Source: Verrucomicrobiia bacterium
GTDB taxonomy: Bacteria; Verrucomicrobiota; Verrucomicrobiia; Verrucomicrobiales; DEV007
Direction: 5' to 3'
Length of the DNA: 64,000 nt
Assembly: GCA_030425385.1 (NCBI GenBank)
Contig: JAUIAH010000001.1
Span: 1 to 64,000, forward strand
Of this stretch, positions 1 to 64,000 are shown piece after piece; position 1 is the first letter of the stretch, and each line of letters starts with the position of its first letter. The position numbers were made by a program, and so were the translations under genes. Under the pieces are notes generated by a model. The model was not told the origin of the DNA. It ran no database searches and saw only the letters and a list, made by a program, of their open reading frames with translations.

Positions 1-108
1 GACCCTTATGAATTGCCGAACGGCTATCCATTGGTGCACTCGGAAACGCTCCCGCAATGGAACTACACATGTTATCCATTTGAACCTCTAAAAGCTCATC
101 TTAACTAA
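1..108 (+). CDS. 3' end of an unidentified gene, possibly a transposase
   Basis: An open frame enters from the left edge and stops at TAA 106-108. It encodes 35 residues that begin DPYELPNGYPLV and end FEPLKAHLN. I do not recognise the family. Its end falls exactly where the oppositely oriented SDR gene loses homology to its family, so it may be the end of an inserted element. That is inference, because no terminal repeat or target duplication can be checked at the window edge. Confidence 0.3.
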   Translation, partial: DPYELPNGYPLVHSETLPQWNYTCYPFEPLKAHLN

Positions 109-621
109 TTCTTGCGCCATTCCCAACTCATGCGCCAACGATTTCGAAAAACTCACCAACCCACCCTTTGTCGCCGCATACACTGATAACCCCTTCGCCC
201 CATGCCCGGCCACCACTGACGTCACCGAAACTACCCGTCCCCCAACACCTCCCAACAACATGCTCCTCACCGCATACTTCGTCAGCACCATCGTCCCGAC
301 CAAATTCACCGCCACTCCCCGATGCAAATCCGCTTCTGACATCATCGCCAAAAGCCCATCCACTCCCAGGGCGGCATTATTCACTAGCCCATACAATGTC
401 CCAAAGCGGTCCTGAACTCCCAACACAAACTCGCGGATCGATTCCGTCTCTGCCAAATCAAGAGACGCATAAACTAGCCCCTCCACGCTCGGCCAATCGC
501 TCGGCGACTCCTTTCCCCGACCCGTCCCAATCACCGTGTAGCCCACCCCCACCAACTGCAACGCGATCTCTCGTCCCAACCCACGGCTCGCCCCACTCAC
601 CAAAACGTTCTTCGATCTCAT
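88..621 (-). CDS. SDR-family oxidoreductase, 3'-truncated
   Basis: This is a short-chain dehydrogenase/reductase related to 3-oxoacyl-ACP reductases. Visible are the cofactor motif GASRGLG near residues 10-16, the structural NNAA motif near 81-84, the catalytic Ser in SVTSV and the YAATK catalytic Tyr/Lys. Classical SDRs have about 245 residues. This frame has 177, and homology stops after SLAHELG, just before the usual TVNAVxPG segment. The last ten or so codons are antisense to another open frame at the left edge, so the gene looks broken by an insertion. It lies 93 bp downstream of an acyl-activating enzyme, and the two together suggest an acyl group made for sugar decoration. It is probably inactive because part of the fold is missing. 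Confidence 0.7.
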   Translation of the reverse strand: MRSKNVLVSGASRGLGREIALQLVGVGYTVIGTGRGKESPSDWPSVEGLVYASLDLAETESIREFVLGVQDRFGTLYGLVNNAALGVDGLLAMMSEADLHRGVAVNLVGTMVLTKYAVRSMLLGGVGGRVVSVTSVVAGHGAKGLSVYAATKGGLVSFSKSLAHELGMAQELVKMSF

Positions 622-680
622 CGTTTCAAATCATCACTCACGATCCCGTCCTCCAACCATCACCACCTTTCTGCTACACC

Positions 681-704
681 CGGGAACGCCGACGTCCTCG
701 TCAC
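681..704. repeat. Intergenic repeat A, first copy
   Basis: A copy of the motif CGGGAACGCYGACGTCCTCG lies in the short gap between the acyl-activating enzyme and the SDR gene. Further copies occur at 1947-1970, 1998-2023 and 2997-3022. All are intergenic. Confidence 0.7.
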
Positions 705-714
705 CCAACGTCCA

Positions 715-1923
715 TCAACCCTTACCGCGGCACAATTTCCCCGCCCCGGTCAGAGGCAAGTGATCCACCAATCGCACCACCGCCGGGACCGCATGCCGCT
801 CTAATTGATGCACACAACTGTCCAGCACTTCCTCTCGTAAGACCTCTTCCGCCACTGACCCATCTGGCACCACCAGCAACTCGACCACTTCACCAATCAC
901 CCCACTCCTCTTTCCCCGGGCCAACGCCATCCTCACGCCCGGCACCCCCAACACCACCGCCTCCACGGACTCGGGAGCCACTTTCGCCCCACCCACATTG
1001 ATCATACCATCCGCCCGCCCTCGAAAAAAACACCGATCCCCCACCCGCTTCACCAAATCACCGGTATCCACCCACGCCGCCGTCTCAGACAATCTCCCCC
1101 ACAGGCACCCATCATCGTCAAGTCTCCAACACTTCCCCAAATAGGCCGTCGGAAAACCTGCCCGCCCATCCTTCACCGAAAACCCCACCCCCAACTCTGT
1201 CGACGCATAGACATGCGTCACTCGCGCACGCGGAAAACGCGTCTTCAATGCATTCAAAAGCTTCGCATCCGCAATCTCACCCCCCAACGTTACGAACTGG
1301 AGGTCACGTTGCCCCAACCCACCCGATTGCAAAAGCCCTCGCCACTGACTAGGCGTCGCTGAAAGCGCATTCACGCCGGCCTCACGAAACGCTATCATCG
1401 CCGATTCACGCTTAGTCGCTATCGCAAGAGCCGATCCACCTAACACTGCCTGAAACAACAACTGAAGCCCCGCAAAGCGATGCAGGTCATAAAGAAGCCC
1501 CCAAACCAACGCCTTCCCCACTCCAAGATCGCGCTTCACTTCACGGGCGAGGCTCTCAAAATCATGGGTCACCCACCGCCTCTCACGCCCCGAAGTCCCC
1601 GAAGTCGGCACCAACCACCGCGTCCGATCTGGGTACGAAGACGTCCCCGTCGACGCCTCCATTCGCACACCATCGTCCCCCACATCGCAAGCGCCTAACT
1701 GAATCGCCGACACCCAACCATCCCAAGCACACAAAAAAAGCGCCAAAGCGGCGCTTTCCAAATTTCCAACCCTCACAAGCTGACCTCGCCAAGAAACATG
1801 CTCGGCCCGCCACCGATCCACAAACGCAACCACATCCCCCACAAGAACACATCCCCGCCCCCCCAACGGGAAGAGCACCTCTTCCGAACCACGCCGCCTC
1901 AGCCCATCGACCAATGAAGTCAT
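715..1923 (-). CDS. AMP-dependent acyl-activating enzyme (ANL superfamily)
   Basis: The protein (402 aa) should form an acyl-adenylate from a carboxylic acid and ATP and pass it to CoA or a carrier protein. The ATP-binding motif TSGTSG lies near residues 107-112, a YASTELG adenylate-site motif near 239-245, and DTGDL and FRGRADGMINVGG follow in order. A C-terminal TGAGKL carries the usual catalytic Lys. It is shorter than typical acyl-CoA synthetases (500-550 aa), mainly at the N-terminus, and resembles the compact ligases found in glycan clusters. ATG 1921-1923 is the natural start. It precedes the SDR gene on the same strand. Function in acyl decoration of an amino sugar is inference, and the substrate is unknown. 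Confidence 0.75.
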   Translation of the reverse strand: MTSLVDGLRRRGSEEVLFPLGGRGCVLVGDVVAFVDRWRAEHVSWRGQLVRVGNLESAALALFLCAWDGWVSAIQLGACDVGDDGVRMEASTGTSSYPDRTRWLVPTSGTSGRERRWVTHDFESLAREVKRDLGVGKALVWGLLYDLHRFAGLQLLFQAVLGGSALAIATKRESAMIAFREAGVNALSATPSQWRGLLQSGGLGQRDLQFVTLGGEIADAKLLNALKTRFPRARVTHVYASTELGVGFSVKDGRAGFPTAYLGKCWRLDDDGCLWGRLSETAAWVDTGDLVKRVGDRCFFRGRADGMINVGGAKVAPESVEAVVLGVPGVRMALARGKRSGVIGEVVELLVVPDGSVAEEVLREEVLDSCVHQLERHAVPAVVRLVDHLPLTGAGKLCRGKG

Positions 1924-1946
1924 CTCCCTTTGCTAGCCACTATTTC

Positions 1947-2023
1947 TGGGAACGCTGACGTCCTCGTCGATCCATAGCCGAATCCGACTGCCCAGGTCCG
2001 GGAACGCTGACGTCCTCGTCGGC
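1947..2023. repeat. Intergenic repeat A, two copies
   Basis: Two copies of GGGAACGCTGACGTCCTCGT lie head to tail at 1947-1970 and 1998-2023, between the acyl-activating enzyme and the DUF4058 gene. They share the same core as the copies at 681-704 and 2997-3022. Confidence 0.75.
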
Positions 2024-2032
2024 CCACACTGC

Positions 2033-2890
2033 CTAAGCCTCTGACCTCTGACCTCTGACCTCTGACCTCTGACCTCTGACGACTCCGCCGAAGGCGGTTA
2101 GCCTGCCCTTCATCCAATCGGCATCCTCCGGATCCAAAGGTGGTTTCAGTGCCACAGAATAATCAATGCGACGGTCGTACCGTCCCATCACATAGCACCT
2201 CTCCACCAAGGATTGTAACGAAAGCGGCACATCCGCATCCCCTGAGCGCAACGGCACCCGGATAGACGGCAAGGCCGCACGCAAGGCCATGGGATACAGC
2301 TCGCATTGTCGCCTCCAAGGTTCCACCATCGCCCGATGCACGCAAGCATAGTAGGCGGCCCGACGATCCGACGGAAGTCGATCTTCCGAAAGGCCAACGC
2401 GTTCTCCTCCACGCAAAAGATCGATCTCGACCAAATGCACATCGCTCGCCAGATAACGTGCTTGTTTGCTCATGTAAGCCTCGCGCGAAACTCCCATCCG
2501 CTTGTTGGAAGGAGAAAGCACTTCGATGGCCGTGACCACGCGTCCTCCGGCCTCCAAATCCAAGATCTCCACCCACCGCTGCGTCTCCTGCGCATACTCA
2601 ATGATCAAGGGCTCGGCGACCGCCTGCTCGTTCGAATTCGAAGACACATCGGCGACCGATGCCAATGCGGTCTCCCTTCCCACCAGTGCCACATCGGGGA
2701 CGACCCACTTCAGGCGCGTCTCCCCATCACTTGATTCATCAACCAGCACCGATTCCTCAGCTTGAGCAAACAACGTGTCCGGCAAACAAGGCTGCAGCGC
2801 CTCACAAATGTAGGTGATCAGCCTCGTATGAATGTCACTCCAATAGCCCTCCAGAAAGGGATCCATTCCTGGAAACGGGCTCGCCATCAT
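2033..2890 (-). CDS. DUF4058 family protein
   Basis: The protein (285 aa) begins with the family hallmark SPFPGMDPFLE, followed by an acidic region. The core AIEVLSPSNKR near residues 120-130 resembles the PD-(D/E)XK-like core of Uma2 proteins. The family is common in Planctomycetota, Verrucomicrobiota and Cyanobacteria and has no established function. The genuine domain probably ends near residue 265. The last 20 or so residues (RGQRSEVRG repeats) come from translation of a 7-bp tandem repeat downstream, so the C-terminus is an accretion. ATG 2888-2890 or the next codon ATG could start it. It stands alone between repeat tracts. Confidence 0.8.
   Translation of the reverse strand: MMASPFPGMDPFLEGYWSDIHTRLITYICEALQPCLPDTLFAQAEESVLVDESSDGETRLKWVVPDVALVGRETALASVADVSSNSNEQAVAEPLIIEYAQETQRWVEILDLEAGGRVVTAIEVLSPSNKRMGVSREAYMSKQARYLASDVHLVEIDLLRGGERVGLSEDRLPSDRRAAYYACVHRAMVEPWRRQCELYPMALRAALPSIRVPLRSGDADVPLSLQSLVERCYVMGRYDRRIDYSVALKPPLDPEDADWMKGRLTAFGGVVRGQRSEVRGQRSEA
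2039..2083. repeat. 7-bp tandem repeat tract
   Basis: About six copies of CTCTGAC run head to tail. They overlap the 3' end of the DUF4058 reading frame and give its RGQRSEVRG tail. A short hairpin, CCGCC-GAA-GGCGG, follows at about 2086-2098. A second tract of the same unit lies at 3021-3076. Confidence 0.8.
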
Positions 2891-2996
2891 CTCAGAATCT
2901 CAACCCAACTCAAACCTAGCGCCACTGAATTTGCGGCCAACTTCGCAACGCCCGTAGCCTTCAGTAATCAGTAGACAGAATCACTGCCCCTCCAGT

Positions 2997-3089
2997 CCGG
3001 GAACGCTGACGTCCTCGTCGGACCTCTGACCTCTGACCTCTGACCTCTGACCTCTGACTTCTGACCTCTGACCTCTCCGGCGAAGCCGG
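2997..3089. repeat. Repeat A copy followed by 7-bp tandem tract and small hairpin
   Basis: Repeat A (2997-3022) runs directly into seven or more copies of the CTCTGAC unit (3021-3076), then a CCGGC-GAA-GCCGG hairpin at about 3077-3089. The order repeat A, 7-mer tract, GAA-loop hairpin is the same as at 1998-2098, so the whole compound unit was copied. Confidence 0.75.
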
Positions 3090-3097
3090 TCCTGCCC

Positions 3098-3634
3098 TCA
3101 CTCAATCGCCGACGGAAAGGCCGGGCACCGTGAAGACGTTGATTGCTCCGTCTCAGGATCCGACACGACATAGAACCGCATCGTACCCTCCAAATCACAA
3201 ATCCAAACCTCTTCAGCCCCAGCCTCAAAATAAAGCCGCCTCTTCTCAGCGAGTTGACCTGCGGTGTTTGAGGGCGACACCACCTCAACACAAATCTCGG
3301 GAGCCATCTCAAACGCCAGTTGGCCCTCCACTTCAGCGAAACGACCATCCGTATACCACCCAACATCGGCCGCCCGCACACCGTCAAGCGTTGAGATCGG
3401 ACACTCTGGCAAAGCCTTTCCCCCCAAAAGCCGATGCAGGGTCAACAGAATGTCTCCTTGCAGGAAAGAGTGGCTTCCACTCGCGGGCGGCATCATCAGA
3501 ACTTCTCCATGGCGATTCGTCTCCACCTTCCCCGGCCACTCAGCCAGCGCCCGGTCCTCCAAAACCTCAGCCCATCGCTCCCGATTGAACACCAACGCCT
3601 CCAATCGCGAAGGCAGTTCAAGAACAGCAGTCAT
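3098..3634 (-). CDS. Uma2 family endonuclease-like protein
   Basis: The protein (178 aa) is of the Uma2/DUF820 type, with a PD-(D/E)XK restriction-endonuclease-like fold. The core is visible: MMPPASGSHS near residues 47-56, AADVGW near 88-93, APEICVEVVSPSN near 111-123, then EKRRLYFEAGAEEVW. The acidic residues in ADVGW and CVEV and the later Lys are the expected metal site. Biological role is unknown for the family. Four Uma2 genes occur in this locus (here, 39636-40153, 40291-40797 and 40938-41438). It stands alone between repeats, with no obvious operon partner. Confidence 0.85.
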   Translation of the reverse strand: MTAVLELPSRLEALVFNRERWAEVLEDRALAEWPGKVETNRHGEVLMMPPASGSHSFLQGDILLTLHRLLGGKALPECPISTLDGVRAADVGWYTDGRFAEVEGQLAFEMAPEICVEVVSPSNTAGQLAEKRRLYFEAGAEEVWICDLEGTMRFYVVSDPETEQSTSSRCPAFPSAIE

Positions 3635-3750
3635 TGTTTAAAAAAGTAACCCATCGCCCAAACCAGTCAAACCCGCTCTGCCGAAGTCGGTCTGCAGCCT
3701 TACAACTGCCCACGCCCTCTGACCACTTCGGCACAGCCAATTCTCATGAT

Positions 3751-3849
3751 GAGTGTTCATTAGTGCCCATCAGTGGTTCAATCCAGAAGCAGCCACTTCA
3801 TCATTCAACATTCCTCGTTCAATATTGGGTACCCATTAGTGGCTCAATC
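3751..3849. repeat. Repeat B copies (GTGTTCATTAGTGYCCATCA type)
   Basis: One full copy (3751-3780) and one partial copy (about 3825-3849, ending ATTAGTGGCTCAATC) of the dispersed repeat B lie just downstream of the GxxExxY gene. More copies lie at 4393-4930, and inverted ones at 38080-38101 and 40181-40214. Confidence 0.7.
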
Positions 3850-3854
3850 GTGAC

Positions 3855-4244
3855 TCAAATTACAAACCGCTTCCACTCCAACGCCCTCAGCGGCCCAAAG
3901 TTGATCAAATAACCAACCCGCGATTTCGTCACCCGCATGTAGTTCAGCAACTGCGCCTCGTGTTCCGGCAGCAGTTCCTTGACAGCCTTCAACTCCACCA
4001 TCATTCCCCCACAGACCACCAAGTCCGGAATATAACGCTTCTTCAGTTCTACTTGCTTATAGAACACTCGCAGGCTCACTTTCGAAGCAAACGCGATCCT
4101 TCGATCCTGCAACTCCCATTCCAAGCTCTCCTGATAAATCTCCTCCAGCAAGCCACCGCCAAGCACCTTGTGAACCTCAAACGCCGCCCCCATCAGGGCA
4201 TACCCCTCCTCCCGAAACAAGCCTTTCTCAGCATCAGCACTCAT
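3855..4244 (-). CDS. GxxExxY protein
   Basis: The signature is visible as GGGLLEEIYQESL near residues 30-42, followed by the PD-(D/E)XK-like core IPDLVV and MVELKAVKEL. These short proteins (about 125-130 aa) are widespread in the PVC group and Bacteroidota and resemble nucleases, but their function is not established. ATG 4242-4244 is preferred over the two TTG codons directly upstream. The gene is flanked on both sides by repeat B sequence and has no coding neighbour within 200 bp. Confidence 0.85.
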   Translation of the reverse strand: MSADAEKGLFREEGYALMGAAFEVHKVLGGGLLEEIYQESLEWELQDRRIAFASKVSLRVFYKQVELKKRYIPDLVVCGGMMVELKAVKELLPEHEAQLLNYMRVTKSRVGYLINFGPLRALEWKRFVI

Positions 4245-4250
4245 CAACAA

Positions 4251-4930
4251 TATCTACCCACCATTCGAACATCTCTCATCGAACCACTTATTTCCACTAA
4301 TCCACACTCATATTCATCAGGTCCAATCACTTCATCCTTGTAAACCTGCTTGTTCAACATTGGATATTCCGAGCGAAGCGAGCCTCCTTTCAATCAGCGT
4401 TCATTAGTGTCCATCAGTGGTTCCTTTCTTCCCCGCTGTCACAAATCGCGATTCACATTAATCAACACTTCCACATCACATCATCATTCTGTTGCCCCAC
4501 CACACAACACACAACCCAATCAGTGTTCATTAGTGTCCATCAGTGGTTCGCCCCCAAACCCAACCACTTATTTCCACTAATCCACACTCATATTCATCAC
4601 CCCCATTCACTTCATCTTTGTAAGTCGGCTTGTTCAACATTGGATATTCCGAGCGAAGCGAGTCTCCTTTCAATCAGTGTTCATTAGTGTCCATCAGTGG
4701 TTCACCTTCCAAAACCTAACCACTAATTTCCACTAATCCACACTCATATTCACCAGGACCATTCTGCCCACACACTTAAAGTAGTTTCAGCGGATCGATC
4801 AGTGTTCATGAGTGTCCGTCAGTAGTTCCTTTCCTTCCTCACCGCAACAAACTAGCACTGCCACATTTCCGCAACTCCTTTGCCCCACCACACAACCCAA
4901 TCAGTGTTCATGAGTGCCCATCAGTGGTTC
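4251..4930. repeat. Repeat-filled intergenic region with a 141-bp tandem-like duplication
   Basis: No gene is seen in these 680 bp. Repeat B (core GTTCATTAGTGTCCATCAGT) occurs at about 4393-4423, 4519-4549, 4673-4703, 4801-4828 and 4901-4930. The segment 4283-4423 is repeated at 4563-4703 with about a dozen differences (offset 280 bp), including an ACTTATTTCCACTAATCCAC block and GAGCGAAGCGAG. A third, shorter copy of that block begins near 4720. The last repeat B copy overlaps the stop codon region of the neighbouring aminotransferase gene. Confidence 0.8.
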
Positions 4931-6087
4931 CTTTCCTTCCCCGCTGTCACAATCAAATCAATCACATAGTCCTGCTCCTCTTGAGTCAACGAGCTCGAAC
5001 TCGGCAAACAAATCCCTGTCCGATTCAACCTCTCCGCCACCTCACCCCCCACCATTTCAAAGCCCTCATAAAGCGGCTGCAAATGCATCGGTCGCCACAC
5101 GGGACGCGACTCCACGTTGTGTTCCGCCAACAGACGAATCAGATCGTAACAAGACCTTCCAAAAGCCTCCTCATCCACGGTAAAACAACTCAACCACCGC
5201 GAATGCCGGCACCCCTCCTCTTCCAGCTCAGGCTGCGGTTCAAGCCCGGGCACGTCCTCGAACGCAGCCACATACCGATCAAACACCGCCCGACGCGCCA
5301 ACACGCGCTCCTCCAACACCTCAAACTGCCCACGAACAATCCCTGCAATCACGTTGCTCATCCGGTAATTGTAGCCCAACTCCGAGTGCACATAATTCTT
5401 CACGCCCTCGGGATCTGGATCCACCGCCTGCTGACTCCACTTCCTCGCCTTCTCCGCCCAGGCCTCCCTCTTCGTCACTAACATCCCCCCCGTCGTCCCC
5501 GTGATCATCTTATTTCCATTAAACGAAAAAATCCCCACCTCCCCCAAGGTCCCAGGATGCGCCCCACGATAACGCGCTCCTAAAGACTCCGCCGCATCCT
5601 CGATCACCGGCACCTCATAACGCTGACAAATCTCTAAAATCGCCGCCATCCGTGCGGGTTGGCCAAACAAATGCACCACGATCACCGCCTTCGGCAAGCG
5701 ATTCACCGCCGCGCGCTTCTTCAAAAACTCAGATAACAAATTGGGATCCAAGTTCCAGGAACGCCAATCCGAATCCATGAAAACCGGCACCGCCCCCTGA
5801 TAGCGAATCGGATTCGCACTCGCCGCAAACGACAAGCTCGGCGTCACCACCTCGTCGCCAGCCTCCACCCCGACAAGGCGCAAGCCCAAATGCAAGCCAG
5901 CCGTCCCCGAGCTAATCCCAACCACCGGACACCCAACCAAAGCGGAAGCCGCCTCTTCCAAAGCCACCAAATTCGGCCCCACCGTCGACAACCAATTCGT
6001 CGCAAACGCCTCCTCCACATAACGCAAAGAAGCCTCACTCATGTGAGGCACTGACAAATACAAACGCTCTTTCAATCGATCAATCAT
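4921..6087 (-). CDS. DegT/DnrJ/EryC1/StrS aminotransferase (PglE/EpsN-like)
   Basis: This PLP-dependent sugar aminotransferase (388 aa) should convert a UDP-4-keto-6-deoxy-HexNAc into the 4-amino sugar. The PLP Lys is K193 in SFNGNKMIT, and the cofactor-binding ISSGTAGLHLGL (58-69) and IEDAAESLGA (162-171) are visible. It is followed by none of the usual PglF dehydratase or PglC transferase within the window, but the PglD-like acetyltransferase lies 271 bp upstream on the same strand. The pair therefore fits the last steps of UDP-N,N'-diacetylbacillosamine synthesis. That assignment rests on family and context; other 4-amino sugars are possible. Confidence 0.85.
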   Translation of the reverse strand: MIDRLKERLYLSVPHMSEASLRYVEEAFATNWLSTVGPNLVALEEAASALVGCPVVGISSGTAGLHLGLRLVGVEAGDEVVTPSLSFAASANPIRYQGAVPVFMDSDWRSWNLDPNLLSEFLKKRAAVNRLPKAVIVVHLFGQPARMAAILEICQRYEVPVIEDAAESLGARYRGAHPGTLGEVGIFSFNGNKMITGTTGGMLVTKREAWAEKARKWSQQAVDPDPEGVKNYVHSELGYNYRMSNVIAGIVRGQFEVLEERVLARRAVFDRYVAAFEDVPGLEPQPELEEEGCRHSRWLSCFTVDEEAFGRSCYDLIRLLAEHNVESRPVWRPMHLQPLYEGFEMVGGEVAERLNRTGICLPSSSSLTQEEQDYVIDLIVTAGKERNH

Positions 6088-6358
6088 CGTCTAATATATT
6101 CAACATCCCGCCCTTCAACATTGCAATCGCACCAACACACTTTCATTCGCCGTCCTGAACGCTCATATAAGCAATAAATTCCCAATGGTCTTGGGGTAAA
6201 CTGAATCTCCCGAAAGCGTAAACCGATCAAATCCTAAACCCTAAATCATGCGTAGATCACAACTTTCAATCTCAGAATCTAAACTCCCTGTGGTTTTACC
6301 TGACGAATTCAACTGATTCCTGACTTCTACATTCGCGCCTATTGGCGTTCATTCGCGG

Positions 6359-7048
6359 TCACAAATACCGATCACCCGGCACCCTCTCTCGGATCACACG
6401 AGCAGGCGTCCCGTATGTGACGACTCCATCCGGCACATCATCGACCACCAACGCTCCAGCACCAACCACCGACCAATCCCCGACCGAACGTCCATGCAGG
6501 ACCGTCGCCCCAATAGAAACCGCGCTCCCTTCACCAATCCTGACATTCCCACCCGTCGTGACTCCTGGAGCCAGCGAAGCGTAGTCATTCAGGACGCCAT
6601 GATGATCTAACGACGCTCCCGTGTTGACGATGCATCCCTCTTCCACATGAGCCCCAGGACCAATCACGGTGCCAGCCAAAACCACACTCCCCGCGCCTAT
6701 CCTCGCACCAGATCCAACAACCGCGGATGGATGAACCACGGGAGGAAAGCTCACGGACGCTGGCAACGCTCCCCTCAAGCGATCTGTCACCAATCGACGC
6801 GCATGGTTATCACCAATGCCAACGACGATAGCCGTCACCTGATGGAGCTCAACAAATCCTGCTAGGCCATCATCGCTTCCTAGCAAAGGAGCGATCTCCA
6901 ACACGTCACCTGCACTGCCGCCATTCTTCGCCACAAAGCCAACAAGTTCATGATCGCCAGAAGCCAAAACGGCGTCAGCCACCACCAAGCCGTGGCCACC
7001 GACGCCGACAATGATCAGCTTTGGAAGTCCCTTAAGCGTCTCGCTCAT
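6359..7048 (-). CDS. Sugar O/N-acetyltransferase, PglD/NeuD-like
   Basis: The protein (229 aa) has an N-terminal Rossmann-like half starting KLIIVGVGGHGLV, then a left-handed beta-helix of hexapeptide repeats (from about residue 105). The catalytic base His of the family sits in SLDHHGVL. The C-terminal GTPARVIR is typical of the family. It should acetylate the 4-amino group made by the neighbouring PglE-like aminotransferase using acetyl-CoA. Its start overlaps the end of the upstream glycosyltransferase by 17 bp, so the two are translationally linked. The sugar substrate is inferred from the pairing only. Confidence 0.85.
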   Translation of the reverse strand: MSETLKGLPKLIIVGVGGHGLVVADAVLASGDHELVGFVAKNGGSAGDVLEIAPLLGSDDGLAGFVELHQVTAIVVGIGDNHARRLVTDRLRGALPASVSFPPVVHPSAVVGSGARIGAGSVVLAGTVIGPGAHVEEGCIVNTGASLDHHGVLNDYASLAPGVTTGGNVRIGEGSAVSIGATVLHGRSVGDWSVVGAGALVVDDVPDGVVTYGTPARVIRERVPGDRYL

Positions 7049-8213
7049 TCAATCCCATCGCGTTGATCATCACCTCATTCACCTTGTGCACATCGTATTT
7101 CTCCTCGGCGATTTCTCGTGACCGTTTGCCCATGCTCACAATCAACTCGGGGTCATCGATGAAACGACGCATGGCCTCAGCCAAGGCCTCTACATCTTTC
7201 ACCCGCACCAGAAAACCATTCTCACCCTCTAGCACTCCCTCTCCTCGCTCTTTCTGCGCTTTGCCCAGTTCAGTAAGCGGTACCGTCTCTCGACATCCAG
7301 GAGCATCCGTCGTGATGATTGGGCGCCCTGTGGCCATGGCCTCTAGAACCGTGCGCGGCGTGCCTTCGCGATAAGAAGGAAGCACATACACATCACATTC
7401 ATTCAAATAAGGGCGCACATCATCAGTTCCCGGAACATAACGAACTTTGCCATCACCAACCCATCCTTCTATTTCCGTGCCTGACAGGCCGGCCGGATTG
7501 GGGTCAAGAGGCCCTACCAACGTAGCCCAACAAAATTCAGCACCAACACAGCTCGACGCTTCAACAAACTCACAAATACCCTTATCAATCAACATTCGCG
7601 CAATGAGCAGAAACTGAACCGGCCGACCATTTGCAAACTTAGGTAGGCGCAACGGAAACCGTTCAAGATCAATACCAGAACCAGCCACCTGAAAGACTGA
7701 TAACCCCTCAGGAATAAGTCCCAATTTGCGAAACTCTGCCTCATCATCGGGATTCTGAAAGAAAACTCCAGAGCATGCCTTGAGACTGCATCTCATCAAT
7801 AAACCTACGACTCGCCGAAGTAATGATCGCCTAAAACCGACAGCATCCGTAAAAACATAGCCCAAGCCAGTAATCATCGCATATACCCGGGGCACTCTCC
7901 GAACCCTAGAAGCTAGCGCTCCGTATATAACCGGCTTCATCGTATAGCAAAAGACGAGATCGGGAGACTCCTTACGCATCAAGGCCAGCAAAGAGCGAAA
8001 ATAGAGAATATCCCCTAAGATCCCAACACCGGACCTAGATAGCGCTATAGGACTATAACAGTATCCTGCCTCTTCGAAACGACGCTCAACCTGCCTATCC
8101 TCTTCAGCTGCAGTCCCGAGGATACTAGCCCCAAGAGAATCAAGTTTCCTGATAAAGTTCCAACGAAAATTAGTCAGCGACGGCGCGTAACTAGCACAAA
8201 AAAGTATCTTCAT
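7032..8213 (-). CDS. Glycosyltransferase family 4, PglA/EpsD-like
   Basis: The protein (about 393 aa) is a GT-B glycosyltransferase. It begins MKILFCASYAPSLTNFRWNF. The acceptor-side segment YAMITGLGYVFTD and the sugar-nucleotide site VYVLPSYREGTPRTVLEAMA, with the GT4 E-x7-E arrangement, are visible. It resembles enzymes that add HexNAc to a lipid-linked bacillosamine (PglA type), which agrees with the PglD/PglE genes downstream. ATG 8211-8213 is chosen because it forms a 4-bp ATGA overlap with the stop of the preceding gene, and the family N-terminus starts there; a start 18 bp upstream is less likely. It acts at the cytoplasmic membrane face. Confidence 0.85.
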   Translation of the reverse strand: MKILFCASYAPSLTNFRWNFIRKLDSLGASILGTAAEEDRQVERRFEEAGYCYSPIALSRSGVGILGDILYFRSLLALMRKESPDLVFCYTMKPVIYGALASRVRRVPRVYAMITGLGYVFTDAVGFRRSLLRRVVGLLMRCSLKACSGVFFQNPDDEAEFRKLGLIPEGLSVFQVAGSGIDLERFPLRLPKFANGRPVQFLLIARMLIDKGICEFVEASSCVGAEFCWATLVGPLDPNPAGLSGTEIEGWVGDGKVRYVPGTDDVRPYLNECDVYVLPSYREGTPRTVLEAMATGRPIITTDAPGCRETVPLTELGKAQKERGEGVLEGENGFLVRVKDVEALAEAMRRFIDDPELIVSMGKRSREIAEEKYDVHKVNEVMINAMGLNERDA

Positions 8214-9310
8214 GTTAACTTGTTGACGCATAATTCTTCAAGCGTTCGAAAATAGTCACCCGGAGAGCGGTTCAATATCTCACCCCTCATCAGCGGCACT
8301 CGCGAATTCATATCGTAAGTCAAAGCCCTCTCCATCGCAGTTGCCAACTCAGCCACCGCATCTGCGTCGCAAACCTCGATACCTGGAAGAGCATCAATCC
8401 CCCCGGCACATCTTGTCGACACGACGCGAGGACACAAGGCCATCATTTCAAGTAAGGTATTTGGAAATCCCTCTTTCCTCGAAGACACAACTCCTAAGCA
8501 CGCACCCTGTAAGATCGGATAAGGATTGGCCAAAAAACCCACCAGATGAACCCTACCATCAAGCCCCTTCTCCACTACGAGCTTCTCCAGCCTTTCCCGA
8601 CAAACTCCGTCCCCAACTATGACCAAACTCATCTTCCCTGAACGAATCTGCGCGAAGGCTCTTATCAAAACATCGAACCCCTTTTCAGGGATCAGCCGGC
8701 CAACTGACGCAATATAGTCGCCCTCCAAACCGCACTCCAATTCCACTTCCTCTTGCGCAGCTGATGACACACACTCAAAATCAATCGGGTTTGGAAGAAC
8801 ATGTATATTGAGAGGTTTTAGTTGAGGAGCAAATTCAACCAGCCTTCTCTTCATGTAATCAGTTTGGCATATAAGCAACTCCATCCCTGAATACACACGG
8901 TACAATAGACTAAACTCCCAACGCCTAAGACCAAAGAACCTATCCCCTACTACTGTACTCTCTCGAGCAATATGAAAATTTACTCTCAGAACACCCAATC
9001 TTCGAAGTAGACAGATTTCAGAAGTAACGTGAACATGTGACGTAAACACCCTAGCAAATACAGATCCACGACGCAGAATAATGAACGGCAACAGGGCCAA
9101 TCCAATTTTTGTAGTCCAAGCTCCAACACACACCTCCTCATATTTACTACTTTCACTCCAACAAGAAGCATCCGCACCCGACAAGAAGATGACTACCGCT
9201 CTGCGTCCAGAAGAAATACTTTCGAGGACCAACAGCCGCAATATTTTTTCTGCTCCACCAAGAACTGTCGAAGGAACAACAAAAAGGTCAGTAGGATCTT
9301 TGTCTTTCAC
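8210..9310 (-). CDS. Glycosyltransferase family 4
   Basis: The protein (366 aa) is a GT4 enzyme. The N-terminal GGAEKILRLL is the acceptor-side glycine motif. The C-terminal half has ASVGRLIPEKGFDVLIRAF, then VSSRKEGFPNTLLEMMA with the two Glu of the E-x7-E motif. Start ATG 9308-9310 overlaps the asnB stop by 4 bp (ATGA), and its own stop overlaps the next GT in the same way, so three genes are tightly coupled. Donor and acceptor sugars cannot be read from the sequence. Confidence 0.85.
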   Translation of the reverse strand: MKDKDPTDLFVVPSTVLGGAEKILRLLVLESISSGRRAVVIFLSGADASCWSESSKYEEVCVGAWTTKIGLALLPFIILRRGSVFARVFTSHVHVTSEICLLRRLGVLRVNFHIARESTVVGDRFFGLRRWEFSLLYRVYSGMELLICQTDYMKRRLVEFAPQLKPLNIHVLPNPIDFECVSSAAQEEVELECGLEGDYIASVGRLIPEKGFDVLIRAFAQIRSGKMSLVIVGDGVCRERLEKLVVEKGLDGRVHLVGFLANPYPILQGACLGVVSSRKEGFPNTLLEMMALCPRVVSTRCAGGIDALPGIEVCDADAVAELATAMERALTYDMNSRVPLMRGEILNRSPGDYFRTLEELCVNKLT

Positions 9311-11223
9311 TCTTTAGAGACAGTTCTATCACTCCAACACTGATACCAGTTTATCAAGCTACCCAGAGCCCATAACTGAGCCTTGTGGTCCCTGACTCCA
9401 GAAAGATGTTCGTTCCAAAACCTCTTAGCCACCCGGCGATCTATCCCTAACTCATCCAAAGCATTAGAATGCAGTGCATCTTCAAACCAATCACGCAACT
9501 CGCAACGCAGCCATGCGCTCAATGGAACCGAAAAACCTTTCTTAGGTCGATCCACAAGCTTTTTGGGAATGTGCTTGTACAGAACTGCACGCATGGGTGC
9601 CTTCAGAACGCCCTTATGAAGCCGTATGGCTTTAGGCAAAGTCCATGCAAACTCGATCAAACGATGATCTAGAAGAGGAGCCCTTGATTCTAGACTAACA
9701 GACATAGAAGCGCGATCTACTTTCGTTAGTATATCTCCGGGAAGATACTTCACGCTATCATAAAACTGGAAGCCAGCAATTACATCCAAAGCGCTATTAC
9801 TTCCCTCCATCCCCCCACTTCCTTTACTGTTATCATGATTCAGTAAAATCTCGTCGGGCCATATTCGCGTAAGGCTTGAAAACAACTGGCTGCTGGACGA
9901 CGAGGACAGCAATTTTAACAAACGTAGAGTACGGTGAATATTTTGACCAGGTGAAACAGAATATTTCGACAACAGATCAATCAGGGGCTGAGCGCAGGTT
10001 CGTCGGCTCCATCCCGGCAATATCCGGCAAGCAGCCCATGCCCGCGAGGCGATCCGATAATTATTATAGCCCGCGAAAAATTCGTCACCCCCGTCCGCAG
10101 AGAGACTAACGGTAACATATTGCTTTGCCATCCGCGAAACACAGTAAGTCGGAATTATGGACGAATCAGCCATAGGCTCATCCAGGATGTATGGTATCTT
10201 TGGAATTACATCCAGAGCCTCCTTAGCGGAAAGCCTGAACTCGGTGTGATCGGTTCCGAGATGTTTAGCATACGCTGCCGCGGCCGCTGATTCATCAGAA
10301 AGCTGTTCATCAAATCCAATTGTAAACGTCTTAATGCGTGTGGTCGATTGCCGCTGCATAAGAGACACCACCAACGCTGAATCAACCCCGCCAGACAGGA
10401 AGGCACCCAATGGCACATCCGCTTCCATTTGTCCATGAACGGCCCGCATCAGGTGACTCTCCAACCCGTCAATTGCCTCATCAAAACTGCCCCTAAATGG
10501 CTCGTTCACGCCCGCATCATATGCACGAGACATTTCCCAGTATAGACTGCTCGTAACACAACCGGACATATTCACATCTACAATCTGTCCCGGAAGAACC
10601 CTTACGACACCCTCAAGGATCGAACTCTCTCCCGACAAATATCCTCTTCCAAGATACTCAGCAATTCCCTCTCTACACACAGCGAAAGGCAACCTTCCAG
10701 TTGCTAACAACGCTTTAAGCTCAGATGCAAAATAGACGACATCGTCACGAATAAAGTAATAAATTGGTTTCTCGCCAAGCCTATCACGACACAATATTAG
10801 TTTTCTGCATTCGCGATCATACACTGCAAAAGCGAACATCCCCACCACCTTGTCCAGTGCCCTTCGGATGCCGTACAACCTAATCGCTTCGACTAATACC
10901 TCGGTATCCGAACCGCCGCAAAAAATCGCACCCTTTTCTTCGAGTTCCTTCCTAAGTAGAACGTGGTTGTAAATCTCGCCATTGAAAGTCAGAGCATATC
11001 GGCCAGAATGGTCGACCATAGGCTGATGGCCTTTGTTGCTCAACTCAACAATCGCTAGGCGGCGGTGACCTAACACACAACCAGGGCTCCCGCCAGAAGC
11101 CCATATCCCATCTCCATCCGGCCCCCGATGTCGGATGGTTTCCATCATCCTCACGACACGACAAGACAGCTCGCCCTGGGCCTCCCCCCCCCCCAAATCA
11201 AACGCCCCTGCTATTCCACACAT
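9307..11223 (-). CDS. asnB: AsnB-like glutamine-dependent amidotransferase
   Basis: The protein (638 aa from the chosen start) has an N-terminal glutaminase domain beginning MCGIAG, so Cys2 is the nucleophile after Met removal. ATG 11221-11223 is therefore preferred over the in-frame codon 12 bp upstream. RHRGPDG and SFNGEIYN-type segments follow. The C-terminal synthetase domain has the PP-loop FLSGGVDSALV. In polysaccharide loci such enzymes often amidate uronic acids (WbpS type) rather than make free asparagine. This locus also encodes HexNAc-uronic acid synthesis, so that role is inferred. A run of eleven G lies at codons 10-14 and could slip. It overlaps both neighbouring GT and Wzy genes closely. 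Confidence 0.85.
   Translation of the reverse strand: MCGIAGAFDLGGGEAQGELSCRVVRMMETIRHRGPDGDGIWASGGSPGCVLGHRRLAIVELSNKGHQPMVDHSGRYALTFNGEIYNHVLLRKELEEKGAIFCGGSDTEVLVEAIRLYGIRRALDKVVGMFAFAVYDRECRKLILCRDRLGEKPIYYFIRDDVVYFASELKALLATGRLPFAVCREGIAEYLGRGYLSGESSILEGVVRVLPGQIVDVNMSGCVTSSLYWEMSRAYDAGVNEPFRGSFDEAIDGLESHLMRAVHGQMEADVPLGAFLSGGVDSALVVSLMQRQSTTRIKTFTIGFDEQLSDESAAAAAYAKHLGTDHTEFRLSAKEALDVIPKIPYILDEPMADSSIIPTYCVSRMAKQYVTVSLSADGGDEFFAGYNNYRIASRAWAACRILPGWSRRTCAQPLIDLLSKYSVSPGQNIHRTLRLLKLLSSSSSSQLFSSLTRIWPDEILLNHDNSKGSGGMEGSNSALDVIAGFQFYDSVKYLPGDILTKVDRASMSVSLESRAPLLDHRLIEFAWTLPKAIRLHKGVLKAPMRAVLYKHIPKKLVDRPKKGFSVPLSAWLRCELRDWFEDALHSNALDELGIDRRVAKRFWNEHLSGVRDHKAQLWALGSLINWYQCWSDRTVSKE
11184..11194 (-). 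repeat. Homopolymeric G11 tract inside the asnB-like gene
   Basis: Eleven consecutive C on the plus strand (G in the coding direction) span the DLGGGE codons, 10-14 codons after the start. Loss or gain of one base would shift the frame near the N-terminus. This is the kind of tract that gives slipped-strand phase variation; it is also a place where sequencing errors happen. Confidence 0.8.
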
Positions 11224-11255
11224 AAATATCGCCATTCATTGTTCACATTCCAGCT

Positions 11256-12530
11256 CTACAAATCGACCTTGCTAAGAATACCTTGTTTGGTAGAAGCCCG
11301 ATTTCTACGAATACCGCCACGCCCCTTACTTTGACAGACAGAAACGAAGCACGCATAGATTATCCCTCCCCAAAGAAATGGAAGATACACATGCGGAGTC
11401 CCCATTCCTGCGACCCAATAGCATATGAAAAGTGACACCGTCGGCCCGGTTATCCTTAATGCCTTTGCAGGAATTAGCAACAACCTGATCAGGCATCCGA
11501 AACCAACCAACCCAGTCTCGAGCAATAGAACAACAATTGCATTGTGGGCAGTGACCCGACCACCAAACTCTGGTCCAATGAGCAGAGGCGATTGACCAAG
11601 GCCAATTCCAAAAAGAAAATTCATCCAATTCTCCGACCAAAGGCGCAGACTAGCCAGTAGCAGCTCGACTCGAAGAGAACTGCTACCCAACTCATCAGTG
11701 CTTTGGGATCCCGATATAGCTTCCCACAGTTTAGAAGTTCTCTTTAGTCCACGAAAATCATCTAGATTCTCAATCAAAGCCGAATTAGCAAGGAAGGTGA
11801 GGGTCAGCACTCCCATGATCACTGCAACTGCGATCAAAGCGATCTTGGCCGCCCAACTCTTGATCCCCAACATAACTACTACACTAAGACTCAAAGCACA
11901 AAGGATCCAATAGCTATTCGATCCTGAAGACACGAGGCCAAAACTTCCTAGCAATCCGAAAGCCAAAACTGCTACAACCCTGACATTTAGTTGTCCAATT
12001 CCCTTTAGGATGATCGATAAAGGAGCGATCAACAAACAAATGTAAGATCCGAATGCATTCGGATTGCCGAAATAGCCGGCGAGACGCCCAGCAACCAGCA
12101 CCTGCTCAGGGAAGAATATAATTCCAGCGATGGCATACAATAGGGGAAATGCGCTGCAAAACAAAAAAATCCAGTAGAACGGCTGCAGTTCAACACGAGC
12201 CTTGTTAGTTCGAGCAATCCAAGTAAGTATTGCCACGAATGAAACGATTTGGAAATATCGGTAGCTGGCGCTGAGGAAACCAAGTAAATCGGATTGTTCC
12301 CCTGGCTCCTGTCCATTCGAAAGTCCGATTAGGATTGCAAAAAAGAAGAGCAATCCACACGGAAGATGTTGCTTGAAGACTGAGTTCCCGAACCTCGGCA
12401 GAATCTTACAAAGCAGTATGATGAAATAGACATCGAAAACGTAAAACGAAGTTGGATAGATTCTTAGGAAATAGGCCGCATAGAAAAGCGGTGCCCACTT
12501 GATATAGTTAATCAGCTCCGAGTGATTCAT
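11256..12530 (-). CDS. O-antigen ligase/polymerase-type membrane protein (Wzy/WaaL-like)
   Basis: The protein (424 aa) is very hydrophobic, with about ten predicted membrane segments. It carries the family signature GRLAGYFGNPNAFG near residues 147-160 and AHNAIVVLLLETGLVG in the large periplasmic loop region. These mark the Wzy_C/O-antigen ligase family. In a locus with a Wzx flippase and Wza/Wzc export proteins, polymerisation of lipid-linked repeats in the periplasm is the likely role. Ligation to a lipid carrier is the alternative. Its ATG shares one base with the TGA of the upstream GT gene (TGATG), so translation is coupled. Confidence 0.85.
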   Translation of the reverse strand: MNHSELINYIKWAPLFYAAYFLRIYPTSFYVFDVYFIILLCKILPRFGNSVFKQHLPCGLLFFFAILIGLSNGQEPGEQSDLLGFLSASYRYFQIVSFVAILTWIARTNKARVELQPFYWIFLFCSAFPLLYAIAGIIFFPEQVLVAGRLAGYFGNPNAFGSYICLLIAPLSIILKGIGQLNVRVVAVLAFGLLGSFGLVSSGSNSYWILCALSLSVVVMLGIKSWAAKIALIAVAVIMGVLTLTFLANSALIENLDDFRGLKRTSKLWEAISGSQSTDELGSSSLRVELLLASLRLWSENWMNFLFGIGLGQSPLLIGPEFGGRVTAHNAIVVLLLETGLVGFGCLIRLLLIPAKALRITGPTVSLFICYWVAGMGTPHVYLPFLWGGIIYACFVSVCQSKGRGGIRRNRASTKQGILSKVDL

Positions 12531-13720
12531 CAGGAAAGACTTCTAACGATTCCCAGGAATTTGCCCATTTGGTAAGCGGTGGACAACTCGACAGGGCAAC
12601 GAACATCTATATCTTCAACGGCAAGACGCTCTACAAAGCTTTTTAAAACTTCTACTTCTCGCGAAGCACAACCGAGATCATGACGCTCCACAATCGCAGC
12701 TAACTCTGTATCTTCTGAACAGACTCCTATAACAGGCCGCCCTGCCTCCAAGTATTCGAAAAACTTGCCCGTCAATACCGTTTTTTCAAATGGGTCAGTC
12801 CCAAGTGCAAGCACAAGCGCCGTCGCAGCCCGTTGAATTTCCTTTATTTGTTTTTTAGATACTCTGCCGTGAAAAGCTATTTTCAGATCAGGATACTTTT
12901 GCATGTAATGCTCAACCATCCTGGTTTCAGCACCATAAAAAGTAAACTCAACGTTTAAATCTTTGCAGTTCGAGATTGCATCAAAAAGAGGAGATAGATC
13001 TCGCTTATGTCCATAGAGAATTCCTGTATAAACCAGTCGAATAACCGAATCCTTTGGCGGAAGCGGTTCAAAGTCTTCTGGCTCATCTGCACTGTTGTAG
13101 ACAACATAAGTGTCCTCAGGCCGATTAAGCACTTTACCCAAATTATGACGCATCCCCTCCCCTACAGTTACAAGTCTTGAAGCAGAACAGAGAATCTTTT
13201 TCTCGTAATATTTATCAACCGCTCTCATCACGAAACTTCGCTTCCTATAATGGCTAGAGGCCCATAAGTCTCTGTTATCCGCGACCCAAGGCACATTATA
13301 TCTGGATACAGTGTGTGATGCAATAACGTGGCAAAAAAAAGGAAGCGCTGAACTAACTACGAAGTCAGGCTTTCCTGAATCAGAAACTTCACGCTCAATT
13401 GCACTTAGCCACTTACGCTTACAAATACTTGGAACATCAGGAAAGCAAAACCTTCTTAATGCTGCCTTAATGATCCGAGAAACTCGCGATTCACCACGGG
13501 GATTAGGCTCGAGCATCCGTACAAAAGCGCTTTGTTCGATCGAAATCTTAGTGAACTGAGATTCATCGACATCAAAAGTGCCACGACGGCTGGATCCGCA
13601 GGTACAGAACACTACAACCTCTATTCCTTCTTTCGCCAGCGCTGATGCAATACGGTACGTCCTCGCCGCTCCGATAACATTTAACGGAGGAAACCACCAA
13701 GAAATAAGGAAACATCTCAT
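12530..13720 (-). CDS. Glycosyltransferase family 4
   Basis: The protein (396 aa) is GT4-like. It begins MRCFLISWWFPPLNVIGAAR, the typical WbuB-type N-terminus. The nucleotide-sugar side has KTVLTGKFFEYLEAGRPVIG, with two Glu spaced as in GT4. The base composition is visibly more AT-rich than the wbp-type genes at 25-37 kb, which suggests separate ancestry. It lies 29 bp downstream of the sulfotransferase gene and is coupled to the Wzy-like gene. The sugar transferred is unknown. Confidence 0.82.
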   Translation of the reverse strand: MRCFLISWWFPPLNVIGAARTYRIASALAKEGIEVVVFCTCGSSRRGTFDVDESQFTKISIEQSAFVRMLEPNPRGESRVSRIIKAALRRFCFPDVPSICKRKWLSAIEREVSDSGKPDFVVSSALPFFCHVIASHTVSRYNVPWVADNRDLWASSHYRKRSFVMRAVDKYYEKKILCSASRLVTVGEGMRHNLGKVLNRPEDTYVVYNSADEPEDFEPLPPKDSVIRLVYTGILYGHKRDLSPLFDAISNCKDLNVEFTFYGAETRMVEHYMQKYPDLKIAFHGRVSKKQIKEIQRAATALVLALGTDPFEKTVLTGKFFEYLEAGRPVIGVCSEDTELAAIVERHDLGCASREVEVLKSFVERLAVEDIDVRCPVELSTAYQMGKFLGIVRSLS

Positions 13721-13749
13721 TTGCCTATAGAGTTCTACCTATCAGATAC

Positions 13750-14673
13750 TTATCCAGAGTATCCATATGAGCGGATCATTCGACCACAGACCAATTTCAC
13801 TTTTCTCCTATCAACACTTGGCATACGTTCTTGCCACTCAAAGTCAGGAATCAACCTAATACTAGAATTCATGCGCATACGATTTCCAGCAACAGTATGT
13901 CCCTTCGGCAGAGGCATACCTGAAGATAGAAGGTTGGCTACATTGTCAAAATCAGTGTCCAGCATCTTTCCTAGTTTCTTGAAGAGCTGATGCGGATTCT
14001 TCACAAAATCCTCATACCTTACAAACAACTTTTTATCGAAAGGAAGAAGAGAACTAACTTTTTCACACATATAATTCGTGTGGACCCAAGCCATTGCAGA
14101 ACGTAGAGCGGCTCGTTTTTTGAGCTCGTTTTGCACTCCCATTTTCACATCTCTCTCTAAGCTTTTCGCCAATGACCAAGCAACCGCGCGGGGATCTCGA
14201 ACCAAATGAATCAAATAGAAGTCAAGTTCTCTTATCCTAGACAATGCAAGCGCCCTGAATGGGCTTTTAGATGAATCAATCACAACCGGAACACCCGCCT
14301 CCCTGGAAATGGCTTCGATAAGGCCGCTAGTTTTGATACAATACCCCTCCTGGTCTAACGCAATGTTAGCTCTTCCAACAATAGGAATCAGCCGCTTACG
14401 CTCAATGACTCTGCGGCGCTCCTCGTAATGCCGAATCTGCTCGTCAGACATTCCGCTAACTTGATCGGACACATTTCGCCAGAAGTGACATTCCCTTAGC
14501 TTCTTCTCGCAGGCGCAATACCGATTCTCTAGCCACGAATCGGCGAAGTTTGATAATTCACCGACACTCGCTACGCCCTGACCGCTTCCTATGGCTATGT
14601 CCAAAACCGTGGAACCCGACCTTCCATACCCACAGATATACACTAACTTTACTCGATCTTTCTCTGATTTCAT
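13750..14673 (-). CDS. Sulfotransferase
   Basis: The protein (307 aa) transfers sulfate from PAPS. The 5'-phosphosulfate loop GYGRSGSTVLDIAIGS is near residues 15-30 and the 3'-phosphate site DSSKSP followed by HLVRDPRAVAWSLAKS is in the middle. No signal peptide or membrane segment is seen, so it should act in the cytoplasm on a lipid-linked or nucleotide-bound sugar. It is the first of a co-directional run (sulfotransferase, GT, Wzy, asnB, GT, GT) with a 446-bp gap upstream that could hold a promoter. A second, unrelated-looking sulfotransferase lies at 20162-21067. Sulfation of the surface glycan is the likely role. Confidence 0.85.
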   Translation of the reverse strand: MKSEKDRVKLVYICGYGRSGSTVLDIAIGSGQGVASVGELSNFADSWLENRYCACEKKLRECHFWRNVSDQVSGMSDEQIRHYEERRRVIERKRLIPIVGRANIALDQEGYCIKTSGLIEAISREAGVPVVIDSSKSPFRALALSRIRELDFYLIHLVRDPRAVAWSLAKSLERDVKMGVQNELKKRAALRSAMAWVHTNYMCEKVSSLLPFDKKLFVRYEDFVKNPHQLFKKLGKMLDTDFDNVANLLSSGMPLPKGHTVAGNRMRMNSSIRLIPDFEWQERMPSVDRRKVKLVCGRMIRSYGYSG

Positions 14674-15119
14674 TGCTCACAAAGGCCACACTATTTACAT
14701 GCTTACTTTTCGAATTTGACCACATGGCTCAAGCTTATTGACTTACAGACATCGATATATGGTATATACCTCTTCCGTTCATCTATCAACTCGCTCAATC
14801 TAAATGATGTTTGCAAAATAGGGCGTAGATTTATGTCCCGAAATTTTGATCGGCCCGCTTGAGACGGCTCTCCTCACTTAATCTTCTCACTTAATCTCCT
14901 CACTTAATCTCCTCACTTAACTAGTTACTGGTGAAGGCCTCTCCGAACACCTGAAATCCCAGCATGAACCGCCGTGGCTAATCTCGTATAATATCCACAT
15001 CTACAATGCGTGCAAGAGGGGCCATAATTATTAGCCTGGTAAAGCCAGAATCCCTTCTCTCGAGATCCCGATCACAGCCCATCGCCAACCCTCAAATCGA
15101 TCTTCGAAGTCTGCTGAAC
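14674..15119. other. Intergenic region with 13-bp tandem repeats
   Basis: No gene is seen. Four near-identical units of CTCACTTAATCTY lie at 14872-14921 in tandem, the last one imperfect. The region is AT-rich and separates the second asnB-like gene from the sulfotransferase, so it may hold a promoter for the downstream run. I could not assign -35/-10 boxes with confidence. Confidence 0.6.
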
Positions 15120-17018
15120 TCAGTGCTTTCCACCCAAAGTTAGTTCCGCCCAACGGCAAAAGTTGATCAACCTCCAGAATGCCGAAGTCATCGGCTTCTT
15201 TCCGCTCATCACCTGGATGCTCTCAGCTTGGATCCGGGAAGCATTCAGGAAGGGTATTTCTTCTGCATATTCCAACCATCGATCTACACTCTTGGGGCAG
15301 GAGCGGATCCAATCTATCTGGGGGGTTGCGAAGCCAATTTTATCCTTTCTGTCAAGTATAACGTCAGGGACGATCCCACGCATTGCAGCTCTAAATACCC
15401 GCTTAGTTTCGCCTTCCGGTGATAAGAGATAAGACTCGGGAAGGGAAAGCGTAAATTCTGCTATATCCGGATTCAAAAAGGGAACTCTACTTTCTATGGA
15501 CCAGCACATAGAATTGCGGTCACCATGCCGAAGTAGCATCTGAAGCCCCCCGTCTGTCAAAGACCAGCGGAGATTGTTCACCAGGCATCGCCCTAAACAA
15601 CCGGAAGATGATTGGGCCACCTGTGGACGGCTCATCCTAACATCTACTTGTTCTAACTCACTTCGAATTAGCCATTCCGGTATGGGATTTCGACCTAAAG
15701 CACTGTAGGCTAGCCCAGTCATCTTGTGGGGAATCAGTGCTGAGCCGAGAGCCCTGACGGCTTCTTTTATGCCTCGATCAGGCCACCCTGCCCACTTATG
15801 CAGGAATGGGACAATCTCGGAATATCGTCTACACTGGATGAGACTTTGGAGATATGCTGCGGGATAGCCAGAATAGCCCGCCAGAAGCTCGTCTGCACCC
15901 TGACCATCTAATACGACCGTAACGCCTGCTTCCCTCGCCATCCTGTAGACCGTTCTCTGGGCGTAGATACTAGAACTGCCGACGGGTTCCCCCTGCACTC
16001 TGATTAATTCATCAAGATCTGAGGCGAACCCTTCTCCCGAACCGGACGCGCTATGGGCAATCGCGCCGACATAGTCATTCACAAGACCTGCCCACTTCCC
16101 TTCGTCTACGCTTGACCCTGGAGCCAAATAGGAAAACGTATGAATTGGCCGGTCCGGCTCAAGGTACCTCATCGCACATACAATTGCAGATGAATCGACT
16201 CCTCCAGACAAGGCAGCTCCAACTGGCACATCACTTCTAAGATGTAGGCGGATACTATCAAGAAATAGCTCCCTCATTTCTTCAACAGCGCTTTCAAAAC
16301 TGGTGTTCGCTTTTTCAACGGTACTGGGCCACCACCACCTCGTCTGCTTAGCGCACTTATTCTTACCTAAATCGACAATCAAATAGTGACCAGGCATTAA
16401 CCGACTGATCCCATCGTAGAATGTCGATTCCATTTCCTCATATCGTCCCCAAACCAAATAATCATATGCACTTTGAAAGTCCATATATGGCCTTTGAGGC
16501 ACAAGTTGAAGCATGACTGGTAATTCAGACGCAAAAATGAATCCACACGGGTCAGGTCGATAATAGAATGGTTTTATTCCAAACGCATCACGCACACATG
16601 TAAGAGTGTTTTCAACTTTGTCGTAAACACAAAAGGCAAACATGCCGCGCAACTTGGACAAGCAGGCGATTCCCCATCGCGCCCAACAAGCTAAAAGCAC
16701 AGTGGTATCGGAATCACCCAGAACAGCCTCACCTAGGGATAACAACTCCACCCGTAGCTCACGGTAGTTGTATACCTCACCATTGAAAACAATAGTATAA
16801 CGGCCATCAGCACTCCGCATAGGCTGGTGTGCTCCTGACGAAAGATCAATAATAGACAACCGCGTATGGCCCAAGAACAAAAAAGCGCCACCTATGCGAA
16901 TCTTCTCAAGCCCATGGTCGTCTGGACCACGATGTCGCAATAGTTCAAGCCCGGCTTCCATTCGAGCTAAGCTTTCGCCCGGTTGAGAATTAGTAAATGT
17001 TCCGAGAAGCCCGCACAT
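15120..17018 (-). CDS. asnB: AsnB-like glutamine-dependent amidotransferase (second copy)
   Basis: The protein (632 aa) begins MCGLLGTF, giving the Cys2 nucleophile, followed by LLRHRGPDDHG and VFNGEVYNYREL of the glutaminase domain. The synthetase domain has the PP-loop ALSGGVDSSAIVC and the later DGQGADELLAGY. It shares domain order with the copy at 9307-11223 but the sequences differ greatly, so they are not a recent duplication. It lies 132 bp downstream of the flippase gene. Amidation of a uronic acid in the glycan is inferred from context; two such enzymes could act on two different uronic acids. Confidence 0.85.
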   Translation of the reverse strand: MCGLLGTFTNSQPGESLARMEAGLELLRHRGPDDHGLEKIRIGGAFLFLGHTRLSIIDLSSGAHQPMRSADGRYTIVFNGEVYNYRELRVELLSLGEAVLGDSDTTVLLACWARWGIACLSKLRGMFAFCVYDKVENTLTCVRDAFGIKPFYYRPDPCGFIFASELPVMLQLVPQRPYMDFQSAYDYLVWGRYEEMESTFYDGISRLMPGHYLIVDLGKNKCAKQTRWWWPSTVEKANTSFESAVEEMRELFLDSIRLHLRSDVPVGAALSGGVDSSAIVCAMRYLEPDRPIHTFSYLAPGSSVDEGKWAGLVNDYVGAIAHSASGSGEGFASDLDELIRVQGEPVGSSSIYAQRTVYRMAREAGVTVVLDGQGADELLAGYSGYPAAYLQSLIQCRRYSEIVPFLHKWAGWPDRGIKEAVRALGSALIPHKMTGLAYSALGRNPIPEWLIRSELEQVDVRMSRPQVAQSSSGCLGRCLVNNLRWSLTDGGLQMLLRHGDRNSMCWSIESRVPFLNPDIAEFTLSLPESYLLSPEGETKRVFRAAMRGIVPDVILDRKDKIGFATPQIDWIRSCPKSVDRWLEYAEEIPFLNASRIQAESIQVMSGKKPMTSAFWRLINFCRWAELTLGGKH

Positions 17019-17150
17019 TGAATTGATAGTAGAGATGAAAAATTGGACAGATCATGAAAAATAAGCTGAGCCTAAAGAAATCCGTAAGATAAATGATTTT
17101 AACCGCCGTCGCTAATCTGGATTCAAAAATGACCTTTGAGCCCGTTAATA

Positions 17151-18572
17151 CTAAGGTCTACGAAGGAATTTCAATATGGAGAATCGATGGACGGCCAGGA
17201 CAATCCGATGATCTCCTGGCAATCGCGACATCAATTCGCGAGCGGAAACTAAGCAGGATACGCATGTAAATATTAGAGTGAAAGCAAAATAGATTGCACC
17301 CTCAGTGATTAAATGTTGAGCGATAATGGCGGCGAACAAAAAGGCGACAGCAACGAAGAAGAGTTTCATTACAGCTTGGGACCAACGAAAATTACAGAGA
17401 CGTGCACTTACCCATCGATTCCAAAAAGTATGTACTATATAAGATGCCGCAAAAGCTACTCCGAGACCCTGAATCCCCAAAACCATAAGCAGGACAGCAC
17501 TTAGTCCGACGTGAAAGCATGCGAAAACTGTTTGTGTTGCGGCATACCATTTTGGTTTCGCCTTTGCTAACTGTATATACCCAAGAGGCCATGAGATTAC
17601 CCTACCAAAAATCCCGATAATGAACCAAGGAAGAAGGACCTCGCCCGCCGCAAACCGACCAGAATAGAATGCCTCCATCAACCAAGGCGTCAATAAAGTT
17701 GTCGCAACTAAACCAGGCAACGCTAGTAGAATACCCACTTCTGTCTGCTCATTCACTAGAAGATTCATCTTCTCATTCTTGGCAGCAACTGCAGTCAGCC
17801 GTGGATAAAAATCTGCCCCCATAGCTCCGAGAATAAAACCAGCAAACATTCCAGAAATTCCCCAAGCAGCTTGGTAGATTCCATTCGCTTCCAGACCAGA
17901 ATGACGTAGCACAATAATGCGGATCGCAAAATCAGCTCCTGTGGTGAGAAGGCCACCCCACATGAAAGCCGAGCCAAGGGTGAGCAGCTTCCTTGATTTT
18001 TGTAAAGTAGCAGGCCAACTAAGATTTACGCTTGGAACCGAAATTTGGCTTACTACTCGCCATGAAAAAGCTAAATTTATTGCGGCAGTAAGGAACATGG
18101 CCCATACGATTGCTCGCTCACCAAACAATGAATATAGACCTATACTGATCCCAGCGCTTGTTGCTGCTGCAAGGATTTGCAGCTGGGCTAATGCTCCTAT
18201 TCTACGGGTTCCCTGAACCAATGCCATCTGCCCCTTTGAAACCGAGCCAAGCAAGAGGGTCGGTCCGAGGATAGTGATCGCTAAAGCGTATATCCCAGAC
18301 CCAAAGGCCAAAACACTGATCGGATATGAGACTATCGCCACAAGGACCCAACCGAATAATCCGGTTATCCAAGACATTCGTCTCAACATCTTTGCAGTCT
18401 GGGAAAACTTTACCGTGTCGCCAGTGCTATGCGCGCAGCTGACTTCGCGAACCCCACTCTGGGCGATGCCCATATTCGTCAACGTACTCAATAAGCCAAG
18501 AATCGATTGAAACCAACCGAGTAACCCAATCCCAGAAGGTCCCAACATCAGCGCCAACGACTTGATTCGCAC
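17151..18572 (-). CDS. wzx: Oligosaccharide flippase, Wzx-like
   Basis: This multi-pass membrane protein (473 aa as given, about 12 segments) should flip lipid-linked glycan units across the inner membrane. LGPSGIGLLGWFQS near the N-terminus is typical of the WzxE-type branch. The given GTG start is too late. In-frame sequence upstream encodes SYGQIIKSSSIIGGAQV and then YIIGLV, exactly the family N-terminus, back to a TGA at 18699-18701. No ATG, GTG or TTG lies in that stretch; only an ATA (18675-18677) or an ATT (18627-18629) is suitably placed. Either a rare initiation codon is used or the start codon is mutated. An IS630-type element sits 38 bp upstream. Confidence 0.8.
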   Translation of the reverse strand: MRIKSLALMLGPSGIGLLGWFQSILGLLSTLTNMGIAQSGVREVSCAHSTGDTVKFSQTAKMLRRMSWITGLFGWVLVAIVSYPISVLAFGSGIYALAITILGPTLLLGSVSKGQMALVQGTRRIGALAQLQILAAATSAGISIGLYSLFGERAIVWAMFLTAAINLAFSWRVVSQISVPSVNLSWPATLQKSRKLLTLGSAFMWGGLLTTGADFAIRIIVLRHSGLEANGIYQAAWGISGMFAGFILGAMGADFYPRLTAVAAKNEKMNLLVNEQTEVGILLALPGLVATTLLTPWLMEAFYSGRFAAGEVLLPWFIIGIFGRVISWPLGYIQLAKAKPKWYAATQTVFACFHVGLSAVLLMVLGIQGLGVAFAASYIVHTFWNRWVSARLCNFRWSQAVMKLFFVAVAFLFAAIIAQHLITEGAIYFAFTLIFTCVSCLVSARELMSRLPGDHRIVLAVHRFSILKFLRRP

Positions 18573-18716
18573 TAACCCTATTATGTAGCAAACAACTTGA
18601 GCGCCACCTATAATCGAGGACGATTTAATTATCTGACCATAGGATCCACGATTTTTTGTATTTTCCGTGCTATTTATAGCTTGAAATGTGCTCTCGCGTC
18701 AGAATTGATGGATGTA

Positions 18717-19830
18717 TTAATGCGGCCTGTAAATACAGGTAATCTATGCAGCATAAGCTATATGGCGACCGTTGAAATAACTCATGATTCGTTCTGGCTG
18801 TTTCTGGATGCTTCGCATGAACGAGATCACATTCGCTTTTAGCTCGGCAATAGTTCTGGGCATTCGCCTTGTATTTACGTTCTTCTTTAAATCGCGGTTG
18901 AGGTATTCGTCGGCATTGAGTTCTGGCGAGTAGCCTGGTATGAACTCAAGCCTGAGATTTGGCTGCTCCACTACCCAAGACTTGACCCGCTTTCCATGAT
19001 GAACCGGAAGGTTGTCAGTGATGACAACCACGGGCCCTTCGGTTGACTTTACCAACTTGGATAGAAACAATATAAACTTGGATTGTGTCATTGTGGCTGT
19101 GTAGCACATGAACCGAAGTTCACCCTTGTTTGTCACTGCACTGATCATGTTGATTCTATACTTCTTGCCGCTCTTCTTGAGTTCCGGAGTTTCTCCTTTA
19201 GGCGCATAGCCCCGTTGAGCATTCACCTGATTCGTCGCCCCAACTTCATCAACCCAGTAGATCGTCGCACCCTCATCCTTAGCCTGTTTCGCGATAGCTG
19301 GATACTCTTCCTTCAACCATCTCTGCACTGCAGGACCGCTTTGCTGCCAAGCCTTCTTTATTGGTTTCTGCGGCGTGAATTCCCACTTCTTCAAGTACTT
19401 CCTCACCGTCCGAATATGAAAGGTGATCTTGAATTTTCTCTGGATGAGATCTCTGACCGCAGCAGCCGTCCACAGGACAAATGGCATTCGTAGTTGGTCC
19501 GGCGTATTCTCTCGGATAATCGTCACTATGTTTCCACATTGCGTCCACGACAACTTTGCCTGCTCTCCTGGTCGCCGCCCACGCCGTACTAGCTGAAGCG
19601 CCTCCAGACCTCCTTCCTCGTAAAGGTCACACCAGCGGCAGACATTCTGTCTTGAAGCGCCGAGCGCGAGTGCAATATCAGTCTTGGAATATCCCTCTTC
19701 AAAGAACATATTCACCGCATTCTGACGCTGCAGCAATTGCTCAGCACTAGATAGCTTTCTTCCATCTCCTTTCACGCCATGTTGAACCCTTGCACTCAAC
19801 AAAAGTTCCTGTATTTGGTGGCCGCATTAA
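18717..19830 (-). mobile_element. IS630-family insertion sequence
   Basis: The element is 1114 bp and is bounded by inverted repeats: TTAATGCGGCCTGTAAATAC at the left end and TTAATGCGGCCACCAAATAC read inward from the right end (20 of 23 positions match over the full repeat). TA dinucleotides flank both ends (18715-18716 and 19831-19832), the usual target duplication of IS630/Tc1 elements. It holds one transposase gene. It separates the flippase from the second sulfotransferase. Confidence 0.88.
18744..19802 (-). CDS. IS630-family transposase
   Basis: The protein (352 aa) has an N-terminal winged-helix/HTH part (YSKTDIALALGASRQNVCRW near residues 37-57) and a C-terminal DDE domain. The three acidic positions are visible in YWVDEVGA, VVVITDNLPVHHG and FIPGYSPELNADEYLN. 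The frame is complete and looks active. The start is a TTG at 19800-19802, because no ATG occurs before residue 32. The gene fills almost the whole element between its inverted repeats. Confidence 0.88.
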   Translation of the reverse strand: MLSARVQHGVKGDGRKLSSAEQLLQRQNAVNMFFEEGYSKTDIALALGASRQNVCRWCDLYEEGGLEALQLVRRGRRPGEQAKLSWTQCGNIVTIIRENTPDQLRMPFVLWTAAAVRDLIQRKFKITFHIRTVRKYLKKWEFTPQKPIKKAWQQSGPAVQRWLKEEYPAIAKQAKDEGATIYWVDEVGATNQVNAQRGYAPKGETPELKKSGKKYRINMISAVTNKGELRFMCYTATMTQSKFILFLSKLVKSTEGPVVVITDNLPVHHGKRVKSWVVEQPNLRLEFIPGYSPELNADEYLNRDLKKNVNTRRMPRTIAELKANVISFMRSIQKQPERIMSYFNGRHIAYAA

Positions 19831-20092
19831 TAGCAGGTCACAATGAGAAGGAAACGTGAACGCGTTGGATTGACCATTCACAATGGTAGAAATTTGTCTT
19901 AAGTGTATACAGCCAAGGATTGACCCCTTCGCCGTTGAATTGGGTTGCTGAGCCAGATCGAGTTCGCTGAGGATTTAAAAGTAAAACGTTAGGAAGCTTT
20001 TCCTGCGGTGGGACGTGGGACAACACTTTCCTCCCTATTCTTGCTACCAGAAAGTGTTCAAGTTTTTACAGCAAGCATGAAGAAACACCATT

Positions 20093-20124
20093 TATCAAGT
20101 AACTACCCGAGTAGTTACTTGATA
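20093..20124. repeat. 14-bp perfect hairpin
   Basis: TATCAAGTAACTAC and its complement flank a CCGA loop, giving a 14-bp perfect stem 37 bp past the stop of the sulfotransferase gene. No T-run follows on either strand, so it is not a typical intrinsic terminator. It could stabilise the transcript end or mark an old element end. The rest of 19833-20161 shows no gene. Confidence 0.6.
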
Positions 20125-20161
20125 TCTCGCTACACGCGCGAATTCACTATACACCATAGCC

Positions 20162-21067
20162 TCACCAATCGAGCCCGAACTTTTCTGTTATCCAAGCCTC
20201 AGACTCATCGATGATTTTACTAGCAGACGCTCCTAATTGTGGACGTGGCACGACGATTGATTTTTTACCAATCGAGGTTGACCAACTTCTTGCGCCGGAA
20301 CGTTGGTACAACTCACGTAATCCACGATATAAGAGACCTCCACGGGAAAGATTCTTACATACTGGTCCCGCGATTCTTCTATGAATAGCACTCCCAATGG
20401 TAGCATTGGGTAGAATATAGGCGCCATTCGACCGTGTTTTTGCATTATGCTCACCGAAAGAGAATTTCTCTCGCTCAAGGCAAAACTCCGATTCAAGAGG
20501 CGACCAAAAACGATCACTCCCTAGCTCTTCAAAGGGAATCACAATCAACGCATCAGCATGAAAGTGGGAGGTCAACACATCGAACAGCTCTTTGTAACGA
20601 TAGATCTTTGCCTGATTACTATCATTAACATAATCATCAAAATTGGGATACTTTGATGCCAATGAAGAATAGAGTTCTGCATAAAGCGAATAAAGCGCCT
20701 CTCGTGGCCTTCGAACGGAAACAATCAATTTAACTTCGAAACCATTTAGAATTACACTCAATCTCGAGAGCTTTTCTTGCCAGCTGGTCCCACCATCGGT
20801 AGTTATACATTCTTCCGACATTAGTAATGGCAGATCAGAGTAATTCGAACTTAACTCGGTCCTCAGTAATCTCACAGAGTCCGACGATAACTTAGTATTG
20901 TCTGAAAGCACGGCCATCAAATCTAGATACTTTGCTGCCTGCTTGCGGTGCCTAGGCTGCAATACGCCTAAATATTCCCAGTAGATACCGTCGCCAGGCT
21001 CAAATAAATCAGCCTGCAGAGTTGTTGTCGCGGTCTTAGGCAATCCAATATGAACATATGCTTTCAC
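20162..21067 (-). CDS. Sulfotransferase
   Basis: The protein (301 aa) begins with the PAPS-binding loop KAYVHIGLPKTATTTLQ. A middle segment KLIVSVRRPREALYSLY is the 3'-phosphate site. It belongs to the sulfotransferase superfamily but is only distantly similar to the one at 13750-14673. The start is GTG (21065-21067). The gene is stranded between two mobile elements, with IS630 downstream and ISL3/ISKra4 upstream, and its 5' boundary sequence is echoed at 24612-24666. It is probably part of the glycan locus, but its promoter may have been replaced by the insertions. Confidence 0.8.
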   Translation of the reverse strand: MKAYVHIGLPKTATTTLQADLFEPGDGIYWEYLGVLQPRHRKQAAKYLDLMAVLSDNTKLSSDSVRLLRTELSSNYSDLPLLMSEECITTDGGTSWQEKLSRLSVILNGFEVKLIVSVRRPREALYSLYAELYSSLASKYPNFDDYVNDSNQAKIYRYKELFDVLTSHFHADALIVIPFEELGSDRFWSPLESEFCLEREKFSFGEHNAKTRSNGAYILPNATIGSAIHRRIAGPVCKNLSRGGLLYRGLRELYQRSGARSWSTSIGKKSIVVPRPQLGASASKIIDESEAWITEKFGLDW

Positions 21068-21433
21068 GGGAAACTATAGATGCAAAAAATTGGCTATATC
21101 CGAGGTTCGCAAAGGCGATTCATAGGCTAGAGACTGTATTCTAAGGTGAGTGGCGATCGAATGACTCGATCAGATTGTGACGCAACCTTGTACAGGAAAG
21201 CGCAATTAACGGTTGCTTTGGAGAAAAATAGTTTGGGCGGTAGGAAAAGAGATAATGGACGACCCCTTTAGATGAGGAAAAGGCAGCATCTCAGAACTGG
21301 CAATAATCAAGCAGCTCCAGTGAATGTGTCAAGGGCTGTCCTCGTCCGCTTCGCTCCCTGCGGGATCTCTTGACACATTCACTTCCGCCGCAATCCGTCG
21401 CCATGTTCTAGCGAGTGAGATGTATGCTAGCCT
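21068..21433. other. Intergenic region with 15-bp inverted repeat
   Basis: No gene is seen. A perfect 15-bp inverted repeat, AGTGAATGTGTCAAG at 21319-21333 and its complement at 21369-21383, encloses 35 bp that include CTCGTCCGCTTCGCTCCCTG. It may belong to the outer end of the ISL3-type element or be an independent intergenic repeat. I could not match it to the other side of that element. Confidence 0.5.
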
Positions 21434-21629
21434 CTAGATCCATTCCAATTGCTGCTCCCCAGGAATCTCCCCGGGCAAATCAAGGTCTCCTAGCGTCAGG
21501 TATATGATATCCTTGAAGCATTCCACATTCCTATACCCACTCGCTCGATTCCGTATTTGTCTGATGATTCGATTCAATCCCTCAGCCACCGCGTTGGTGA
21601 TCGGGCATTTGATGAATGTGATGATCCGA
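21434..21629 (-). pseudogene. ISL3-family transposase, C-terminal fragment
   Basis: The fragment encodes HRIITFIKCPITNAVAEGLN and then RIIRQIRNRASGYRNVECF, the conserved C-terminal part of ISL3 transposases, ending GEQQLEWI. It is cut from the N-terminal part (23370-24445) by the ISKra4-type element. Removing that element and one 9-bp duplication restores a single continuous frame (..LRRNQHRIITF..). Confidence 0.88.
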
Positions 21630-21638
21630 TGCTGATTT

Positions 21639-23369
21639 GGGTGCAATTCACCTCCCTAGCGGGGAATATGGAGCGAATTCGTGGGTAATCAACCTTTTAT
21701 TTAAGATGAGTTAACAAAATAAAGAAAGCGCTGTAGTGTGAGGCATTCATCTTCACTCTAATATAAACGAAATCCCCCCACTACAGCATATGGATGCTTG
21801 CGCATCTTCTTGGTTGCCACAAGAACAATATAGTTCAGATCAATTGATCTGCGAGATCCGAGGTCTTCTAGACGATTTAATCAGTTTCGCCACCGCCGAG
21901 AAACAGCGGACGTTTTACTCGTTCGAACGCGATTTGATCAAGCGAGTTTCAACTCTCGGGTGCCTTCTTGTCGCGCTCTTTCTGCAGTCTAGGCATGAAC
22001 GGTTTGACATCGCGCCCTGGTCGGAACGGCTTGGCGATAGGCCCCATGGCAAACCAGCGAGGCGCAATCTGCGCACGACATTTGGCGAAGTTGCTTATTG
22101 GCGCGACTACTTCTATCGGAAGAGGGAAGGATGCCATCCACTAGATATCGAGCTTGGGCTCTTCGCCGACGGGTTCAGCCCCATGGTGATCGGGCTGATG
22201 ACACGAATGGCAACTCGCATGAGTTTCAAGGCCAGTCGCCTCATCTTCGCTAGCTTCCTTCGCTGGTCACCGAGCACGCGAACGATAGAGGAGATGGTTC
22301 TCGGTCTCGGGCGCAAAGCGGGGCCGTTCATGGAACAGGCAGCCACGAAACGAGTCGGTGATGATGAGATTCTAGTGATCGAAGCCGACGGGAAAGCAAC
22401 GCCAACGGCAACCGAACAAGAACTCAAGAAGAGACGAGGGAAACGCAAGAAGGCATGCGAGAGGGAATGTCAATGCGGCTGCCAGAGACACCGAAGCCAG
22501 AGACACCGAAGCCGTGGCAAAAGAGCAAAGCGAGGCACTCGACCCCGTCGCAAGAAAGGAGATAAAAGTAAGAACGGCAAGAGTGCCACCATCGTTGCCG
22601 TATACACGCTCAAGAGAGGAGAGGACGGCAAATATCACGGCCCTTACAATAAGCGAATCTGGGCAAGCTACGCACCACGAAAAATGATGTTAGATTGGGC
22701 AACAAGAGAAGCTGAACGAAGAGGGGTCGATCCCCAAACAGCAACCAACGTCCATATCGTCATTGATGGTGAAAAGTGTCTCCGTCAGGGGCTTCAGGAA
22801 CGATTTCCCAACGCGAGTGTAGCCATCGACATCCGTCACGTTGAAGAGAAACTCTGGGAACTCGGCCATCAGTTCCACAAAGAAGGGAGCGACAAATTGA
22901 AGGAATGGGTAGAGCAGAAACGTGATCTGCTATACGCGGGGGTAATCGACGAACTCATAGAATCGCTAAAAACTGAAGGGGAGAAGATTGGAAGCCGAGG
23001 GCCCGGGACGAAGAGCAAGCGGGAGAAGCTAGCAAAGGTCGTCAATTATCTATCCACCCGAGTAGAGGTTATGAATTACGGAGAGCTAATCGAGAAGGAC
23101 TTGGTCATTGCAAGCGGGGTTATTGAAGGGGCCGCCCGCTACGTGATTGGGGAACGCTTGGATTGCTCAGGCATGCGTTGGATCACCGGGAGAGCTGAAG
23201 CACTGCTTCAATTGCGTTGTATCGAACTCAACGACGAATGGGATTACTTCTATCGCTGGGCGAGGAGTCAGATCGAGACGCAACAGCGGAAATCCTTCAA
23301 AATGTTCAGAATCCGCAACGACAAACCTCTTACAATACCAAATGGCTCTTAGAGAGAGGAACTGCACCC
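21639..23369 (+). mobile_element. ISKra4-type insertion sequence
   Basis: The element is 1731 bp. Its ends are GGGTGCAATTCACCTCCCTA (left) and GGGTGCAGTTCCTCTCTCTA (right, read inward), imperfect inverted repeats. Identical 9-bp target duplications TGCTGATTT flank it at 21630-21638 and 23370-23378. It contains one complete transposase gene and sits inside the ISL3 transposase gene. Intact ends and exact duplication suggest a fairly recent insertion. Confidence 0.88.
21790..23352 (+). CDS. ISKra4-family transposase
   Basis: The protein (520 aa) is complete. The C-terminal segment ASGVIEGAARYVIGERLDCS followed by GMRW is characteristic of ISKra4-type transposases. VHIVIDGEKCLRQGL and SVAIDIRHVEEKLWE carry acidic residues of the catalytic core. 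Near residues 215-265 a very basic Arg/Lys stretch contains an exact short repeat, SQRHRSQRHRS, from a 12-bp duplication. ATG 21790 is the first in-frame ATG after the left inverted repeat. It is the only plus-strand gene between the left edge and 51 kb that I accept. Confidence 0.88.
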   Translation: MDACASSWLPQEQYSSDQLICEIRGLLDDLISFATAEKQRTFYSFERDLIKRVSTLGCLLVALFLQSRHERFDIAPWSERLGDRPHGKPARRNLRTTFGEVAYWRDYFYRKREGCHPLDIELGLFADGFSPMVIGLMTRMATRMSFKASRLIFASFLRWSPSTRTIEEMVLGLGRKAGPFMEQAATKRVGDDEILVIEADGKATPTATEQELKKRRGKRKKACERECQCGCQRHRSQRHRSRGKRAKRGTRPRRKKGDKSKNGKSATIVAVYTLKRGEDGKYHGPYNKRIWASYAPRKMMLDWATREAERRGVDPQTATNVHIVIDGEKCLRQGLQERFPNASVAIDIRHVEEKLWELGHQFHKEGSDKLKEWVEQKRDLLYAGVIDELIESLKTEGEKIGSRGPGTKSKREKLAKVVNYLSTRVEVMNYGELIEKDLVIASGVIEGAARYVIGERLDCSGMRWITGRAEALLQLRCIELNDEWDYFYRWARSQIETQQRKSFKMFRIRNDKPLTIPNGS

Positions 23370-24445
23370 TGCTGATTTCGGCGCAGTGTTTCTACGAATT
23401 TCCTGATTGGCTCAAGCCGACTCAGGAGCGCCGTTCGTGTCCAGCTTTTCAGAAACGTTTCGGCACATTTCTCATAGGTGTATTCCCAGAATTGATTGAA
23501 TTCATCTTTTAGAACCCAGGCCCGATAGATCCGACGGTTTGATCTCTGGATTTCGTTGAGAAGCCGTGTGTCTCTCTTGCTGCGATTTGACCCATGTTTG
23601 AACAGCAACCACCTCAGCCCTTTGAGAACTTTGCGTTCTTCCGTTCCCGCATCTCGCCATTGCTCTTTGCGCACTTCATCAACCGCTTCGTTGAGCGATT
23701 TCATGATATGAAACCTATCCAAGACCAGCACAGCCTGCGGGCAGTGATCTTCGATGGCTCCGATATACGTCTCGCTCATGTCACAACACGCTCCAACAAC
23801 CTCATTCCGTTGATTCTCGGAAAGGACTTCATTGAAGAATTCATCGATCGTCTTTCTCCCCTTTCCGGTTCCTATCCATACGACGACGCTGCGCTCGAGA
23901 TCATACACTACAGTGAGGTATTTGTGTCCCTTGCAATAAGAGACTTCATCAATGCCCACGTAATGGAGATCACAAATTTCGTGCCCTTGACGATAGCGCT
24001 CAATTGCTCGATGAAGCCTTCCGGAAAGTGTTGAGACCGGGACATCAAGCAACTCGGCAACCTGTTTCTGAGTCATCTGCTGGCTTAAGCGGAGCATCTG
24101 ATACTCGTGACGGAAGGTGACTTGGGCATTAGGATTGGCCCAGTGAATAACCTCCTGGCTGCGCCCGTGTGTCGGACAGCAGATTTCACGCGGTTGATAG
24201 TGAAGATGGAGAGCCCAAGCCCCGAGACGAAGATCCTCCCAACGACGACTCTTGTGCGTTGAAGATTGAACAATGGTTCCCCGCCTTCCGCAATGGGGGC
24301 ACTGGCAACCGCACTTATGAGGTTTGATCTTCAGGTGGAGCACATTTGAACCGAACGCAAAGGCAGTGATCGTAATTCCCTTGAAACCAGCCAGTTTCCG
24401 GATTAGTTTCAAAGCTGACATAGACGTGATGTACTTCAATTTCAT
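23370..24445 (-). pseudogene. ISL3-family transposase, N-terminal fragment
   Basis: The fragment has the N-terminal zinc-ribbon type CGCQCPHCGRRG near residues 45-56, a helix-turn-helix MTQKQVAELLDVPVSTLSGR, and the start of the DDE core with HYVGIDEVSYCKGHKY and VLVLDRFHIMKSLNEAV. It is interrupted after LRRNQ by the ISKra4-type element, so the frame ends in foreign codons. The missing C-terminus lies at 21434-21629. Confidence 0.88.
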
Positions 24446-24791
24446 GATGAAGACTATACCACATCCCTCTATGTCGCACCTTTCCTAACCCTAGCCAAAT
24501 GGCTTGCCCCAACCCTATCAACTCACACTAATCTGCCTTTGCGAAACTCGAATACACCCAAAAAATTTAGTCTGGTTTCAGCGTTGTAGGACTATTGATA
24601 GATTTGGCCTACTAGGCAGTCCTATCTCTTCATATACTTTCACGGGAAATTATAAATGCAAAAAGTTTAATCTAGTTTCAGCTTTGTAAGACTATTGATA
24701 GATTTGGCCTCAAGCTCGATGAGCGAAATGGGCTTTGCGAGATCAGGGAGTTCCATCGCTTGAGCCTAAACTCCCGGCGTATCGCCTTCGG
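24446..24791. other. Intergenic region with 50-bp direct repeat and sulfotransferase remnant
   Basis: No gene is seen. The 50-bp segments 24561-24610 and 24661-24710 match at 45 positions (offset exactly 100). Between them, 24631-24666 matches 21055-21090 (the GTG start and leader of the sulfotransferase) with 4 differences in 36. Read on the minus strand from GTG it gives MKVYEEIGLPSR, close to the sulfotransferase start MKAYVHIGLPK. It looks like the remnant of a second sulfotransferase 5' end. Confidence 0.55.
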
Positions 24792-25838
24792 CTAATTTTT
24801 ATTCTGCCTCAGTTGCTTATCGACATACCATTGCATCGCCTCAACGAGTCCATCTTTGAACGAGTGGGTTGGCTCGTAACCAAAGACTTGTTTGGCGCGA
24901 TCTATGTTCGCGAGCGAATGGCGAACATCTCCTAGGCGAAAATCTGCGTAGGCCGGATCAGCGATGTCCAAATCATGCGACACCCTACCAAGCTCAGTTC
25001 TCAGAGCGGCGTAAAGTTCATTCAAGCTCGTCTGTCCTCCCACTGCGATATTGAAAGCGTCGTGTGCGTTTGAGCCGGGCGAAGATTGTGTGGCAGCCAA
25101 TAGGTTGGCTTGAACGACATTCGAAATGTAGCAGAAATCTCGACTCGTCTCCCCGTCCCCATAAATCTCGACTTGGTCTCCCTTGATCATAGAGTCAATC
25201 CATCTAGGAATCACGGCCGCATAAGCACCTTCCGGATCTTGGCGGGGTCCAAAGACGTTGAAATATCGCAGACCGCGACATTCTAATCCGTAGTGGGTAG
25301 CAAACTGCTCCGTATAAAGTTCGTTAACCAGCTTAGTAACCGCATAGGGGGACAGGGGATTTCCAAGAATCTCCTCACACTTCGGCAAAGCCTCGTGATC
25401 TCCATAGACAGCGCTGCTCGACGCATAGACAAACCGTGGGACCTTAGCATCTCGGCTGGCCACGAGCATGTTGAGAAAGCCTGAAACGTTGGCTTCATTT
25501 GACGCGATGGGATCAGCAATAGAACGCGGCACTGATCCAAGCGCAGCCTGATGAAGCACATAATCCACCCCAGCAACCGAAGAATGACAGGCATCAAGAT
25601 CAACAATATCTCCTTCGACCATCTGAAACCGCAACCACTGCTTTTCCGAAACAAGGGATTTCACTTCCTCTATATTGTGTAAGTAACCCGTGGCATAGTT
25701 GTCGAGACCAACCACGTGCTGATCTAATTTCAGGAGAGCCTCGATAAGATTCGAGCCGATGAATCCAGCACAGCCTGTGACAAGCCAACGTTTGGGGTAG
25801 GCTTTTAGCTCTGTAGTTAGCTTTTCGTAAGTCGTCAT
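24792..25838 (-). CDS. UDP-HexNAc 4-epimerase, TviC/WbpP-like
   Basis: This is an extended SDR epimerase (348 aa from the chosen start). The NAD motif [10 protein letters not shown], the catalytic Ser region [11 protein letters not shown] and the YAVTK Tyr/Lys pair are visible. The segment [20 protein letters not shown] is diagnostic of UDP-GlcNAc/GalNAc 4-epimerases of the WbpP/TviC branch. A paralogue at 31623-32693 is very similar along its whole length. ATG 25836-25838 aligns with the paralogue start; a GTG at 25895 would overlap the 2-epimerase gene by 32 bp. With the TviB-like dehydrogenase it should yield UDP-GalNAcA. Confidence 0.85.
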
Positions 25839-25863
25839 TGATTCGGCAGAGGGAGGTTGAAGG

Positions 25864-26934
25864 CTAGCGCCTAAGGGCATGGACAATATCCTCACTTGCG
25901 TGCCCGTCTCCGTAAGGTCGGGCTGAGGTATCGGCGAGATCTAGCGAAGTTGTCTGAAGCAAGGCGGTGATTTGAGAGGCATCTGCCCCCACCAATCGAT
26001 TCGCTCCGATATCGATGAGTTCGGTCCATTCCGTCTCGTCGCGCAGCGTGACGCAAGGCACGCCATGGAAGTAAGCTTCTTTCTGAACGCCCCCACTATC
26101 CGTCGCGATGATTCGAGCGTTCTTCTGAAGCATGACCATGTCGAGGTAGCCCACGGGATCAACAATGTCAATTCTGTCAGGAAGCGTCAGATCGAAATCT
26201 GCGATACGTTTGCGAGTACGAGGATGAATTGGCCACACCACAGGAATAGGGGATGCTCCGAATGCATTGAGGATAGCACTTAGGCGCACCCTGTCATCGG
26301 TATTCTCAGCCCGATGTACGGTTGCTAGGATAAATCCCTTCGGTTCGAGAGCTAGGTCTAGCATGATCTTACTTGTAGCAAGAGCCCTCTCTCCATAATA
26401 GATCGCCGCGTCGAACATGACATCACCGACTTGATGAACCTTGGCATCATCAATGCCTTCAACTTTCAGTTGAGCGGTTGCTGAATCCGTCGGCGTGAAG
26501 AGTTGTGAACTTGCGTGGTCTGTGAGGATCCTGTTGATCTCTTCAGGCATGGCCCGGTTGAAGGATCGGAGACCCGCCTCGACGTGAGCCACTGGGATGT
26601 GAATCTTTACGGCTGCCAATGCCCCAGCCAGAGTTGAATCCGTGTCGCCATAGACGAGCACCCAATCTGGCTTTTCCTCAAGCAGAACCGTCTCGATCTT
26701 CTCAAGCATGCGCCCTGTGTTCTGACCATGGGACCCGCCTCCAATCCCAAGGTTGTGTTTGGGAACGGGAATGCCGAGTTCATCAAAGAACACCGAGGAC
26801 ATGTTCGCATCGAAGTGCTGACCGGTATGAATGATCGCTTCCGAGATAGAATCAGCCCTTTCTTGGAACGCACGAGAGACGACAGCGGCCTTGATGAATT
26901 GTGGGCGAGCACCCACGATGGTGATGATTTTCAA
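25864..26934 (-). CDS. wecB: UDP-N-acetylglucosamine 2-epimerase family (WecB/WbpI)
   Basis: The protein (356 aa) is a non-hydrolysing UDP-HexNAc 2-epimerase: [16 protein letters not shown] at the N-terminus, [29 protein letters not shown] and [12 protein letters not shown] near the C-terminus. Free-standing, it would make UDP-ManNAc. Next to WbpB-, WbpE- and WbpD-like genes it more likely acts last, turning UDP-GlcNAc3NAcA into UDP-ManNAc3NAcA (WbpI role). Sequence alone does not separate the two. A tandem GTGGCTA repeat lies in the gap upstream. Confidence 0.87.
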
Positions 26935-26943
26935 ATATAAAAA

Positions 26944-26977
<34 letters not shown>

Positions 26978-27064
26978 GGCCGTCTTCGACAAGGTGGCTG
27001 CAAACTGAAAGCTAGGGCTGATCACTGTGGACTGTTGTCTGACCACTCTCCGCGCACGCGGAGC

Positions 27065-28042
27065 CTAAAACATCATGATGCGTTCTAACGCCGTGATCAC
27101 TTCGAGACCATTGCGGCCATCCGAGATCGGAATGGATCGCTTTTCAATACACTCCACGAAATGTTCTAGCTCCAAGCGCAAGGGTTGCTGATCGTCTGCC
27201 TTAAAAATGATTTCGGCACCGTCATCTTGGCTTTGAAGATCGGCGCTGTCGATGGTCTTGCGGTGAAGTTCGACCTCACCCTTCATCTCGTGATGCACGA
27301 GCATGCCTTTTTCTCCTACAATGGTGAGATAACGGCGGTTCTCAGGCCAGAGCCACGAATTGTGCAGATGGGCTTTGATCCCTGAAACAAAGTCCATGTG
27401 AAGATAAACGTCGTCTTCCACTTCGCTCGTAAGACCGCAGTGTCCCGAAGCATGCAAGATCCGTGGAGATTCACCAATGAGATAGAGTAATACGGCAACG
27501 TCATGGACCCCAAGGCTCCAGGTGACATTCTCAACATAGCGCGCACGCCCTAATTTCACGCGTTCCTGGTGAATGCTGTAGATCTTTCCAAGCTTACCGT
27601 CATCAAGGTAGGCTTTGATGAACTGAATCGCAGGTTGATAGAGCAGCAGATGCCCTACCATGAGCACGCGATCTGAAGCATCGGCCTTCTTCACCAAGTC
27701 CTCAGCCTCTCGCGAGGTCAGCGTCATCGGCTTCTCGATAAACACATCTTTCCCAGCCGCGATGGCTTGGGAAGCAACCGCGTGATGGGTAGGCACCGGG
27801 GTCGCGATGGCAACCGCATCAATCGCTGGGTCTGCGAGGAGATCGTTGTGTCCTTTATACAATCGAACACCCGGATAATCCTTGGCAAGCCCCTCGACCA
27901 GAGCTTCCGAGGGCTCTGCCACGGCAGCAAGTACCCCCATGGCATGAAAGTTTTTGGCTAGGTTCTTGCCCCAATTGCCAGCACCAATGAGGCCCACTTT
28001 GTGGGGAGTAGCTAGGGACGAGTTGCTAGAATCTAGAGACAT
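27065..28042 (-). CDS. Gfo/Idh/MocA oxidoreductase, WbpB-like
   Basis: The protein (325 aa) has the N-terminal NAD motif VGLIGAGNWGKNL and the family's EKPMTL segment near residues 97-102, with Lys in the sugar site. The C-terminal half carries ENVTWSLGVHDVAVLLYL. In the WbpA/B/E/D/I pathway this enzyme oxidises C3 of UDP-GlcNAcA before transamination. A close paralogue lies at 34282-35274, with long identical stretches in the C-terminal half and similar tails (ERIMMF). Direction and spacing place it in a run with the WbpE-, WbpD- and TviB-like genes. Confidence 0.85.
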   Translation of the reverse strand: MSLDSSNSSLATPHKVGLIGAGNWGKNLAKNFHAMGVLAAVAEPSEALVEGLAKDYPGVRLYKGHNDLLADPAIDAVAIATPVPTHHAVASQAIAAGKDVFIEKPMTLTSREAEDLVKKADASDRVLMVGHLLLYQPAIQFIKAYLDDGKLGKIYSIHQERVKLGRARYVENVTWSLGVHDVAVLLYLIGESPRILHASGHCGLTSEVEDDVYLHMDFVSGIKAHLHNSWLWPENRRYLTIVGEKGMLVHHEMKGEVELHRKTIDSADLQSQDDGAEIIFKADDQQPLRLELEHFVECIEKRSIPISDGRNGLEVITALERIMMF

Positions 28043-28048
28043 TGGAGA

Positions 28049-28636
28049 GATAAGTAATGTGAGTCACTGTTGCGCTCGGGCTAGTTTCCGTGTTTCAAGA
28101 GGGCGGCACAGACCTGCTCCACTTCCGCTTCCGTGAGATAGGGATTCATCGGAAGGCTGAGGCCTGACTTGGCGACACGCTCCGTGATTGGAAAGTCGCC
28201 TGCCTGATGTCCGAGATACGCGAACACGGGCTGGAGATGCAGCGGTACCGCATAATAACTGACGCAGGGGATCTCCGCAGCCTTGAGGGATTCGCTGAGA
28301 CGATCCCGTTCTTCCGATAAAATCGTGTATTGAGCGTAAACGGATAAGTAATGTGAGTCACTGTTGCGCTCGGGCTAGTTTCCGTGTTTCAAGAGGGCGG
28401 CACAGACCTGCTCCACTTCCGCTTCCGTGAGATAGGGATTCATCGGAAGGCTGAGGCCTGACTTGGCGACACGCTCCGTGATTGGAAAGTCGCCTGCCTG
28501 ATGTCCGAGATACGCGAACACGGGCTGGAGATGCAGCGGTACCGCATAATAACTGACGCAGGGGATCTCCGCAGCCTTGAGGGATTCGCTGAGACGATCC
28601 CGTTCTTCCGATAAAATCGTGTATTGAGCGTAAACG
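28049..28636. repeat. Exact 294-bp tandem duplication
   Basis: Segments 28049-28342 and 28343-28636 are identical base for base as far as I can read. The unit covers the last 262 bp of the WbpE-like gene plus 32 bp beyond its stop. The gene itself stays intact (stop at 28375-28377). The extra copy (28049-28342) holds a free-standing 3' gene fragment with its own stop near 28081. A shared GA at the junctions marks the crossover. Complete identity means either a very recent event or an assembly artefact. Confidence 0.9.
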
Positions 28637-29469
28637 GACGTGTTGCCATCTCCTACGGGAGGCAAGGTGATCCCACTACCCCCAAGGTGTGCGTCGTAGG
28701 TCGCCGCCACCTCTTGGCGCTTGGAAACTTCCTCGTCAAAGATGTCCATTTTCGCTAACACAATCGCCGCCTGAAGGGTATCGAGACGGCCATTGATCCC
28801 AAGCATCGGATGGTGATGCTTCTTAGCTTGGCCATGGACACGAATCTGGCGCATGCGTTCCGCGAGACCGTCGTCGGCAGTGAAGAGAGCCCCCCCATCG
28901 CCATAGCCACCGAGGGGTTTCGAGGGAAAGAATGAGGTGCTGCCGATGGCGGATAGCGCACACGATTTTTTGCCATGATGGGTTGCCCCAAATGACTGGG
29001 CTGCATCTTCGATGACGGGAAGGCCATGTTTCTTGGCGATGGCATTGATCGCCGTCATGTTGGCGGTCTGGCCATAAATGCCAACAGAAATGATGGCTTT
29101 GGTTTTCTCGGTGATCGCTTCCTCAACCTGGGTCGGGTCCATGTTCCAGGTGGTCTCTTCAATATCGACAAAGACTGGCTTTGCCCCTAGGAGCGCAATC
29201 ATCTCCGCCGTGGAGATCCAAGTGTAAGGCACCGTGATCACCTCGTCGCCAGGGCCAATATCGAGCGCCATGAGCGCAATCAGGAGCGTGTCCGTGCCGC
29301 TAGCCGCTCCAATGCAATGACTGACGCCGACGTAGTCCGCGAGACGAGCTTCCAGCTCTCTGACTTCGGGTCCAAGAATGTACTGTCCGTGATCGAGAAC
29401 GGCAGCGATCCGCCGGTCGAGTTCACCACGGATCCGCGCTTGCTGGGCTTTAAGATCAATGAATTGCAT
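28375..29469 (-). CDS. DegT/DnrJ/EryC1/StrS aminotransferase, WbpE-like
   Basis: This PLP sugar aminotransferase (364 aa) begins MQFIDLKAQQARIRGELDRR. The PLP Lys is K184 in SFFPSKPLGGYGDGG. IEDAAQSFGA and the C-terminal CVSYYAVPLHLQPVF are typical of the WbpE/WlbC branch, which aminates UDP-3-keto-GlcNAcA using glutamate. It is flanked by the WbpB-like and WbpD-like genes, as expected for a UDP-GlcNAc3NAcA pathway. Its 3' end is duplicated in tandem downstream. Unlike the WbpB and WbpD steps, this step has only one gene in the window. Confidence 0.87.
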   Translation of the reverse strand: MQFIDLKAQQARIRGELDRRIAAVLDHGQYILGPEVRELEARLADYVGVSHCIGAASGTDTLLIALMALDIGPGDEVITVPYTWISTAEMIALLGAKPVFVDIEETTWNMDPTQVEEAITEKTKAIISVGIYGQTANMTAINAIAKKHGLPVIEDAAQSFGATHHGKKSCALSAIGSTSFFPSKPLGGYGDGGALFTADDGLAERMRQIRVHGQAKKHHHPMLGINGRLDTLQAAIVLAKMDIFDEEVSKRQEVAATYDAHLGGSGITLPPVGDGNTSVYAQYTILSEERDRLSESLKAAEIPCVSYYAVPLHLQPVFAYLGHQAGDFPITERVAKSGLSLPMNPYLTEAEVEQVCAALLKHGN

Positions 29470-29508
29470 CCGTAAAGGGATTTTTTGTGCGAACTGACTT
29501 CAGTCTAA

Positions 29509-30174
29509 TCAGCCTTGGGTGAGCTTGAAATCGTCGTAGGACTTCGTGCCGTGGCTTAGGTCATCCGGCAGAGGAGCGTCTTCATCCAAGGAGAGGCAGC
29601 GAACCCGGCTTCCATCGGCTTCCAAAGCATACTCAAAATGGGATTCAGGACAGACCGCGCGCGCCGCCTCGTTGAACTGGAGGAGATGGCCATGGCGACT
29701 CATCCATCCCCGCTGCCTACCAGGCACACCAACAATAAAGGCGTAGTCGGCCACGTCCTTGGTGACCACAGCACCCGCAGCGATAAAGGCATACCGGCCA
29801 AGAGTGATCCCACAAACGATGGTCGCATTGGCCCCCACGGTCGCCCCGCGACGAATGAAGGTCCGCTCATAGAGACCGCGCCGCATCACCTGGGATCTGG
29901 GATTGGTGACATTCGTGAGCACGCACGATGGTCCCAGGAAGACATCGTCCTCAATCTCTGTCCCAGTATAGATGGCGACATTATTCTGAACTTTCACATT
30001 GTCTCCAATGGAGACATCGCTTGCCACCATGGTGTTCTGCCCGAAGACACAATCCCGCCCAATCTTTGCCCCCGAGCAAAGGTGTGCAAAGTGCCAAACT
30101 TTCGTGCCAGCACCGATCGAGACGCCATCATCAACGATGGCGGATTCGTGAACGAACATGTGCGTGTGATTCAT
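29509..30174 (-). CDS. Acetyltransferase with hexapeptide repeats, WbpD-like
   Basis: The protein (221 aa) is a left-handed beta-helix acetyltransferase. It begins with HESAIVDDGVSIGAGTKVWH, where the WHFAH His/Asn environment is typical of WbpD/WlbB. Repeats continue through VKVQNNVAIYTG, FLGPSCVLTNV and GANATIVCGITLG. The expected reaction is acetyl-CoA-dependent N-acetylation of the 3-amino group on UDP-GlcNAc3NA. A close paralogue lies at 35678-36334. Both have an acidic C-terminal tail ending in an SYDDFK/PYDDFK motif. Confidence 0.87.
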   Translation of the reverse strand: MNHTHMFVHESAIVDDGVSIGAGTKVWHFAHLCSGAKIGRDCVFGQNTMVASDVSIGDNVKVQNNVAIYTGTEIEDDVFLGPSCVLTNVTNPRSQVMRRGLYERTFIRRGATVGANATIVCGITLGRYAFIAAGAVVTKDVADYAFIVGVPGRQRGWMSRHGHLLQFNEAARAVCPESHFEYALEADGSRVRCLSLDEDAPLPDDLSHGTKSYDDFKLTQG

Positions 30175-30207
30175 GGGATGGAACGCCCTTAGCGCTCAGG
30201 AAATCCG

Positions 30208-31518
30208 CTAGAGTCTTCCATCGACAGCCTCTTTTTCGAGCACTGCCTTGATATCGTAGAGCACACAGCGCTCTTTCCCATAAGAACGAATGGCCTCGTG
30301 GTTCATCGAGGCAAATTCACGGTGAGCCACGGCGAGAAGGATGGCGTCATAGTGGCCTGGCTTGGGTTCTGCGATGGGGCGAATACCGTACTCTTCTTCC
30401 GCTTCGTCTCCGTCCACCCAGGGGTCCCAGACATCGACGTTGGCTCCATAGTCTTGAAACTCAGACACCAAATCCACCACTCGCGTGTTTCTCAGGTCAG
30501 GACAATTCTCTTTGAACGTGAGCCCCATGATCAATACCTGGGCATCCTGAATATGAAGACGCCGCTGAAGCATGCGTTTCACGACCTGAGAGACGACATA
30601 CGGTCCCATGCCGTCATTGATGCGGCGGCCGGCGAGGATGACTTCGGGGGTGTAACCGATTTCTTGAGCCTTGTGGGTGAGGTAATAGGGATCGACCCCG
30701 ATGCAATGGCCTCCAACGAGGCCAGGGCGGAATGGGAGGAAATTCCACTTGGTGCCGGCCGCCTCCAACACTTCCAAGGTATCAATCCCAAGACGATTAA
30801 AGATGATCGCCAACTCGTTGATCAAGGCGATGTTGAGATCCCGCTGGGTGTTTTCAATGACTTTGGCAGCTTCGGCCACCCGGATGGAACTGGCTTTGTG
30901 GGTGCCTGCCGTGATGATTTCGCCATAGAGCCGGTCCACATAGTCGGCCACTTCAGGAGTGGATCCTGAGGTGACTTTTTTGATGGTGGTAAGACGGTGT
31001 TCCTTGTCGCCAGGGTTGATTCGTTCGGGGCTGTAACCGGCGAAGAAGTCTTGATTGAGTGTCAGGCCAGAGACGCGTTCGATGATGGGGATGCAATCTT
31101 CCTCGGTGGCTCCTGGGTACACGGTGGATTCGTAGACAATCACATCCCCAACGCTGATGACTTGCCCTAGCATTTCGCTCGCCTTGATTAGTGGCGTCAG
31201 ATCCGGCCGTTTGTGGGCATCCACCGGCGTTGGGACGGTGACAATGTAGACATTGGCCTTTTTGAGCTCGTCTATGATACAGGAAAACGTTAGGTGCTCG
31301 AGGTTTTCGAGCTCATTCGATTCGACCTCTTGAGTTACATCCACGCCATCCTGCAGCTCGCTTATCCGTGTGGCATTGATGTCAAAACCAATCGTAGGGA
31401 ACTTTTTCCCAAACTCGACGGCAAGCGGCAAGCCCACATAGCCCAAGCCGATGATGGCGAGCTTTGCGTTGCCCAGATCAGCAGAGAAGGGAATGTCCTT
31501 GGCGGAATTTTCAGTCAT
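30208..31518 (-). CDS. UDP-HexNAc 6-dehydrogenase, TviB/WbpO-like
   Basis: This nucleotide-sugar dehydrogenase (436 aa) has the NAD motif [13 protein letters not shown] near residues 21-33, the YESTVYPG segment, and the catalytic Cys in [16 protein letters not shown]. The [14 protein letters not shown] stretch and the C-terminal [11 protein letters not shown] fit the TviB/WbpO branch, which oxidises UDP-GlcNAc or UDP-GalNAc to the uronic acid. It is adjacent to the TviC/WbpP-like 4-epimerase (31623-32693), the standard partner for UDP-GalNAcA. It differs clearly from the WbpA-like enzyme at 36477-37817. Confidence 0.87.
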
Positions 31519-31622
31519 GACTCGCTACGCTTGTTAGAGATGATAGACAAAAGATAAGAGATCAAAGATGGGTGAAGATGAAGAGATGGAGGAAGTTCCC
31601 AGACCTGGCTCTGTGTTGCTGC

Positions 31623-32693
31623 CTACTGGTCGCCGACGACTTCATGATTGCGAATGTACCATGGCATGGCTTCGGCAATGCCTTCCTCGATGGTGTGCGT
31701 TGGAGCGTAACCGATGCTCTCCGCTACCTGATCGATGTTTGCCAGGGAGTGCCGGACATCGCCAGGTCGGAAGTCCTCATAGACGGGCGTGCTGTTTTGT
31801 GCTTCGCCCGGACCCGAATATTCCTGGAGAGCCCCCTGTAGGAGCGTGTGTAATGCGTTCAGGGTCGTTTGTGCGCCCACCGCGATGTTGAACACCTGAT
31901 GGTCGGCTTCAGCATCAAGAGTAGTAGCGTGGACAGCCGCGAGGAGATTTGCCTGCACCACGTTTTCGATGTAGCAGAAATCTCGGCTGGTTTCGCCATC
32001 ACCAAAGATCCTGACCGCTTCTCGTTGGATCATGGCCGCGATCCATTTAGGAATCACGGCCGCGTAGGCCCCATTGGGATCCTGTCTGGGACCAAAGACA
32101 TTGAAGTAGCGCAGGCCACGGCATGGCAGGCCGTAGTGATTGGCGAATTGCTCAGCGTAAAGCTCGTTGACCTTCTTGGTCACCGCATAGGGCGAGAGTG
32201 GGTTTCCCACATTGGCTTCCACCTTGGGAAGATCTGGGTGGTCGCCATAGACGGAACTGCTCGACGCGTAGACGAAACTTTTCACCTTGGCATCTCGTGC
32301 CGCGACAAGCATGTTGAGGAACCCGGTCACGTTCGCCGCGTTGGAATTGATCGGGTCGGCAATGGAACGGGGCACGGAGCCAAGAGCACCTTGGTGCAGG
32401 ACATGGTCGACGCCTTCACATGCGTGCTTGCATGCATCCAAATCGCTAAGGTCGCCCTCGATCATGGTGAAGCGATTCCGCTGGTCTTCCGAGACCAGCT
32501 CTTTCACCTTTTCGATGTTATGCGGATACCCGGTGGCGTAGTTGTCCAGCCCAACCACGGTCTGGTCCTGTTTAAGCAAGGCCTCCAACAAGTTGGAGCC
32601 GATGAACCCCGCACACCCTGTCACTAGCCACTTTCGAGGTGTGGCTTTTAGTTCCTTAAGGGCTTGTTCGTAGATGGGGTTCGGAGTTGGCAT
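31623..32693 (-). CDS. UDP-HexNAc 4-epimerase, TviC/WbpP-like (second copy)
   Basis: The protein (356 aa) has the NAD motif [26 protein letters not shown] and [20 protein letters not shown]. It is highly similar to the copy at 24792-25838 over its whole length, from the shared TPRKW/YPKRW start to the [12 protein letters not shown] block near the C-terminus. It lies 104 bp upstream of the TviB/WbpO-like gene on the same strand. The two together should supply UDP-GalNAcA. Two copies of the epimerase for one dehydrogenase suggest that a larger duplication was followed by loss. Confidence 0.87.
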
Positions 32694-32985
32694 GGATAAA
32701 ACTTCGTTAGGAAGGTTTGGCGCTCCCAGAAGAGTTGTGAATGGCCAGATGGCGTGCGTCAGCGGACGCTTTCGCCGAAGTGATCAGTTTTCAGTTGGCA
32801 GGGGACCGGCTTTGGCAAAGTAGGCAGTCGTCAGTTGGCAGAGGTCCGGTAGATCGTGGCGAGATGGAGGAAAGCTCACGCAGAGGCGCGTAGCCGCAGA
32901 GGGAAACCAATCTATCATTTTAGATTAAAGATTTAGGATTGGGCATGGCAGCAAATGATGTCTTAGAACGTCCACGGCCCAGGTT
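32694..32985. other. Intergenic region with short repeats
   Basis: No gene is seen. The stretch holds TCAGTTTTCAGTTGGCAG-type strings (about 32780-32830), a GACCGGCTTTGGCAAAGTAG string, and a CGCAGAGGCGCGTAGCCGCA string (32880-32900). Similar strings recur at 33870-33940, 34205-34235 and 39485-39515. Confidence 0.5.
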
Positions 32986-33565
32986 TTACCTGTACTCTTG
33001 TGCAAGGTTCCAAAGGTCCGTGAGTCCGAGACGTTGGATGTGTTCATTCAACGCCTCCATATCAAGCGCTTTCTCGCCACCGTCTGATTGAAGCTGGTTT
33101 AACATCGAGGCAATGTCTGATAGATGTTTTGGGGAACGGCCTTCCTGATGAAACTGGAGCTTTCGGATCATCACGTACTCTGGAGGAGCGAGACTGACGG
33201 CAAGCTTTTCGTTCACCATCAACCGACGCCTTCTTGGCCAGGCCCACTGGTGTAAGTCATCTTCTCCGAAGAAGTAGACATCGGCTCGGAACCCGGAGTC
33301 ATGATGCACGACATTGGTGTGGCCTCTCTGCGCCCGGGCACATTCAATCTTTAAGTCTTCCAGTGGCGCACAGTAAAAGGATTCCAAGGGGAAGGCTTGG
33401 ATGAAGCGAGGAAGTTGGGACTCTGAGAGTGCCACGATGAGATCAATGTCGTTGGTCAAGCGGGGCTCACCATAGGCCATGGAAGCCACAGAGCATGTAC
33501 TGGAGCCTTGCCTCCTCCAACGGGGCGATCATGCATTCGTAGAGGTCTGGTGTGGCCTCACTCAT
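32986..33565 (-). pseudogene. Nucleotidyltransferase-like protein, frameshifted
   Basis: Two overlapping frames encode one protein of about 190 aa. The first starts MSEATPDLYECMIAPLEEAR and runs to LQYMLCG. The second continues SMASMAYGEPRLTNDIDLIV, the nucleotidyltransferase fold with the two catalytic Asp in NDIDLIV. One extra T near 33488 (GGCTTCCATGG where GGCTCCATGG would keep frame) separates them. The type is common in the PVC group, often with a small partner gene; here a 64-aa gene lies 38 bp upstream. It is either inactivated or a sequencing error. Confidence 0.75.
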
Positions 33566-33603
33566 GGAATGAGCGTTTTCCAGCAGAGCATCGGAGAACC
33601 CTG

Positions 33604-33798
33604 TCAGCGGTTCAAGAGCGCCGAATGCATGAAGGAGGCACGCACTTCCGCTTCGAGTCGTTCGGCGTCCCACTCGGGGTGCTGATGGGCTAACATCGCC
33701 TTCTTAAAGCGCCTTGCGGACCAGTAGAGTTGCTGCGCCGTTTTCAATCTCTTGGCTTGCTGATCTTTGTAGGCTTCCTCAGAAGGCTGCTGGTTCAT
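33604..33798 (-). CDS. Small conserved hypothetical protein
   Basis: The protein (64 aa) starts MNQQPSEEAYKDQQAKRLKT and continues with an amphipathic basic helix (YWSARRFKKAMLAHQHPEWD). I do not recognise a named family. A near-identical N-terminal region occurs in the frame at 37960-38283. Both copies sit directly upstream of nucleotidyltransferase-type genes, so a two-gene unit such as a toxin-antitoxin pair is possible. The family resemblance at DNA level supports coding. Confidence 0.6.
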   Translation of the reverse strand: MNQQPSEEAYKDQQAKRLKTAQQLYWSARRFKKAMLAHQHPEWDAERLEAEVRASFMHSALLNR

Positions 33799-33940
33799 TT
33801 AAGTTCTAGGTTCTAGGTTGTTCGCCTTGGAGGACTCGCTTTGCGAGTAGGGCCTAGGTCCTAGGTTCGGAGGGGGCCGCCTGCGGCGGAGTTGGCAGTT
33901 TTCAGTTAGCAGACATAGGACTGCCTTCGGCAGAGTTTCC

Positions 33941-34162
33941 CTACAACCCGGCCGCTTCTGCCTTTTTGTAAGTGATGCCAGTCATGGCGAGAAGCGGTAG
34001 AATGGCCGCACTCTCGTCATCATTGTAGACCACGATGAACGCTCCTTTCGGGGGCACGCTGATGTAGTCGGGGTGCGGGACCTCATAGGATTGCCCATCG
34101 GCCATCTGAATCGAGAAGGGGTTTCCCTGCTCAATCGCTCGCCGAATTTGAGACATCGTCAT
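33941..34162 (-). CDS. Small conserved hypothetical protein
   Basis: The protein (73 aa) begins MTMSQIRRAIEQGNPFSIQM, then DGQSYEVPHPDYISVPPKGA and VVYNDDESAAILPLL. It resembles a small PVC-group family with the pattern F.I.MADG..Y.VPHPDY, whose function is unknown. There is no membrane segment or signal peptide. It stands alone between repeat-rich gaps inside the nucleotide-sugar region. The compact beta-rich sequence and sensible length make it probably real. Confidence 0.6.
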   Translation of the reverse strand: MTMSQIRRAIEQGNPFSIQMADGQSYEVPHPDYISVPPKGAFIVVYNDDESAAILPLLAMTGITYKKAEAAGL

Positions 34163-34281
34163 TGGTTACTTTAAGGCCTCTGTGAAGCCAGAGCAATGGG
34201 AATGGCTCGCCTTCGCGCACAGAGGCACGGAGGGTGGGAAATGGGACTCGCTTTGCGAGTAAGAAGAAGCTGGCAGCGGCT

Positions 34282-35274
34282 CTAAAACATCATGATCCGT
34301 TCTAGGGCGCTGATGACTTCAAGGCCGTTGCGGCCGTCGGAGATGGGCTGTTTGCGGGTTTGGACGCAGTCTTGGAAATGCTGGAGTTCGAGGCGCAAGG
34401 GCTGGGTCTTTTCGTCGCTCTGAAAGAGAGTTTTGGCGCCTTCATCGCGGTTTTCCAGACGGTCATGGTCGATGGTTTTCCGGTGGAGCACGACTTCTCC
34501 GGTCATTTCATGGTAAACGAGCATGCCTTTTTCGCCAACGATGGTGAGGTAGCGGCGGTTTTCGGGCCAGAGCCAGGAGTTGTGGAGGTGGGCTTTGATA
34601 CCAGAAACAAAGTCCATGTGGAGGTAGACGTCGTCTTCGACATCTTTGGTGAGGCCGCAATGACCAGAGGCGTGGAGGATGCGGGGGGATTCGCCAATGA
34701 GATAGAGCAAGACGGCCACGTCATGGACGCCAAGGCTCCAGGTCACGTTTTCAACATAGCGGGCGCGGCCCAGTTTCACGCGTTCCTGATGGATGCTGTA
34801 GATTTTTCCCAGCCGGCCTTCATCGAGGTAGGTTTTGATGAATTGGATGGCGGGTTGGTAGAGGAGCAAGTGGCCGACCATGAGGATCCGATCAGCAGCC
34901 TCGGCTTTGTCGACCAAGGCCTTCGCTTCGGCCGAGGTGAGGGTCATGGGTTTTTCCACGAAGACGTCTTTGCCTGCTTCTAGAGCCGCCATGGCAACCG
35001 CGTGATGAGTTGGCACGGGGGTGGCGATGGCGACGGCTTGGATTTCGGGATCGGCGAGGATCGGATCGTGGGCGTCGTGAAGGGTGACGTCTGGGTATTG
35101 ATCGGCAAGGGTGCCACGCAGTTCCTCAGAGGGTTCCGCGATGGCGGCCAAGACGCCGAGTTCGTGGAAATTGCGAACAAGGTTTTTCCCCCAATTACCT
35201 GCTCCAATGAGCCCCACTTTGTGGGTAGGGGCTAGGGACGAGTTGCTAGGAGCTAGAGTAGACGAGTTCGGCAT
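34282..35274 (-). CDS. Gfo/Idh/MocA oxidoreductase, WbpB-like (second copy)
   Basis: The protein (330 aa) has HKVGLIGAGNWGKNLVRNFH at the N-terminus and EKPMTL near residues 103-108. Residues from about 115 to 260 are almost identical to the copy at 27065-28042 (for example HLLLYQPAIQFIKTYLDEGR), while the N-terminal and C-terminal parts differ more. This suggests duplication or gene conversion inside the locus. It belongs with the WbpD-like (35678) and WbpA-like (36477) genes as the second set of UDP-GlcNAc3NAcA genes; no second aminotransferase accompanies it. Confidence 0.85.
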   Translation of the reverse strand: MPNSSTLAPSNSSLAPTHKVGLIGAGNWGKNLVRNFHELGVLAAIAEPSEELRGTLADQYPDVTLHDAHDPILADPEIQAVAIATPVPTHHAVAMAALEAGKDVFVEKPMTLTSAEAKALVDKAEAADRILMVGHLLLYQPAIQFIKTYLDEGRLGKIYSIHQERVKLGRARYVENVTWSLGVHDVAVLLYLIGESPRILHASGHCGLTKDVEDDVYLHMDFVSGIKAHLHNSWLWPENRRYLTIVGEKGMLVYHEMTGEVVLHRKTIDHDRLENRDEGAKTLFQSDEKTQPLRLELQHFQDCVQTRKQPISDGRNGLEVISALERIMMF

Positions 35275-35316
35275 TTGTTAGGACTTTACTTTGTGGGATG
35301 AGTTGCTAGGCACTCG

Positions 35317-35667
35317 TCACTGCGGTTTGATTCGCTTTTTACGAATTAAAGCGCCCAACATCGCACTGATTTCCTTCAATTCTCCAATCCAAGCTCGGCC
35401 CGCTGACGATTCGACGTAACCAACATCAATTCCTATATAGATTTGAGTGATCGCTTCACCCGCTGAGCCTTTGGCGATGCAGAGAAACCTTGCGAATTCG
35501 GCATTGCTATCCCGCTCATAGCCTTCAGCGATGTTCGAAGGAACGGATAATCGGGATCGCGTGATCTGATCACGAAACCCGTAGTCTTTTAGCTCACCGA
35601 GTTCCCGATATAGATTCGCCGATAGCCGCGCTGAACGTTTCCACACTTCAAGGCTCTCAGAACTCAT
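35317..35667 (-). CDS. Four-helix bundle protein (S23/IVS family)
   Basis: The protein (116 aa) shows the family pattern: LEVWKRSARLSANLYRE at the N-terminus, DQITRSRLSVPSNIAEGY in the middle and FARFLCIAKGSAGE after it. These short proteins fold as four helices and are often found alone in genomes of this group, or encoded in 23S rRNA intervening sequences. Function is unknown. It is inserted between two nucleotide-sugar genes on the same strand, 10 bp from the WbpD-like stop, so it may simply be co-transcribed. Confidence 0.85.
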   Translation of the reverse strand: MSSESLEVWKRSARLSANLYRELGELKDYGFRDQITRSRLSVPSNIAEGYERDSNAEFARFLCIAKGSAGEAITQIYIGIDVGYVESSAGRAWIGELKEISAMLGALIRKKRIKPQ

Positions 35668-35677
35668 CTCCTAGCAC

Positions 35678-36334
35678 CTAGCCACTCGCGCCTTGTCCCT
35701 TGAAGTCATCATAAGGCGTGACGCCTTTTGATAGGTTTTCCGGAAGTGGCTCTTCTTCATCAAGGGTGAGGCAGCGAACGGTTTGCCCGGCCTCATCGAG
35801 TTCGTATTCGAACCGCGATTCGGGGCAGGTGGCGCGGTGGGTGTCGTCGAATTGGAGGACGTGGCCGTGGCGGCTCATCCAACCTTTGCATCGGCCTGGC
35901 ACGCCCATGACGAAGCCATAATCGGGGACATCATTGGCGACAACGGCACCGGCAGCGATGAAACTGTAACGGCCAAGGGTGATGCCACAGACGATGGTGG
36001 CATTGGCTCCGATGGTCGCCCCGCGCTTGATGAGGGTGCGCTCGTAGATCCCGCGACGGACGACCTGAGAGCGTGGGTTGGTGACATTGGTGAGGACGCA
36101 GGAGGGACCAAGAAAGACGTCGTCTTCGATTTCGGTGCCGGTGTAGATCGCGACGTTGTTCTGGACCTTCACATTGCTACCGATGACGACGTCATTGGCG
36201 ACCATGGTATTTTGTCCGAAACTGCAGCGCTCACCGATCTTTGTTCCCGAGCAGATGTGGGCAAAGTGCCAGATTTTGGTGTCTTGACCTATGACGGCAC
36301 CGTCGTCAACGATCGCTGATTCGTGGATGAGCAT
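35678..36334 (-). CDS. Acetyltransferase with hexapeptide repeats, WbpD-like (second copy)
   Basis: The protein (218 aa) starts HESAIVDDGAVIGQDTKIWH and continues with the same hexapeptide repeats as the copy at 29509-30174, to which it is very similar (QNNVAIYTGTEIEDDVFLGP is shared). The tail ends TPYDDFKGQGASG. Expected role is N-acetylation of the 3-amino sugar. It is preceded by a repeat C hairpin and the WbpA-like gene. Two nearly equivalent acetyltransferases fit a duplicated operon. Confidence 0.87.
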   Translation of the reverse strand: MLIHESAIVDDGAVIGQDTKIWHFAHICSGTKIGERCSFGQNTMVANDVVIGSNVKVQNNVAIYTGTEIEDDVFLGPSCVLTNVTNPRSQVVRRGIYERTLIKRGATIGANATIVCGITLGRYSFIAAGAVVANDVPDYGFVMGVPGRCKGWMSRHGHVLQFDDTHRATCPESRFEYELDEAGQTVRCLTLDEEEPLPENLSKGVTPYDDFKGQGASG

Positions 36335-36405
36335 GGGGATCGCTGTGCTTGCAACACTGGCATTGAGGCTTATGACGAGGGGCTAGGTATTGAGGTTCTT
36401 ACGAT

Positions 36406-36440
36406 TGGCTAGTTGGGCGACAGGAATGTTGCCCCTCCAG
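36406..36440. repeat. Repeat C hairpin, first copy
   Basis: The sequence reads TGGCTAGTTGGGCGACAGGA then ATGTTGCCCCTCCAG. GGCGACA and TGTTGCC can pair around a GGAA loop. Near-identical copies lie at 40885-40920 and 41468-41503, where pairing is perfect, and a degenerate one lies at about 37866-37893. Confidence 0.8.
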
Positions 36441-36476
36441 AATCTCATCTCTAAGCTCTCGGCCAAAGGCTGCGTT

Positions 36477-37817
36477 CTACGCTTTGAAGAGCTGACCCGG
36501 TTTTGGCATCACGTCGGCCTTAGCCAAAGCGTTACGAGTATCGACGATGAGGTCGGCATGATCGACAAGCAATTGGAGATCGAAGGCGTCGTGGTGGGTG
36601 GCGATGATGACAGCATCGTGGTTACTGAGGGTATCGGCTTCAAAGGCGACGGATTTCGTTCCCGTCCACTCGGCGTGTTCTCGCGTGGGGGTGATGACGG
36701 GGATGTGGGGATCGTGATAGTCCACTCTTGCTCCCAGTTTCTTGAGCCCATCCATGAGTTCAAAGGTGGGCGATTCCCGCATGTCATCGACATTGGCCTT
36801 GTAGGCCAAGCCTAGCAGGAGCACCGAACTTCCGTTGACGGATTTCTGGCGTTCATTGAGAGCTTCGGTCGTCTTTTGAACAACATAGTTGGGCATGCTC
36901 ACATTGACTTCACCGGCCAACTCAATGAATCGGGTGTGGAGGCCATATTCATGGGCTTTCCAGGTGAGGTAGAAGGGATCAATGGGGATGCAGTGCCCCC
37001 CAAGTCCTGGTCCTGGATAAAAGGGCATGAACCCGAAGGGCTTGGTGGCTGCCGCATTGATGACGTCCCAGACGTCGATGCCCATGGCCTGGTAGACGAT
37101 CTTGAGTTCATTGACCAGGGCGATATTGACCGACCGAAAGATGTTCTCCGTGAGCTTGCAGGCCTCCGCCACTGCGCATGAATCCACGGCGTGCGTCACG
37201 TCGAGCGCCTTGCTATAGAGCGCCACGGCTTGGTCGCGGCAGGTAGCCGTGTACCCCCCGACGACCTTCGGAATGGAGGCGACGGAGTGATCGGTCCTTC
37301 CCGGATCTTCCCTTTCCGGGGAGTAGGCGAGATGAAAGTCTTCTCCGGCGGTGAGACCACTCCCTTTTTCCAACACGTCCCTCAGAGGACCCTCGGTAGT
37401 CCCGGGATAGGTCGTGGATTCTAAGGCGACCAGCATTTCTTTTTGGAGGTGTGGCGCAATGGCTTCTCCCGATTTGAGAACATAGGAGATATCGGGTTCG
37501 CGATGCTGGCCCAGCGGCGTGGGAACACAAATGATGACCGCACTCGCACCAGTGACCTTCGAGAAATCGGTGCTGGCCTCAAATGAGTTGGCATCGACCA
37601 CTTCTGCGATTTCCTTAGCCGCAATGTGTTTGATAAAGCTTCTTTTGGCATTGAGGGCGTCGACTTTAGATTGATCCACATCGAGACCGATGACCCTTAC
37701 ACCAGATCTGGCAAATTGGAGGGACAAGGGGAGACCGACGTAACCGAGGCCAATGATGGCGATGGTTTCGCGGTCGCTAGACGGTCGGATATCTTGAGTG
37801 GAAGCGCTAGTAGACAT
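36477..37817 (-). CDS. UDP-GlcNAc 6-dehydrogenase, WbpA-like
   Basis: The protein (446 aa from the chosen start) has the NAD motif [18 protein letters not shown], the VDALNAKRSFIKHI segment typical of WbpA, ESTTYPGTTEG and the catalytic Cys in GLGGHCIPIDPFYLTW. It should oxidise UDP-GlcNAc to UDP-GlcNAcA, the entry to the UDP-ManNAc3NAcA route. ATG 37815-37817 (MSTSASTQD) is preferred; an upstream ATG at 37883 would place 22 extra residues in degenerate repeat C sequence. The WbpD- and WbpB-like genes follow on the same strand. Confidence 0.85.
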   Translation of the reverse strand: MSTSASTQDIRPSSDRETIAIIGLGYVGLPLSLQFARSGVRVIGLDVDQSKVDALNAKRSFIKHIAAKEIAEVVDANSFEASTDFSKVTGASAVIICVPTPLGQHREPDISYVLKSGEAIAPHLQKEMLVALESTTYPGTTEGPLRDVLEKGSGLTAGEDFHLAYSPEREDPGRTDHSVASIPKVVGGYTATCRDQAVALYSKALDVTHAVDSCAVAEACKLTENIFRSVNIALVNELKIVYQAMGIDVWDVINAAATKPFGFMPFYPGPGLGGHCIPIDPFYLTWKAHEYGLHTRFIELAGEVNVSMPNYVVQKTTEALNERQKSVNGSSVLLLGLAYKANVDDMRESPTFELMDGLKKLGARVDYHDPHIPVITPTREHAEWTGTKSVAFEADTLSNHDAVIIATHHDAFDLQLLVDHADLIVDTRNALAKADVMPKPGQLFKA

Positions 37818-37959
37818 GGCGCATAAAAGATAGCGGAAAGATAGAGGCTGGACCGATTCTGGCAGAGTTAGGAATGTCGCCATTCCGGACTTTCATTCTG
37901 CCTTAGCAGGGCGGGCAGATTTTGGCTTGCAGTTGAGCGGCTTCTGGACAAACAATCCC

Positions 37960-38283
37960 TCAACGGAAATCTGCTACTTGCAGCGGAGGCGAAAGAACCA
38001 CGGATGGACACGGGAACGCTTGGCGAACGTCTACTCTTGAATCTCCTGAATACCTTCTGCGGATCTGCTTCTGAAGAAGCGAACCACTAATGGGCACGAA
38101 TGTGCTCAACGTATCACTAGCTTCACGCACTTCTGCCGCAAGCTTCTCGGCGTCCCACTCGGGGTGCTGATGGGCTAACATCGCCTTCTTAAAGCGCCTT
38201 GCGGACCAGTAGAGCCGCTGCGCCGTTTTCAGTCTTCTGGCACGCTGCGCATCGTAGGCTTCCTCTGAAGGCTGTTGATTCAC
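37960..38283 (-). CDS. Small hypothetical protein, copy with altered C-terminus
   Basis: The first 54 residues (MNQQPSEEAYDAQRARRLKT and the YWSARRFKKAMLAHQHPEWD helix) are almost the same as the 64-aa protein at 33604-33798. The rest (FVPISGSLLQKQ and beyond) is translation of an inverted repeat B copy and other intergenic sequence. The gene is probably truncated and reads on by chance. It lies 22 bp downstream of the AbiEii-like gene. Confidence 0.5.
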   Translation of the reverse strand: MNQQPSEEAYDAQRARRLKTAQRLYWSARRFKKAMLAHQHPEWDAEKLAAEVREASDTLSTFVPISGSLLQKQIRRRYSGDSRVDVRQAFPCPSVVLSPPLQVADFR

Positions 38284-38305
38284 CTTTTCTCCATATGGTT
38301 TGTGG

Positions 38306-39046
38306 CTATTTCTGGCCTAAGCGGGGCCAGGCACCACCGACTGAGCCGAAGTGCGTCTGCAATTGGCACCGTCTCTCAGGGTCCGTTGTAGCTTCGGCAG
38401 GCTTCCCGTTCCTGTCGAGGTAGGCCGCCCCCAGTTCCGTGTAAGGAAGGGCGTCGACAAGCGCCCGAGCTTCCGAGAGCGCGTGCCGCCACCGCGCTGT
38501 TAGAACGGTGATATCCAGCGGTACGGTGAGGTCGAGGCTGTCGATGTCCGCTTGACGGTAGTGTGCAAATCGCTCTGCCAGTTCCAAGATCAGCGGTGGA
38601 TTGAGGCCTTCGTCCTTTCCTGTGGCGGCCCAGGCCAAGGTTCCCAGAGATAAGTACCCTTGATGCAGATGCAGCGCGTCTACAAAGTCACGGGGTTCGG
38701 CCCGGCCCGCGAGAGCCAAGATCTTGTTAGTTGCCGCGTCGAATCGGTGAAGGCGATACCCGAGGTCGGGGTCGGGCTCGATGGGGAAGAAACGAAAGGC
38801 GGAATCGGCTACCCATTCCAGAATCACCGCCCCCTCATCCCGTGACACTTGCGCTCTCTGGAAGGTGGGTTGGCGGAGAATCCAACGAATACAAAACCCC
38901 TGTTCCTTCAACCCTTCGGCATCCATGTCCGCACTTGTCGCCACACTTTCGGCCACGGAATGGCCCAAATCGATATCACTGGAAAACCGAGGGGAATCCT
39001 CCCGAATCACTCCAAACACCTGCTTTTGAAACTCGGTTAACGGCAT
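38306..39046 (-). CDS. AbiEii-like nucleotidyltransferase, internal deletion
   Basis: The protein (246 aa) starts MPLTEFQKQVFGVIREDSPR and continues FSSDIDLGHSVAESV, the nucleotidyltransferase metal site. Family members have about 20 more residues between the first helix and SPRFSSDID that contain the GG/GS nucleotide loop. That stretch is absent here, so the enzyme may be inactive. The remaining fold (RDFVDALHLHQGYLSLGTLA, FVDAL motif) is well preserved. It follows a small gene (39056-39355) by 9 bp, a toxin-antitoxin-like arrangement. Confidence 0.7.
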   Translation of the reverse strand: MPLTEFQKQVFGVIREDSPRFSSDIDLGHSVAESVATSADMDAEGLKEQGFCIRWILRQPTFQRAQVSRDEGAVILEWVADSAFRFFPIEPDPDLGYRLHRFDAATNKILALAGRAEPRDFVDALHLHQGYLSLGTLAWAATGKDEGLNPPLILELAERFAHYRQADIDSLDLTVPLDITVLTARWRHALSEARALVDALPYTELGAAYLDRNGKPAEATTDPERRCQLQTHFGSVGGAWPRLGQK

Positions 39047-39055
39047 GGCACCAGC

Positions 39056-39355
39056 TTAAGCCTGAGCGGGATCGCTGAGCTCAGGATTTGCCTGGGAAGC
39101 GCGTGCCGCTTCCGCCAATTGGCGTCCCAGGACATAAGCGCGACGGTCGCCGTGACTCAAGAGCCCCTTGATGATCCTCGGGAGAGTCTCTTCCGTAACG
39201 ACCAAGCGCGGGTTCATGAACCAAAAGCACTGCGTGCGGTATTGTTCAAAAGCAGCCTGCACTTGAGCCAGGAGGTCCGACAAGCTTCGCGGCGTGGGCG
39301 CTTGGCAGCTATCAGTGTTCATGTCGGCTTCGCCTGGGTTGTCGTTTTCCGTCAT
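39056..39355 (-). CDS. Small protein upstream of AbiEii-like gene, possible antitoxin
   Basis: The protein (99 aa from ATG 39353-39355; an alternative ATG is at 39320-39322) has a conserved-looking core CFWFMNPRLVVTEETLPRII followed by GLLSHGDRRAYVLGRQLAE. Similar small proteins precede AbiEii-type nucleotidyltransferases in many bacteria; I recall no established function. Its stop is 9 bp before the next start, so the two are surely co-transcribed. Antitoxin or partner function is inference from position. Confidence 0.65.
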   Translation of the reverse strand: MTENDNPGEADMNTDSCQAPTPRSLSDLLAQVQAAFEQYRTQCFWFMNPRLVVTEETLPRIIKGLLSHGDRRAYVLGRQLAEAARASQANPELSDPAQA

Positions 39356-39403
39356 AGGGAAGCTCAGCCCATGGGCTGGGGAAGCGGGAGGGGCACCAAG
39401 TCG

Positions 39404-39575
39404 ACTTGCGGACCGAATCGTCACCGATCCGGCTACGGAACCAAGTTGCAGCGGTTTGACTCGATGGAATAAAACAGACGGGAAGGCTCGCACAGAGGCA
39501 CGGTGGCACAGAGGAGCAGCTGAGGGCTAGGCTTGAGGCAACTTGCGGACCGAATCGTCACCGATCCGGCTACGG
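39404..39575. repeat. 35-bp direct repeat pair
   Basis: The sequence ACTTGCGGACCGAATCGTCA followed by CCGATCCGGCTACGG occurs exactly at 39404-39438 and 39541-39575. Between them lies a CACAGAGGCACGGTGGCACA string. There is no gene in this interval. Confidence 0.8.
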
Positions 39576-39635
39576 CTTCGGCGCGACTTCCGACGGCACC
39601 ACAAAGTTAGGCCGGTCTTGGCGGAGAAAAGGAGG

Positions 39636-40153
39636 CTAAATTCGCTGAGGAAAGTCTGGGCAATAACACGACGACACCGCGGCCTCGTCTGGAATGTCTT
39701 TGGTGTAGAAAGCTATGGAACCCTCCTGGTCACAGAACCAGACTTCTTCGGCGCCGGCGTCAAAGTAGAGCTTCTTCTTGGCGTCCATTTCTCGCGCGGT
39801 ATTCCGGGGCGAGAGCACTTCGACGCAGATTTCCGGAGCTGTTTCGAAGGCCCCAGTTGCCCTTGCACCTGGGCGAAACGCTTTTCGGTGAACCACCCCA
39901 CGTCGGCTGCTCGAACCCCATCCATGGTGGAGATGGGACACTCAGGTAGGGGATGCCCACCGAGCCGCTGGATCAACTCCATTGGATCCGGAGGGTTTGC
40001 TGACTGTGGCTTCCCGAGGCGAGGGGCATGACGAGCACTTGACACCTTTCCTGGAATTCTGGCCAGATCGGGATCCTTGAGAATTTCCTCCCAACGCCGA
40101 CGATTGAACGCCAACTGCTCCTCACGGGGTGGCAGTTCGATGACAAGTTGCAT
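39636..40153 (-). pseudogene. Uma2 family protein, frameshifted
   Basis: The protein would start MQLVIELPPREEQLAFNRRR, very close to the Uma2 at 3098-3634. At least three frame changes are needed: one before and one after the MPLASGSHS block (about 39990-40040), and one near 39855 where FAQVQGQLG jumps frame to APEICVEVLSPRN. After that the frame is sound through FDAGAEEVWFCDQEG to the stop. It is decayed, while the neighbouring Uma2 genes are intact. Confidence 0.8.
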
Positions 40154-40180
40154 GGGTAGAGCGGGTTGCTTCTGGGGAAA

Positions 40181-40214
40181 GGAACCACTAATCAACACTA
40201 ATAGACACTCATTA
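40181..40214. repeat. Repeat B, inverted copy
   Basis: The sequence GGAACCACTAATCAACACTA then ATAGACACTCATTAA is the reverse complement form of repeat B found at 3751-4930. Another inverted, shorter copy lies at 38080-38101. Confidence 0.7.
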
Positions 40215-40290
40215 AATAAAAAGAGCTGCGGCGAATAGCCAATAGGGAATCTCAGACATCCTGTACTTCTGACTTCGCCGACAAAGCCGG

Positions 40291-40797
40291 TCAGATGACA
40301 AAGGGATCGAGCGTCGTTGGAAAGTTAGGGCAGCGTTGCGACCGGGAACGGTAGCCGAGGTTTCGAATCTGAAATCGCATCTGTCCTTCCAGGTCACACG
40401 CCCAGACTTCTTCGGCACCTTGGGCAAAGTAGAGTTGGGCCTTGGCATCGATTTCCGAAGTGGTGTTTCCCTTAGACTTGACCTCCACACAAATCTTTGG
40501 GGCCTCGCTGGTGATCCTGATTTCTTTCGCTTGTTTCAGTTGCTCTGGGGTCACCCATGCCACATCAGGCACTTTGACGCCGTCCTCTGTCTGGATGGCA
40601 AATTCTTGGAGCGCCACGCCAGGCTCTTCCATCAACGTCTCTAACTTCCGTTCGATCGCTCGCTGGAAGGCCGAGTGGATGTTGAGGTGTGGGCTCATGA
40701 TGATCTGTCCCCCAGCCGTCGTCTCGACCTTATAGGGAAGGTCCTGGAACTCAGGACGCTCCACGAGGTCTACGTAATCTAGGATGGCGTTGCTCAA
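40291..40797 (-). CDS. Uma2 family endonuclease-like protein
   Basis: The protein (168 aa) shows the Uma2 core: IIMSPHLNIHSAFQRAIERK, VPDVAW near residues 95-100, APKICVEVKSKGNT near 117-130, then YFAQGAEEVWACDLEG. It is intact and more divergent than the other three copies. It lies between repeat B and repeat C copies in the gap between the nucleotide-sugar genes and the export genes. Function of the family is unknown. Confidence 0.82.
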   Translation of the reverse strand: MSNAILDYVDLVERPEFQDLPYKVETTAGGQIIMSPHLNIHSAFQRAIERKLETLMEEPGVALQEFAIQTEDGVKVPDVAWVTPEQLKQAKEIRITSEAPKICVEVKSKGNTTSEIDAKAQLYFAQGAEEVWACDLEGQMRFQIRNLGYRSRSQRCPNFPTTLDPFVI

Positions 40798-40884
40798 AGG
40801 GATGGCCGGCTTTGCCGGGGTGGAAGATGAACTTTGTCAGAGTTGGCAAGGGTTGCCTTCTGAACTCTGACTCTGACCACTTCA

Positions 40885-40920
40885 GTGGCTAGTTGGGCGA
40901 CAGGAATGTCGCCCCTCCGG
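40885..40920. repeat. Repeat C hairpin, second copy
   Basis: GTGGCTAGTTGGGCGACAGG followed by AATGTCGCCCCTCCGG. GGGCGACA and TGTCGCCC pair exactly around a GGAA loop. It lies between two Uma2 genes. Confidence 0.82.
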
Positions 40921-40937
40921 GCTACTTCTCACCTCTG

Positions 40938-41438
40938 TCAATCCATCTGGAGAAGTTTCGGAAAATGGGGACAGCGTCTGGAAGATGGGATGGGGTCAGA
41001 CGTCTTACTGGTATAGAAGGTGACGGCGCCATTCTCGTCGCAGAGCCAGACTTCCTCAGCGCCTGCCTCGTGATAAAGGCGGCGTTTCTCGACCATCTCA
41101 CCGGCGTGATTGCTGGGCGACAGAATCTCCACGCAGATCTCTGGAGCCAAGGGAAGGCTAATGGCCTTTTGGTGCGGCAGCCACCGCTCACGGCTCATCC
41201 AAGCGACATCCGCCACTCTGGTGCCGTCGCTGGTGTCGATAGGACATTCGATCAGGATGCGCCCTCCCGGAAGTTGGCGATCCAGCTCACGCGCGAGGTC
41301 GTACTGAAGGCCGCCATGCCAGCTTGACGCAGGGCTCATCATGATCTTGCCATACCGATTGGTCTCAATCTTCGCGGGAAGGTCCTGTAGCCAGGGAATT
41401 TCACAAACTTGAGTCCAGGTCAGGGCGGTTTCTGGCAT
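40938..41438 (-). CDS. Uma2 family endonuclease-like protein
   Basis: The protein (166 aa) shows KIMMSPASSWHGGLQYDLAR, VADVAWMS near residues 91-98, APEICVEILSPSNHAGEM near 116-133, then EKRRLYHEAGAEEVWLCDE. All PD-(D/E)XK-type residues are present. It lies upstream of a repeat C hairpin and downstream of the autokinase gene, on the same strand. Three Uma2 genes in a row (one decayed) suggest local amplification. Confidence 0.85.
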   Translation of the reverse strand: MPETALTWTQVCEIPWLQDLPAKIETNRYGKIMMSPASSWHGGLQYDLARELDRQLPGGRILIECPIDTSDGTRVADVAWMSRERWLPHQKAISLPLAPEICVEILSPSNHAGEMVEKRRLYHEAGAEEVWLCDENGAVTFYTSKTSDPIPSSRRCPHFPKLLQMD

Positions 41439-41467
41439 ACAGCGGAGTCGTCAGGGGTCGGTTGTCA

Positions 41468-41503
41468 GTGGCTAGCTGGGCGACAGGAATGTCGCCCCTC
41501 CGG
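41468..41503. repeat. Repeat C hairpin, third copy
   Basis: GTGGCTAGCTGGGCGACAGG followed by AATGTCGCCCCTCCGG, with a perfect 8-bp stem. It sits 28 bp past the stop of the autokinase gene, so it could act as a transcript-end hairpin, although no T-run follows. Confidence 0.82.
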
Positions 41504-41530
41504 GCCAACTCCGGCGAAGTCAATCAAGCG

Positions 41531-44443
41531 TCACTTTTCGTCTTCGTCCTCGGCGTGGTAGTAATCGGCGTATTCCCGGTAGCTGTAGGAGCCATAGCCG
41601 TAGTCTTTGTAGCCGTAACCGTACTGGTGTCGTTTGGAAGCCGATAGCTGGTTCATGACGGTGCCCAACACTTCCGCGTTGCCGCCTTCCATCTTCTTGA
41701 GAGCGAATTTGATTTTGTGGCGATTGAGGCCGTTGTGCTTACAGACAAAGAGGGCTTCCTCAGCGTAATTGGCGAGGAAGAGAGCATCGGGAAAGAGGCC
41801 CACCGGCGGGGTATCGATCATGATGATGTCGAACCAATCGCGAAGATTGTTGACGAGGGCCTCAAAGGGCTTGCTGGTGATGATCTCACTTGGGTTGCGG
41901 GTGGATCCACCGGCACGGAGAAGGAAGATGTCGTGCTCTTCTGACAGCGGCACGAGCCCTAGGGTGTCACTCTCTACCAGTTCTTTGGCCGATTGGGGTG
42001 GCACGCCTCCCGCTCGAAACCATTTGAGCAACCCCGCATCATTCTTCACATCGATAAGCTTGTGTTGGGAGGGCTTGCGGAGATCCCCGTCGATGATGAT
42101 GACTCGCTTCCCGTGGCGCGCAAAGGTGGCCGCCAAATTGGCTGTGACGAATGATTTCCCTTCTCCACCACCGGTCGACGACGTGACGATCGCTTTCGGC
42201 GGGGCCACTTTCGAATGGAGGTCGACAGAGCCATAGACTACACGGAAACCTTCGATGATTTGGTCGTCGCGCTCCGCCAAGACGCACTGACCGAGTTCCA
42301 TGTGGGTGAGCTTGGGTCGCTCGGGAATGCATCCCAGGCATTCCATGCCGAGGAAAGCTTCGGCTTCGCTGAAGGATTTGAGGCGCGTATCGAGGAACCC
42401 GAGACCGATGGGAAGTCCGAAGAGCCCGCCCAGGAGCAAGAGGCTGGCGAGAGCGAGTACCTTCTTCTTGTCGGGATCGATTGGATGCTCTGGAAGCACC
42501 GCCGGCGTCATGACATCGACCTTGCTCCGCTGCAAGCGCTCGGAGATCTCCGTATCTTGGTAGCGGTCCAGCAAGGAGTCGTGTTTCTCTTGGACAGCCT
42601 TGAGTTCGCTCACCATGAGGCGGTATTGAACGAGGGGGTCGTCGTCGGCCAAAGAATCCGCCTTCGCCTGATCCAGCGCACTTTCCAGATTTGCCTTCTC
42701 GTTCCGCTTCTGTTCCACGCGGTTGCGGAGATCTTGAACGGCCAGGGCGACCACATCATCCAAACGTTGCTTGGCATCAACCATCTTAGTGGCGTTGCTG
42801 ATCATCTTCGGATGCCGCTCTAGATAGCGCTGGTCGAGTTCCGCCCGCTCGGCATCCAACGCGTCATAGACAGCGCGAGCTTCAGCCACCGTACCGAACT
42901 GATTGATCACGGGCACCTGACTGAGATTGATCACATCACCAGAGGCAATGTTCTCGATCCCTTTCAACTGAATTTCGAGTTCCATCAAATCCACCTGGGC
43001 ATTGGTGGCTTGGCTTGCCAAAGCCGAGGTCTTGTTGTCCTCCATGAGGCTGGATCCATCCTCAGACTCGGTGATCCCATTGGCTCGCTTGTAGGTCAGA
43101 ATCTCTCTTTCCAACCGAACTTTCTCTTTCTTTAACGCATCCACTTGATCCTTGAGAAACCTCCCAGCCCCTGCGTAGCGGCGCTTTTCTTTCTCATCGA
43201 GGAACGGGTTGTAACAACTCACATAGGCCTGAGCCACCTGCTTCGCGACCCGTGGGTCTGGGTGACGGAAAGAGACGGCCAGAAACTGGGAGCGCTTGGG
43301 CGTGGTGACATCAAGGGGGCCCTCAGCTTTATAGAAATGATTTCGGAACAACTCTTCGCCATCTGGAAGCTCTGAGACCGCTACCTCGTCTGGTTTCTTT
43401 CCTCGGAGGGCCACGTGGATGAGACCATCAACATAGGCCCTCTTGAAAGCGTCATAGCTGCGAAACTCCTCAAGGACTCCCTTTGGATCTTCACCGAAAG
43501 CCTTCGCCACCGGACGGTTTTCCATCAAACTCTTCTCCACATACTGGCGGTAAGCCAGACTTTGCACACTCTTGGCATGCACCTGCATGACCTGTTCCAA
43601 AGTCGTGCTCCCCTCTTCCTCCAGGGCTTCAATGTTCTTGCCCAGGACATTGTTCTGGTTCATTTCCACCAGAAGCTCGGCGCTCGATTGATAGGTGGGC
43701 GGCTTGCTCATCATCCAGTAAGCGAGGCCACCCGCGAGCAACAATCCTACGGACAACCCGAGGATCCATCGTTCGCGGACCATGAAGAAGATATCACGCA
43801 AGGAGAGTTCGCGACCAATACGCGGCGCCTCATCAGGGATGAACTCGTCCTCATCGGGATACTCCTCCATTGCCGATGGCCGTCGGGGCACGCGTCCTCC
43901 GCCCCCTTGGTCTGGCATGGGCAACGGTTGCCCTACATGCTGAGGTGCCGGTGCCCCTGCTACATGCCCAGGAGCCGGGAAGGGCGCGGGCTGAGGTGGT
44001 GCCGTAGCCGCGCCCGATTGCAGCGAATGCGCGACCGCTGCTCCGACGGCGGACGGATCCGAGGCACTCGCGCGCGGGACCTTGATCCGCATGGTCGTCC
44101 CTTCACCTCCTGCTGGATCTGGAAGTTTCACCCGCATGGTCATCATGTCCTCAGCACTCGGAGGCGATCCCGATGCGGGAGCACTCGAAACGGTTCGTGG
44201 AATTTTAACCTTGAGGGTCATCAGCTCCTCAGCAAGTGGACTCTGTTTGGGTGCCGCTCCATTCTCGACTTGCGAAGGAGCCATTTCCTGGACCACTGGC
44301 TGAATGCCGTTGGAAACTTCTGCTTTCTGACGCGGCCCCTCTGATGCCTCCGCGAGAGATGCGAGCCGATCGCTTTCTTCACGGCGGTGGTTACCGTTGA
44401 TGGAATCACTCATACTGCTCAGATTACTCCCATTTAAATCCAT
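41531..44443 (-). CDS. wzc: Polysaccharide biosynthesis tyrosine autokinase (Wzc-like)
   Basis: The protein (970 aa) joins a chain-length Wzz domain to a BY-kinase. Residues 1-215 are a low-complexity cytoplasmic extension holding three similar motifs, MTLKVKIP (75), MTMRVKLP (101) and TMRIKVP (117), which is unusual for Wzc. A membrane segment follows near 235-255, then the periplasmic coiled-coil region and a second segment near 680-700. The kinase has Walker A TGGGEGKS (near 753), Walker A' IIIDGDLRKP and Walker B IIMIDTPPVG. The tail carries ten Tyr (QYGYGYKDYGYGSYSYREY...), the autophosphorylation cluster. ATG 44441-44443 overlaps the Wza stop by 10 bp; an ATG 30 bp later is also possible. 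Confidence 0.9.
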   Translation of the reverse strand: MDLNGSNLSSMSDSINGNHRREESDRLASLAEASEGPRQKAEVSNGIQPVVQEMAPSQVENGAAPKQSPLAEELMTLKVKIPRTVSSAPASGSPPSAEDMMTMRVKLPDPAGGEGTTMRIKVPRASASDPSAVGAAVAHSLQSGAATAPPQPAPFPAPGHVAGAPAPQHVGQPLPMPDQGGGGRVPRRPSAMEEYPDEDEFIPDEAPRIGRELSLRDIFFMVRERWILGLSVGLLLAGGLAYWMMSKPPTYQSSAELLVEMNQNNVLGKNIEALEEEGSTTLEQVMQVHAKSVQSLAYRQYVEKSLMENRPVAKAFGEDPKGVLEEFRSYDAFKRAYVDGLIHVALRGKKPDEVAVSELPDGEELFRNHFYKAEGPLDVTTPKRSQFLAVSFRHPDPRVAKQVAQAYVSCYNPFLDEKEKRRYAGAGRFLKDQVDALKKEKVRLEREILTYKRANGITESEDGSSLMEDNKTSALASQATNAQVDLMELEIQLKGIENIASGDVINLSQVPVINQFGTVAEARAVYDALDAERAELDQRYLERHPKMISNATKMVDAKQRLDDVVALAVQDLRNRVEQKRNEKANLESALDQAKADSLADDDPLVQYRLMVSELKAVQEKHDSLLDRYQDTEISERLQRSKVDVMTPAVLPEHPIDPDKKKVLALASLLLLGGLFGLPIGLGFLDTRLKSFSEAEAFLGMECLGCIPERPKLTHMELGQCVLAERDDQIIEGFRVVYGSVDLHSKVAPPKAIVTSSTGGGEGKSFVTANLAATFARHGKRVIIIDGDLRKPSQHKLIDVKNDAGLLKWFRAGGVPPQSAKELVESDTLGLVPLSEEHDIFLLRAGGSTRNPSEIITSKPFEALVNNLRDWFDIIMIDTPPVGLFPDALFLANYAEEALFVCKHNGLNRHKIKFALKKMEGGNAEVLGTVMNQLSASKRHQYGYGYKDYGYGSYSYREYADYYHAEDEDEK

Positions 44444-45036
44444 CGCTGCTTCACGGAGACGATATCTCCAGGAAATAGAACGACGGGCTTACTTTTCCCT
44501 GAAATAATATCCTCAGCGTTGATCTCGATGATTTTGCCGTTCTTGCGGGTGATTCGCACCTTCTTCTTGTTGGCAATCTGCTTGAAATCGCCTGCGTTGG
44601 CGATGGCCGTCATGAGATCGATCTGCACCTGCCCTCCTGGAATGACCACCGTGCCTGGTTTGTTGACGGCACCTAGCACCGAAATGGAGCGCTCAACAAA
44701 CTGAGCAACGGTGACGGTGACCTGCGGGTGCCTCAGAAACCGTTCGTCACGATAGGCTGCCTCGATGGCCTTCTCCGCCTCGCGGGCTGTCTTGCCGGCC
44801 ACGCGTATCTCTTCAATCAACGGAAGCGTGACCATGCCGTTGTTCGCGACCGCACGCTCGACGCAAAGTTCATCTTCTTGATGGACACTGATCGCAATGC
44901 GATCGCTTGCAGAGATGCGGTAATTCGCGTTGGCCGTCTCTTGAGCCAACGCTGATCCCAGGCCGAGGACGACGGCCAGAGAGGCGATGAGGGGGAGGAA
45001 TTTCACAGGGTATCGGGGATTGAGGTCCAAACGCAT
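44434..45036 (-). CDS. wza: Polysaccharide export protein, Wza-like
   Basis: The protein (200 aa from the chosen ATG) has a signal peptide (FLPLIASLAVVLGLGSALAQ), a Poly_export domain (YRISASDRIAISVHQEDELC) and one SLBB domain (VLGAVNKPGTVVIPGG). At about 200 aa it is much shorter than E. coli Wza (about 380) and resembles the short single-SLBB forms of PVC bacteria. It should form part of the outer-membrane/periplasmic channel. A GTG 15 bp upstream is an alternative start. Its 3' end overlaps the autokinase start, so they form an operon. Confidence 0.88.
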   Translation of the reverse strand: MRLDLNPRYPVKFLPLIASLAVVLGLGSALAQETANANYRISASDRIAISVHQEDELCVERAVANNGMVTLPLIEEIRVAGKTAREAEKAIEAAYRDERFLRHPQVTVTVAQFVERSISVLGAVNKPGTVVIPGGQVQIDLMTAIANAGDFKQIANKKKVRITRKNGKIIEINAEDIISGKSKPVVLFPGDIVSVKQRWI

Positions 45037-45142
45037 CCCAGACCTAAGCACGGATCACTGGAAAACGAATGGAGAAATCTGGAAATATTAGGTTCCTTTG
45101 CGAGAATCAGGCTTCTAAATCCTGAAGGAACCCTTTCCGCCA

Positions 45143-46240
45143 CTAGAAGGTGTAAGAGCCAGAAAGACCAAAGCGCAGACGGTCGTAATTGAGGAAGTCT
45201 CGGTTTGATTGGCTGTCTTCGTAGGTCAACGAGGCACTGAGTGAAGCCGCGGGACTGAGCTGCCACACCAATGCGGCACGGAAAAGCAGCGATTCATCAC
45301 TGCGATCCAAGCCGAAGTCGTCATAGGAGGTGTCAGAATAGGAGACCCCAACAGAAGCCGATAGATCGTGTCGCAGGGCCGTGGCGGCCGCTAGTCCCGC
45401 TGAACTGCGGCGCCCTGAGGCACCCGTTGAGGTGGTGAGGAAGCCGATCGACCCCGTGGCAACGATCTCGATGCGCTCGTTGAGAGCCCAATCGAGGCTG
45501 ATATTCACATAGGGGTCGGAGGAATCGCCGAACTCCGTCTCGCGGAACTGGAAACCCACACCGAGGGTACCCGTGAGCTTGGGAGTGAGTTCACCCTCTG
45601 CTTGAAGGCTGAAGGTGGAATCTTGCGTGTCGACCGAGGCCGACGTTTCCGAGTATCCGTAACCTAACACGATGTCTAATTTCTCGGAATAGCGGTAGAT
45701 GAAACCCAGATTGTATCCCCAAGTCGATTGATCACTTCTCGCCAAATCATATTCCACCTCCGCCCAACGCCCCCCTATGCGGAAGCCCCAGCGCTCGTTG
45801 ACATTATACCGAAGACCTCCAGAAACATAGAGGTTATCCACCTGCAAACGGCCACCAAGGAACTGGTCCACTCGCGTCGTCTGCGAATAGCCCCCCGAAA
45901 GCGTCAAGGTATACGGAAGCTCAGGGGTGTTCGGATAGGTCAAGGAGACGCCCCCGCTAAAGTCTTCGTAATTGTATTCACTGTGGTCCGCAAAGAAACC
46001 GAAGGCGCCACCCAAACTGGCATCGACCCCGAGGAGCCCTGATTGCCTGGTGAAGGTGAACGTCGGCGCGTAAACGAATTCCACATCGGAATCGGAATCA
46101 CTTCGTCCCTCGATCTTCGAGTCGTAGGTGGCGGACACCTCATTGCGAAATTGGAAGGGTCCGAGAATGTCTGCGTCCGATTGCGCGTAGGCGAGCGGAG
46201 AGAGAGCCAGGAAGAGATAGAGTGGGATGAGGTTTCGCAT
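45143..46240 (-). CDS. Outer-membrane beta-barrel protein of the export locus
   Basis: The protein (365 aa) has a signal peptide ending LSPLAYA-Q and then alternating beta-strand sequence to the C-terminal FGLSGSYTF, the aromatic end residue typical of outer-membrane barrels. No enzyme motif is seen. It is the first gene of the export group, 106 bp upstream of the Wza-like gene. Barrels in this position are thought to complete the outer-membrane exit of short Wza forms; that role is inference. An inverted repeat (GGTTCCTT/AAGGAACC, 45091-45132) lies between it and the next gene. Confidence 0.82.
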   Translation of the reverse strand: MRNLIPLYLFLALSPLAYAQSDADILGPFQFRNEVSATYDSKIEGRSDSDSDVEFVYAPTFTFTRQSGLLGVDASLGGAFGFFADHSEYNYEDFSGGVSLTYPNTPELPYTLTLSGGYSQTTRVDQFLGGRLQVDNLYVSGGLRYNVNERWGFRIGGRWAEVEYDLARSDQSTWGYNLGFIYRYSEKLDIVLGYGYSETSASVDTQDSTFSLQAEGELTPKLTGTLGVGFQFRETEFGDSSDPYVNISLDWALNERIEIVATGSIGFLTTSTGASGRRSSAGLAAATALRHDLSASVGVSYSDTSYDDFGLDRSDESLLFRAALVWQLSPAASLSASLTYEDSQSNRDFLNYDRLRFGLSGSYTF

Positions 46241-46474
46241 GAGAGGTTGGATGACGAAATGATCTGCGGCTGGAATCCGCAGCTACGTGATAGGCAGGCA
46301 GGCAGCAACAGCTTCCCGCACGCTGCCGCCCTTGGTCGGCATGCGGCATAGCATTGCGGACGGGCACTCTCTAGGCAAAGGTTCCTTAAGCAACAACGGG
46401 AAATTCTTCAAGAGGGAAGACTAGAAATCGTAGAAAGCGGATATTTCCCGGATATTGGACTGACTATACAGAAA

Positions 46475-46500
46475 AGGCCCAGTGGCGAACCACTGGGCCT
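46475..46500 (-). terminator. Intrinsic terminator after the PEP-CTERM gene
   Basis: On the minus strand AGGCCCAGTGG, a TTCG loop and CCACTGGGCCT form a perfect 11-bp stem followed by TTTTC. It lies 24 bp past the stop of the PEP-CTERM gene, so this gene is a separate transcript from the export genes downstream. Confidence 0.88.
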
Positions 46501-46523
46501 CGAATCAAACGAAAACGGGACGC

Positions 46524-47099
46524 TTAAGCAGAGCGCTTGCGGCGCAGCATCACAGGCAAGCCTGCGAGGAGCATCCAGAGGGCTGCCGTTGGCTCAGGCA
46601 CGGCACGAACGCGGAGGAAACCTCCACCGTTGAGCACGGTGCCATTCTGCTGGATCACGTCGATGTGGATAGAGTGATCTCCAGGCCCTAGCCAGAACGT
46701 GCCAGAACTCCAGGTGTCATCACCGAAAGCGACATCAGGATTAGGCGTGTTGGGGCTGTTATCGTCCCCAGCAGGCACCATGGATGTGGGTCCAAGAAGG
46801 GCGCCGTTGTTGTAGACCTGGAAGATGTCACCGGCGAGATCGTAGTCGGTCACATCAAGGTAAGCGTAATCATAGAGGGTGAACTCGTAAGGATCTTCAA
46901 GAGCACCGAGGCTCCCATTGTAGCCTGAAGGCTCTGGCGGAAACCACTGGAACTGAGTCCATTCACCATTGGTTGGCAGGGGGGTCGGCCCTCCAAGCGC
47001 CACGGACCCCTGAACATTTGCCAATGTCAGGAAGATCGCACTCACTCCGAGAGGCAACACCCGCCGCATGACGGATTTGCTAGTTGATATAAGTTTCAT
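46524..47099 (-). CDS. PEP-CTERM sorting domain protein
   Basis: The protein (191 aa) has a signal peptide (VLPLGVSAIFLTLANVQGSV) and the C-terminal sorting signal VPEPTAALWMLLAGLPVMLR with a basic tail RKRSA. It should be exported and processed by an exosortase, which is not in this window. The middle part, PDVAFGDDTWSSGTFWLGPG then DHSIHIDVI, aligns well with the PEP-CTERM protein at 52697-53299, so the two are homologous. The neighbouring large gene (47247-49127) also has a homologue beside that second PEP-CTERM gene. ATG 47097-47099 is chosen because the signal peptide starts there. A strong terminator follows. Confidence 0.87.
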   Translation of the reverse strand: MKLISTSKSVMRRVLPLGVSAIFLTLANVQGSVALGGPTPLPTNGEWTQFQWFPPEPSGYNGSLGALEDPYEFTLYDYAYLDVTDYDLAGDIFQVYNNGALLGPTSMVPAGDDNSPNTPNPDVAFGDDTWSSGTFWLGPGDHSIHIDVIQQNGTVLNGGGFLRVRAVPEPTAALWMLLAGLPVMLRRKRSA

Positions 47100-47246
47100 A
47101 AATGCAGGTTGAATTGAGGTTCGACGCCTATCAACAAGCAAAGTTTTAGAAAGTCAAAGCCAAGACTCCATTTTCCAGAATTTGATTCCATAATTTTTAT
47201 CCAACAGCGGACATTGGATATGGTAATTATAATAGATATAGAACCA

Positions 47247-49127
47247 TTACTTTGTGGTAGGCAGCCACACTGAATTGGTCGCATTTCTGAGGGACGCTTC
47301 GTCAGCGAAGGCTGAGTCCTCAAGGTCCTCCAAAGGGTCCTTGGCCCAATCGGCAGCCAGCACGCGCGCGATCTCAAACTGCCCACGCTCCAGTTCATAG
47401 CCGGAGGGATGTGCGAGTGTGAGGAACATCCGCTGAATCTTGCGATTCCCGAGGACATGCTCCACGAGCGCGTGACGATGGGTTCCCCGCTTGACGTACC
47501 CGTAGAAGGTCTCGTCATGATCATCGGACGCGAGTTGGTAACACTGATAGAGATGCGAGTCTTCGAAGGCAAAGTTGTAGTATTCGCCTCGCTCGACAAA
47601 GACCCTGACACTTGCCTCGACAGGAGGGTCATCCAGCAGTCGATCAATGGGAAAGGTGCCTTGGCGAATGTAGGCTTCCCAATCAACGTAGAGCTTTCCA
47701 TCGCGAGGATTGGTAACCAGGCAGATGAGCCGGTTCGTGTCGTTCACAAAGCCCACGCGAAAGGCGAAGAAGGAAAGTGCGCCCGAGCGTCCTTGACCCA
47801 GAGACTGGACGAACTCGGCCACTTCTTCTCGCCCGCGTTCCGATTGGAAATACTCGCGTGCCACGCCGCAATAGCGCAGATCGCTGATAAGCGCGACGCG
47901 CTCTTCGATATCTTCCGAATAGGCAAAGGTATCGGCAACATCGTGCGCATCTTGATAGGAGACATCAGAGGAATTCCCACCGGCCACGACGGAGGCGACT
48001 GTGCCGTCCTCATCCAACGCCGTTGCAGGATCTGATGATTGCCCATTCCTCGCCTGAAGAGCAACCAATGCTGACAAAAGGACAATGGCTGCCAGGCCAA
48101 TCCAGCGCACGGCTTGTCCCACTTCAGCGGGAAGCTCCTTCACTCCTTCTGAACGCGAACGCCTCGCCAAGGACCCGTCGGCGTGCCGGACAGGACTCCA
48201 ATCGCGTTCTGTTTGGGTATCGACCGCCTCTCGCCGGGAACGCCGTTGCTCCATCTTGGGCATTCGCGAGGGATAGAGGCGACGACGCTTGCGATCGTGG
48301 CCCGGCAAGGGACGCGCTTCCTCGTCGCGCTGACTGCGGGAGGCATCCACAGCCTCTCCCACAAGCGATTGCAAACTCACCACCATCTCCGAGGCAGCGT
48401 CCATGGCGCGCTGAGGCACCTGCCCCTGCCTGGGCGCCACGGGAGCGGCGCTTGGCCCTCCGAGAAGCAGCTGCCCCGCGAGACACTGGCGCATTTCAGG
48501 CGTGGGCTTCCGAATGAGGAGACGGCTTGTCGCCGCCAAGAGAAGCTCGGGCTGCGGCCATGCCAGCCGTTCCCGGTGCTTCAAAAGGTCCGCCACCGCC
48601 ACCACCAGCGCTCCACCGATGGCTTCAGGACCCGGCACCACGGTTGCTTTCCCAGCAAAGGCCTTCTCAAGCTCCGCCGCGTCGACTGCGGCATCCAGGT
48701 CGCGACTTGGGAGAGCATTGGTTTCGAGCGCTCCCACCACGGAGGCGAGACAGGAACGGGTTTGTTCGCGGCCTGCCTCATCCATCCAGAAAAGGCCACC
48801 ACCTTCCACCACGAGTTGCAGTAACCCGGTCGTCACCACGTGACAGGCATGGAGATCGAGAGGCGACTTCTTTCCATGATCTGCCCATGGGCCGATCAAA
48901 TAGTCCACTGCGGCCAGGTGGTAGGCGGGGAATGGGCGCACCTGGAAACCTTCGATCAACGTGAGCCAGGACGCGGGCGTCTCAGATGAAACCTCGCGCA
49001 TCTTCTCAAGAACGCGTCGCAACATCTTCCAAACGAGCACCTCTTCCCCGAGAGACGTCGCTGTCTGCTCCAAGAAAGGGGCACTTCGTGGGGGCGCGCC
49101 GGCGCGCGATTCTTTGAAGAGGTGCAA
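47247..49127 (-). CDS. Single-pass membrane protein with VDWEA domain (long form)
   Basis: I recognise no named family for this 626-aa protein. Residues 1-230 look globular and cytoplasmic, 265-330 are very rich in Arg and charged residues, and 341-358 form one membrane segment (IGLAAIVLLSALVALQA). Residues 380-626 should be periplasmic. The C-terminal domain shares an ordered set of motifs with the protein at 53349-54719: YVDWEA (480), YYNFAFED (516), YQCY, YGYVKRG (542). A PEP-CTERM gene follows 147 bp downstream. The same pairing occurs at 52-54 kb, so the two genes probably work together at the cell envelope. The function itself is not known. Confidence 0.75.
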   Translation of the reverse strand: MHLFKESRAGAPPRSAPFLEQTATSLGEEVLVWKMLRRVLEKMREVSSETPASWLTLIEGFQVRPFPAYHLAAVDYLIGPWADHGKKSPLDLHACHVVTTGLLQLVVEGGGLFWMDEAGREQTRSCLASVVGALETNALPSRDLDAAVDAAELEKAFAGKATVVPGPEAIGGALVVAVADLLKHRERLAWPQPELLLAATSRLLIRKPTPEMRQCLAGQLLLGGPSAAPVAPRQGQVPQRAMDAASEMVVSLQSLVGEAVDASRSQRDEEARPLPGHDRKRRRLYPSRMPKMEQRRSRREAVDTQTERDWSPVRHADGSLARRSRSEGVKELPAEVGQAVRWIGLAAIVLLSALVALQARNGQSSDPATALDEDGTVASVVAGGNSSDVSYQDAHDVADTFAYSEDIEERVALISDLRYCGVAREYFQSERGREEVAEFVQSLGQGRSGALSFFAFRVGFVNDTNRLICLVTNPRDGKLYVDWEAYIRQGTFPIDRLLDDPPVEASVRVFVERGEYYNFAFEDSHLYQCYQLASDDHDETFYGYVKRGTHRHALVEHVLGNRKIQRMFLTLAHPSGYELERGQFEIARVLAADWAKDPLEDLEDSAFADEASLRNATNSVWLPTTK

Positions 49128-49275
49128 GATTTCAGGCTCGTTTGATAATCCCTTGAGAACGAAGATCTATAAACGCAGGAACGCGACTCGTCACTTCCAA
49201 AGTCCGTGACAGATAAGCGAAACAAGAACCGTCTTCAAAACGCGCCTCACTTTCGGGAACGCTCAATCGTTCCTA

Positions 49276-51132
49276 TCATTCACGAAATCCAGAAAGCGTG
49301 AAGGTTCCGACCTCACCTGGAAAGAGCGTCGAGGCAAAGGCGTAGTAGCGTTTACTCGGCTCGATCACAAAGGAAAGGGTCGTTTCCGTTTCTGGATTGC
49401 CTTCCGTCTGCGTGACCAGGGCGTTATTCTGATCCGTCACGGCCAGGAACGGTCGGAAGCCGCCTGCCTCTGGATCCGAGATCATGGTGAGCGTCACTTG
49501 GTTGCCCACGATTCCCCCAAGAATTTCGTAAACATTCCGATAATAGTTTCCGTCAAAACCACTCCTCGCCACACTCAACGTGCCCTGAACGGGCTGGAGT
49601 CCCAATTGAAGGAAACTTGGAGGATTGAGGAGATTCGGATAGTAGAAATAATAGTCACCTTCCGGCCTGTCCTCGACCGAAGATAAACGAAGTTCATAAG
49701 TGGTATCGGCATCACTTTGGAAAGCCGCATTCAAGCTGTGATTCCCGTCCTCACCAGCTTCCATGAGAAGCTCACCGGAGGAGGCGTCACGTACTTGAAG
49801 CAGAGGGGAGAACCCAGCCGCCTGAAAGATGAAACGCGTGGTTGCGTTAGGAAGTCCATCCGCACGATACCGCCATTCTCGACGACCTGTCTCGGGATCC
49901 TCTCGCCATCCGGCCACGTCTCCTTGCGAATAGAACTCTCGCGAATGACTAGCACTCACGCTACTAGCACCCCAATGAGGGCGACTCTGTACACGGAAGA
50001 ACCCTGCGCCCTCAACCGCCAATCCTGGCACGGTCACTCGCTCATGAATGGTATCTATCACAGCGACACGTTGCGGAGGAAAGGCTGCTCCGAGGGGGTT
50101 CCATTCTTTCAACCCTAACGAATGCTCCACAGCAAAGGCCACGTCGCTGCGGTGCAGAAAGGAAAGCGTCGCCTGATTGCTAGGATCAATCGAGAGGCCC
50201 ATCGGCGACGCGCGACCTGACTGGGGATCGGATACCAAGGCAAACTCAGCGAAGTTGATCAGACCATCGCCATCATCATCTCCCCACAGTCCACTGGCCA
50301 AGGCGTGTTCTGCCTGCCATTCTGCAAATTCCGGAAACACATACCCCATGATCCATTCGCGATGATGGACGAGATTCGCAAAGACCGCATAGCCGGAACA
50401 TTGCCCGATCACGTAACTGGTCACCCCGACCAATTGCCATTGCCCCTCCACGTCGACCAAGAGTGGCCCGCCACTATCTCCATAACAAATCCCCAGGTCT
50501 TCGGTTCCCGAGTAGGCTGGCAACCCATCAAGAAAGAAGCCCTCGCCAGTGGCAGCGGAAGCCTCCAATCGCTCTAGCACATCCACGTCCAATTGATGCA
50601 AGGTGCGAGCAGCATTCGTGTGATCCCATCCCAAAGCGGCAAAGGATTCCGCACGGGTCAGTTCGCCTTCAAACAGGCGCACAGGTTCGATGCCGTCCAC
50701 GGGGCGATCGAGCCGGAGCAGAGCAAGGTCCCCATCATGCTGCCCATCACGGAAGAAATAGCGTTCGTGGAGCACCATTTCCACGACCCGATAGCGCTGT
50801 TCAGCCGTGGGACTCTGGTTCAAGCCATCCAAGCCCACGACCACTTCAAACTCGTCAGGCGAGATCTGTTTCACGCAGTGAGCAGCGGTCAAGACCCACG
50901 ACGGATGAATCAGCATCCCCGAGCAGAAATGTCCCGTTCGCGGCGTGGCGCCAGTCCCATTCACCAGGGCAGCCATCCAGGGAAACGCCCGCTCGGGCAC
51001 CACCTGCCCGCCACTGATGCCCCACAAGGGGGTCACTCCGGCCCCCAGGAGGGCACACAGAAAGAATACAGACCTTAAATATCTGTATTGAATAAATTTT
51101 GACAGACGAATTCTAAAATCCATGATTTCCAT
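49276..51132 (-). CDS. Secreted trypsin-like serine protease
   Basis: The protein (about 618 aa) has a signal peptide (SVFFLCALLGAGVTPLWG), then a chymotrypsin-fold domain starting ISGGQVVPERAFPWMAAL. Residue numbers below count from the GTG codon at 51135. The catalytic triad is visible: H86 in LTAAHC, D136 in DGDLALLRL, S221 in YGDSGGPLL. Residues 286-297 (DDDGDGLINFAE) form the calcium-type linker common in Verrucomicrobiota, followed by about 320 residues of beta-rich sequence that may bind glycan or protein. ATG 51130-51132 has an AGAAAG just upstream. It is divergent from the WecA-like gene (33 bp apart) and lies between the two PEP-CTERM modules, so a link to them is plausible but unproven. 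Confidence 0.87.
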   Translation of the reverse strand: MEIMDFRIRLSKFIQYRYLRSVFFLCALLGAGVTPLWGISGGQVVPERAFPWMAALVNGTGATPRTGHFCSGMLIHPSWVLTAAHCVKQISPDEFEVVVGLDGLNQSPTAEQRYRVVEMVLHERYFFRDGQHDGDLALLRLDRPVDGIEPVRLFEGELTRAESFAALGWDHTNAARTLHQLDVDVLERLEASAATGEGFFLDGLPAYSGTEDLGICYGDSGGPLLVDVEGQWQLVGVTSYVIGQCSGYAVFANLVHHREWIMGYVFPEFAEWQAEHALASGLWGDDDGDGLINFAEFALVSDPQSGRASPMGLSIDPSNQATLSFLHRSDVAFAVEHSLGLKEWNPLGAAFPPQRVAVIDTIHERVTVPGLAVEGAGFFRVQSRPHWGASSVSASHSREFYSQGDVAGWREDPETGRREWRYRADGLPNATTRFIFQAAGFSPLLQVRDASSGELLMEAGEDGNHSLNAAFQSDADTTYELRLSSVEDRPEGDYYFYYPNLLNPPSFLQLGLQPVQGTLSVARSGFDGNYYRNVYEILGGIVGNQVTLTMISDPEAGGFRPFLAVTDQNNALVTQTEGNPETETTLSFVIEPSKRYYAFASTLFPGEVGTFTLSGFRE

Positions 51133-51164
51133 CACTTTCTAAACATTCTCCCCCTGAACCCTTC

Positions 51165-52652
51165 GTGAATGCTGGCCTCTTCTTCTACGCGATCATTGTC
51201 GCTTTCAGCGGGCTTGGGTCCGTTTGTTGGTGTCATCTGATTCTGAAGCGAAGGCTCGGAGCTTCGCAGCGGGGGCACGCAGAACGCTATCGCAAAGCCG
51301 AAGAGACGCAAATCTCCCGTCTCGGCGGATTGGGAGTCTTCCTGGGCTTTGTCGGAGGCCTGGCGGTCTTCGTCGTGAGTGGGCATGCGGAATCTTGGCA
51401 GTCCTGGCTGATTCCAGTAGGCACCGCCACCCTGATGTTCGGTCTTGGGGCGTGGGATGACGTCGCTCATTTGGGATCGCGCTTCAAACTTCTGGTGCAC
51501 ATCGGAATCGCCTTGGCGGCCTACTGGGCCGGACTGCGGGTCGAATCGCTGACGGCGTTCGGCGGAGAGTCTCTACGCATTGGCGAGACCCTTTCTATCA
51601 TCCTCACCGTGGGATGGCTGATCGCCATTCCCAATATCATCAATCTGATCGATGGCATCGATGGGATGGCGGCCGGGCTCGGGGTCTTCGTTTGTACCAC
51701 TCTTGCCGCCGTGGCCTTTGGCGCTGATCAGATTATCACCACTGGTCTTGCGCTTGCTCTCGCTGGTTCTTTGGCCGGCTTCCTAAGATTCAATTTCCCT
51801 CCGGCGCGTCTCTATCTCGGCGACAGTGGCGCGTATTTCATCGGCTCAATCATCGCCGCCGGCTCCATCCAAAGCTCTCAAAAGGGATCCATCGCCGCGA
51901 TCCTCCTCGTGGTGATGATTGCCCTCGGACTCCCGATTCTGGATACTCTTTGGGCAATCGTCCGGCGAGCGGCCAGGGGCCTCCCGATCTTTCGAGGCGA
52001 CGCGCGCCATATTCACCATCGCCTCTTGCAGAAAGGGTATTCCAAGCGGCAAGTGGTCATTTCCCTTTATGTCATTTGTCTCACGCTGTCTGGAGCCGCT
52101 CTCACCGTCTTCTGGACGCATGGTCACGCGCTTCCCATCGTGGGTGCAGGACTCTTCGTAGGGGCGCTCTTTCTCATCCGCACCTGTGGGACATCGGCCG
52201 GCTGGCCCCAATTGAAACGGCATCTAGGCACCGCGTCGCGCTGGCGCCAGGATATCCAACGGGCGCATCGGGCGGGAGAATACCTTCTCAGCGAGCTCGA
52301 TCATTGCCGGGATCAAGGGGAATTCTGGCGTCTCTTCGAAGCCTCCTCGGCGCGTCTTGGCTTCGACCCGCGACCGAATCATGCTGTCTTTCCCCTCAAA
52401 AGTGTGGTCGTCGTCACCGCAGGCAACCCTCCCATGGAGCTCTACTACCCTGAAGAGCAGCATGCGGAGCGGAATTGGTGGGGCCAAGCAGACTGTCTCT
52501 ACCCTGCTTATATTGCTGGAAAGAACCAGTGGGAAAAGGTTGACGAAACGGTTCCAGCGGTTCAAGATTCCGAGAAAGAGTCGATTGATGCTCGCCCCAC
52601 GCGACTAAATTTGCTCAAAAGAAGTTTTCCCTTTGCAAAGCTCCCAAATTAG
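51165..52652 (+). CDS. WecA/MraY-family phosphoglycosyl transferase with C-terminal extension
   Basis: This polytopic enzyme (495 aa) transfers sugar-1-phosphate from a UDP-sugar to undecaprenyl phosphate. The family motifs are all present: LGAWDDVAHLGSRFKL (94-109), NLIDGIDGMAAG (160-171), LYLGDSGAYFIG (216-227) and RHIHHRLLQKGYS (281-293). WecA proteins usually end near 340-370; here a soluble region of about 140 residues follows the last membrane segment, with no family I recognise. The start is GTG 51165. It may start glycan synthesis for the large locus to the left, or for a glycan attached to PEP-CTERM proteins. Confidence 0.87.
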   Translation: MNAGLFFYAIIVAFSGLGSVCWCHLILKRRLGASQRGHAERYRKAEETQISRLGGLGVFLGFVGGLAVFVVSGHAESWQSWLIPVGTATLMFGLGAWDDVAHLGSRFKLLVHIGIALAAYWAGLRVESLTAFGGESLRIGETLSIILTVGWLIAIPNIINLIDGIDGMAAGLGVFVCTTLAAVAFGADQIITTGLALALAGSLAGFLRFNFPPARLYLGDSGAYFIGSIIAAGSIQSSQKGSIAAILLVVMIALGLPILDTLWAIVRRAARGLPIFRGDARHIHHRLLQKGYSKRQVVISLYVICLTLSGAALTVFWTHGHALPIVGAGLFVGALFLIRTCGTSAGWPQLKRHLGTASRWRQDIQRAHRAGEYLLSELDHCRDQGEFWRLFEASSARLGFDPRPNHAVFPLKSVVVVTAGNPPMELYYPEEQHAERNWWGQADCLYPAYIAGKNQWEKVDETVPAVQDSEKESIDARPTRLNLLKRSFPFAKLPN

Positions 52653-52696
52653 CTAACCTGAACTCGTTGATTTCTAATAATTCTAAAACTACCCCA

Positions 52697-53299
52697 ATGT
52701 TTATGAAGCGCACTATCAAAGCAATTATCGGATGTGGCCTCTTGCTTGCTGCCACACAAAGTTACGGCCAAGTCATGATCGGTGATACCACTGGAGTCGC
52801 TGGAGACGCTGCCTGGAAGCGCCTCACTTGGTTCGAAAGTGATGTCCAAGCCGGCAACGTATTTGCCTGGAACGCTGACGATCTCGTGCGCGACAACGAC
52901 GTGAATGACGTCTTTCGTGTGACCGTCAACAATGGCTTCACTGGAATGCTCGACGTGGTCGACATCGGAGTGGATAACGATCGTTACGAAGTCCTCGACT
53001 TCAACAACAGCCTCGCTTCTCTCGGCTCCACTGGAGCCTATGCTGATCTCAATACGTCCTCAAGTGCCGGTGCGCTTTCTCCTGACTTCACCTTTGCTGA
53101 TGGTGACTGGAGTCAGGGCACGATCGGTCTCGCCGCAGGAACACATGATTTCAAAGTGGCATGGATCGACACGCCAGCCGATCAAGTGACCAACGGTTCT
53201 GTCTACGTGCGCTTCACCCAGCAGGTGATCCCTGAACCTAGCTCAGCGCTACTCGGACTGCTCGGTCTTGGTTTCTGCGTGCTTCGCCGCCGCCGCTAA
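52697..53299 (+). CDS. PEP-CTERM sorting domain protein (second copy)
   Basis: The protein (200 aa) has a signal peptide (IKAIIGCGLLLAATQSYGQ) and the C-terminal sorting signal VIPEPSSALLGLLGLGFCVL with RRRR. The body, PDFTFADGDWSQGTIGLAAG then THDFKVAWID, aligns with the PEP-CTERM protein at 46524-47099. It may start at ATG 52697 or 52703. It follows the WecA-like gene by 44 bp and precedes the membrane protein at 53349 by 49 bp on the same strand, so the three could form an operon. Confidence 0.87.
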   Translation: MFMKRTIKAIIGCGLLLAATQSYGQVMIGDTTGVAGDAAWKRLTWFESDVQAGNVFAWNADDLVRDNDVNDVFRVTVNNGFTGMLDVVDIGVDNDRYEVLDFNNSLASLGSTGAYADLNTSSSAGALSPDFTFADGDWSQGTIGLAAGTHDFKVAWIDTPADQVTNGSVYVRFTQQVIPEPSSALLGLLGLGFCVLRRRR

Positions 53300-53348
53300 C
53301 TGAGATTCCGCGTTTGAAATTTCGGCCCGCCTCGGTTTAGGCTTACAG

Positions 53349-54719
53349 GTGCCTGACCATCAAGGAAATCAACCGAGGGATGAGCGAGATGAGATTAGCG
53401 TTCTAAAGGACGCTATCGCGGAGCTGGAAAGCAGCATCGCCGAAGTTCAATCTGAAGATTCTGAAGCCGTAGAAGAGGATGCCTCTTCTGCGGCTTCTTC
53501 CGTTTCGAGGGGAGATGTCGCTGATGAGGATCTTGAGGCCCTTGATTCCACACCCTCTCATCGGGGAGCCACCATCCCCGACTACGATGATACCAAGGAA
53601 TCCCAGGCACAGCGCGCCTTTGAGGAGTTGGGCAAGGCCTCGATTCATGATCGGGCTGTTCGCGGGCCTCTGATCAAGCAAGCCCTCGCCAAGAGCTGGC
53701 GCCGCAGTTGGCGCAAGCGCACGATTGGAGGATCTCCCGTCGATATCCGGCGGACCAAGCTCTCCATGAGCAATGCCGCCGCGGCCGCCAATCAGGCAGC
53801 GGACGATGACGATGAGGTGCTCGTCTCACGGAGCAAGCGCATTGGATTTGAAGAAGAGCGGCCAGAGATTGATGACCTGAATCAACCAGCCAACCGACGC
53901 GAGCTGCGGACGGCCATTCTGATCTCTCGAGTGGTGGCTGGATTGGTCTTCCTCGGCGTTCTCACCGCCGTGTTTGCCCTTGCCAACCGCAAGTCACAGG
54001 AAGAGGAAACGGCCGCTGTGAGTCCCATCGAGGATTGGGCGGATCAGCATCAACTTGTGGCTTCCGCGCAGGATACCATTGCGAGTTATGCGCTCGCAAA
54101 GACGATTGGAGGGCGGGCTCAGCACGTGAACGATGCGGAACGCGTCCGGCCGCTGATGGAGCGCTACTACAGGAATCACCCGTTGCCCAAGAGCGACGAG
54201 CCGCCACTGACATCAATCGTCTCCAATCGCTCCCAACACATCCATTCCGAAGTCCCCGACAGTCATGTCTTGGGAGGCTATCAAGACCATGTGGGCTTCG
54301 CGCAAGAACTCGTGCTTGTCCCCGGGAAGGAGCGTTACCTGGTCGATTGGGAGGCTTCCGTCGGCTACAATGAGCAATCGCTCTCCGAACTCATTACCCT
54401 GCGCCCTGACAAGACGTATCGAATGCGCCTCCAGGTGATGCCAGCCAACTACTACAATTTCCAGTTCGACGATCGGTTACGCTATCAATCATTCGTCGTA
54501 AAGGTGGCCGATGACAGCGAGGCTCGCCGCTATGCCTACGTCACGCGCAAGTCAAAGGCGTTTCAGGATCTCATGGATCACTTCGCCAATCGTGACCCGC
54601 GTCCCATCGCCATGATCCTCGACGTGCGCTTCCCTGACGGTGAAGATCCCGTCGTGGAAATCCTGAACGTCCACCAGCCCCATTGGGTGCATTCGGGCCC
54701 TCTGGCCCCGCCCAAGTAA
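53349..54719 (+). CDS. Single-pass membrane protein with VDWEA domain (short form)
   Basis: The protein (456 aa) has an acidic, low-complexity cytoplasmic region (residues 1-185, with a basic patch SWRRSWRKR near 116-124), one membrane segment (189-212) and a periplasmic C-terminal domain. In that domain the motifs LVDWEA (331), YYNFQFDD (368), YQSF and YAYVTRK (395) match in order those of the 626-aa protein at 47247-49127. The start is GTG 53349. It directly follows the second PEP-CTERM gene. I know no named family; an envelope function together with the PEP-CTERM protein is inferred from the repeated pairing. Confidence 0.75.
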   Translation: MPDHQGNQPRDERDEISVLKDAIAELESSIAEVQSEDSEAVEEDASSAASSVSRGDVADEDLEALDSTPSHRGATIPDYDDTKESQAQRAFEELGKASIHDRAVRGPLIKQALAKSWRRSWRKRTIGGSPVDIRRTKLSMSNAAAAANQAADDDDEVLVSRSKRIGFEEERPEIDDLNQPANRRELRTAILISRVVAGLVFLGVLTAVFALANRKSQEEETAAVSPIEDWADQHQLVASAQDTIASYALAKTIGGRAQHVNDAERVRPLMERYYRNHPLPKSDEPPLTSIVSNRSQHIHSEVPDSHVLGGYQDHVGFAQELVLVPGKERYLVDWEASVGYNEQSLSELITLRPDKTYRMRLQVMPANYYNFQFDDRLRYQSFVVKVADDSEARRYAYVTRKSKAFQDLMDHFANRDPRPIAMILDVRFPDGEDPVVEILNVHQPHWVHSGPLAPPK

Positions 54720-54750
54720 GGAAAGGCACCAACCAGGCCGTTTCTCTAGC

Positions 54751-55404
54751 TTAACTCTTCTTCGTCTGAACGGGTTTCCGCCGCCTGGGATAGCAGGTTC
54801 GGCAAATGTCACAGACGGTGCCATCGCAGCCTCGCGCCGTGCAGTGTTCTCTCCCATAGAAGATGATACGCAGATGGAGCGCATTCCAGGACTCTCGAGG
54901 AAAGACCTTCTTCAAATCGTTCTCCGTCTGCACCACGTTCTTCCCCTTCGTCAGCCCCCAACGCTGCGCCAAGCGATGGATATGCGTATCGACCGGAAAG
55001 GCAGGAACACCGAATGCCTGTGCCATCACCACCGATGCGGTCTTGTGTCCCACGCCGGGCAGGGCTTCCAGCGCCTCCATGTCCGCGGGAACCGTGCCAC
55101 CGTGATGCTCTACCAGAAGCTGCGATAGGTCCCGGATTGCCCTCGCCTTCCGTGGTGCCAATCCGCAGGGTTTCACAATGGCCTCGATCGCCTCCACAGG
55201 CACTTGCGCCATTGATTCTGGGGTATCCGCCAGCGCAAACAACGCAGGCGTGACCTGATTCACACGGACATCCGTGCATTGAGCCGATAGAAGAACGGCG
55301 ACCAGCAGCGTGTAGGGATCCCGATGATCGAGCGGGATCGGCGTCTCAGGATAGAGGTCAGCAAGGACACGCGCGATGTGATCCGCACGCTCTTGTTTCG
55401 TCAT
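54751..55404 (-). CDS. nth: Endonuclease III
   Basis: This DNA glycosylase/AP lyase (217 aa) removes oxidised pyrimidines. The helix-hairpin-helix LEALPGVGHKTASVV holds catalytic K121, and VDTHIHR holds D139. The C-terminal Cys cluster normally has spacing C-x6-C-x2-C-x5-C. Here the Cys are at 188, 193, 198, 201 and 204 (HCTARGCDGTVCDICRTCYP), so the iron-sulfur ligands are rearranged. Length is normal for the family. It is convergent with the gene at 53349-54719 and 18 bp upstream of the 3D-domain gene stop. Confidence 0.93.
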   Translation of the reverse strand: MTKQERADHIARVLADLYPETPIPLDHRDPYTLLVAVLLSAQCTDVRVNQVTPALFALADTPESMAQVPVEAIEAIVKPCGLAPRKARAIRDLSQLLVEHHGGTVPADMEALEALPGVGHKTASVVMAQAFGVPAFPVDTHIHRLAQRWGLTKGKNVVQTENDLKKVFPRESWNALHLRIIFYGREHCTARGCDGTVCDICRTCYPRRRKPVQTKKS

Positions 55405-55422
55405 ACCTCGCCAACGGGCCCG

Positions 55423-55953
55423 TTAGGCCTCGTCCTTGTCTTTCAAGGCCTCATACATCTTACGCACGTGCGCGTAACGTGTGCGATCCTTGAGGATCTC
55501 CTTGCTACGCTCCACGCTGCCCCACTTGAGAATCTTGATCTTCACATTGCGAGCTCCCCAAGCGTTCATCTTGGCACGGCTTGGCTTGTAGAGATCGATG
55601 GTGTTCTTTCCGACCAAGGCACTGCCGTAGTCGTCAATTTCATACACGATTCCTGGCTTCCCTTCGATCTGGAAACGCGTCCCCACGGGGTATTTGGACC
55701 AATCGGCTGCTGCGCTGCGCACCCCTGAATAGTATTTCAAGCGGGTGCCAATTGCGGTCTTGTTCGAGTAAGCAATGTGGTCGGCCTCCGTGTGGGTATA
55801 GGCGGTGGTTCTCACCGGCACCACTTTCTTCGTGCTCGTGGGTAAACTGGATCGGTCCCATTTCGAGCCTTTCTTCACACCTTCGGTCGAGCTACAACTG
55901 GCAAAGCCAAAGAGGCCAGCGGCGGAAACAAGGATCAGGAATGCTTTCTTCAT
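55423..55953 (-). CDS. 3D-domain lipoprotein
   Basis: The protein (176 aa) has a lipoprotein signal peptide (KKAFLILVSAAGLFGFASC, lipobox FASC) and then a 3D/double-psi barrel domain: VRTTAYTHTEADH, IGTRLKYYSG, YPVGTRFQIEG and VYEIDDYGSALVGKNTIDLY with the Asp residues that name the family. Such domains occur in RlpA- and MltA-like cell-wall proteins, so peptidoglycan cleavage or binding at the envelope is likely. ATG 55951-55953 is chosen because it begins the signal peptide. It follows the AAA+ ATPase gene on the same strand. Confidence 0.85.
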   Translation of the reverse strand: MKKAFLILVSAAGLFGFASCSSTEGVKKGSKWDRSSLPTSTKKVVPVRTTAYTHTEADHIAYSNKTAIGTRLKYYSGVRSAAADWSKYPVGTRFQIEGKPGIVYEIDDYGSALVGKNTIDLYKPSRAKMNAWGARNVKIKILKWGSVERSKEILKDRTRYAHVRKMYEALKDKDEA

Positions 55954-56024
55954 ATACGACAAGTCAACGATGGGTGACCTCCAGGTCACATGGGCGCAGG
56001 ATGTAGCAGGGGGAATTCCAACCG

Positions 56025-57677
56025 TCAACTCATGAATTCCCTTGGTACAAAGGATAAATCACTCGCTTCGTCGACAGCTAGTTGGATCTGGAAGTCCATC
56101 ACGCGCTCGGGAACGGGCGATTGATAGTCCTCCAGCAAGTCCAACAAGGCAGCGTCCGCCGAGACTCCTTTTGTCTTCACCAGCCGGTAAACCTTAACAG
56201 CCAACGACTCAGCCGCACCCGCCGTGACGAGCTTGGGCAGCTTGCCGAGCGTTCCATCGGGAATCTTCTTCGATAGCTTCAGCTTGTATTTCTTACACAA
56301 GATCCGGATCAAGGCGTAGGCGCTCTCGGCGGTGTGTTCTGGAAATAATGGAATCTTCACATCCACGCGACCCGGACGTTTCAAATCCACCTCGATCAAA
56401 TCCGGGCGGCTGGAGGCCAGAATCCAGAGAATCTTTCCTCGGTTGCTCGAACGACTCATTTCCGTCGCCATCATCGAGTAGACCCGACCCGATACGCCGC
56501 CACTATCTCCCGACTGGCCAGATCGGCTCCCCATGGCCTGATCCGCCTCATCGATGAAGACAATGCAACGCCCGAGCGCGTGCAGGAGGCGGAAGATCTT
56601 CTCAAGGTTGCTCTCCGTGCTCCCCACCCACTTATCGCGGAAATTCTTCAACTTCACCACCGGCACCCCCGCTTCCCCTGCCAGGCACTCGACCAGGTAG
56701 GTCTTCCCCGTGCCAACCGGGCCACAAACGAGATACCCCATGGGCATCGCCTGATGATCGCCCTGTTGCCAGAGGGCGATGTCTTGCCGGACCCATTGCT
56801 TCACCGGTTCTTGACCGTGGAAATCATCTAACGTGCGGTCCGGTTCGACGAACTCGATCAATCCCATGCATTCTTTCTCCACCAGGGATTTCTTGAAATC
56901 TGCCAGATCGTTGGGTTCGATCGCTTCACCGGCGTATTCCTGCTGACGCAAGAGACTCGCCACCGCGCTGAGCGTGGCCCCAGTCATCTGCTTGGCCGGC
57001 ACACCCAGGTCTTCACCGTAAGGCTGTAGAGCACGCGCGAACGCTTTCTCGTTCAATTCAAAGAAACGCTGCAAATCGCGCGGCTCGGGTAAGGGCACCT
57101 TGATATGGGCGCAACGGGGATGATGCACGACCAAGGCATGAAGATCGTTGAGATTCTCCGTGATGAGGAAACAGGCAAAGGGATGCTCCGTCAGCGCCGT
57201 TTCGGTCGCCCATTCCCGGATGAGCAGCGCCATGGCATGCACATCGTTATTCACCGAGGTGCCGAGATTGGGAACGATGAGGTGGCTGCTTTTGAGAATC
57301 ACCGTGACTCGAATCATCCTGCCAGCCGCCTGGCGAAGATTCGCGCAATAGCGCAAGTAATGCGTTAGGATTTCCAAGGCCTCGCGCGGTTTCTTCGAGA
57401 AGGGCTGCCGCTCCCGATAGCTTGGCCATTCCGTGAGGATCTCGCCTCCTTTCAACACGCGGATGCCATTCCCCAAATCATAGCTCAGGACAACGTCAAA
57501 GCTCTGAAGAAGGACTTCCACCAGGAAATCGGTGAGATTCCCCACCTGCATGCCTTCGCGAAGTGGCATGAGGTAGTGGTCCGTGACGTTCCCGTGAAGG
57601 ATAAACTGATTCGTCGCGTTGCTCTCGTAGAGACTGATGAGCTCGGTGGACCACGTGGGCAGGTCAGACTTCGGCAT
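56025..57677 (-). CDS. AAA+ ATPase
   Basis: The protein (550 aa) has a C-terminal AAA+ module: Walker A GPVGTGKT (319-326), Walker B CIVFIDEAD (371-379), sensor/arginine-finger region WILASSRPDLIEVDLKRPGR. The N-terminal half (residues 1-270) has FILHGNVTDHY and FLITENLNDLH, reminiscent of a degenerate second AAA domain without a P-loop. No membrane segment is seen. Cellular role is unknown. The lipoprotein gene follows 71 bp downstream, and a cyclic-nucleotide-binding protein gene lies 59 bp further along the strand from its 5' side. Confidence 0.88.
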   Translation of the reverse strand: MPKSDLPTWSTELISLYESNATNQFILHGNVTDHYLMPLREGMQVGNLTDFLVEVLLQSFDVVLSYDLGNGIRVLKGGEILTEWPSYRERQPFSKKPREALEILTHYLRYCANLRQAAGRMIRVTVILKSSHLIVPNLGTSVNNDVHAMALLIREWATETALTEHPFACFLITENLNDLHALVVHHPRCAHIKVPLPEPRDLQRFFELNEKAFARALQPYGEDLGVPAKQMTGATLSAVASLLRQQEYAGEAIEPNDLADFKKSLVEKECMGLIEFVEPDRTLDDFHGQEPVKQWVRQDIALWQQGDHQAMPMGYLVCGPVGTGKTYLVECLAGEAGVPVVKLKNFRDKWVGSTESNLEKIFRLLHALGRCIVFIDEADQAMGSRSGQSGDSGGVSGRVYSMMATEMSRSSNRGKILWILASSRPDLIEVDLKRPGRVDVKIPLFPEHTAESAYALIRILCKKYKLKLSKKIPDGTLGKLPKLVTAGAAESLAVKVYRLVKTKGVSADAALLDLLEDYQSPVPERVMDFQIQLAVDEASDLSFVPREFMS

Positions 57678-57736
57678 GATGCGCCGAGGCTAACGCGAAA
57701 CTGTCAGAGATCAATCTGAGAGGCTGCCCTCTCCCC

Positions 57737-58171
57737 CTACTCAGCCAAGCGCGCAGCGAAGGTTTGCGCGAGCAGCTTCATCAAGCGGTTTCCCGTTTGG
57801 GGATGCTCGCTGAGGAAGGTGCGCAGGCCTTCGCGTGTGATTTGCCAAATGACCGCGTCTCGCGCCGCGGTCACCGTCGCCATGGAATGCGGCGGGTTGA
57901 GCATCTCCATCTCTCCACAAATCTGGCCCACGGAGATCTCCGCCAAGGTGACTCCCGAGCGCGTCACGAGGAATTTCCCTGCAAGCACGATAAACAAGCT
58001 ATCGTGCTGTCCCCCTTCCCGAATCACGACCTCGCCGCTGGGGACGGCAATCTCCTCGCCCATCTCGGCGAGAAGGAGGACGTCCCCGTGCTCGAAATCA
58101 CGGAAGAGGGCGAGATCCCCAAGGCTGGGCCGCATGGTCACTGCGGTCGTTTGGGATTTGCTAGAGGACAT
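57737..58171 (-). CDS. Cyclic nucleotide-binding domain protein
   Basis: The protein (144 aa) is a single cNMP-binding beta-roll: VPSGEVVIREGGQHDSLFIV, then LAEISVGQICGEMEMLNPPH with the phosphate-binding GE-type loop, and TVTAARDAVIWQITREGL. There is no DNA-binding HTH as in Crp, so it is probably a sensor or scaffold module. ATG 58169-58171 is used; ATG codons 15 and 57 bp upstream are alternatives. It precedes the AAA+ gene on the same strand. Confidence 0.85.
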   Translation of the reverse strand: MSSSKSQTTAVTMRPSLGDLALFRDFEHGDVLLLAEMGEEIAVPSGEVVIREGGQHDSLFIVLAGKFLVTRSGVTLAEISVGQICGEMEMLNPPHSMATVTAARDAVIWQITREGLRTFLSEHPQTGNRLMKLLAQTFAARLAE

Positions 58172-58241
58172 AGTGGCTGTTGGCATCTGCCATAACAACG
58201 CGATTTGCCCATCAAAAGTTTCAATCAAATGAGAAGAAGTT

Positions 58242-59255
58242 TCAGAAACCCATGCCCTTCACCTTTGTCTGAATCCGACAAAGGTACATATCGGCCGTCA
58301 GATAAAGGGTCCTCCCATCGTTTCCGAAACCGCAATTGGCAGTGGCTTCTCCAGTGTCCAAACGGCCCAAGGGCGTGCCATCGGGCGCGAACACGTGCAC
58401 GCCCCCTGGCCCCGTCGCCCAGAGATTGCCCTTCTGATCCACCTTCAATCCATCCGGCAATCCGGGGAATTTGCCAACCATCGAGGTCGCATCATGAAAC
58501 ACGCGACTCTCACCCAAAGTCCCGTCCTCTTTCACCGGGAATGCCTTCCACATCGCAGCTTTGGGATCGGATTGCGCCACATAGAGCGTTTTCTCATCGG
58601 GCGAGAATGCAATTCCGTTAGGGCGAGTCATCTCTTTCGTCAGCAACGTCAGCTTGCCATCTTTCGATAAGCGATAGACGCCACAGAAATCCAGTTCCCG
58701 CCGGTGATCCTCCCAGCGCCTGGGCAAGCCGTATGGTGGATCCGTGAAGTAGAGATCACCGTTCGACTTGAACACTGCATCATTGGGACTGTTAAGGCGC
58801 TGGCCCTCGTAGTGATCGACCAGCGTGCGCTTGCCACCATCCTTGAGCATGACCGAGACACGTCGATCTCCGTGTTCACACGAAACCAAGCGGCCTTGTG
58901 CATCCATTAATAGCCCATTACTCCCAGGCTCTCCGCCGTAATCCGTTGCTCCCGTGTAACCTGAGGGATGGAGAAAGAGCGAGACACCTTTGCCCTCCTC
59001 CCACTTCATCACGTTGTTAGGCGGAATATCGGAGAAGAGCAAATAACGGCCTTCTTTCACCCAAACTGGTCCCTCAGCCCAGGCAAATCCAGATCCTAAC
59101 ACTTCAATCTTAGCTCCCTCACCCACGAGGTCGCGGAAACGCGGATCCAATTCCACCACTTCACCCAGAACGGGAAAGTTGAGCGTGTTCTGGGCTACCA
59201 GCGTTGGGAGCGCCAGCAAGGAGGCAATCAAGGCAAGGACGACGGGCTTCTTCAT
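58242..59255 (-). CDS. SMP-30/gluconolactonase family protein, secreted
   Basis: The protein (337 aa) has a signal peptide (PVVLALIASLLALPTLVA-Q) and a six-bladed beta-propeller. Family features visible are FAWAEGPVW, YLLFSDIPPN, EPGSNGLLMDAQGRLVSCEH, NSPNDAVFKSNGDLYFTDPP and RPNGIAFSPDEKTLYV, which hold the Glu, Asn and Asp metal ligands. It should hydrolyse a sugar lactone in the periplasm. The exact substrate is unknown. It follows the ABC transporter operon by 33 bp, on the same strand. Confidence 0.9.
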   Translation of the reverse strand: MKKPVVLALIASLLALPTLVAQNTLNFPVLGEVVELDPRFRDLVGEGAKIEVLGSGFAWAEGPVWVKEGRYLLFSDIPPNNVMKWEEGKGVSLFLHPSGYTGATDYGGEPGSNGLLMDAQGRLVSCEHGDRRVSVMLKDGGKRTLVDHYEGQRLNSPNDAVFKSNGDLYFTDPPYGLPRRWEDHRRELDFCGVYRLSKDGKLTLLTKEMTRPNGIAFSPDEKTLYVAQSDPKAAMWKAFPVKEDGTLGESRVFHDATSMVGKFPGLPDGLKVDQKGNLWATGPGGVHVFAPDGTPLGRLDTGEATANCGFGNDGRTLYLTADMYLCRIQTKVKGMGF

Positions 59256-59288
59256 GAGGCGAACACTAGAGAAGGCCGGTTCGACCGG

Positions 59289-60206
59289 TCAAGCTTCTCC
59301 CTTGCGCAAGCGCCAGCGCACGACGGTCGAGACCAGATCGCCCATCATCACCGCCACGCTGCCCATGAGCACAAAGAAGAGCATGCTGTCCAGGTGATCC
59401 TTGGCCCGTGCTTCCAATAGATAGTAACCAAGGGTCGGAATACCCAGCATGCCCAGGACAGTCGCATCACGGACACAAGTTTCCCATCGGTAAAAGAAGA
59501 AGACCAGAAAGCGCGAGAAAAGCGATGGGACCGATCCCAAGAAATAGACCTGCCTTCGTCCAGCACCCAATTCGCGCAGCGTGCCAGGAACATTGCGCGG
59601 CTGATTATCGACCAATTCTGATCCTAATCGCCCTAAGATCCCAGCGTTGTGGATGGCCAACGCCAAGACCGCTGGCCAGGCATTGTAACCTAACGAGACC
59701 ACTAGGAAGAAAGCGATCATGTATTCAGGAATCGACCGCGCCAGTATGAGGAGAAATCGCGCCCCCCGTCCCACCCAAGGCCACCAGCGACTTCCCACCA
59801 CCCCCGGCAACCATGGAGAAGCGGCCGTGAGTTGACGCGATGCCACCGGAAGACTGAGGAGACTCCCCATGCCCGCAAGCACGATCGCCACCACCGACAA
59901 TCCTAACGTGTAAACAAACGCTTCCCGTCCATGAGTCTGCCATTGTCCCCCAATCCATTCCCACACCAAGCGCCCTTTGGTCGTCCACGACGCGTCGGGC
60001 TGTTGCTGCACGGGAAAAGGCTGCGCCTTCTCCAAGAAACGCTGACAGTTTTCCCATCGCCGCTCCCAATCAATGGTTCCCACTTCGAACTCGCCACTCA
60101 ACCACGCAGCACCTAACAACAACGCAAAGATTCCGAAACTCCACCGGACCACATGATCCTTGGGACGTTCCCGACGCAAGCGCTTGACCTCATCTCCCCG
60201 CGTCAT
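59289..60206 (-). CDS. phnE: Phosphonate-type ABC transporter permease (second PhnE)
   Basis: This inner-membrane permease (305 aa) has about six membrane segments and the EAA-like loop GTLRELGAGRRQVYFLGSVP. The segment ETCVRDATVLGMLGIPTLGY, typical of PhnE proteins, is near the C-terminus. ATG 60204-60206 is chosen because it overlaps the stop of the preceding permease by 4 bp (ATGA); an upstream in-frame start would lie inside that gene. With the other PhnE it should form the heterodimeric channel. Confidence 0.87.
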   Translation of the reverse strand: MTRGDEVKRLRRERPKDHVVRWSFGIFALLLGAAWLSGEFEVGTIDWERRWENCQRFLEKAQPFPVQQQPDASWTTKGRLVWEWIGGQWQTHGREAFVYTLGLSVVAIVLAGMGSLLSLPVASRQLTAASPWLPGVVGSRWWPWVGRGARFLLILARSIPEYMIAFFLVVSLGYNAWPAVLALAIHNAGILGRLGSELVDNQPRNVPGTLRELGAGRRQVYFLGSVPSLFSRFLVFFFYRWETCVRDATVLGMLGIPTLGYYLLEARAKDHLDSMLFFVLMGSVAVMMGDLVSTVVRWRLRKGEA

Positions 60207-61084
60207 GATTCCGATCGTGTCGTGAGGCGGCGCCGGACCACTCCTCCCCAAGTGTCCACTGCGACTATCAACGCTAACAGAGCGTAAAGATAAGCCCACA
60301 CCTCGTGGTAATGACGCTCACCCCACGAGAGGGCCAGATAATACCCCAGGGTAGGCGCCCCAAAGAACCCTAACACTGCCGCCGACCGCAACCCACATTC
60401 AAATCGATAGAAGAGATAGGCCAGGACATCCGGAAAGACAGTTGGCAACAGCCCGAACACATACACTTGCACCACACTCGCGCCGTTCGCCCGCAGCGTT
60501 TCCGCGATCTCTGGAGAGGCCTCATCGATCAGTTCCGAGAACACTTTTCCCAAGGTCGCACTATAAGGAATGGCAATCGCGATCACCGCGGCTAACGGCA
60601 CCGCGCCCAACGCCTGGAGAAAGACGATTGCCCACACAATCTCATGAACGGACCGCAGCAGGGTCATCACCGCACGGACACAAGTGAACCCGAGCCAGGC
60701 CACCTTTCGCCACACCCCAACCGGTCGCGCCAAGCCCAACCATGCACGGGTGGATCCTGCTAAGCCAAAGGCAACGCCTCCTATTACCGAGAGGCCGATG
60801 GCACCGGCGGCATACACCAAGGTAAGGTAGATCGCTTCACCGATTTCGCGGAGAAACACCCCATCACGTGCCGGGGTGGGATCTTCGTAGACGAGAGCCG
60901 GGGAGAAAGCTGCGCTTAGAAACTTGCCTAACTGATGCCATTGCGCATCGGCAATTAGGACACGAGGATCCAATCGCACCACCCACGCGGCGATCACACC
61001 AGCGACTAACAACAACCCTAAGGTGACGCGTCGCCCGCCGAGCCACGCCCGTTTCCCTGGCAATGCGAGCGATGATTCCCTCAC
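60203..61084 (-). CDS. phnE: Phosphonate-type ABC transporter permease (first PhnE)
   Basis: This permease (293 aa) has about six membrane segments and the loop AETLRANGASVVQVYVFGLL. The PhnE pattern ECGLRSAAVLGFFGAPTLGY is visible near the C-terminus. GTG 61082-61084 is the likely start because it overlaps the PhnC stop (GTGA). The family N-terminal segment GLLLVAGVIAAWVV follows soon after. It is the third gene of a D-C-E-E operon. Confidence 0.87.
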   Translation of the reverse strand: MRESSLALPGKRAWLGGRRVTLGLLLVAGVIAAWVVRLDPRVLIADAQWHQLGKFLSAAFSPALVYEDPTPARDGVFLREIGEAIYLTLVYAAGAIGLSVIGGVAFGLAGSTRAWLGLARPVGVWRKVAWLGFTCVRAVMTLLRSVHEIVWAIVFLQALGAVPLAAVIAIAIPYSATLGKVFSELIDEASPEIAETLRANGASVVQVYVFGLLPTVFPDVLAYLFYRFECGLRSAAVLGFFGAPTLGYYLALSWGERHYHEVWAYLYALLALIVAVDTWGGVVRRRLTTRSES

Positions 61085-61875
61085 GCGTCCACCAACGCTG
61101 AAGAGTCCAAATGATAGAGCGCCTCGAAATCGGCGTCGCTCCACGCACCTGAAGGCGCGTCTTTGAAGACTTGCCCCGCGCGGATCCCAATCAGTCGAGG
61201 CAAGTGGCGCTTGGCCAAAGCACGGTCATGCAGGCTCACACACAAAGTGAGCTTGCTCTCACCGCTCAGTCGCGTCAGCAGGGACATGGTGGCTTCCGCC
61301 CGTGTCGGATCAACGCTCGCCACGGGCTCATCGGCCAGGAGCGCTCTGGGCCGTTGATAGAGCGCCCGCGCAATGGCCACGCGCTGCTGTTGGCCTCCCG
61401 ATAGGGTATCGGTCTTGGCGAAGAGCTTCTCGCCGATCCCCACCTCTTCTAACAAGGCATGAACGGCTTCTTGCTCCTCTTGGTTAGGCAACAAGAGGCT
61501 CCGCATGCTGGCCAAGAACCCTTGTTTTCCCAGCTTTCCCATGAGGACATTGTGCAGCACGCGGAGACTAGGCACGAGATGGTAGCGTTGCGGCACCAGT
61601 CCAATGGAACTCCGTAGGGCCCGTAGCTGATCACCCCGCACACTTTCTCCAGACACGCCACCGAGCCACGCCGTCCCTTCGGTCGGCAGTTGACTTGCAT
61701 TGAGCAACCGTAAGAGCGTGGTCTTGCCTGCGCCGCTCGGACCGACGAAGCCGACGCGTTCGCCCTCGGCGATCGCGAGCGAGACACGCTGCAACGCCAC
61801 GGTATCGCCGAAGCGCACCGTGGCGTTGCCGAGTTCGAAAGCGTTCTCTTGAGCCGCTGCAGCGGCTGAATTCAT
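61081..61875 (-). CDS. phnC: Phosphonate-type ABC transporter ATP-binding protein
   Basis: This ABC ATPase (264 aa) has Walker A GPSGAGKTTLL (45-55), Q-loop VPQRYHLVPSLRVLHNVLMG, signature LSGGQQQRVAIARALYQRP and Walker B ALLADEP, with the switch His in CVSLHD. The Q-loop region is typical of PhnC. Its ATG overlaps the stop of the binding-protein gene by 4 bp. It powers import of phosphonate, phosphite or a similar compound; the substrate cannot be told from this subunit. Confidence 0.92.
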   Translation of the reverse strand: MNSAAAAAQENAFELGNATVRFGDTVALQRVSLAIAEGERVGFVGPSGAGKTTLLRLLNASQLPTEGTAWLGGVSGESVRGDQLRALRSSIGLVPQRYHLVPSLRVLHNVLMGKLGKQGFLASMRSLLLPNQEEQEAVHALLEEVGIGEKLFAKTDTLSGGQQQRVAIARALYQRPRALLADEPVASVDPTRAEATMSLLTRLSGESKLTLCVSLHDRALAKRHLPRLIGIRAGQVFKDAPSGAWSDADFEALYHLDSSALVDA

Positions 61876-62759
61876 CGGATGAATTCTAGATCCCGAGCCA
61901 CGCCCTCGATCTTGGCAAAGTCTTCGTTCTTCGCCTCGATCAGCGTCTCCCGATCAAAGGCGGACTTGGCCAACGAATCGTCCATGTCCACCAGCGCCTT
62001 CTGGAGCTTATCGATGAAACCCTCACCAAACAACGTTTCTAAGTCGGGATGGGCAGTGAAATTGTAATCGTAATAAGTCGGCGTTTTCCAGATGACCCGA
62101 CACACATCGGTGTCCGAACCCTCTTTGGCGGCCCATTTATCATAGGTCTTGAAGTTGACCGCCCCCACTTGCACTTGGCCCGAAGCCACGAGTTCGATCG
62201 TCGCATCATGTGCTCCAGAGAATCCGGGCTTGGACCCAAAGAAGGCTTCCGGCGACTTGCCTGTGTTCTCACGGATGAAGAACTCTGGCATGAGCCGACC
62301 CGATGTGCTTTTGTTAGAGCCAAACGTGAAGCTCTTCCCCGCCATTTCCATGGGAAACGCATCTGAAGCGGTGAGACCGGTGCTCTGATGCGCGATGAAA
62401 TAGGACATGAAATAGGGATCCTCTTTCCCCTGCGCGATCGCCCGGGCTCCCTCCACATTGTGCATGGCTTGGACGCCTGTCAGACCACCAAACCAAGCAA
62501 TGTGGACATCGCCATTCTCGAACATCCGCACCGAGGCATCATAATCCGTTGACGGGACATACTCGCACGGAACACCCAACGTCTTCGTCAGGTACTCGGC
62601 CACGGGATCATACTTCGCTTTCAAAGCCACCGCGTCGTGATCGGGAATCGCCGTGAATTTCAAAACGGCGTCTCCCGAGCTATTGGTGGATTTGCTGCAA
62701 CTACTCAGCGTCACGGCGACCGCCGCCACGCCCAACAAGATGGTTCTCCTTGTCGTCAT
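61872..62759 (-). CDS. phnD: Phosphonate-type ABC transporter substrate-binding protein
   Basis: The protein (295 aa) has a signal peptide with a lipobox-like SSCS (ILLGVAAVAVTLSSC) and the PhnD/PtxB-type fold: YDPVAEYLTKTLGVPCEYVP, DVHIAWFGGLTGVQA and SNKSTSGRLMPEFFI. The family's YDASV segment holds substrate-binding residues. ATG 62757-62759 gives the cleaner signal peptide; an ATG 12 bp upstream is possible. It is the first gene of the operon. No C-P lyase or phosphite dehydrogenase gene is nearby, so the imported compound is uncertain. Confidence 0.9.
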   Translation of the reverse strand: MTTRRTILLGVAAVAVTLSSCSKSTNSSGDAVLKFTAIPDHDAVALKAKYDPVAEYLTKTLGVPCEYVPSTDYDASVRMFENGDVHIAWFGGLTGVQAMHNVEGARAIAQGKEDPYFMSYFIAHQSTGLTASDAFPMEMAGKSFTFGSNKSTSGRLMPEFFIRENTGKSPEAFFGSKPGFSGAHDATIELVASGQVQVGAVNFKTYDKWAAKEGSDTDVCRVIWKTPTYYDYNFTAHPDLETLFGEGFIDKLQKALVDMDDSLAKSAFDRETLIEAKNEDFAKIEGVARDLEFIR

Positions 62760-62800
62760 AAGGTCCGCCATCCTAGACGGCCCCCACCACCATGCAACCC

Positions 62801-63283
62801 TTACCGATCTCCATCCATGTAAGCGATGATTCTCGGAATGGCATCATTCAGAATACGAAACGTCTCCTCAAAAGCCTCCGTCTCCCCGCCAATGGGATCA
62901 GGCACATCCTTGCCCCGAAACTCCGGTAGCGACGAGAATTCGGTCACCAGGTGGGCCTTTGCCCGCGTCTTGGGGAACTGCTTCCGCAGCGTCGCCAGGT
63001 GCATCTCCGTCATGGCGAAGATATGGGTCGCGGCACGCACCTGACGCCGATCAATGCGTTTGCTAGACAGGCCCTCCGTCTGCAAGCCATGATGAAGAAG
63101 CAAAGCTTCCACCTCTGGAACCGGCGGCACGGGTTGATCCGCAAAGAACCCGGCCGAGGACAAGTGCCAGTCGCGATCCGCGAGAAAGGAACGGGCCAAC
63201 GCCTCAGCCATGGGACTACGACACAAATTGGCCGTACAGACAAAGAGCAGGTGGGGGCGCCTAACAAAGAGTCGTGAAATCAT
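62801..63283 (-). CDS. Low-molecular-weight protein-tyrosine phosphatase family
   Basis: The protein (160 aa from ATG 63281-63283) has the P-loop VCTANLCRSPMAEAL with nucleophile C16 and R22 (CX5R), and the general-acid Asp in VPDPIGG near the C-terminus. The family includes Wzb-type partners of tyrosine autokinases and YwlE-type arginine phosphatases. The DPIGG form is closer to YwlE, so the target is unsure. It lies 41 bp upstream of the PhnD start on the same strand and could be read with the transporter. A longer in-frame extension upstream has no family similarity. Confidence 0.87.
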   Translation of the reverse strand: MISRLFVRRPHLLFVCTANLCRSPMAEALARSFLADRDWHLSSAGFFADQPVPPVPEVEALLLHHGLQTEGLSSKRIDRRQVRAATHIFAMTEMHLATLRKQFPKTRAKAHLVTEFSSLPEFRGKDVPDPIGGETEAFEETFRILNDAIPRIIAYMDGDR

Positions 63284-63467
63284 ACAGGGGAACTGCTGCG
63301 AACCAACACAAGAATTCCCATCGGTCAACCCACACTCGCTTCCACCCCACCACCCCAGCAAAGAGACGATCGATCGCCACCTTCTGCCATCTCAAGCAAA
63401 CCCTATCACTATCACCTCAAAGAACTCATCCACGCCTGTCTGACGGACACACTATATTTCAAACTCT

Positions 63468-64000
63468 TCACTCACTTTCAGGCAGATCCTTGAGCATCTC
63501 TTCGGCACGCACTGACCATCGGCTTTCCTTCTTTGCAGTCAGACGGATGGATGCCTGGGCCGCGGCGCGGGCGCGGGCCCACTGCCCTTGCGCTTGTTGG
63601 ACGAAGGCGCGCTGACAGAAGGCACTTGGACTTTGAGCCAGTGGACTGGTGCCATCTGGCACTTCAGCGTGGTAGAAATGCCAGTGTTCCGCCCAGGACG
63701 GTAGCACGGCCTCTCCCAAGATCGCGACAAGTGCCTCAATGGTGTCCGGGCTGTGCGTGCGCCAACGACTGGCGACCGTCTCCACCCCGACCATGACGGA
63801 ACAGTCAAAGCTGAGATCGGAGCTCTCCGCATCCACTTGATGGACGCTGACGGCAAACGTGTGAGACCCTGCTTCAAGAGGAGGCAAGTAGAGTTCGAGC
63901 GAATCAAACGTCCCCTCATAGGCAGATGGCAGTGTTTGCAGCACCTTGCCATCGCGCATGTTGGCTTCCCAGAGTCGCTGACCATTCAAGAAGACGGTGG
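63468..64000 (-). CDS. C-terminal part of a protein with PVC-type beta-sandwich, partial
   Basis: The frame runs in from the right edge and stops at 63468. The visible N-side reads TVFLNGQRLWEANMRDG, and SHTFAVSVHQVDAESSDLSF follows about 50 residues later. This pattern is the beta-sandwich often attached to large secreted proteins in Verrucomicrobiota and Planctomycetota, including metallophosphoesterases. The last 75 residues (FCQRAFVQQAQGQWARARAA) look helical, like a TPR-type end. The main domain lies beyond the window. Confidence 0.65.
   Translation of the reverse strand, partial: TVFLNGQRLWEANMRDGKVLQTLPSAYEGTFDSLELYLPPLEAGSHTFAVSVHQVDAESSDLSFDCSVMVGVETVASRWRTHSPDTIEALVAILGEAVLPSWAEHWHFYHAEVPDGTSPLAQSPSAFCQRAFVQQAQGQWARARAAAQASIRLTAKKESRWSVRAEEMLKDLPESE

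Follow-up and report, generated by a model that had tools for sequence, protein, structure and literature searches.

The locus examined here raises the question of why genes for secreted proteins with a PEP-CTERM sorting tail should twice lie beside genes for single-pass membrane proteins of the same kind, and what such a neighbour could do. The first-pass annotation of the window (the whole stretch of DNA that was analysed, 64 kb in length) had described two homologous PEP-CTERM proteins (PEP1 and PEP2) and two homologous membrane proteins with a VDWEA motif (V1 and V2) as one duplicated module, with a secreted protease and a WecA-like enzyme between the two pairs. The four ORFs were confirmed at the positions in Table 1, which also lists the two genes between them. 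Both pairs share one exopolysaccharide region, and the order protease-V1-PEP1-barrel-Wza-Wzc recurs in the related locus L127.

Table 1. Features of the V1-PEP1 and PEP2-V2 pairs and of their surroundings (positions in the window)
Feature	Position	Strand	Remark
Exopolysaccharide genes adjoining the V1-PEP1 pair	41531..46240	-	
Wzc-like kinase, exopolysaccharide cluster	41531-44443	-	
Wza-like exporter, exopolysaccharide cluster	44434-45051	-	
Beta-barrel protein, exopolysaccharide cluster	45143-46240	-	
Intrinsic-terminator-like hairpin, 12 pairs, just 3' of PEP1	46474..46501	-	consensus match only
PEP1, secreted PEP-CTERM protein paired with V1, 191 aa	46524..47099	-	orthologue in L127
PEP1 sorting tail, PEP-CTERM type	46527..46601	-	VPEPTAALWMLLAGLPVMLRRKRSA
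V1, VDWEA-family single-pass membrane protein, 626 aa	47247..49127	-	
V1 putative periplasmic NTF2-like and OB-fold module, residues 355-599	47331..48065	-	family HMM match
V1 VDWEA motif	47673-47687	-	
V1 transmembrane helix	48057..48113	-	prediction
Secreted trypsin-like protease, upstream of V1	49276..51135	-	position kept in sister genomes
WecA-like polyprenyl-phosphate sugar transferase	51165..52652	+	44 bp upstream of PEP2
PEP2, secreted PEP-CTERM protein paired with V2, 200 aa	52697..53299	+	
PEP2 sorting tail, PEP-CTERM type	53228..53296	+	
V2, VDWEA-family single-pass membrane protein, 456 aa	53349..54719	+	starts 49 bp after PEP2
V2 transmembrane helix	53916..53972	+	prediction
V2 NTF2-like fold, model residues 25-131	54045..54365	+	predicted structure
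V2 VDWEA motif	54342-54356	+	
V2 OB fold, model residues 132-239	54366..54689	+	predicted structure

PEP1 and PEP2 are homologous (27% identity across about 200 aa, E 7e-14). Their assignment as PEP-CTERM proteins stands fully for PEP2, the tail of which exceeds both curated cut-offs (PF07589, 24.9 bits against 20.7; TIGR02595, 21.3 bits against 16), while the tail of PEP1 contains all three elements, namely the PEP motif, the hydrophobic stretch and the basic RRKR, but scores below both (Pfam, 10.7 bits against 20.7; NCBIfam, 12.9 bits against 16). The PEP1 orthologue in L127 ends in VPEPGATLWLLGVGLLGGLRRRR at its C-terminus. The model of the PEP2 body, built from five sequences, was of poor quality (pLDDT 59). 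By the consensus matching that found the hairpin behind PEP1, the intergenic stretch between V1 and PEP1 contains no terminator-like hairpin. The host genome has five matches to the exosortase family PF09721 above cut-off, none of them inside the 64-kb window. Moreover, most of its about 37 PEP-CTERM genes have no VDWEA neighbour, so that a VDWEA partner is not needed for sorting generally.

V1 and V2 are also homologous (25% identity across 264 aa, E 2e-8) and share VDWEA, YYNFxFxD, YQ and YxYVxR in common order, as had been noticed from the sequence. Each has one predicted transmembrane helix with a positive-inside N-side, and their cytoplasmic parts do differ greatly in length (338 aa in V1 and 189 aa in V2). 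Neither has the zinc ribbon found in many relatives. The family members share a layout of a variable cytoplasmic part (zinc ribbon, transposase-type HTH, coiled coil or unassigned), one transmembrane helix (single in 22/22 members examined, mostly with a positive-inside N-side), a periplasmic NTF2-like domain and then an OB fold. The AF2 model of the V2 module (pLDDT 86 overall) predicts an NTF2-like fold, with helices packed on a curved sheet, for residues 25-131 (pLDDT about 80-96 in most blocks), which matched several NTF2-like entries (Z 7.6-9.3), the closest being the N-terminal domain of Enterococcus PBP5 (Z 9.3) and the NTF2 domain of RsgI9 (Z 8.4). The C-terminal half, residues 132-239, is predicted to form an OB fold, a five-stranded barrel with a helix between strands 3 and 4, and resembles the anticodon-binding OB domains of AspRS/AsnRS (Z 8.1-9.3). 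These assignments come from domain-wise re-alignment restricted to Foldseek's own match list; the whole V2 model gave nothing at E < 0.001 in Foldseek, and its top rows were discarded as spurious two-OB alignments with 13 A rmsd. A sequence search for a solved structure of a homologue returned none at E up to 10. Since the NTF2-like superfamily has no common sequence motif, according to the available text of PMC3924330, a missing sequence match does not exclude the fold.

V1 and V2 are members of a Verrucomicrobiales family of membrane proteins that had no name before. Its size, about 25 members in the host genome alone, had been missed at first. The claim that the family had not been described held up: no named Pfam or NCBIfam family matched the VDWEA domain in 39 members, and no description came to light. 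The sampled genomes contain 0-35 copies, all within Verrucomicrobiales; when 145 genomes were drawn to look for it in other orders of the phylum, matches came from this order only, and there were none on viral contigs. The family-wide scan rested on a five-row alignment, because no conserved stretch was left in the full one. Outside the window genes were called as longest ORFs, so that some of their starts, and some of the short genes, are uncertain. In 14 loci a gene for a class A penicillin-binding protein (Transgly and Transpeptidase) lies directly upstream of a VDWEA gene. This is the oldest conserved setting of the family, and it occurs in Akkermansia and relatives. V1 and V2 do not follow such a gene.

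The pairing with PEP-CTERM genes is well supported. The host genome contains 8 same-strand VDWEA/PEP-CTERM pairs within 2-3 kb, where chance would give 0.23-0.35 (Poisson p 1.6e-10 to 3.8e-9, for 25 VDWEA-family and 37 PEP-CTERM genes over the whole genome), and 0 opposite-strand pairs; with PEP1 included, 9/23 scanned VDWEA loci are paired. Many members in the host's bacterial family likewise lie tightly beside a same-strand PEP-CTERM gene, and the gaps between paired genes run from -4 to about 150 bp, including 4-bp overlaps. Furthermore, in orthologues the two genes stay together in an unchanged order (V2 clade, 4/4; L063 clade, 4/4; L056 clade, 3/3; L060/L131, 2/2; L168/L161, 2/2), and orthologous pairs persist at 37-40% identity. 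In the sister genome G003 the protease gene directly adjoins the beta-barrel gene, with V1 and PEP1 both missing, which indicates that the pair behaves as a unit. The homology of the PEP1 and PEP2 bodies is not general, for the partner bodies are mostly unrelated and fall into several families, and a shared body as the cause of pairing was therefore rejected. Any shared binding surface would thus need to be the tail region, or would have co-evolved case by case. Two further VDWEA members (L046) flank secreted, tail-less homologues of PEP-CTERM bodies. Family-wide, VDWEA homologues usually lack a PEP-CTERM neighbour, which 23 of about 134-145 members have; the first-pass annotation had named this outcome as one that would count against its reading. 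Thus the family is not a general PEP-CTERM component, and the pairing belongs to a subset of its lineages only.

The repeated adjacency suggests a separate helper or receptor in the membrane for each of these tagged proteins. Starting from the family, architecture, predicted fold and conserved pairing observed here, we tentatively assume, at somewhat less than even odds, that the VDWEA protein is anchored in the membrane and serves in the periplasm as a scaffold or holdase specific to its partner; its physical binding, its timing relative to exosortase and its holding role are what we infer. V1 and V2 are predicted N-in/C-out proteins of the inner membrane, and the VDWEA motif lies where their membrane-proximal NTF2-like domain meets the OB fold. 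Several VDWEA lineages in the host's bacterial family would each have come to share an operon with a single PEP-CTERM surface protein. The C-terminal helix of the Sec-exported PEP-CTERM protein would keep it in the inner membrane until release by exosortase. Meanwhile the NTF2-OB module of the neighbouring VDWEA protein in the same membrane could bind its own partner and hold or position it for processing or for transfer to the exopolysaccharide or envelope machinery, and the variable cytoplasmic part may link the complex to whatever each lineage uses inside. The more specific proposal, that this is a one-to-one Verrucomicrobiales system in which a private, co-encoded NTF2-OB partner in the membrane, descended from a partner of class A peptidoglycan synthases, must bind its substrate before exosortase release, seems to us rather unlikely as a whole.

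It is a little less probable still that the VDWEA protein is a transmembrane sensor or regulator. Its NTF2-OB module would then sense the exported neighbour, or a ligand brought by it, and its zinc-ribbon or HTH cytoplasmic part would relay the signal, with the PEP-CTERM protein as input or output of a regulatory pair. The zinc ribbons of many members and the HTH of some are consistent with this role, and the available text of PMC3924330 proposes ligand sensing for proteins with an extracellular NTF2-like domain, a transmembrane segment and an intracellular zinc ribbon or kinase; however, paired members are mainly ones that lack a ribbon (21/72 paired, against 2/53 with one; Fisher p 3e-4, a value that ignores relatedness), and the nine paired members of the host genome have no recognised output domain. 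It is improbable that the VDWEA protein is a processing accessory which recruits exosortase or a protease to one substrate or forms part of a cleavage complex. PEP-CTERM proteins do await exosortase in the inner membrane and a conserved trypsin-like protease gene lies upstream of V1-PEP1, but the family alignment contains no catalytic signature, the window has no exosortase gene, and the protease accompanies only this pair and remains in G003 despite the loss of V1 and PEP1. Neutral co-location of lineage-specific envelope accessory genes with no joint function appears about as improbable, if not slightly more so: both kinds of genes have multiplied and evolve fast in these genomes, many VDWEA members stand beside unrelated genes and a genus-only tree does not reject a single origin of pairing, yet the strict same-strand bias, the 4-bp overlaps, the orthologous pairs kept at 37-40% identity and the joint absence in G003 argue against it. 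Local duplication of one module followed by rearrangement, as first proposed, is scarcely credible despite the homologous PEP1 and PEP2 bodies and the common exopolysaccharide region, being ruled out by the tree, where V1 (nearest kin L127, L106, L062 and L059) and V2 (L126, L064 and L134) fall into separate, well-supported clades, and by the AU test, which within model limits rejects them as one clade (p-AU 0.00026), while PEP-V or V-PEP order is a stable trait in most lineages and not a local rearrangement.

Little is known of what most PEP-CTERM proteins do and of what becomes of them between export and surface display, and a membrane protein co-encoded with particular ones offers a concrete handle on processing and display. 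If the one-to-one reading is true, it would add a new layer of substrate-specific control to exosortase sorting. The basic activity of the family could be studied in Akkermansia and relatives, organisms of wider interest, where a member follows the class A penicillin-binding protein gene. Among known proteins, staphylococcal TcaA resembles the VDWEA family by description in its zinc ribbon, transmembrane segment, extracellular NTF2-like domain and link to the cell wall; unlike the family, it is Gram-positive and is not known to have an OB fold or a PEP-CTERM partner. The predicted NTF2-like half of the VDWEA proteins, the N-terminal domain of PBP5, which we take to be of the MecA_N type, and the NTF2 domain of RsgI9 are all membrane-proximal and extracytoplasmic; however, the PBP5 domain is fused to a transpeptidase and that of RsgI9 to S1C and anti-sigma parts, and neither has sequence similarity to VDWEA proteins. 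Compared with the extracytoplasmic NTF2-like proteins (DUF4878, DUF3828 and DUF3887) in the available text of PMC3924330, the family shares the zinc ribbon (mainly in unpaired members), one transmembrane helix and the predicted NTF2-like fold, but differs in its putative C-terminal OB fold, its lack of a Pfam sequence match, the mostly ribbon-less state of its paired members and its restriction to Verrucomicrobiales. As in the PEP-CTERM/exosortase (EpsH) system in the accessible part of PMC1569441, PEP1 and PEP2 carry a signal peptide together with the PEP motif, the hydrophobic stretch and the basic tail, the genome has exosortases and exopolysaccharide genes adjoin. That part of the paper describes most PEP-CTERM proteins as single-gene operons behind large intergenic regions and associates EpsH, EpsI, PrsK, PrsR and a TPR protein with them; a dedicated membrane partner for each substrate is not named there.

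All four genes picked out by the first-pass annotation were confirmed at the coordinates in the table below, namely two for PEP-CTERM proteins (PEP1 and PEP2), each next to one for a membrane protein of the VDWEA family (V1 and V2). PEP1 and PEP2 are full-length homologues (27% identity), and V1 and V2, each with a single transmembrane (TM) helix as had been proposed, are homologous from this helix through the C-terminus (25% identity). The PEP-CTERM assignment holds for PEP2, which scores above the curated cut-offs, and needs qualification for PEP1, which falls below them yet carries every tail element. Basic residues are commoner on the N-terminal side of the TM helix in V1 and V2, which places the VDWEA part, by predicted topology, in the periplasm. 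The cytoplasmic part of V1 has 338 residues and no family match, while the N-terminus of V2 is a heptad-like stretch. The two pairs had been read as a module duplicated and then rearranged, but V1 and V2 as one clade are rejected (p-AU 0.00026), and therefore the pairs are separate lineages rather than a local duplicate.

Coordinates of the genes and loci discussed (window, or within the named locus)
Feature	Sequence	Coordinates	Strand	Product or content
PEP1	window	46524-47099	-	secreted PEP-CTERM protein
V1	window	47247-49127	-	VDWEA-family membrane protein
PEP2	window	52697-53299	+	secreted PEP-CTERM protein
V2	window	53349-54719	+	VDWEA-family membrane protein
Transposase-like gene	window	18744-19802
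Transposase-like gene	window	21790-23352
Transposase-like gene	window	23330-24445
Epimerase	window	24792-25895
Epimerase	window	31623-32693
Oxidoreductase	window	27065-28042
Oxidoreductase	window	34282-35274
UDP-sugar dehydrogenase	window	30208-31518
UDP-sugar dehydrogenase	window	36477-37883
Class A PBP-VDWEA	L093	4023-7609
Class A PBP-VDWEA	L201	1905-5870
Class A PBP-VDWEA	L055	7696-9411
MBG/FGE-sulfatase protein	L064	9457-13524		1355-aa secreted protein
Metalloprotease-like partner	L131	4857-5960		PEP-CTERM protein with HExxH motif
Trypsin-like protease	L193	1299-2369		PEP-CTERM protein
Alternating genes	L046	6930-11918		two VDWEA, two secreted-protein genes
HTH-bearing member	L051	7831-9123
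HTH-bearing member	L057	9019-10695

The host genome, which spans 8.0 Mb in 74 contigs, has about 25 family members, retrieved by searching first with V1 and V2 and afterwards with a profile built from 22 periplasmic modules. The 22 aligned members all share a plan of a cytoplasmic part, one TM helix and a periplasmic module of about 240 residues, in which the Trp of VDWE is invariant and a downstream Arg, Ile and Trp are near-invariant. The family is present in 23 of 24 relatives (0-35 copies each); across the phylum, matches occurred in 12 of 145 sampled genomes, all of the same order, and a motif scan of 84,980 species genomes gave 33 loci, 32 of them labelled Verrucomicrobia or its orders. 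The exception, L089, comes from a MAG labelled Bacteroidales, probably through contamination since every other match is from Verrucomicrobiota. The module matched no Pfam or NCBIfam family in the 39 members tested and no PDB sequence, and Foldseek alone found nothing below E 0.001 for an AlphaFold2 model of the V2 module (alignment of 39 sequences; pLDDT 86, pTM 0.81). Domain-wise structural alignment matched model residues 25-131 to NTF2-like domains (the best being the N-terminal domain of Enterococcus PBP5, Z 9.3 over 97 residues, then the RsgI9 NTF2 domain, Z 8.4, with further entries at Z 7.6-8.5) and residues 132-239 to OB folds (AspRS/AsnRS anticodon-binding domains, Z up to 9.3). The V2 module is hence predicted to be an NTF2-like domain, ending in VDWEA, plus an OB fold. 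The cytoplasmic parts are not conserved across the family; among 92 members the commonest match is to zinc ribbons under various Pfam names, and six match HTH_Tnp_1. Members with a transposase-type helix-turn-helix (HTH), such as those at L051 and L057 and their orthologues, are possible candidates for membrane-tethered DNA-binding proteins. At five loci (L078, L088, L095, L096 and L162) an Hsp70-like (DnaK-type) gene lies directly upstream of a member.

Pairing with PEP-CTERM genes is far above expectation in the host genome, where 25 members and 37 tails (the union of PF07589 and TIGR02595 matches) form 8 same-strand pairs within 2-3 kb versus 0.23-0.35 expected, or nine once the sub-threshold PEP1 is counted, with no opposite-strand pair seen within that distance. 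Among its genus mates, in which tails were called by a simple detector, a same-strand PEP-CTERM gene adjoins 3 of 15 (G001), 4 of 13 (G002) and 2 of 11 (G003) of the members scanned; the figures are 4 of 20 (G011) and 1 of 5 (G010) for two further genera of the same bacterial family, and zero for others. These counts are underestimates: contig ends conceal some neighbours, and three further partners, at L131, L139 and L161, were seen on inspection to end in PEP-CTERM-like tails, that of L139 exceeding the Pfam cut-off. Non-adjacent genes of the same loci have a PEP-CTERM rate of about 1% in the host genome and 0-6% elsewhere. The gaps within pairs range from -4 to about 150 bp, and pairing is found in 21 of 72 members without a zinc ribbon versus 2 of 53 with one (uncorrected for relatedness). 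When 134 modules are placed on a tree, paired members cluster strongly, and among orthologues neither the partner nor the gene order changes (V2 clade 4/4, L063 clade 4/4, L056 clade 3/3), which bears out the earlier proposal of a conserved pair. Well-supported branches of the wide FastTree tree force at least seven changes of pairing state, and the genus-only IQ-TREE tree requires six, with a single origin still compatible.

Among the sequences examined, PEP1/PEP2-type bodies are confined to the exopolysaccharide locus. G002 has the protease-V1-PEP1-barrel-Wza-Wzc order of the window with the WecA-like gene divergent, in G001 V1 and the protease adjoin WecA remnants, two PEP2-type genes and V2, and G003 retains WecA-PEP2-V2, lacks both V1 and PEP1 and has the protease abutting the beta-barrel gene. 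A protein combining an N-terminal body of this type with MBG domains and an FGE-sulfatase domain (L064) is encoded 3' of V2 in sister genomes; the window has no such gene at this position. The other paired PEP-CTERM bodies show no relationship to PEP1/PEP2, and mostly none among themselves. The partner at L131 has a metalloprotease-like HExxH motif. A trypsin-like PEP-CTERM protease is encoded at L193. At L046, in the host genome, two VDWEA genes alternate with two genes for secreted proteins that have no tail but whose bodies recur in PEP-CTERM proteins encoded at other sites of this genome. In the exopolysaccharide region of the window, the nucleotide-sugar genes occur twice (24792-37883), which suggests a block duplication. 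The window also has a glycosyltransferase region split by three transposase-like genes (18744-24445), and three similar Uma2-like ORFs in tandem (39713-41438).

At 14 loci (three in the table and 11 others) a member lies directly 3' of a gene for a class A penicillin-binding protein (PBP), the PBP gene always being the upstream one, with gaps of -4 to 68 bp and a 4-bp overlap in three cases. This order occurs in Akkermansia, Roseibacillus, Rubritalea, other Akkermansiaceae and the host genome, and most of these members carry the zinc ribbon. For the family, the PBP setting is older than the PEP-CTERM setting, and zinc-ribbon members with class A PBPs across the Verrucomicrobiales look like a separate conserved pair linked to peptidoglycan. 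Architecture, predicted fold and recurrent co-encoded partners are established, and so is the nature of the partners, PBP or PEP-CTERM protein, as periplasmic or membrane-tethered envelope proteins. The NTF2-OB module may bind the partner near the membrane, and a PEP-CTERM partner would be bound after Sec export and before exosortase cleavage, while still anchored. We lean tentatively towards VDWEA proteins holding or positioning their PEP-CTERM partners, a role in keeping with how tightly the two genes are coupled in operons, with each member having a partner of its own and with the absence of catalytic residues. That they act as sensors seems rather unlikely to us; such a role suits the zinc-ribbon and HTH forms, and the paired forms less well.

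As the first-pass annotation had supposed, no account of the VDWEA family was found in the literature open without subscription. Extracytoplasmic NTF2-like domains linked to intracellular zinc ribbons are an already described kind (PMC3924330), and we regard the VDWEA proteins as a family not described before whose association is likewise new. The 2006 paper on the PEP-CTERM system (PMC1569441) covers EpsH, EpsI and the PrsK/PrsR regulators, and a VDWEA-like partner is absent from its passages found. According to these passages most PEP-CTERM proteins are encoded in single-gene operons behind large intergenic regions.
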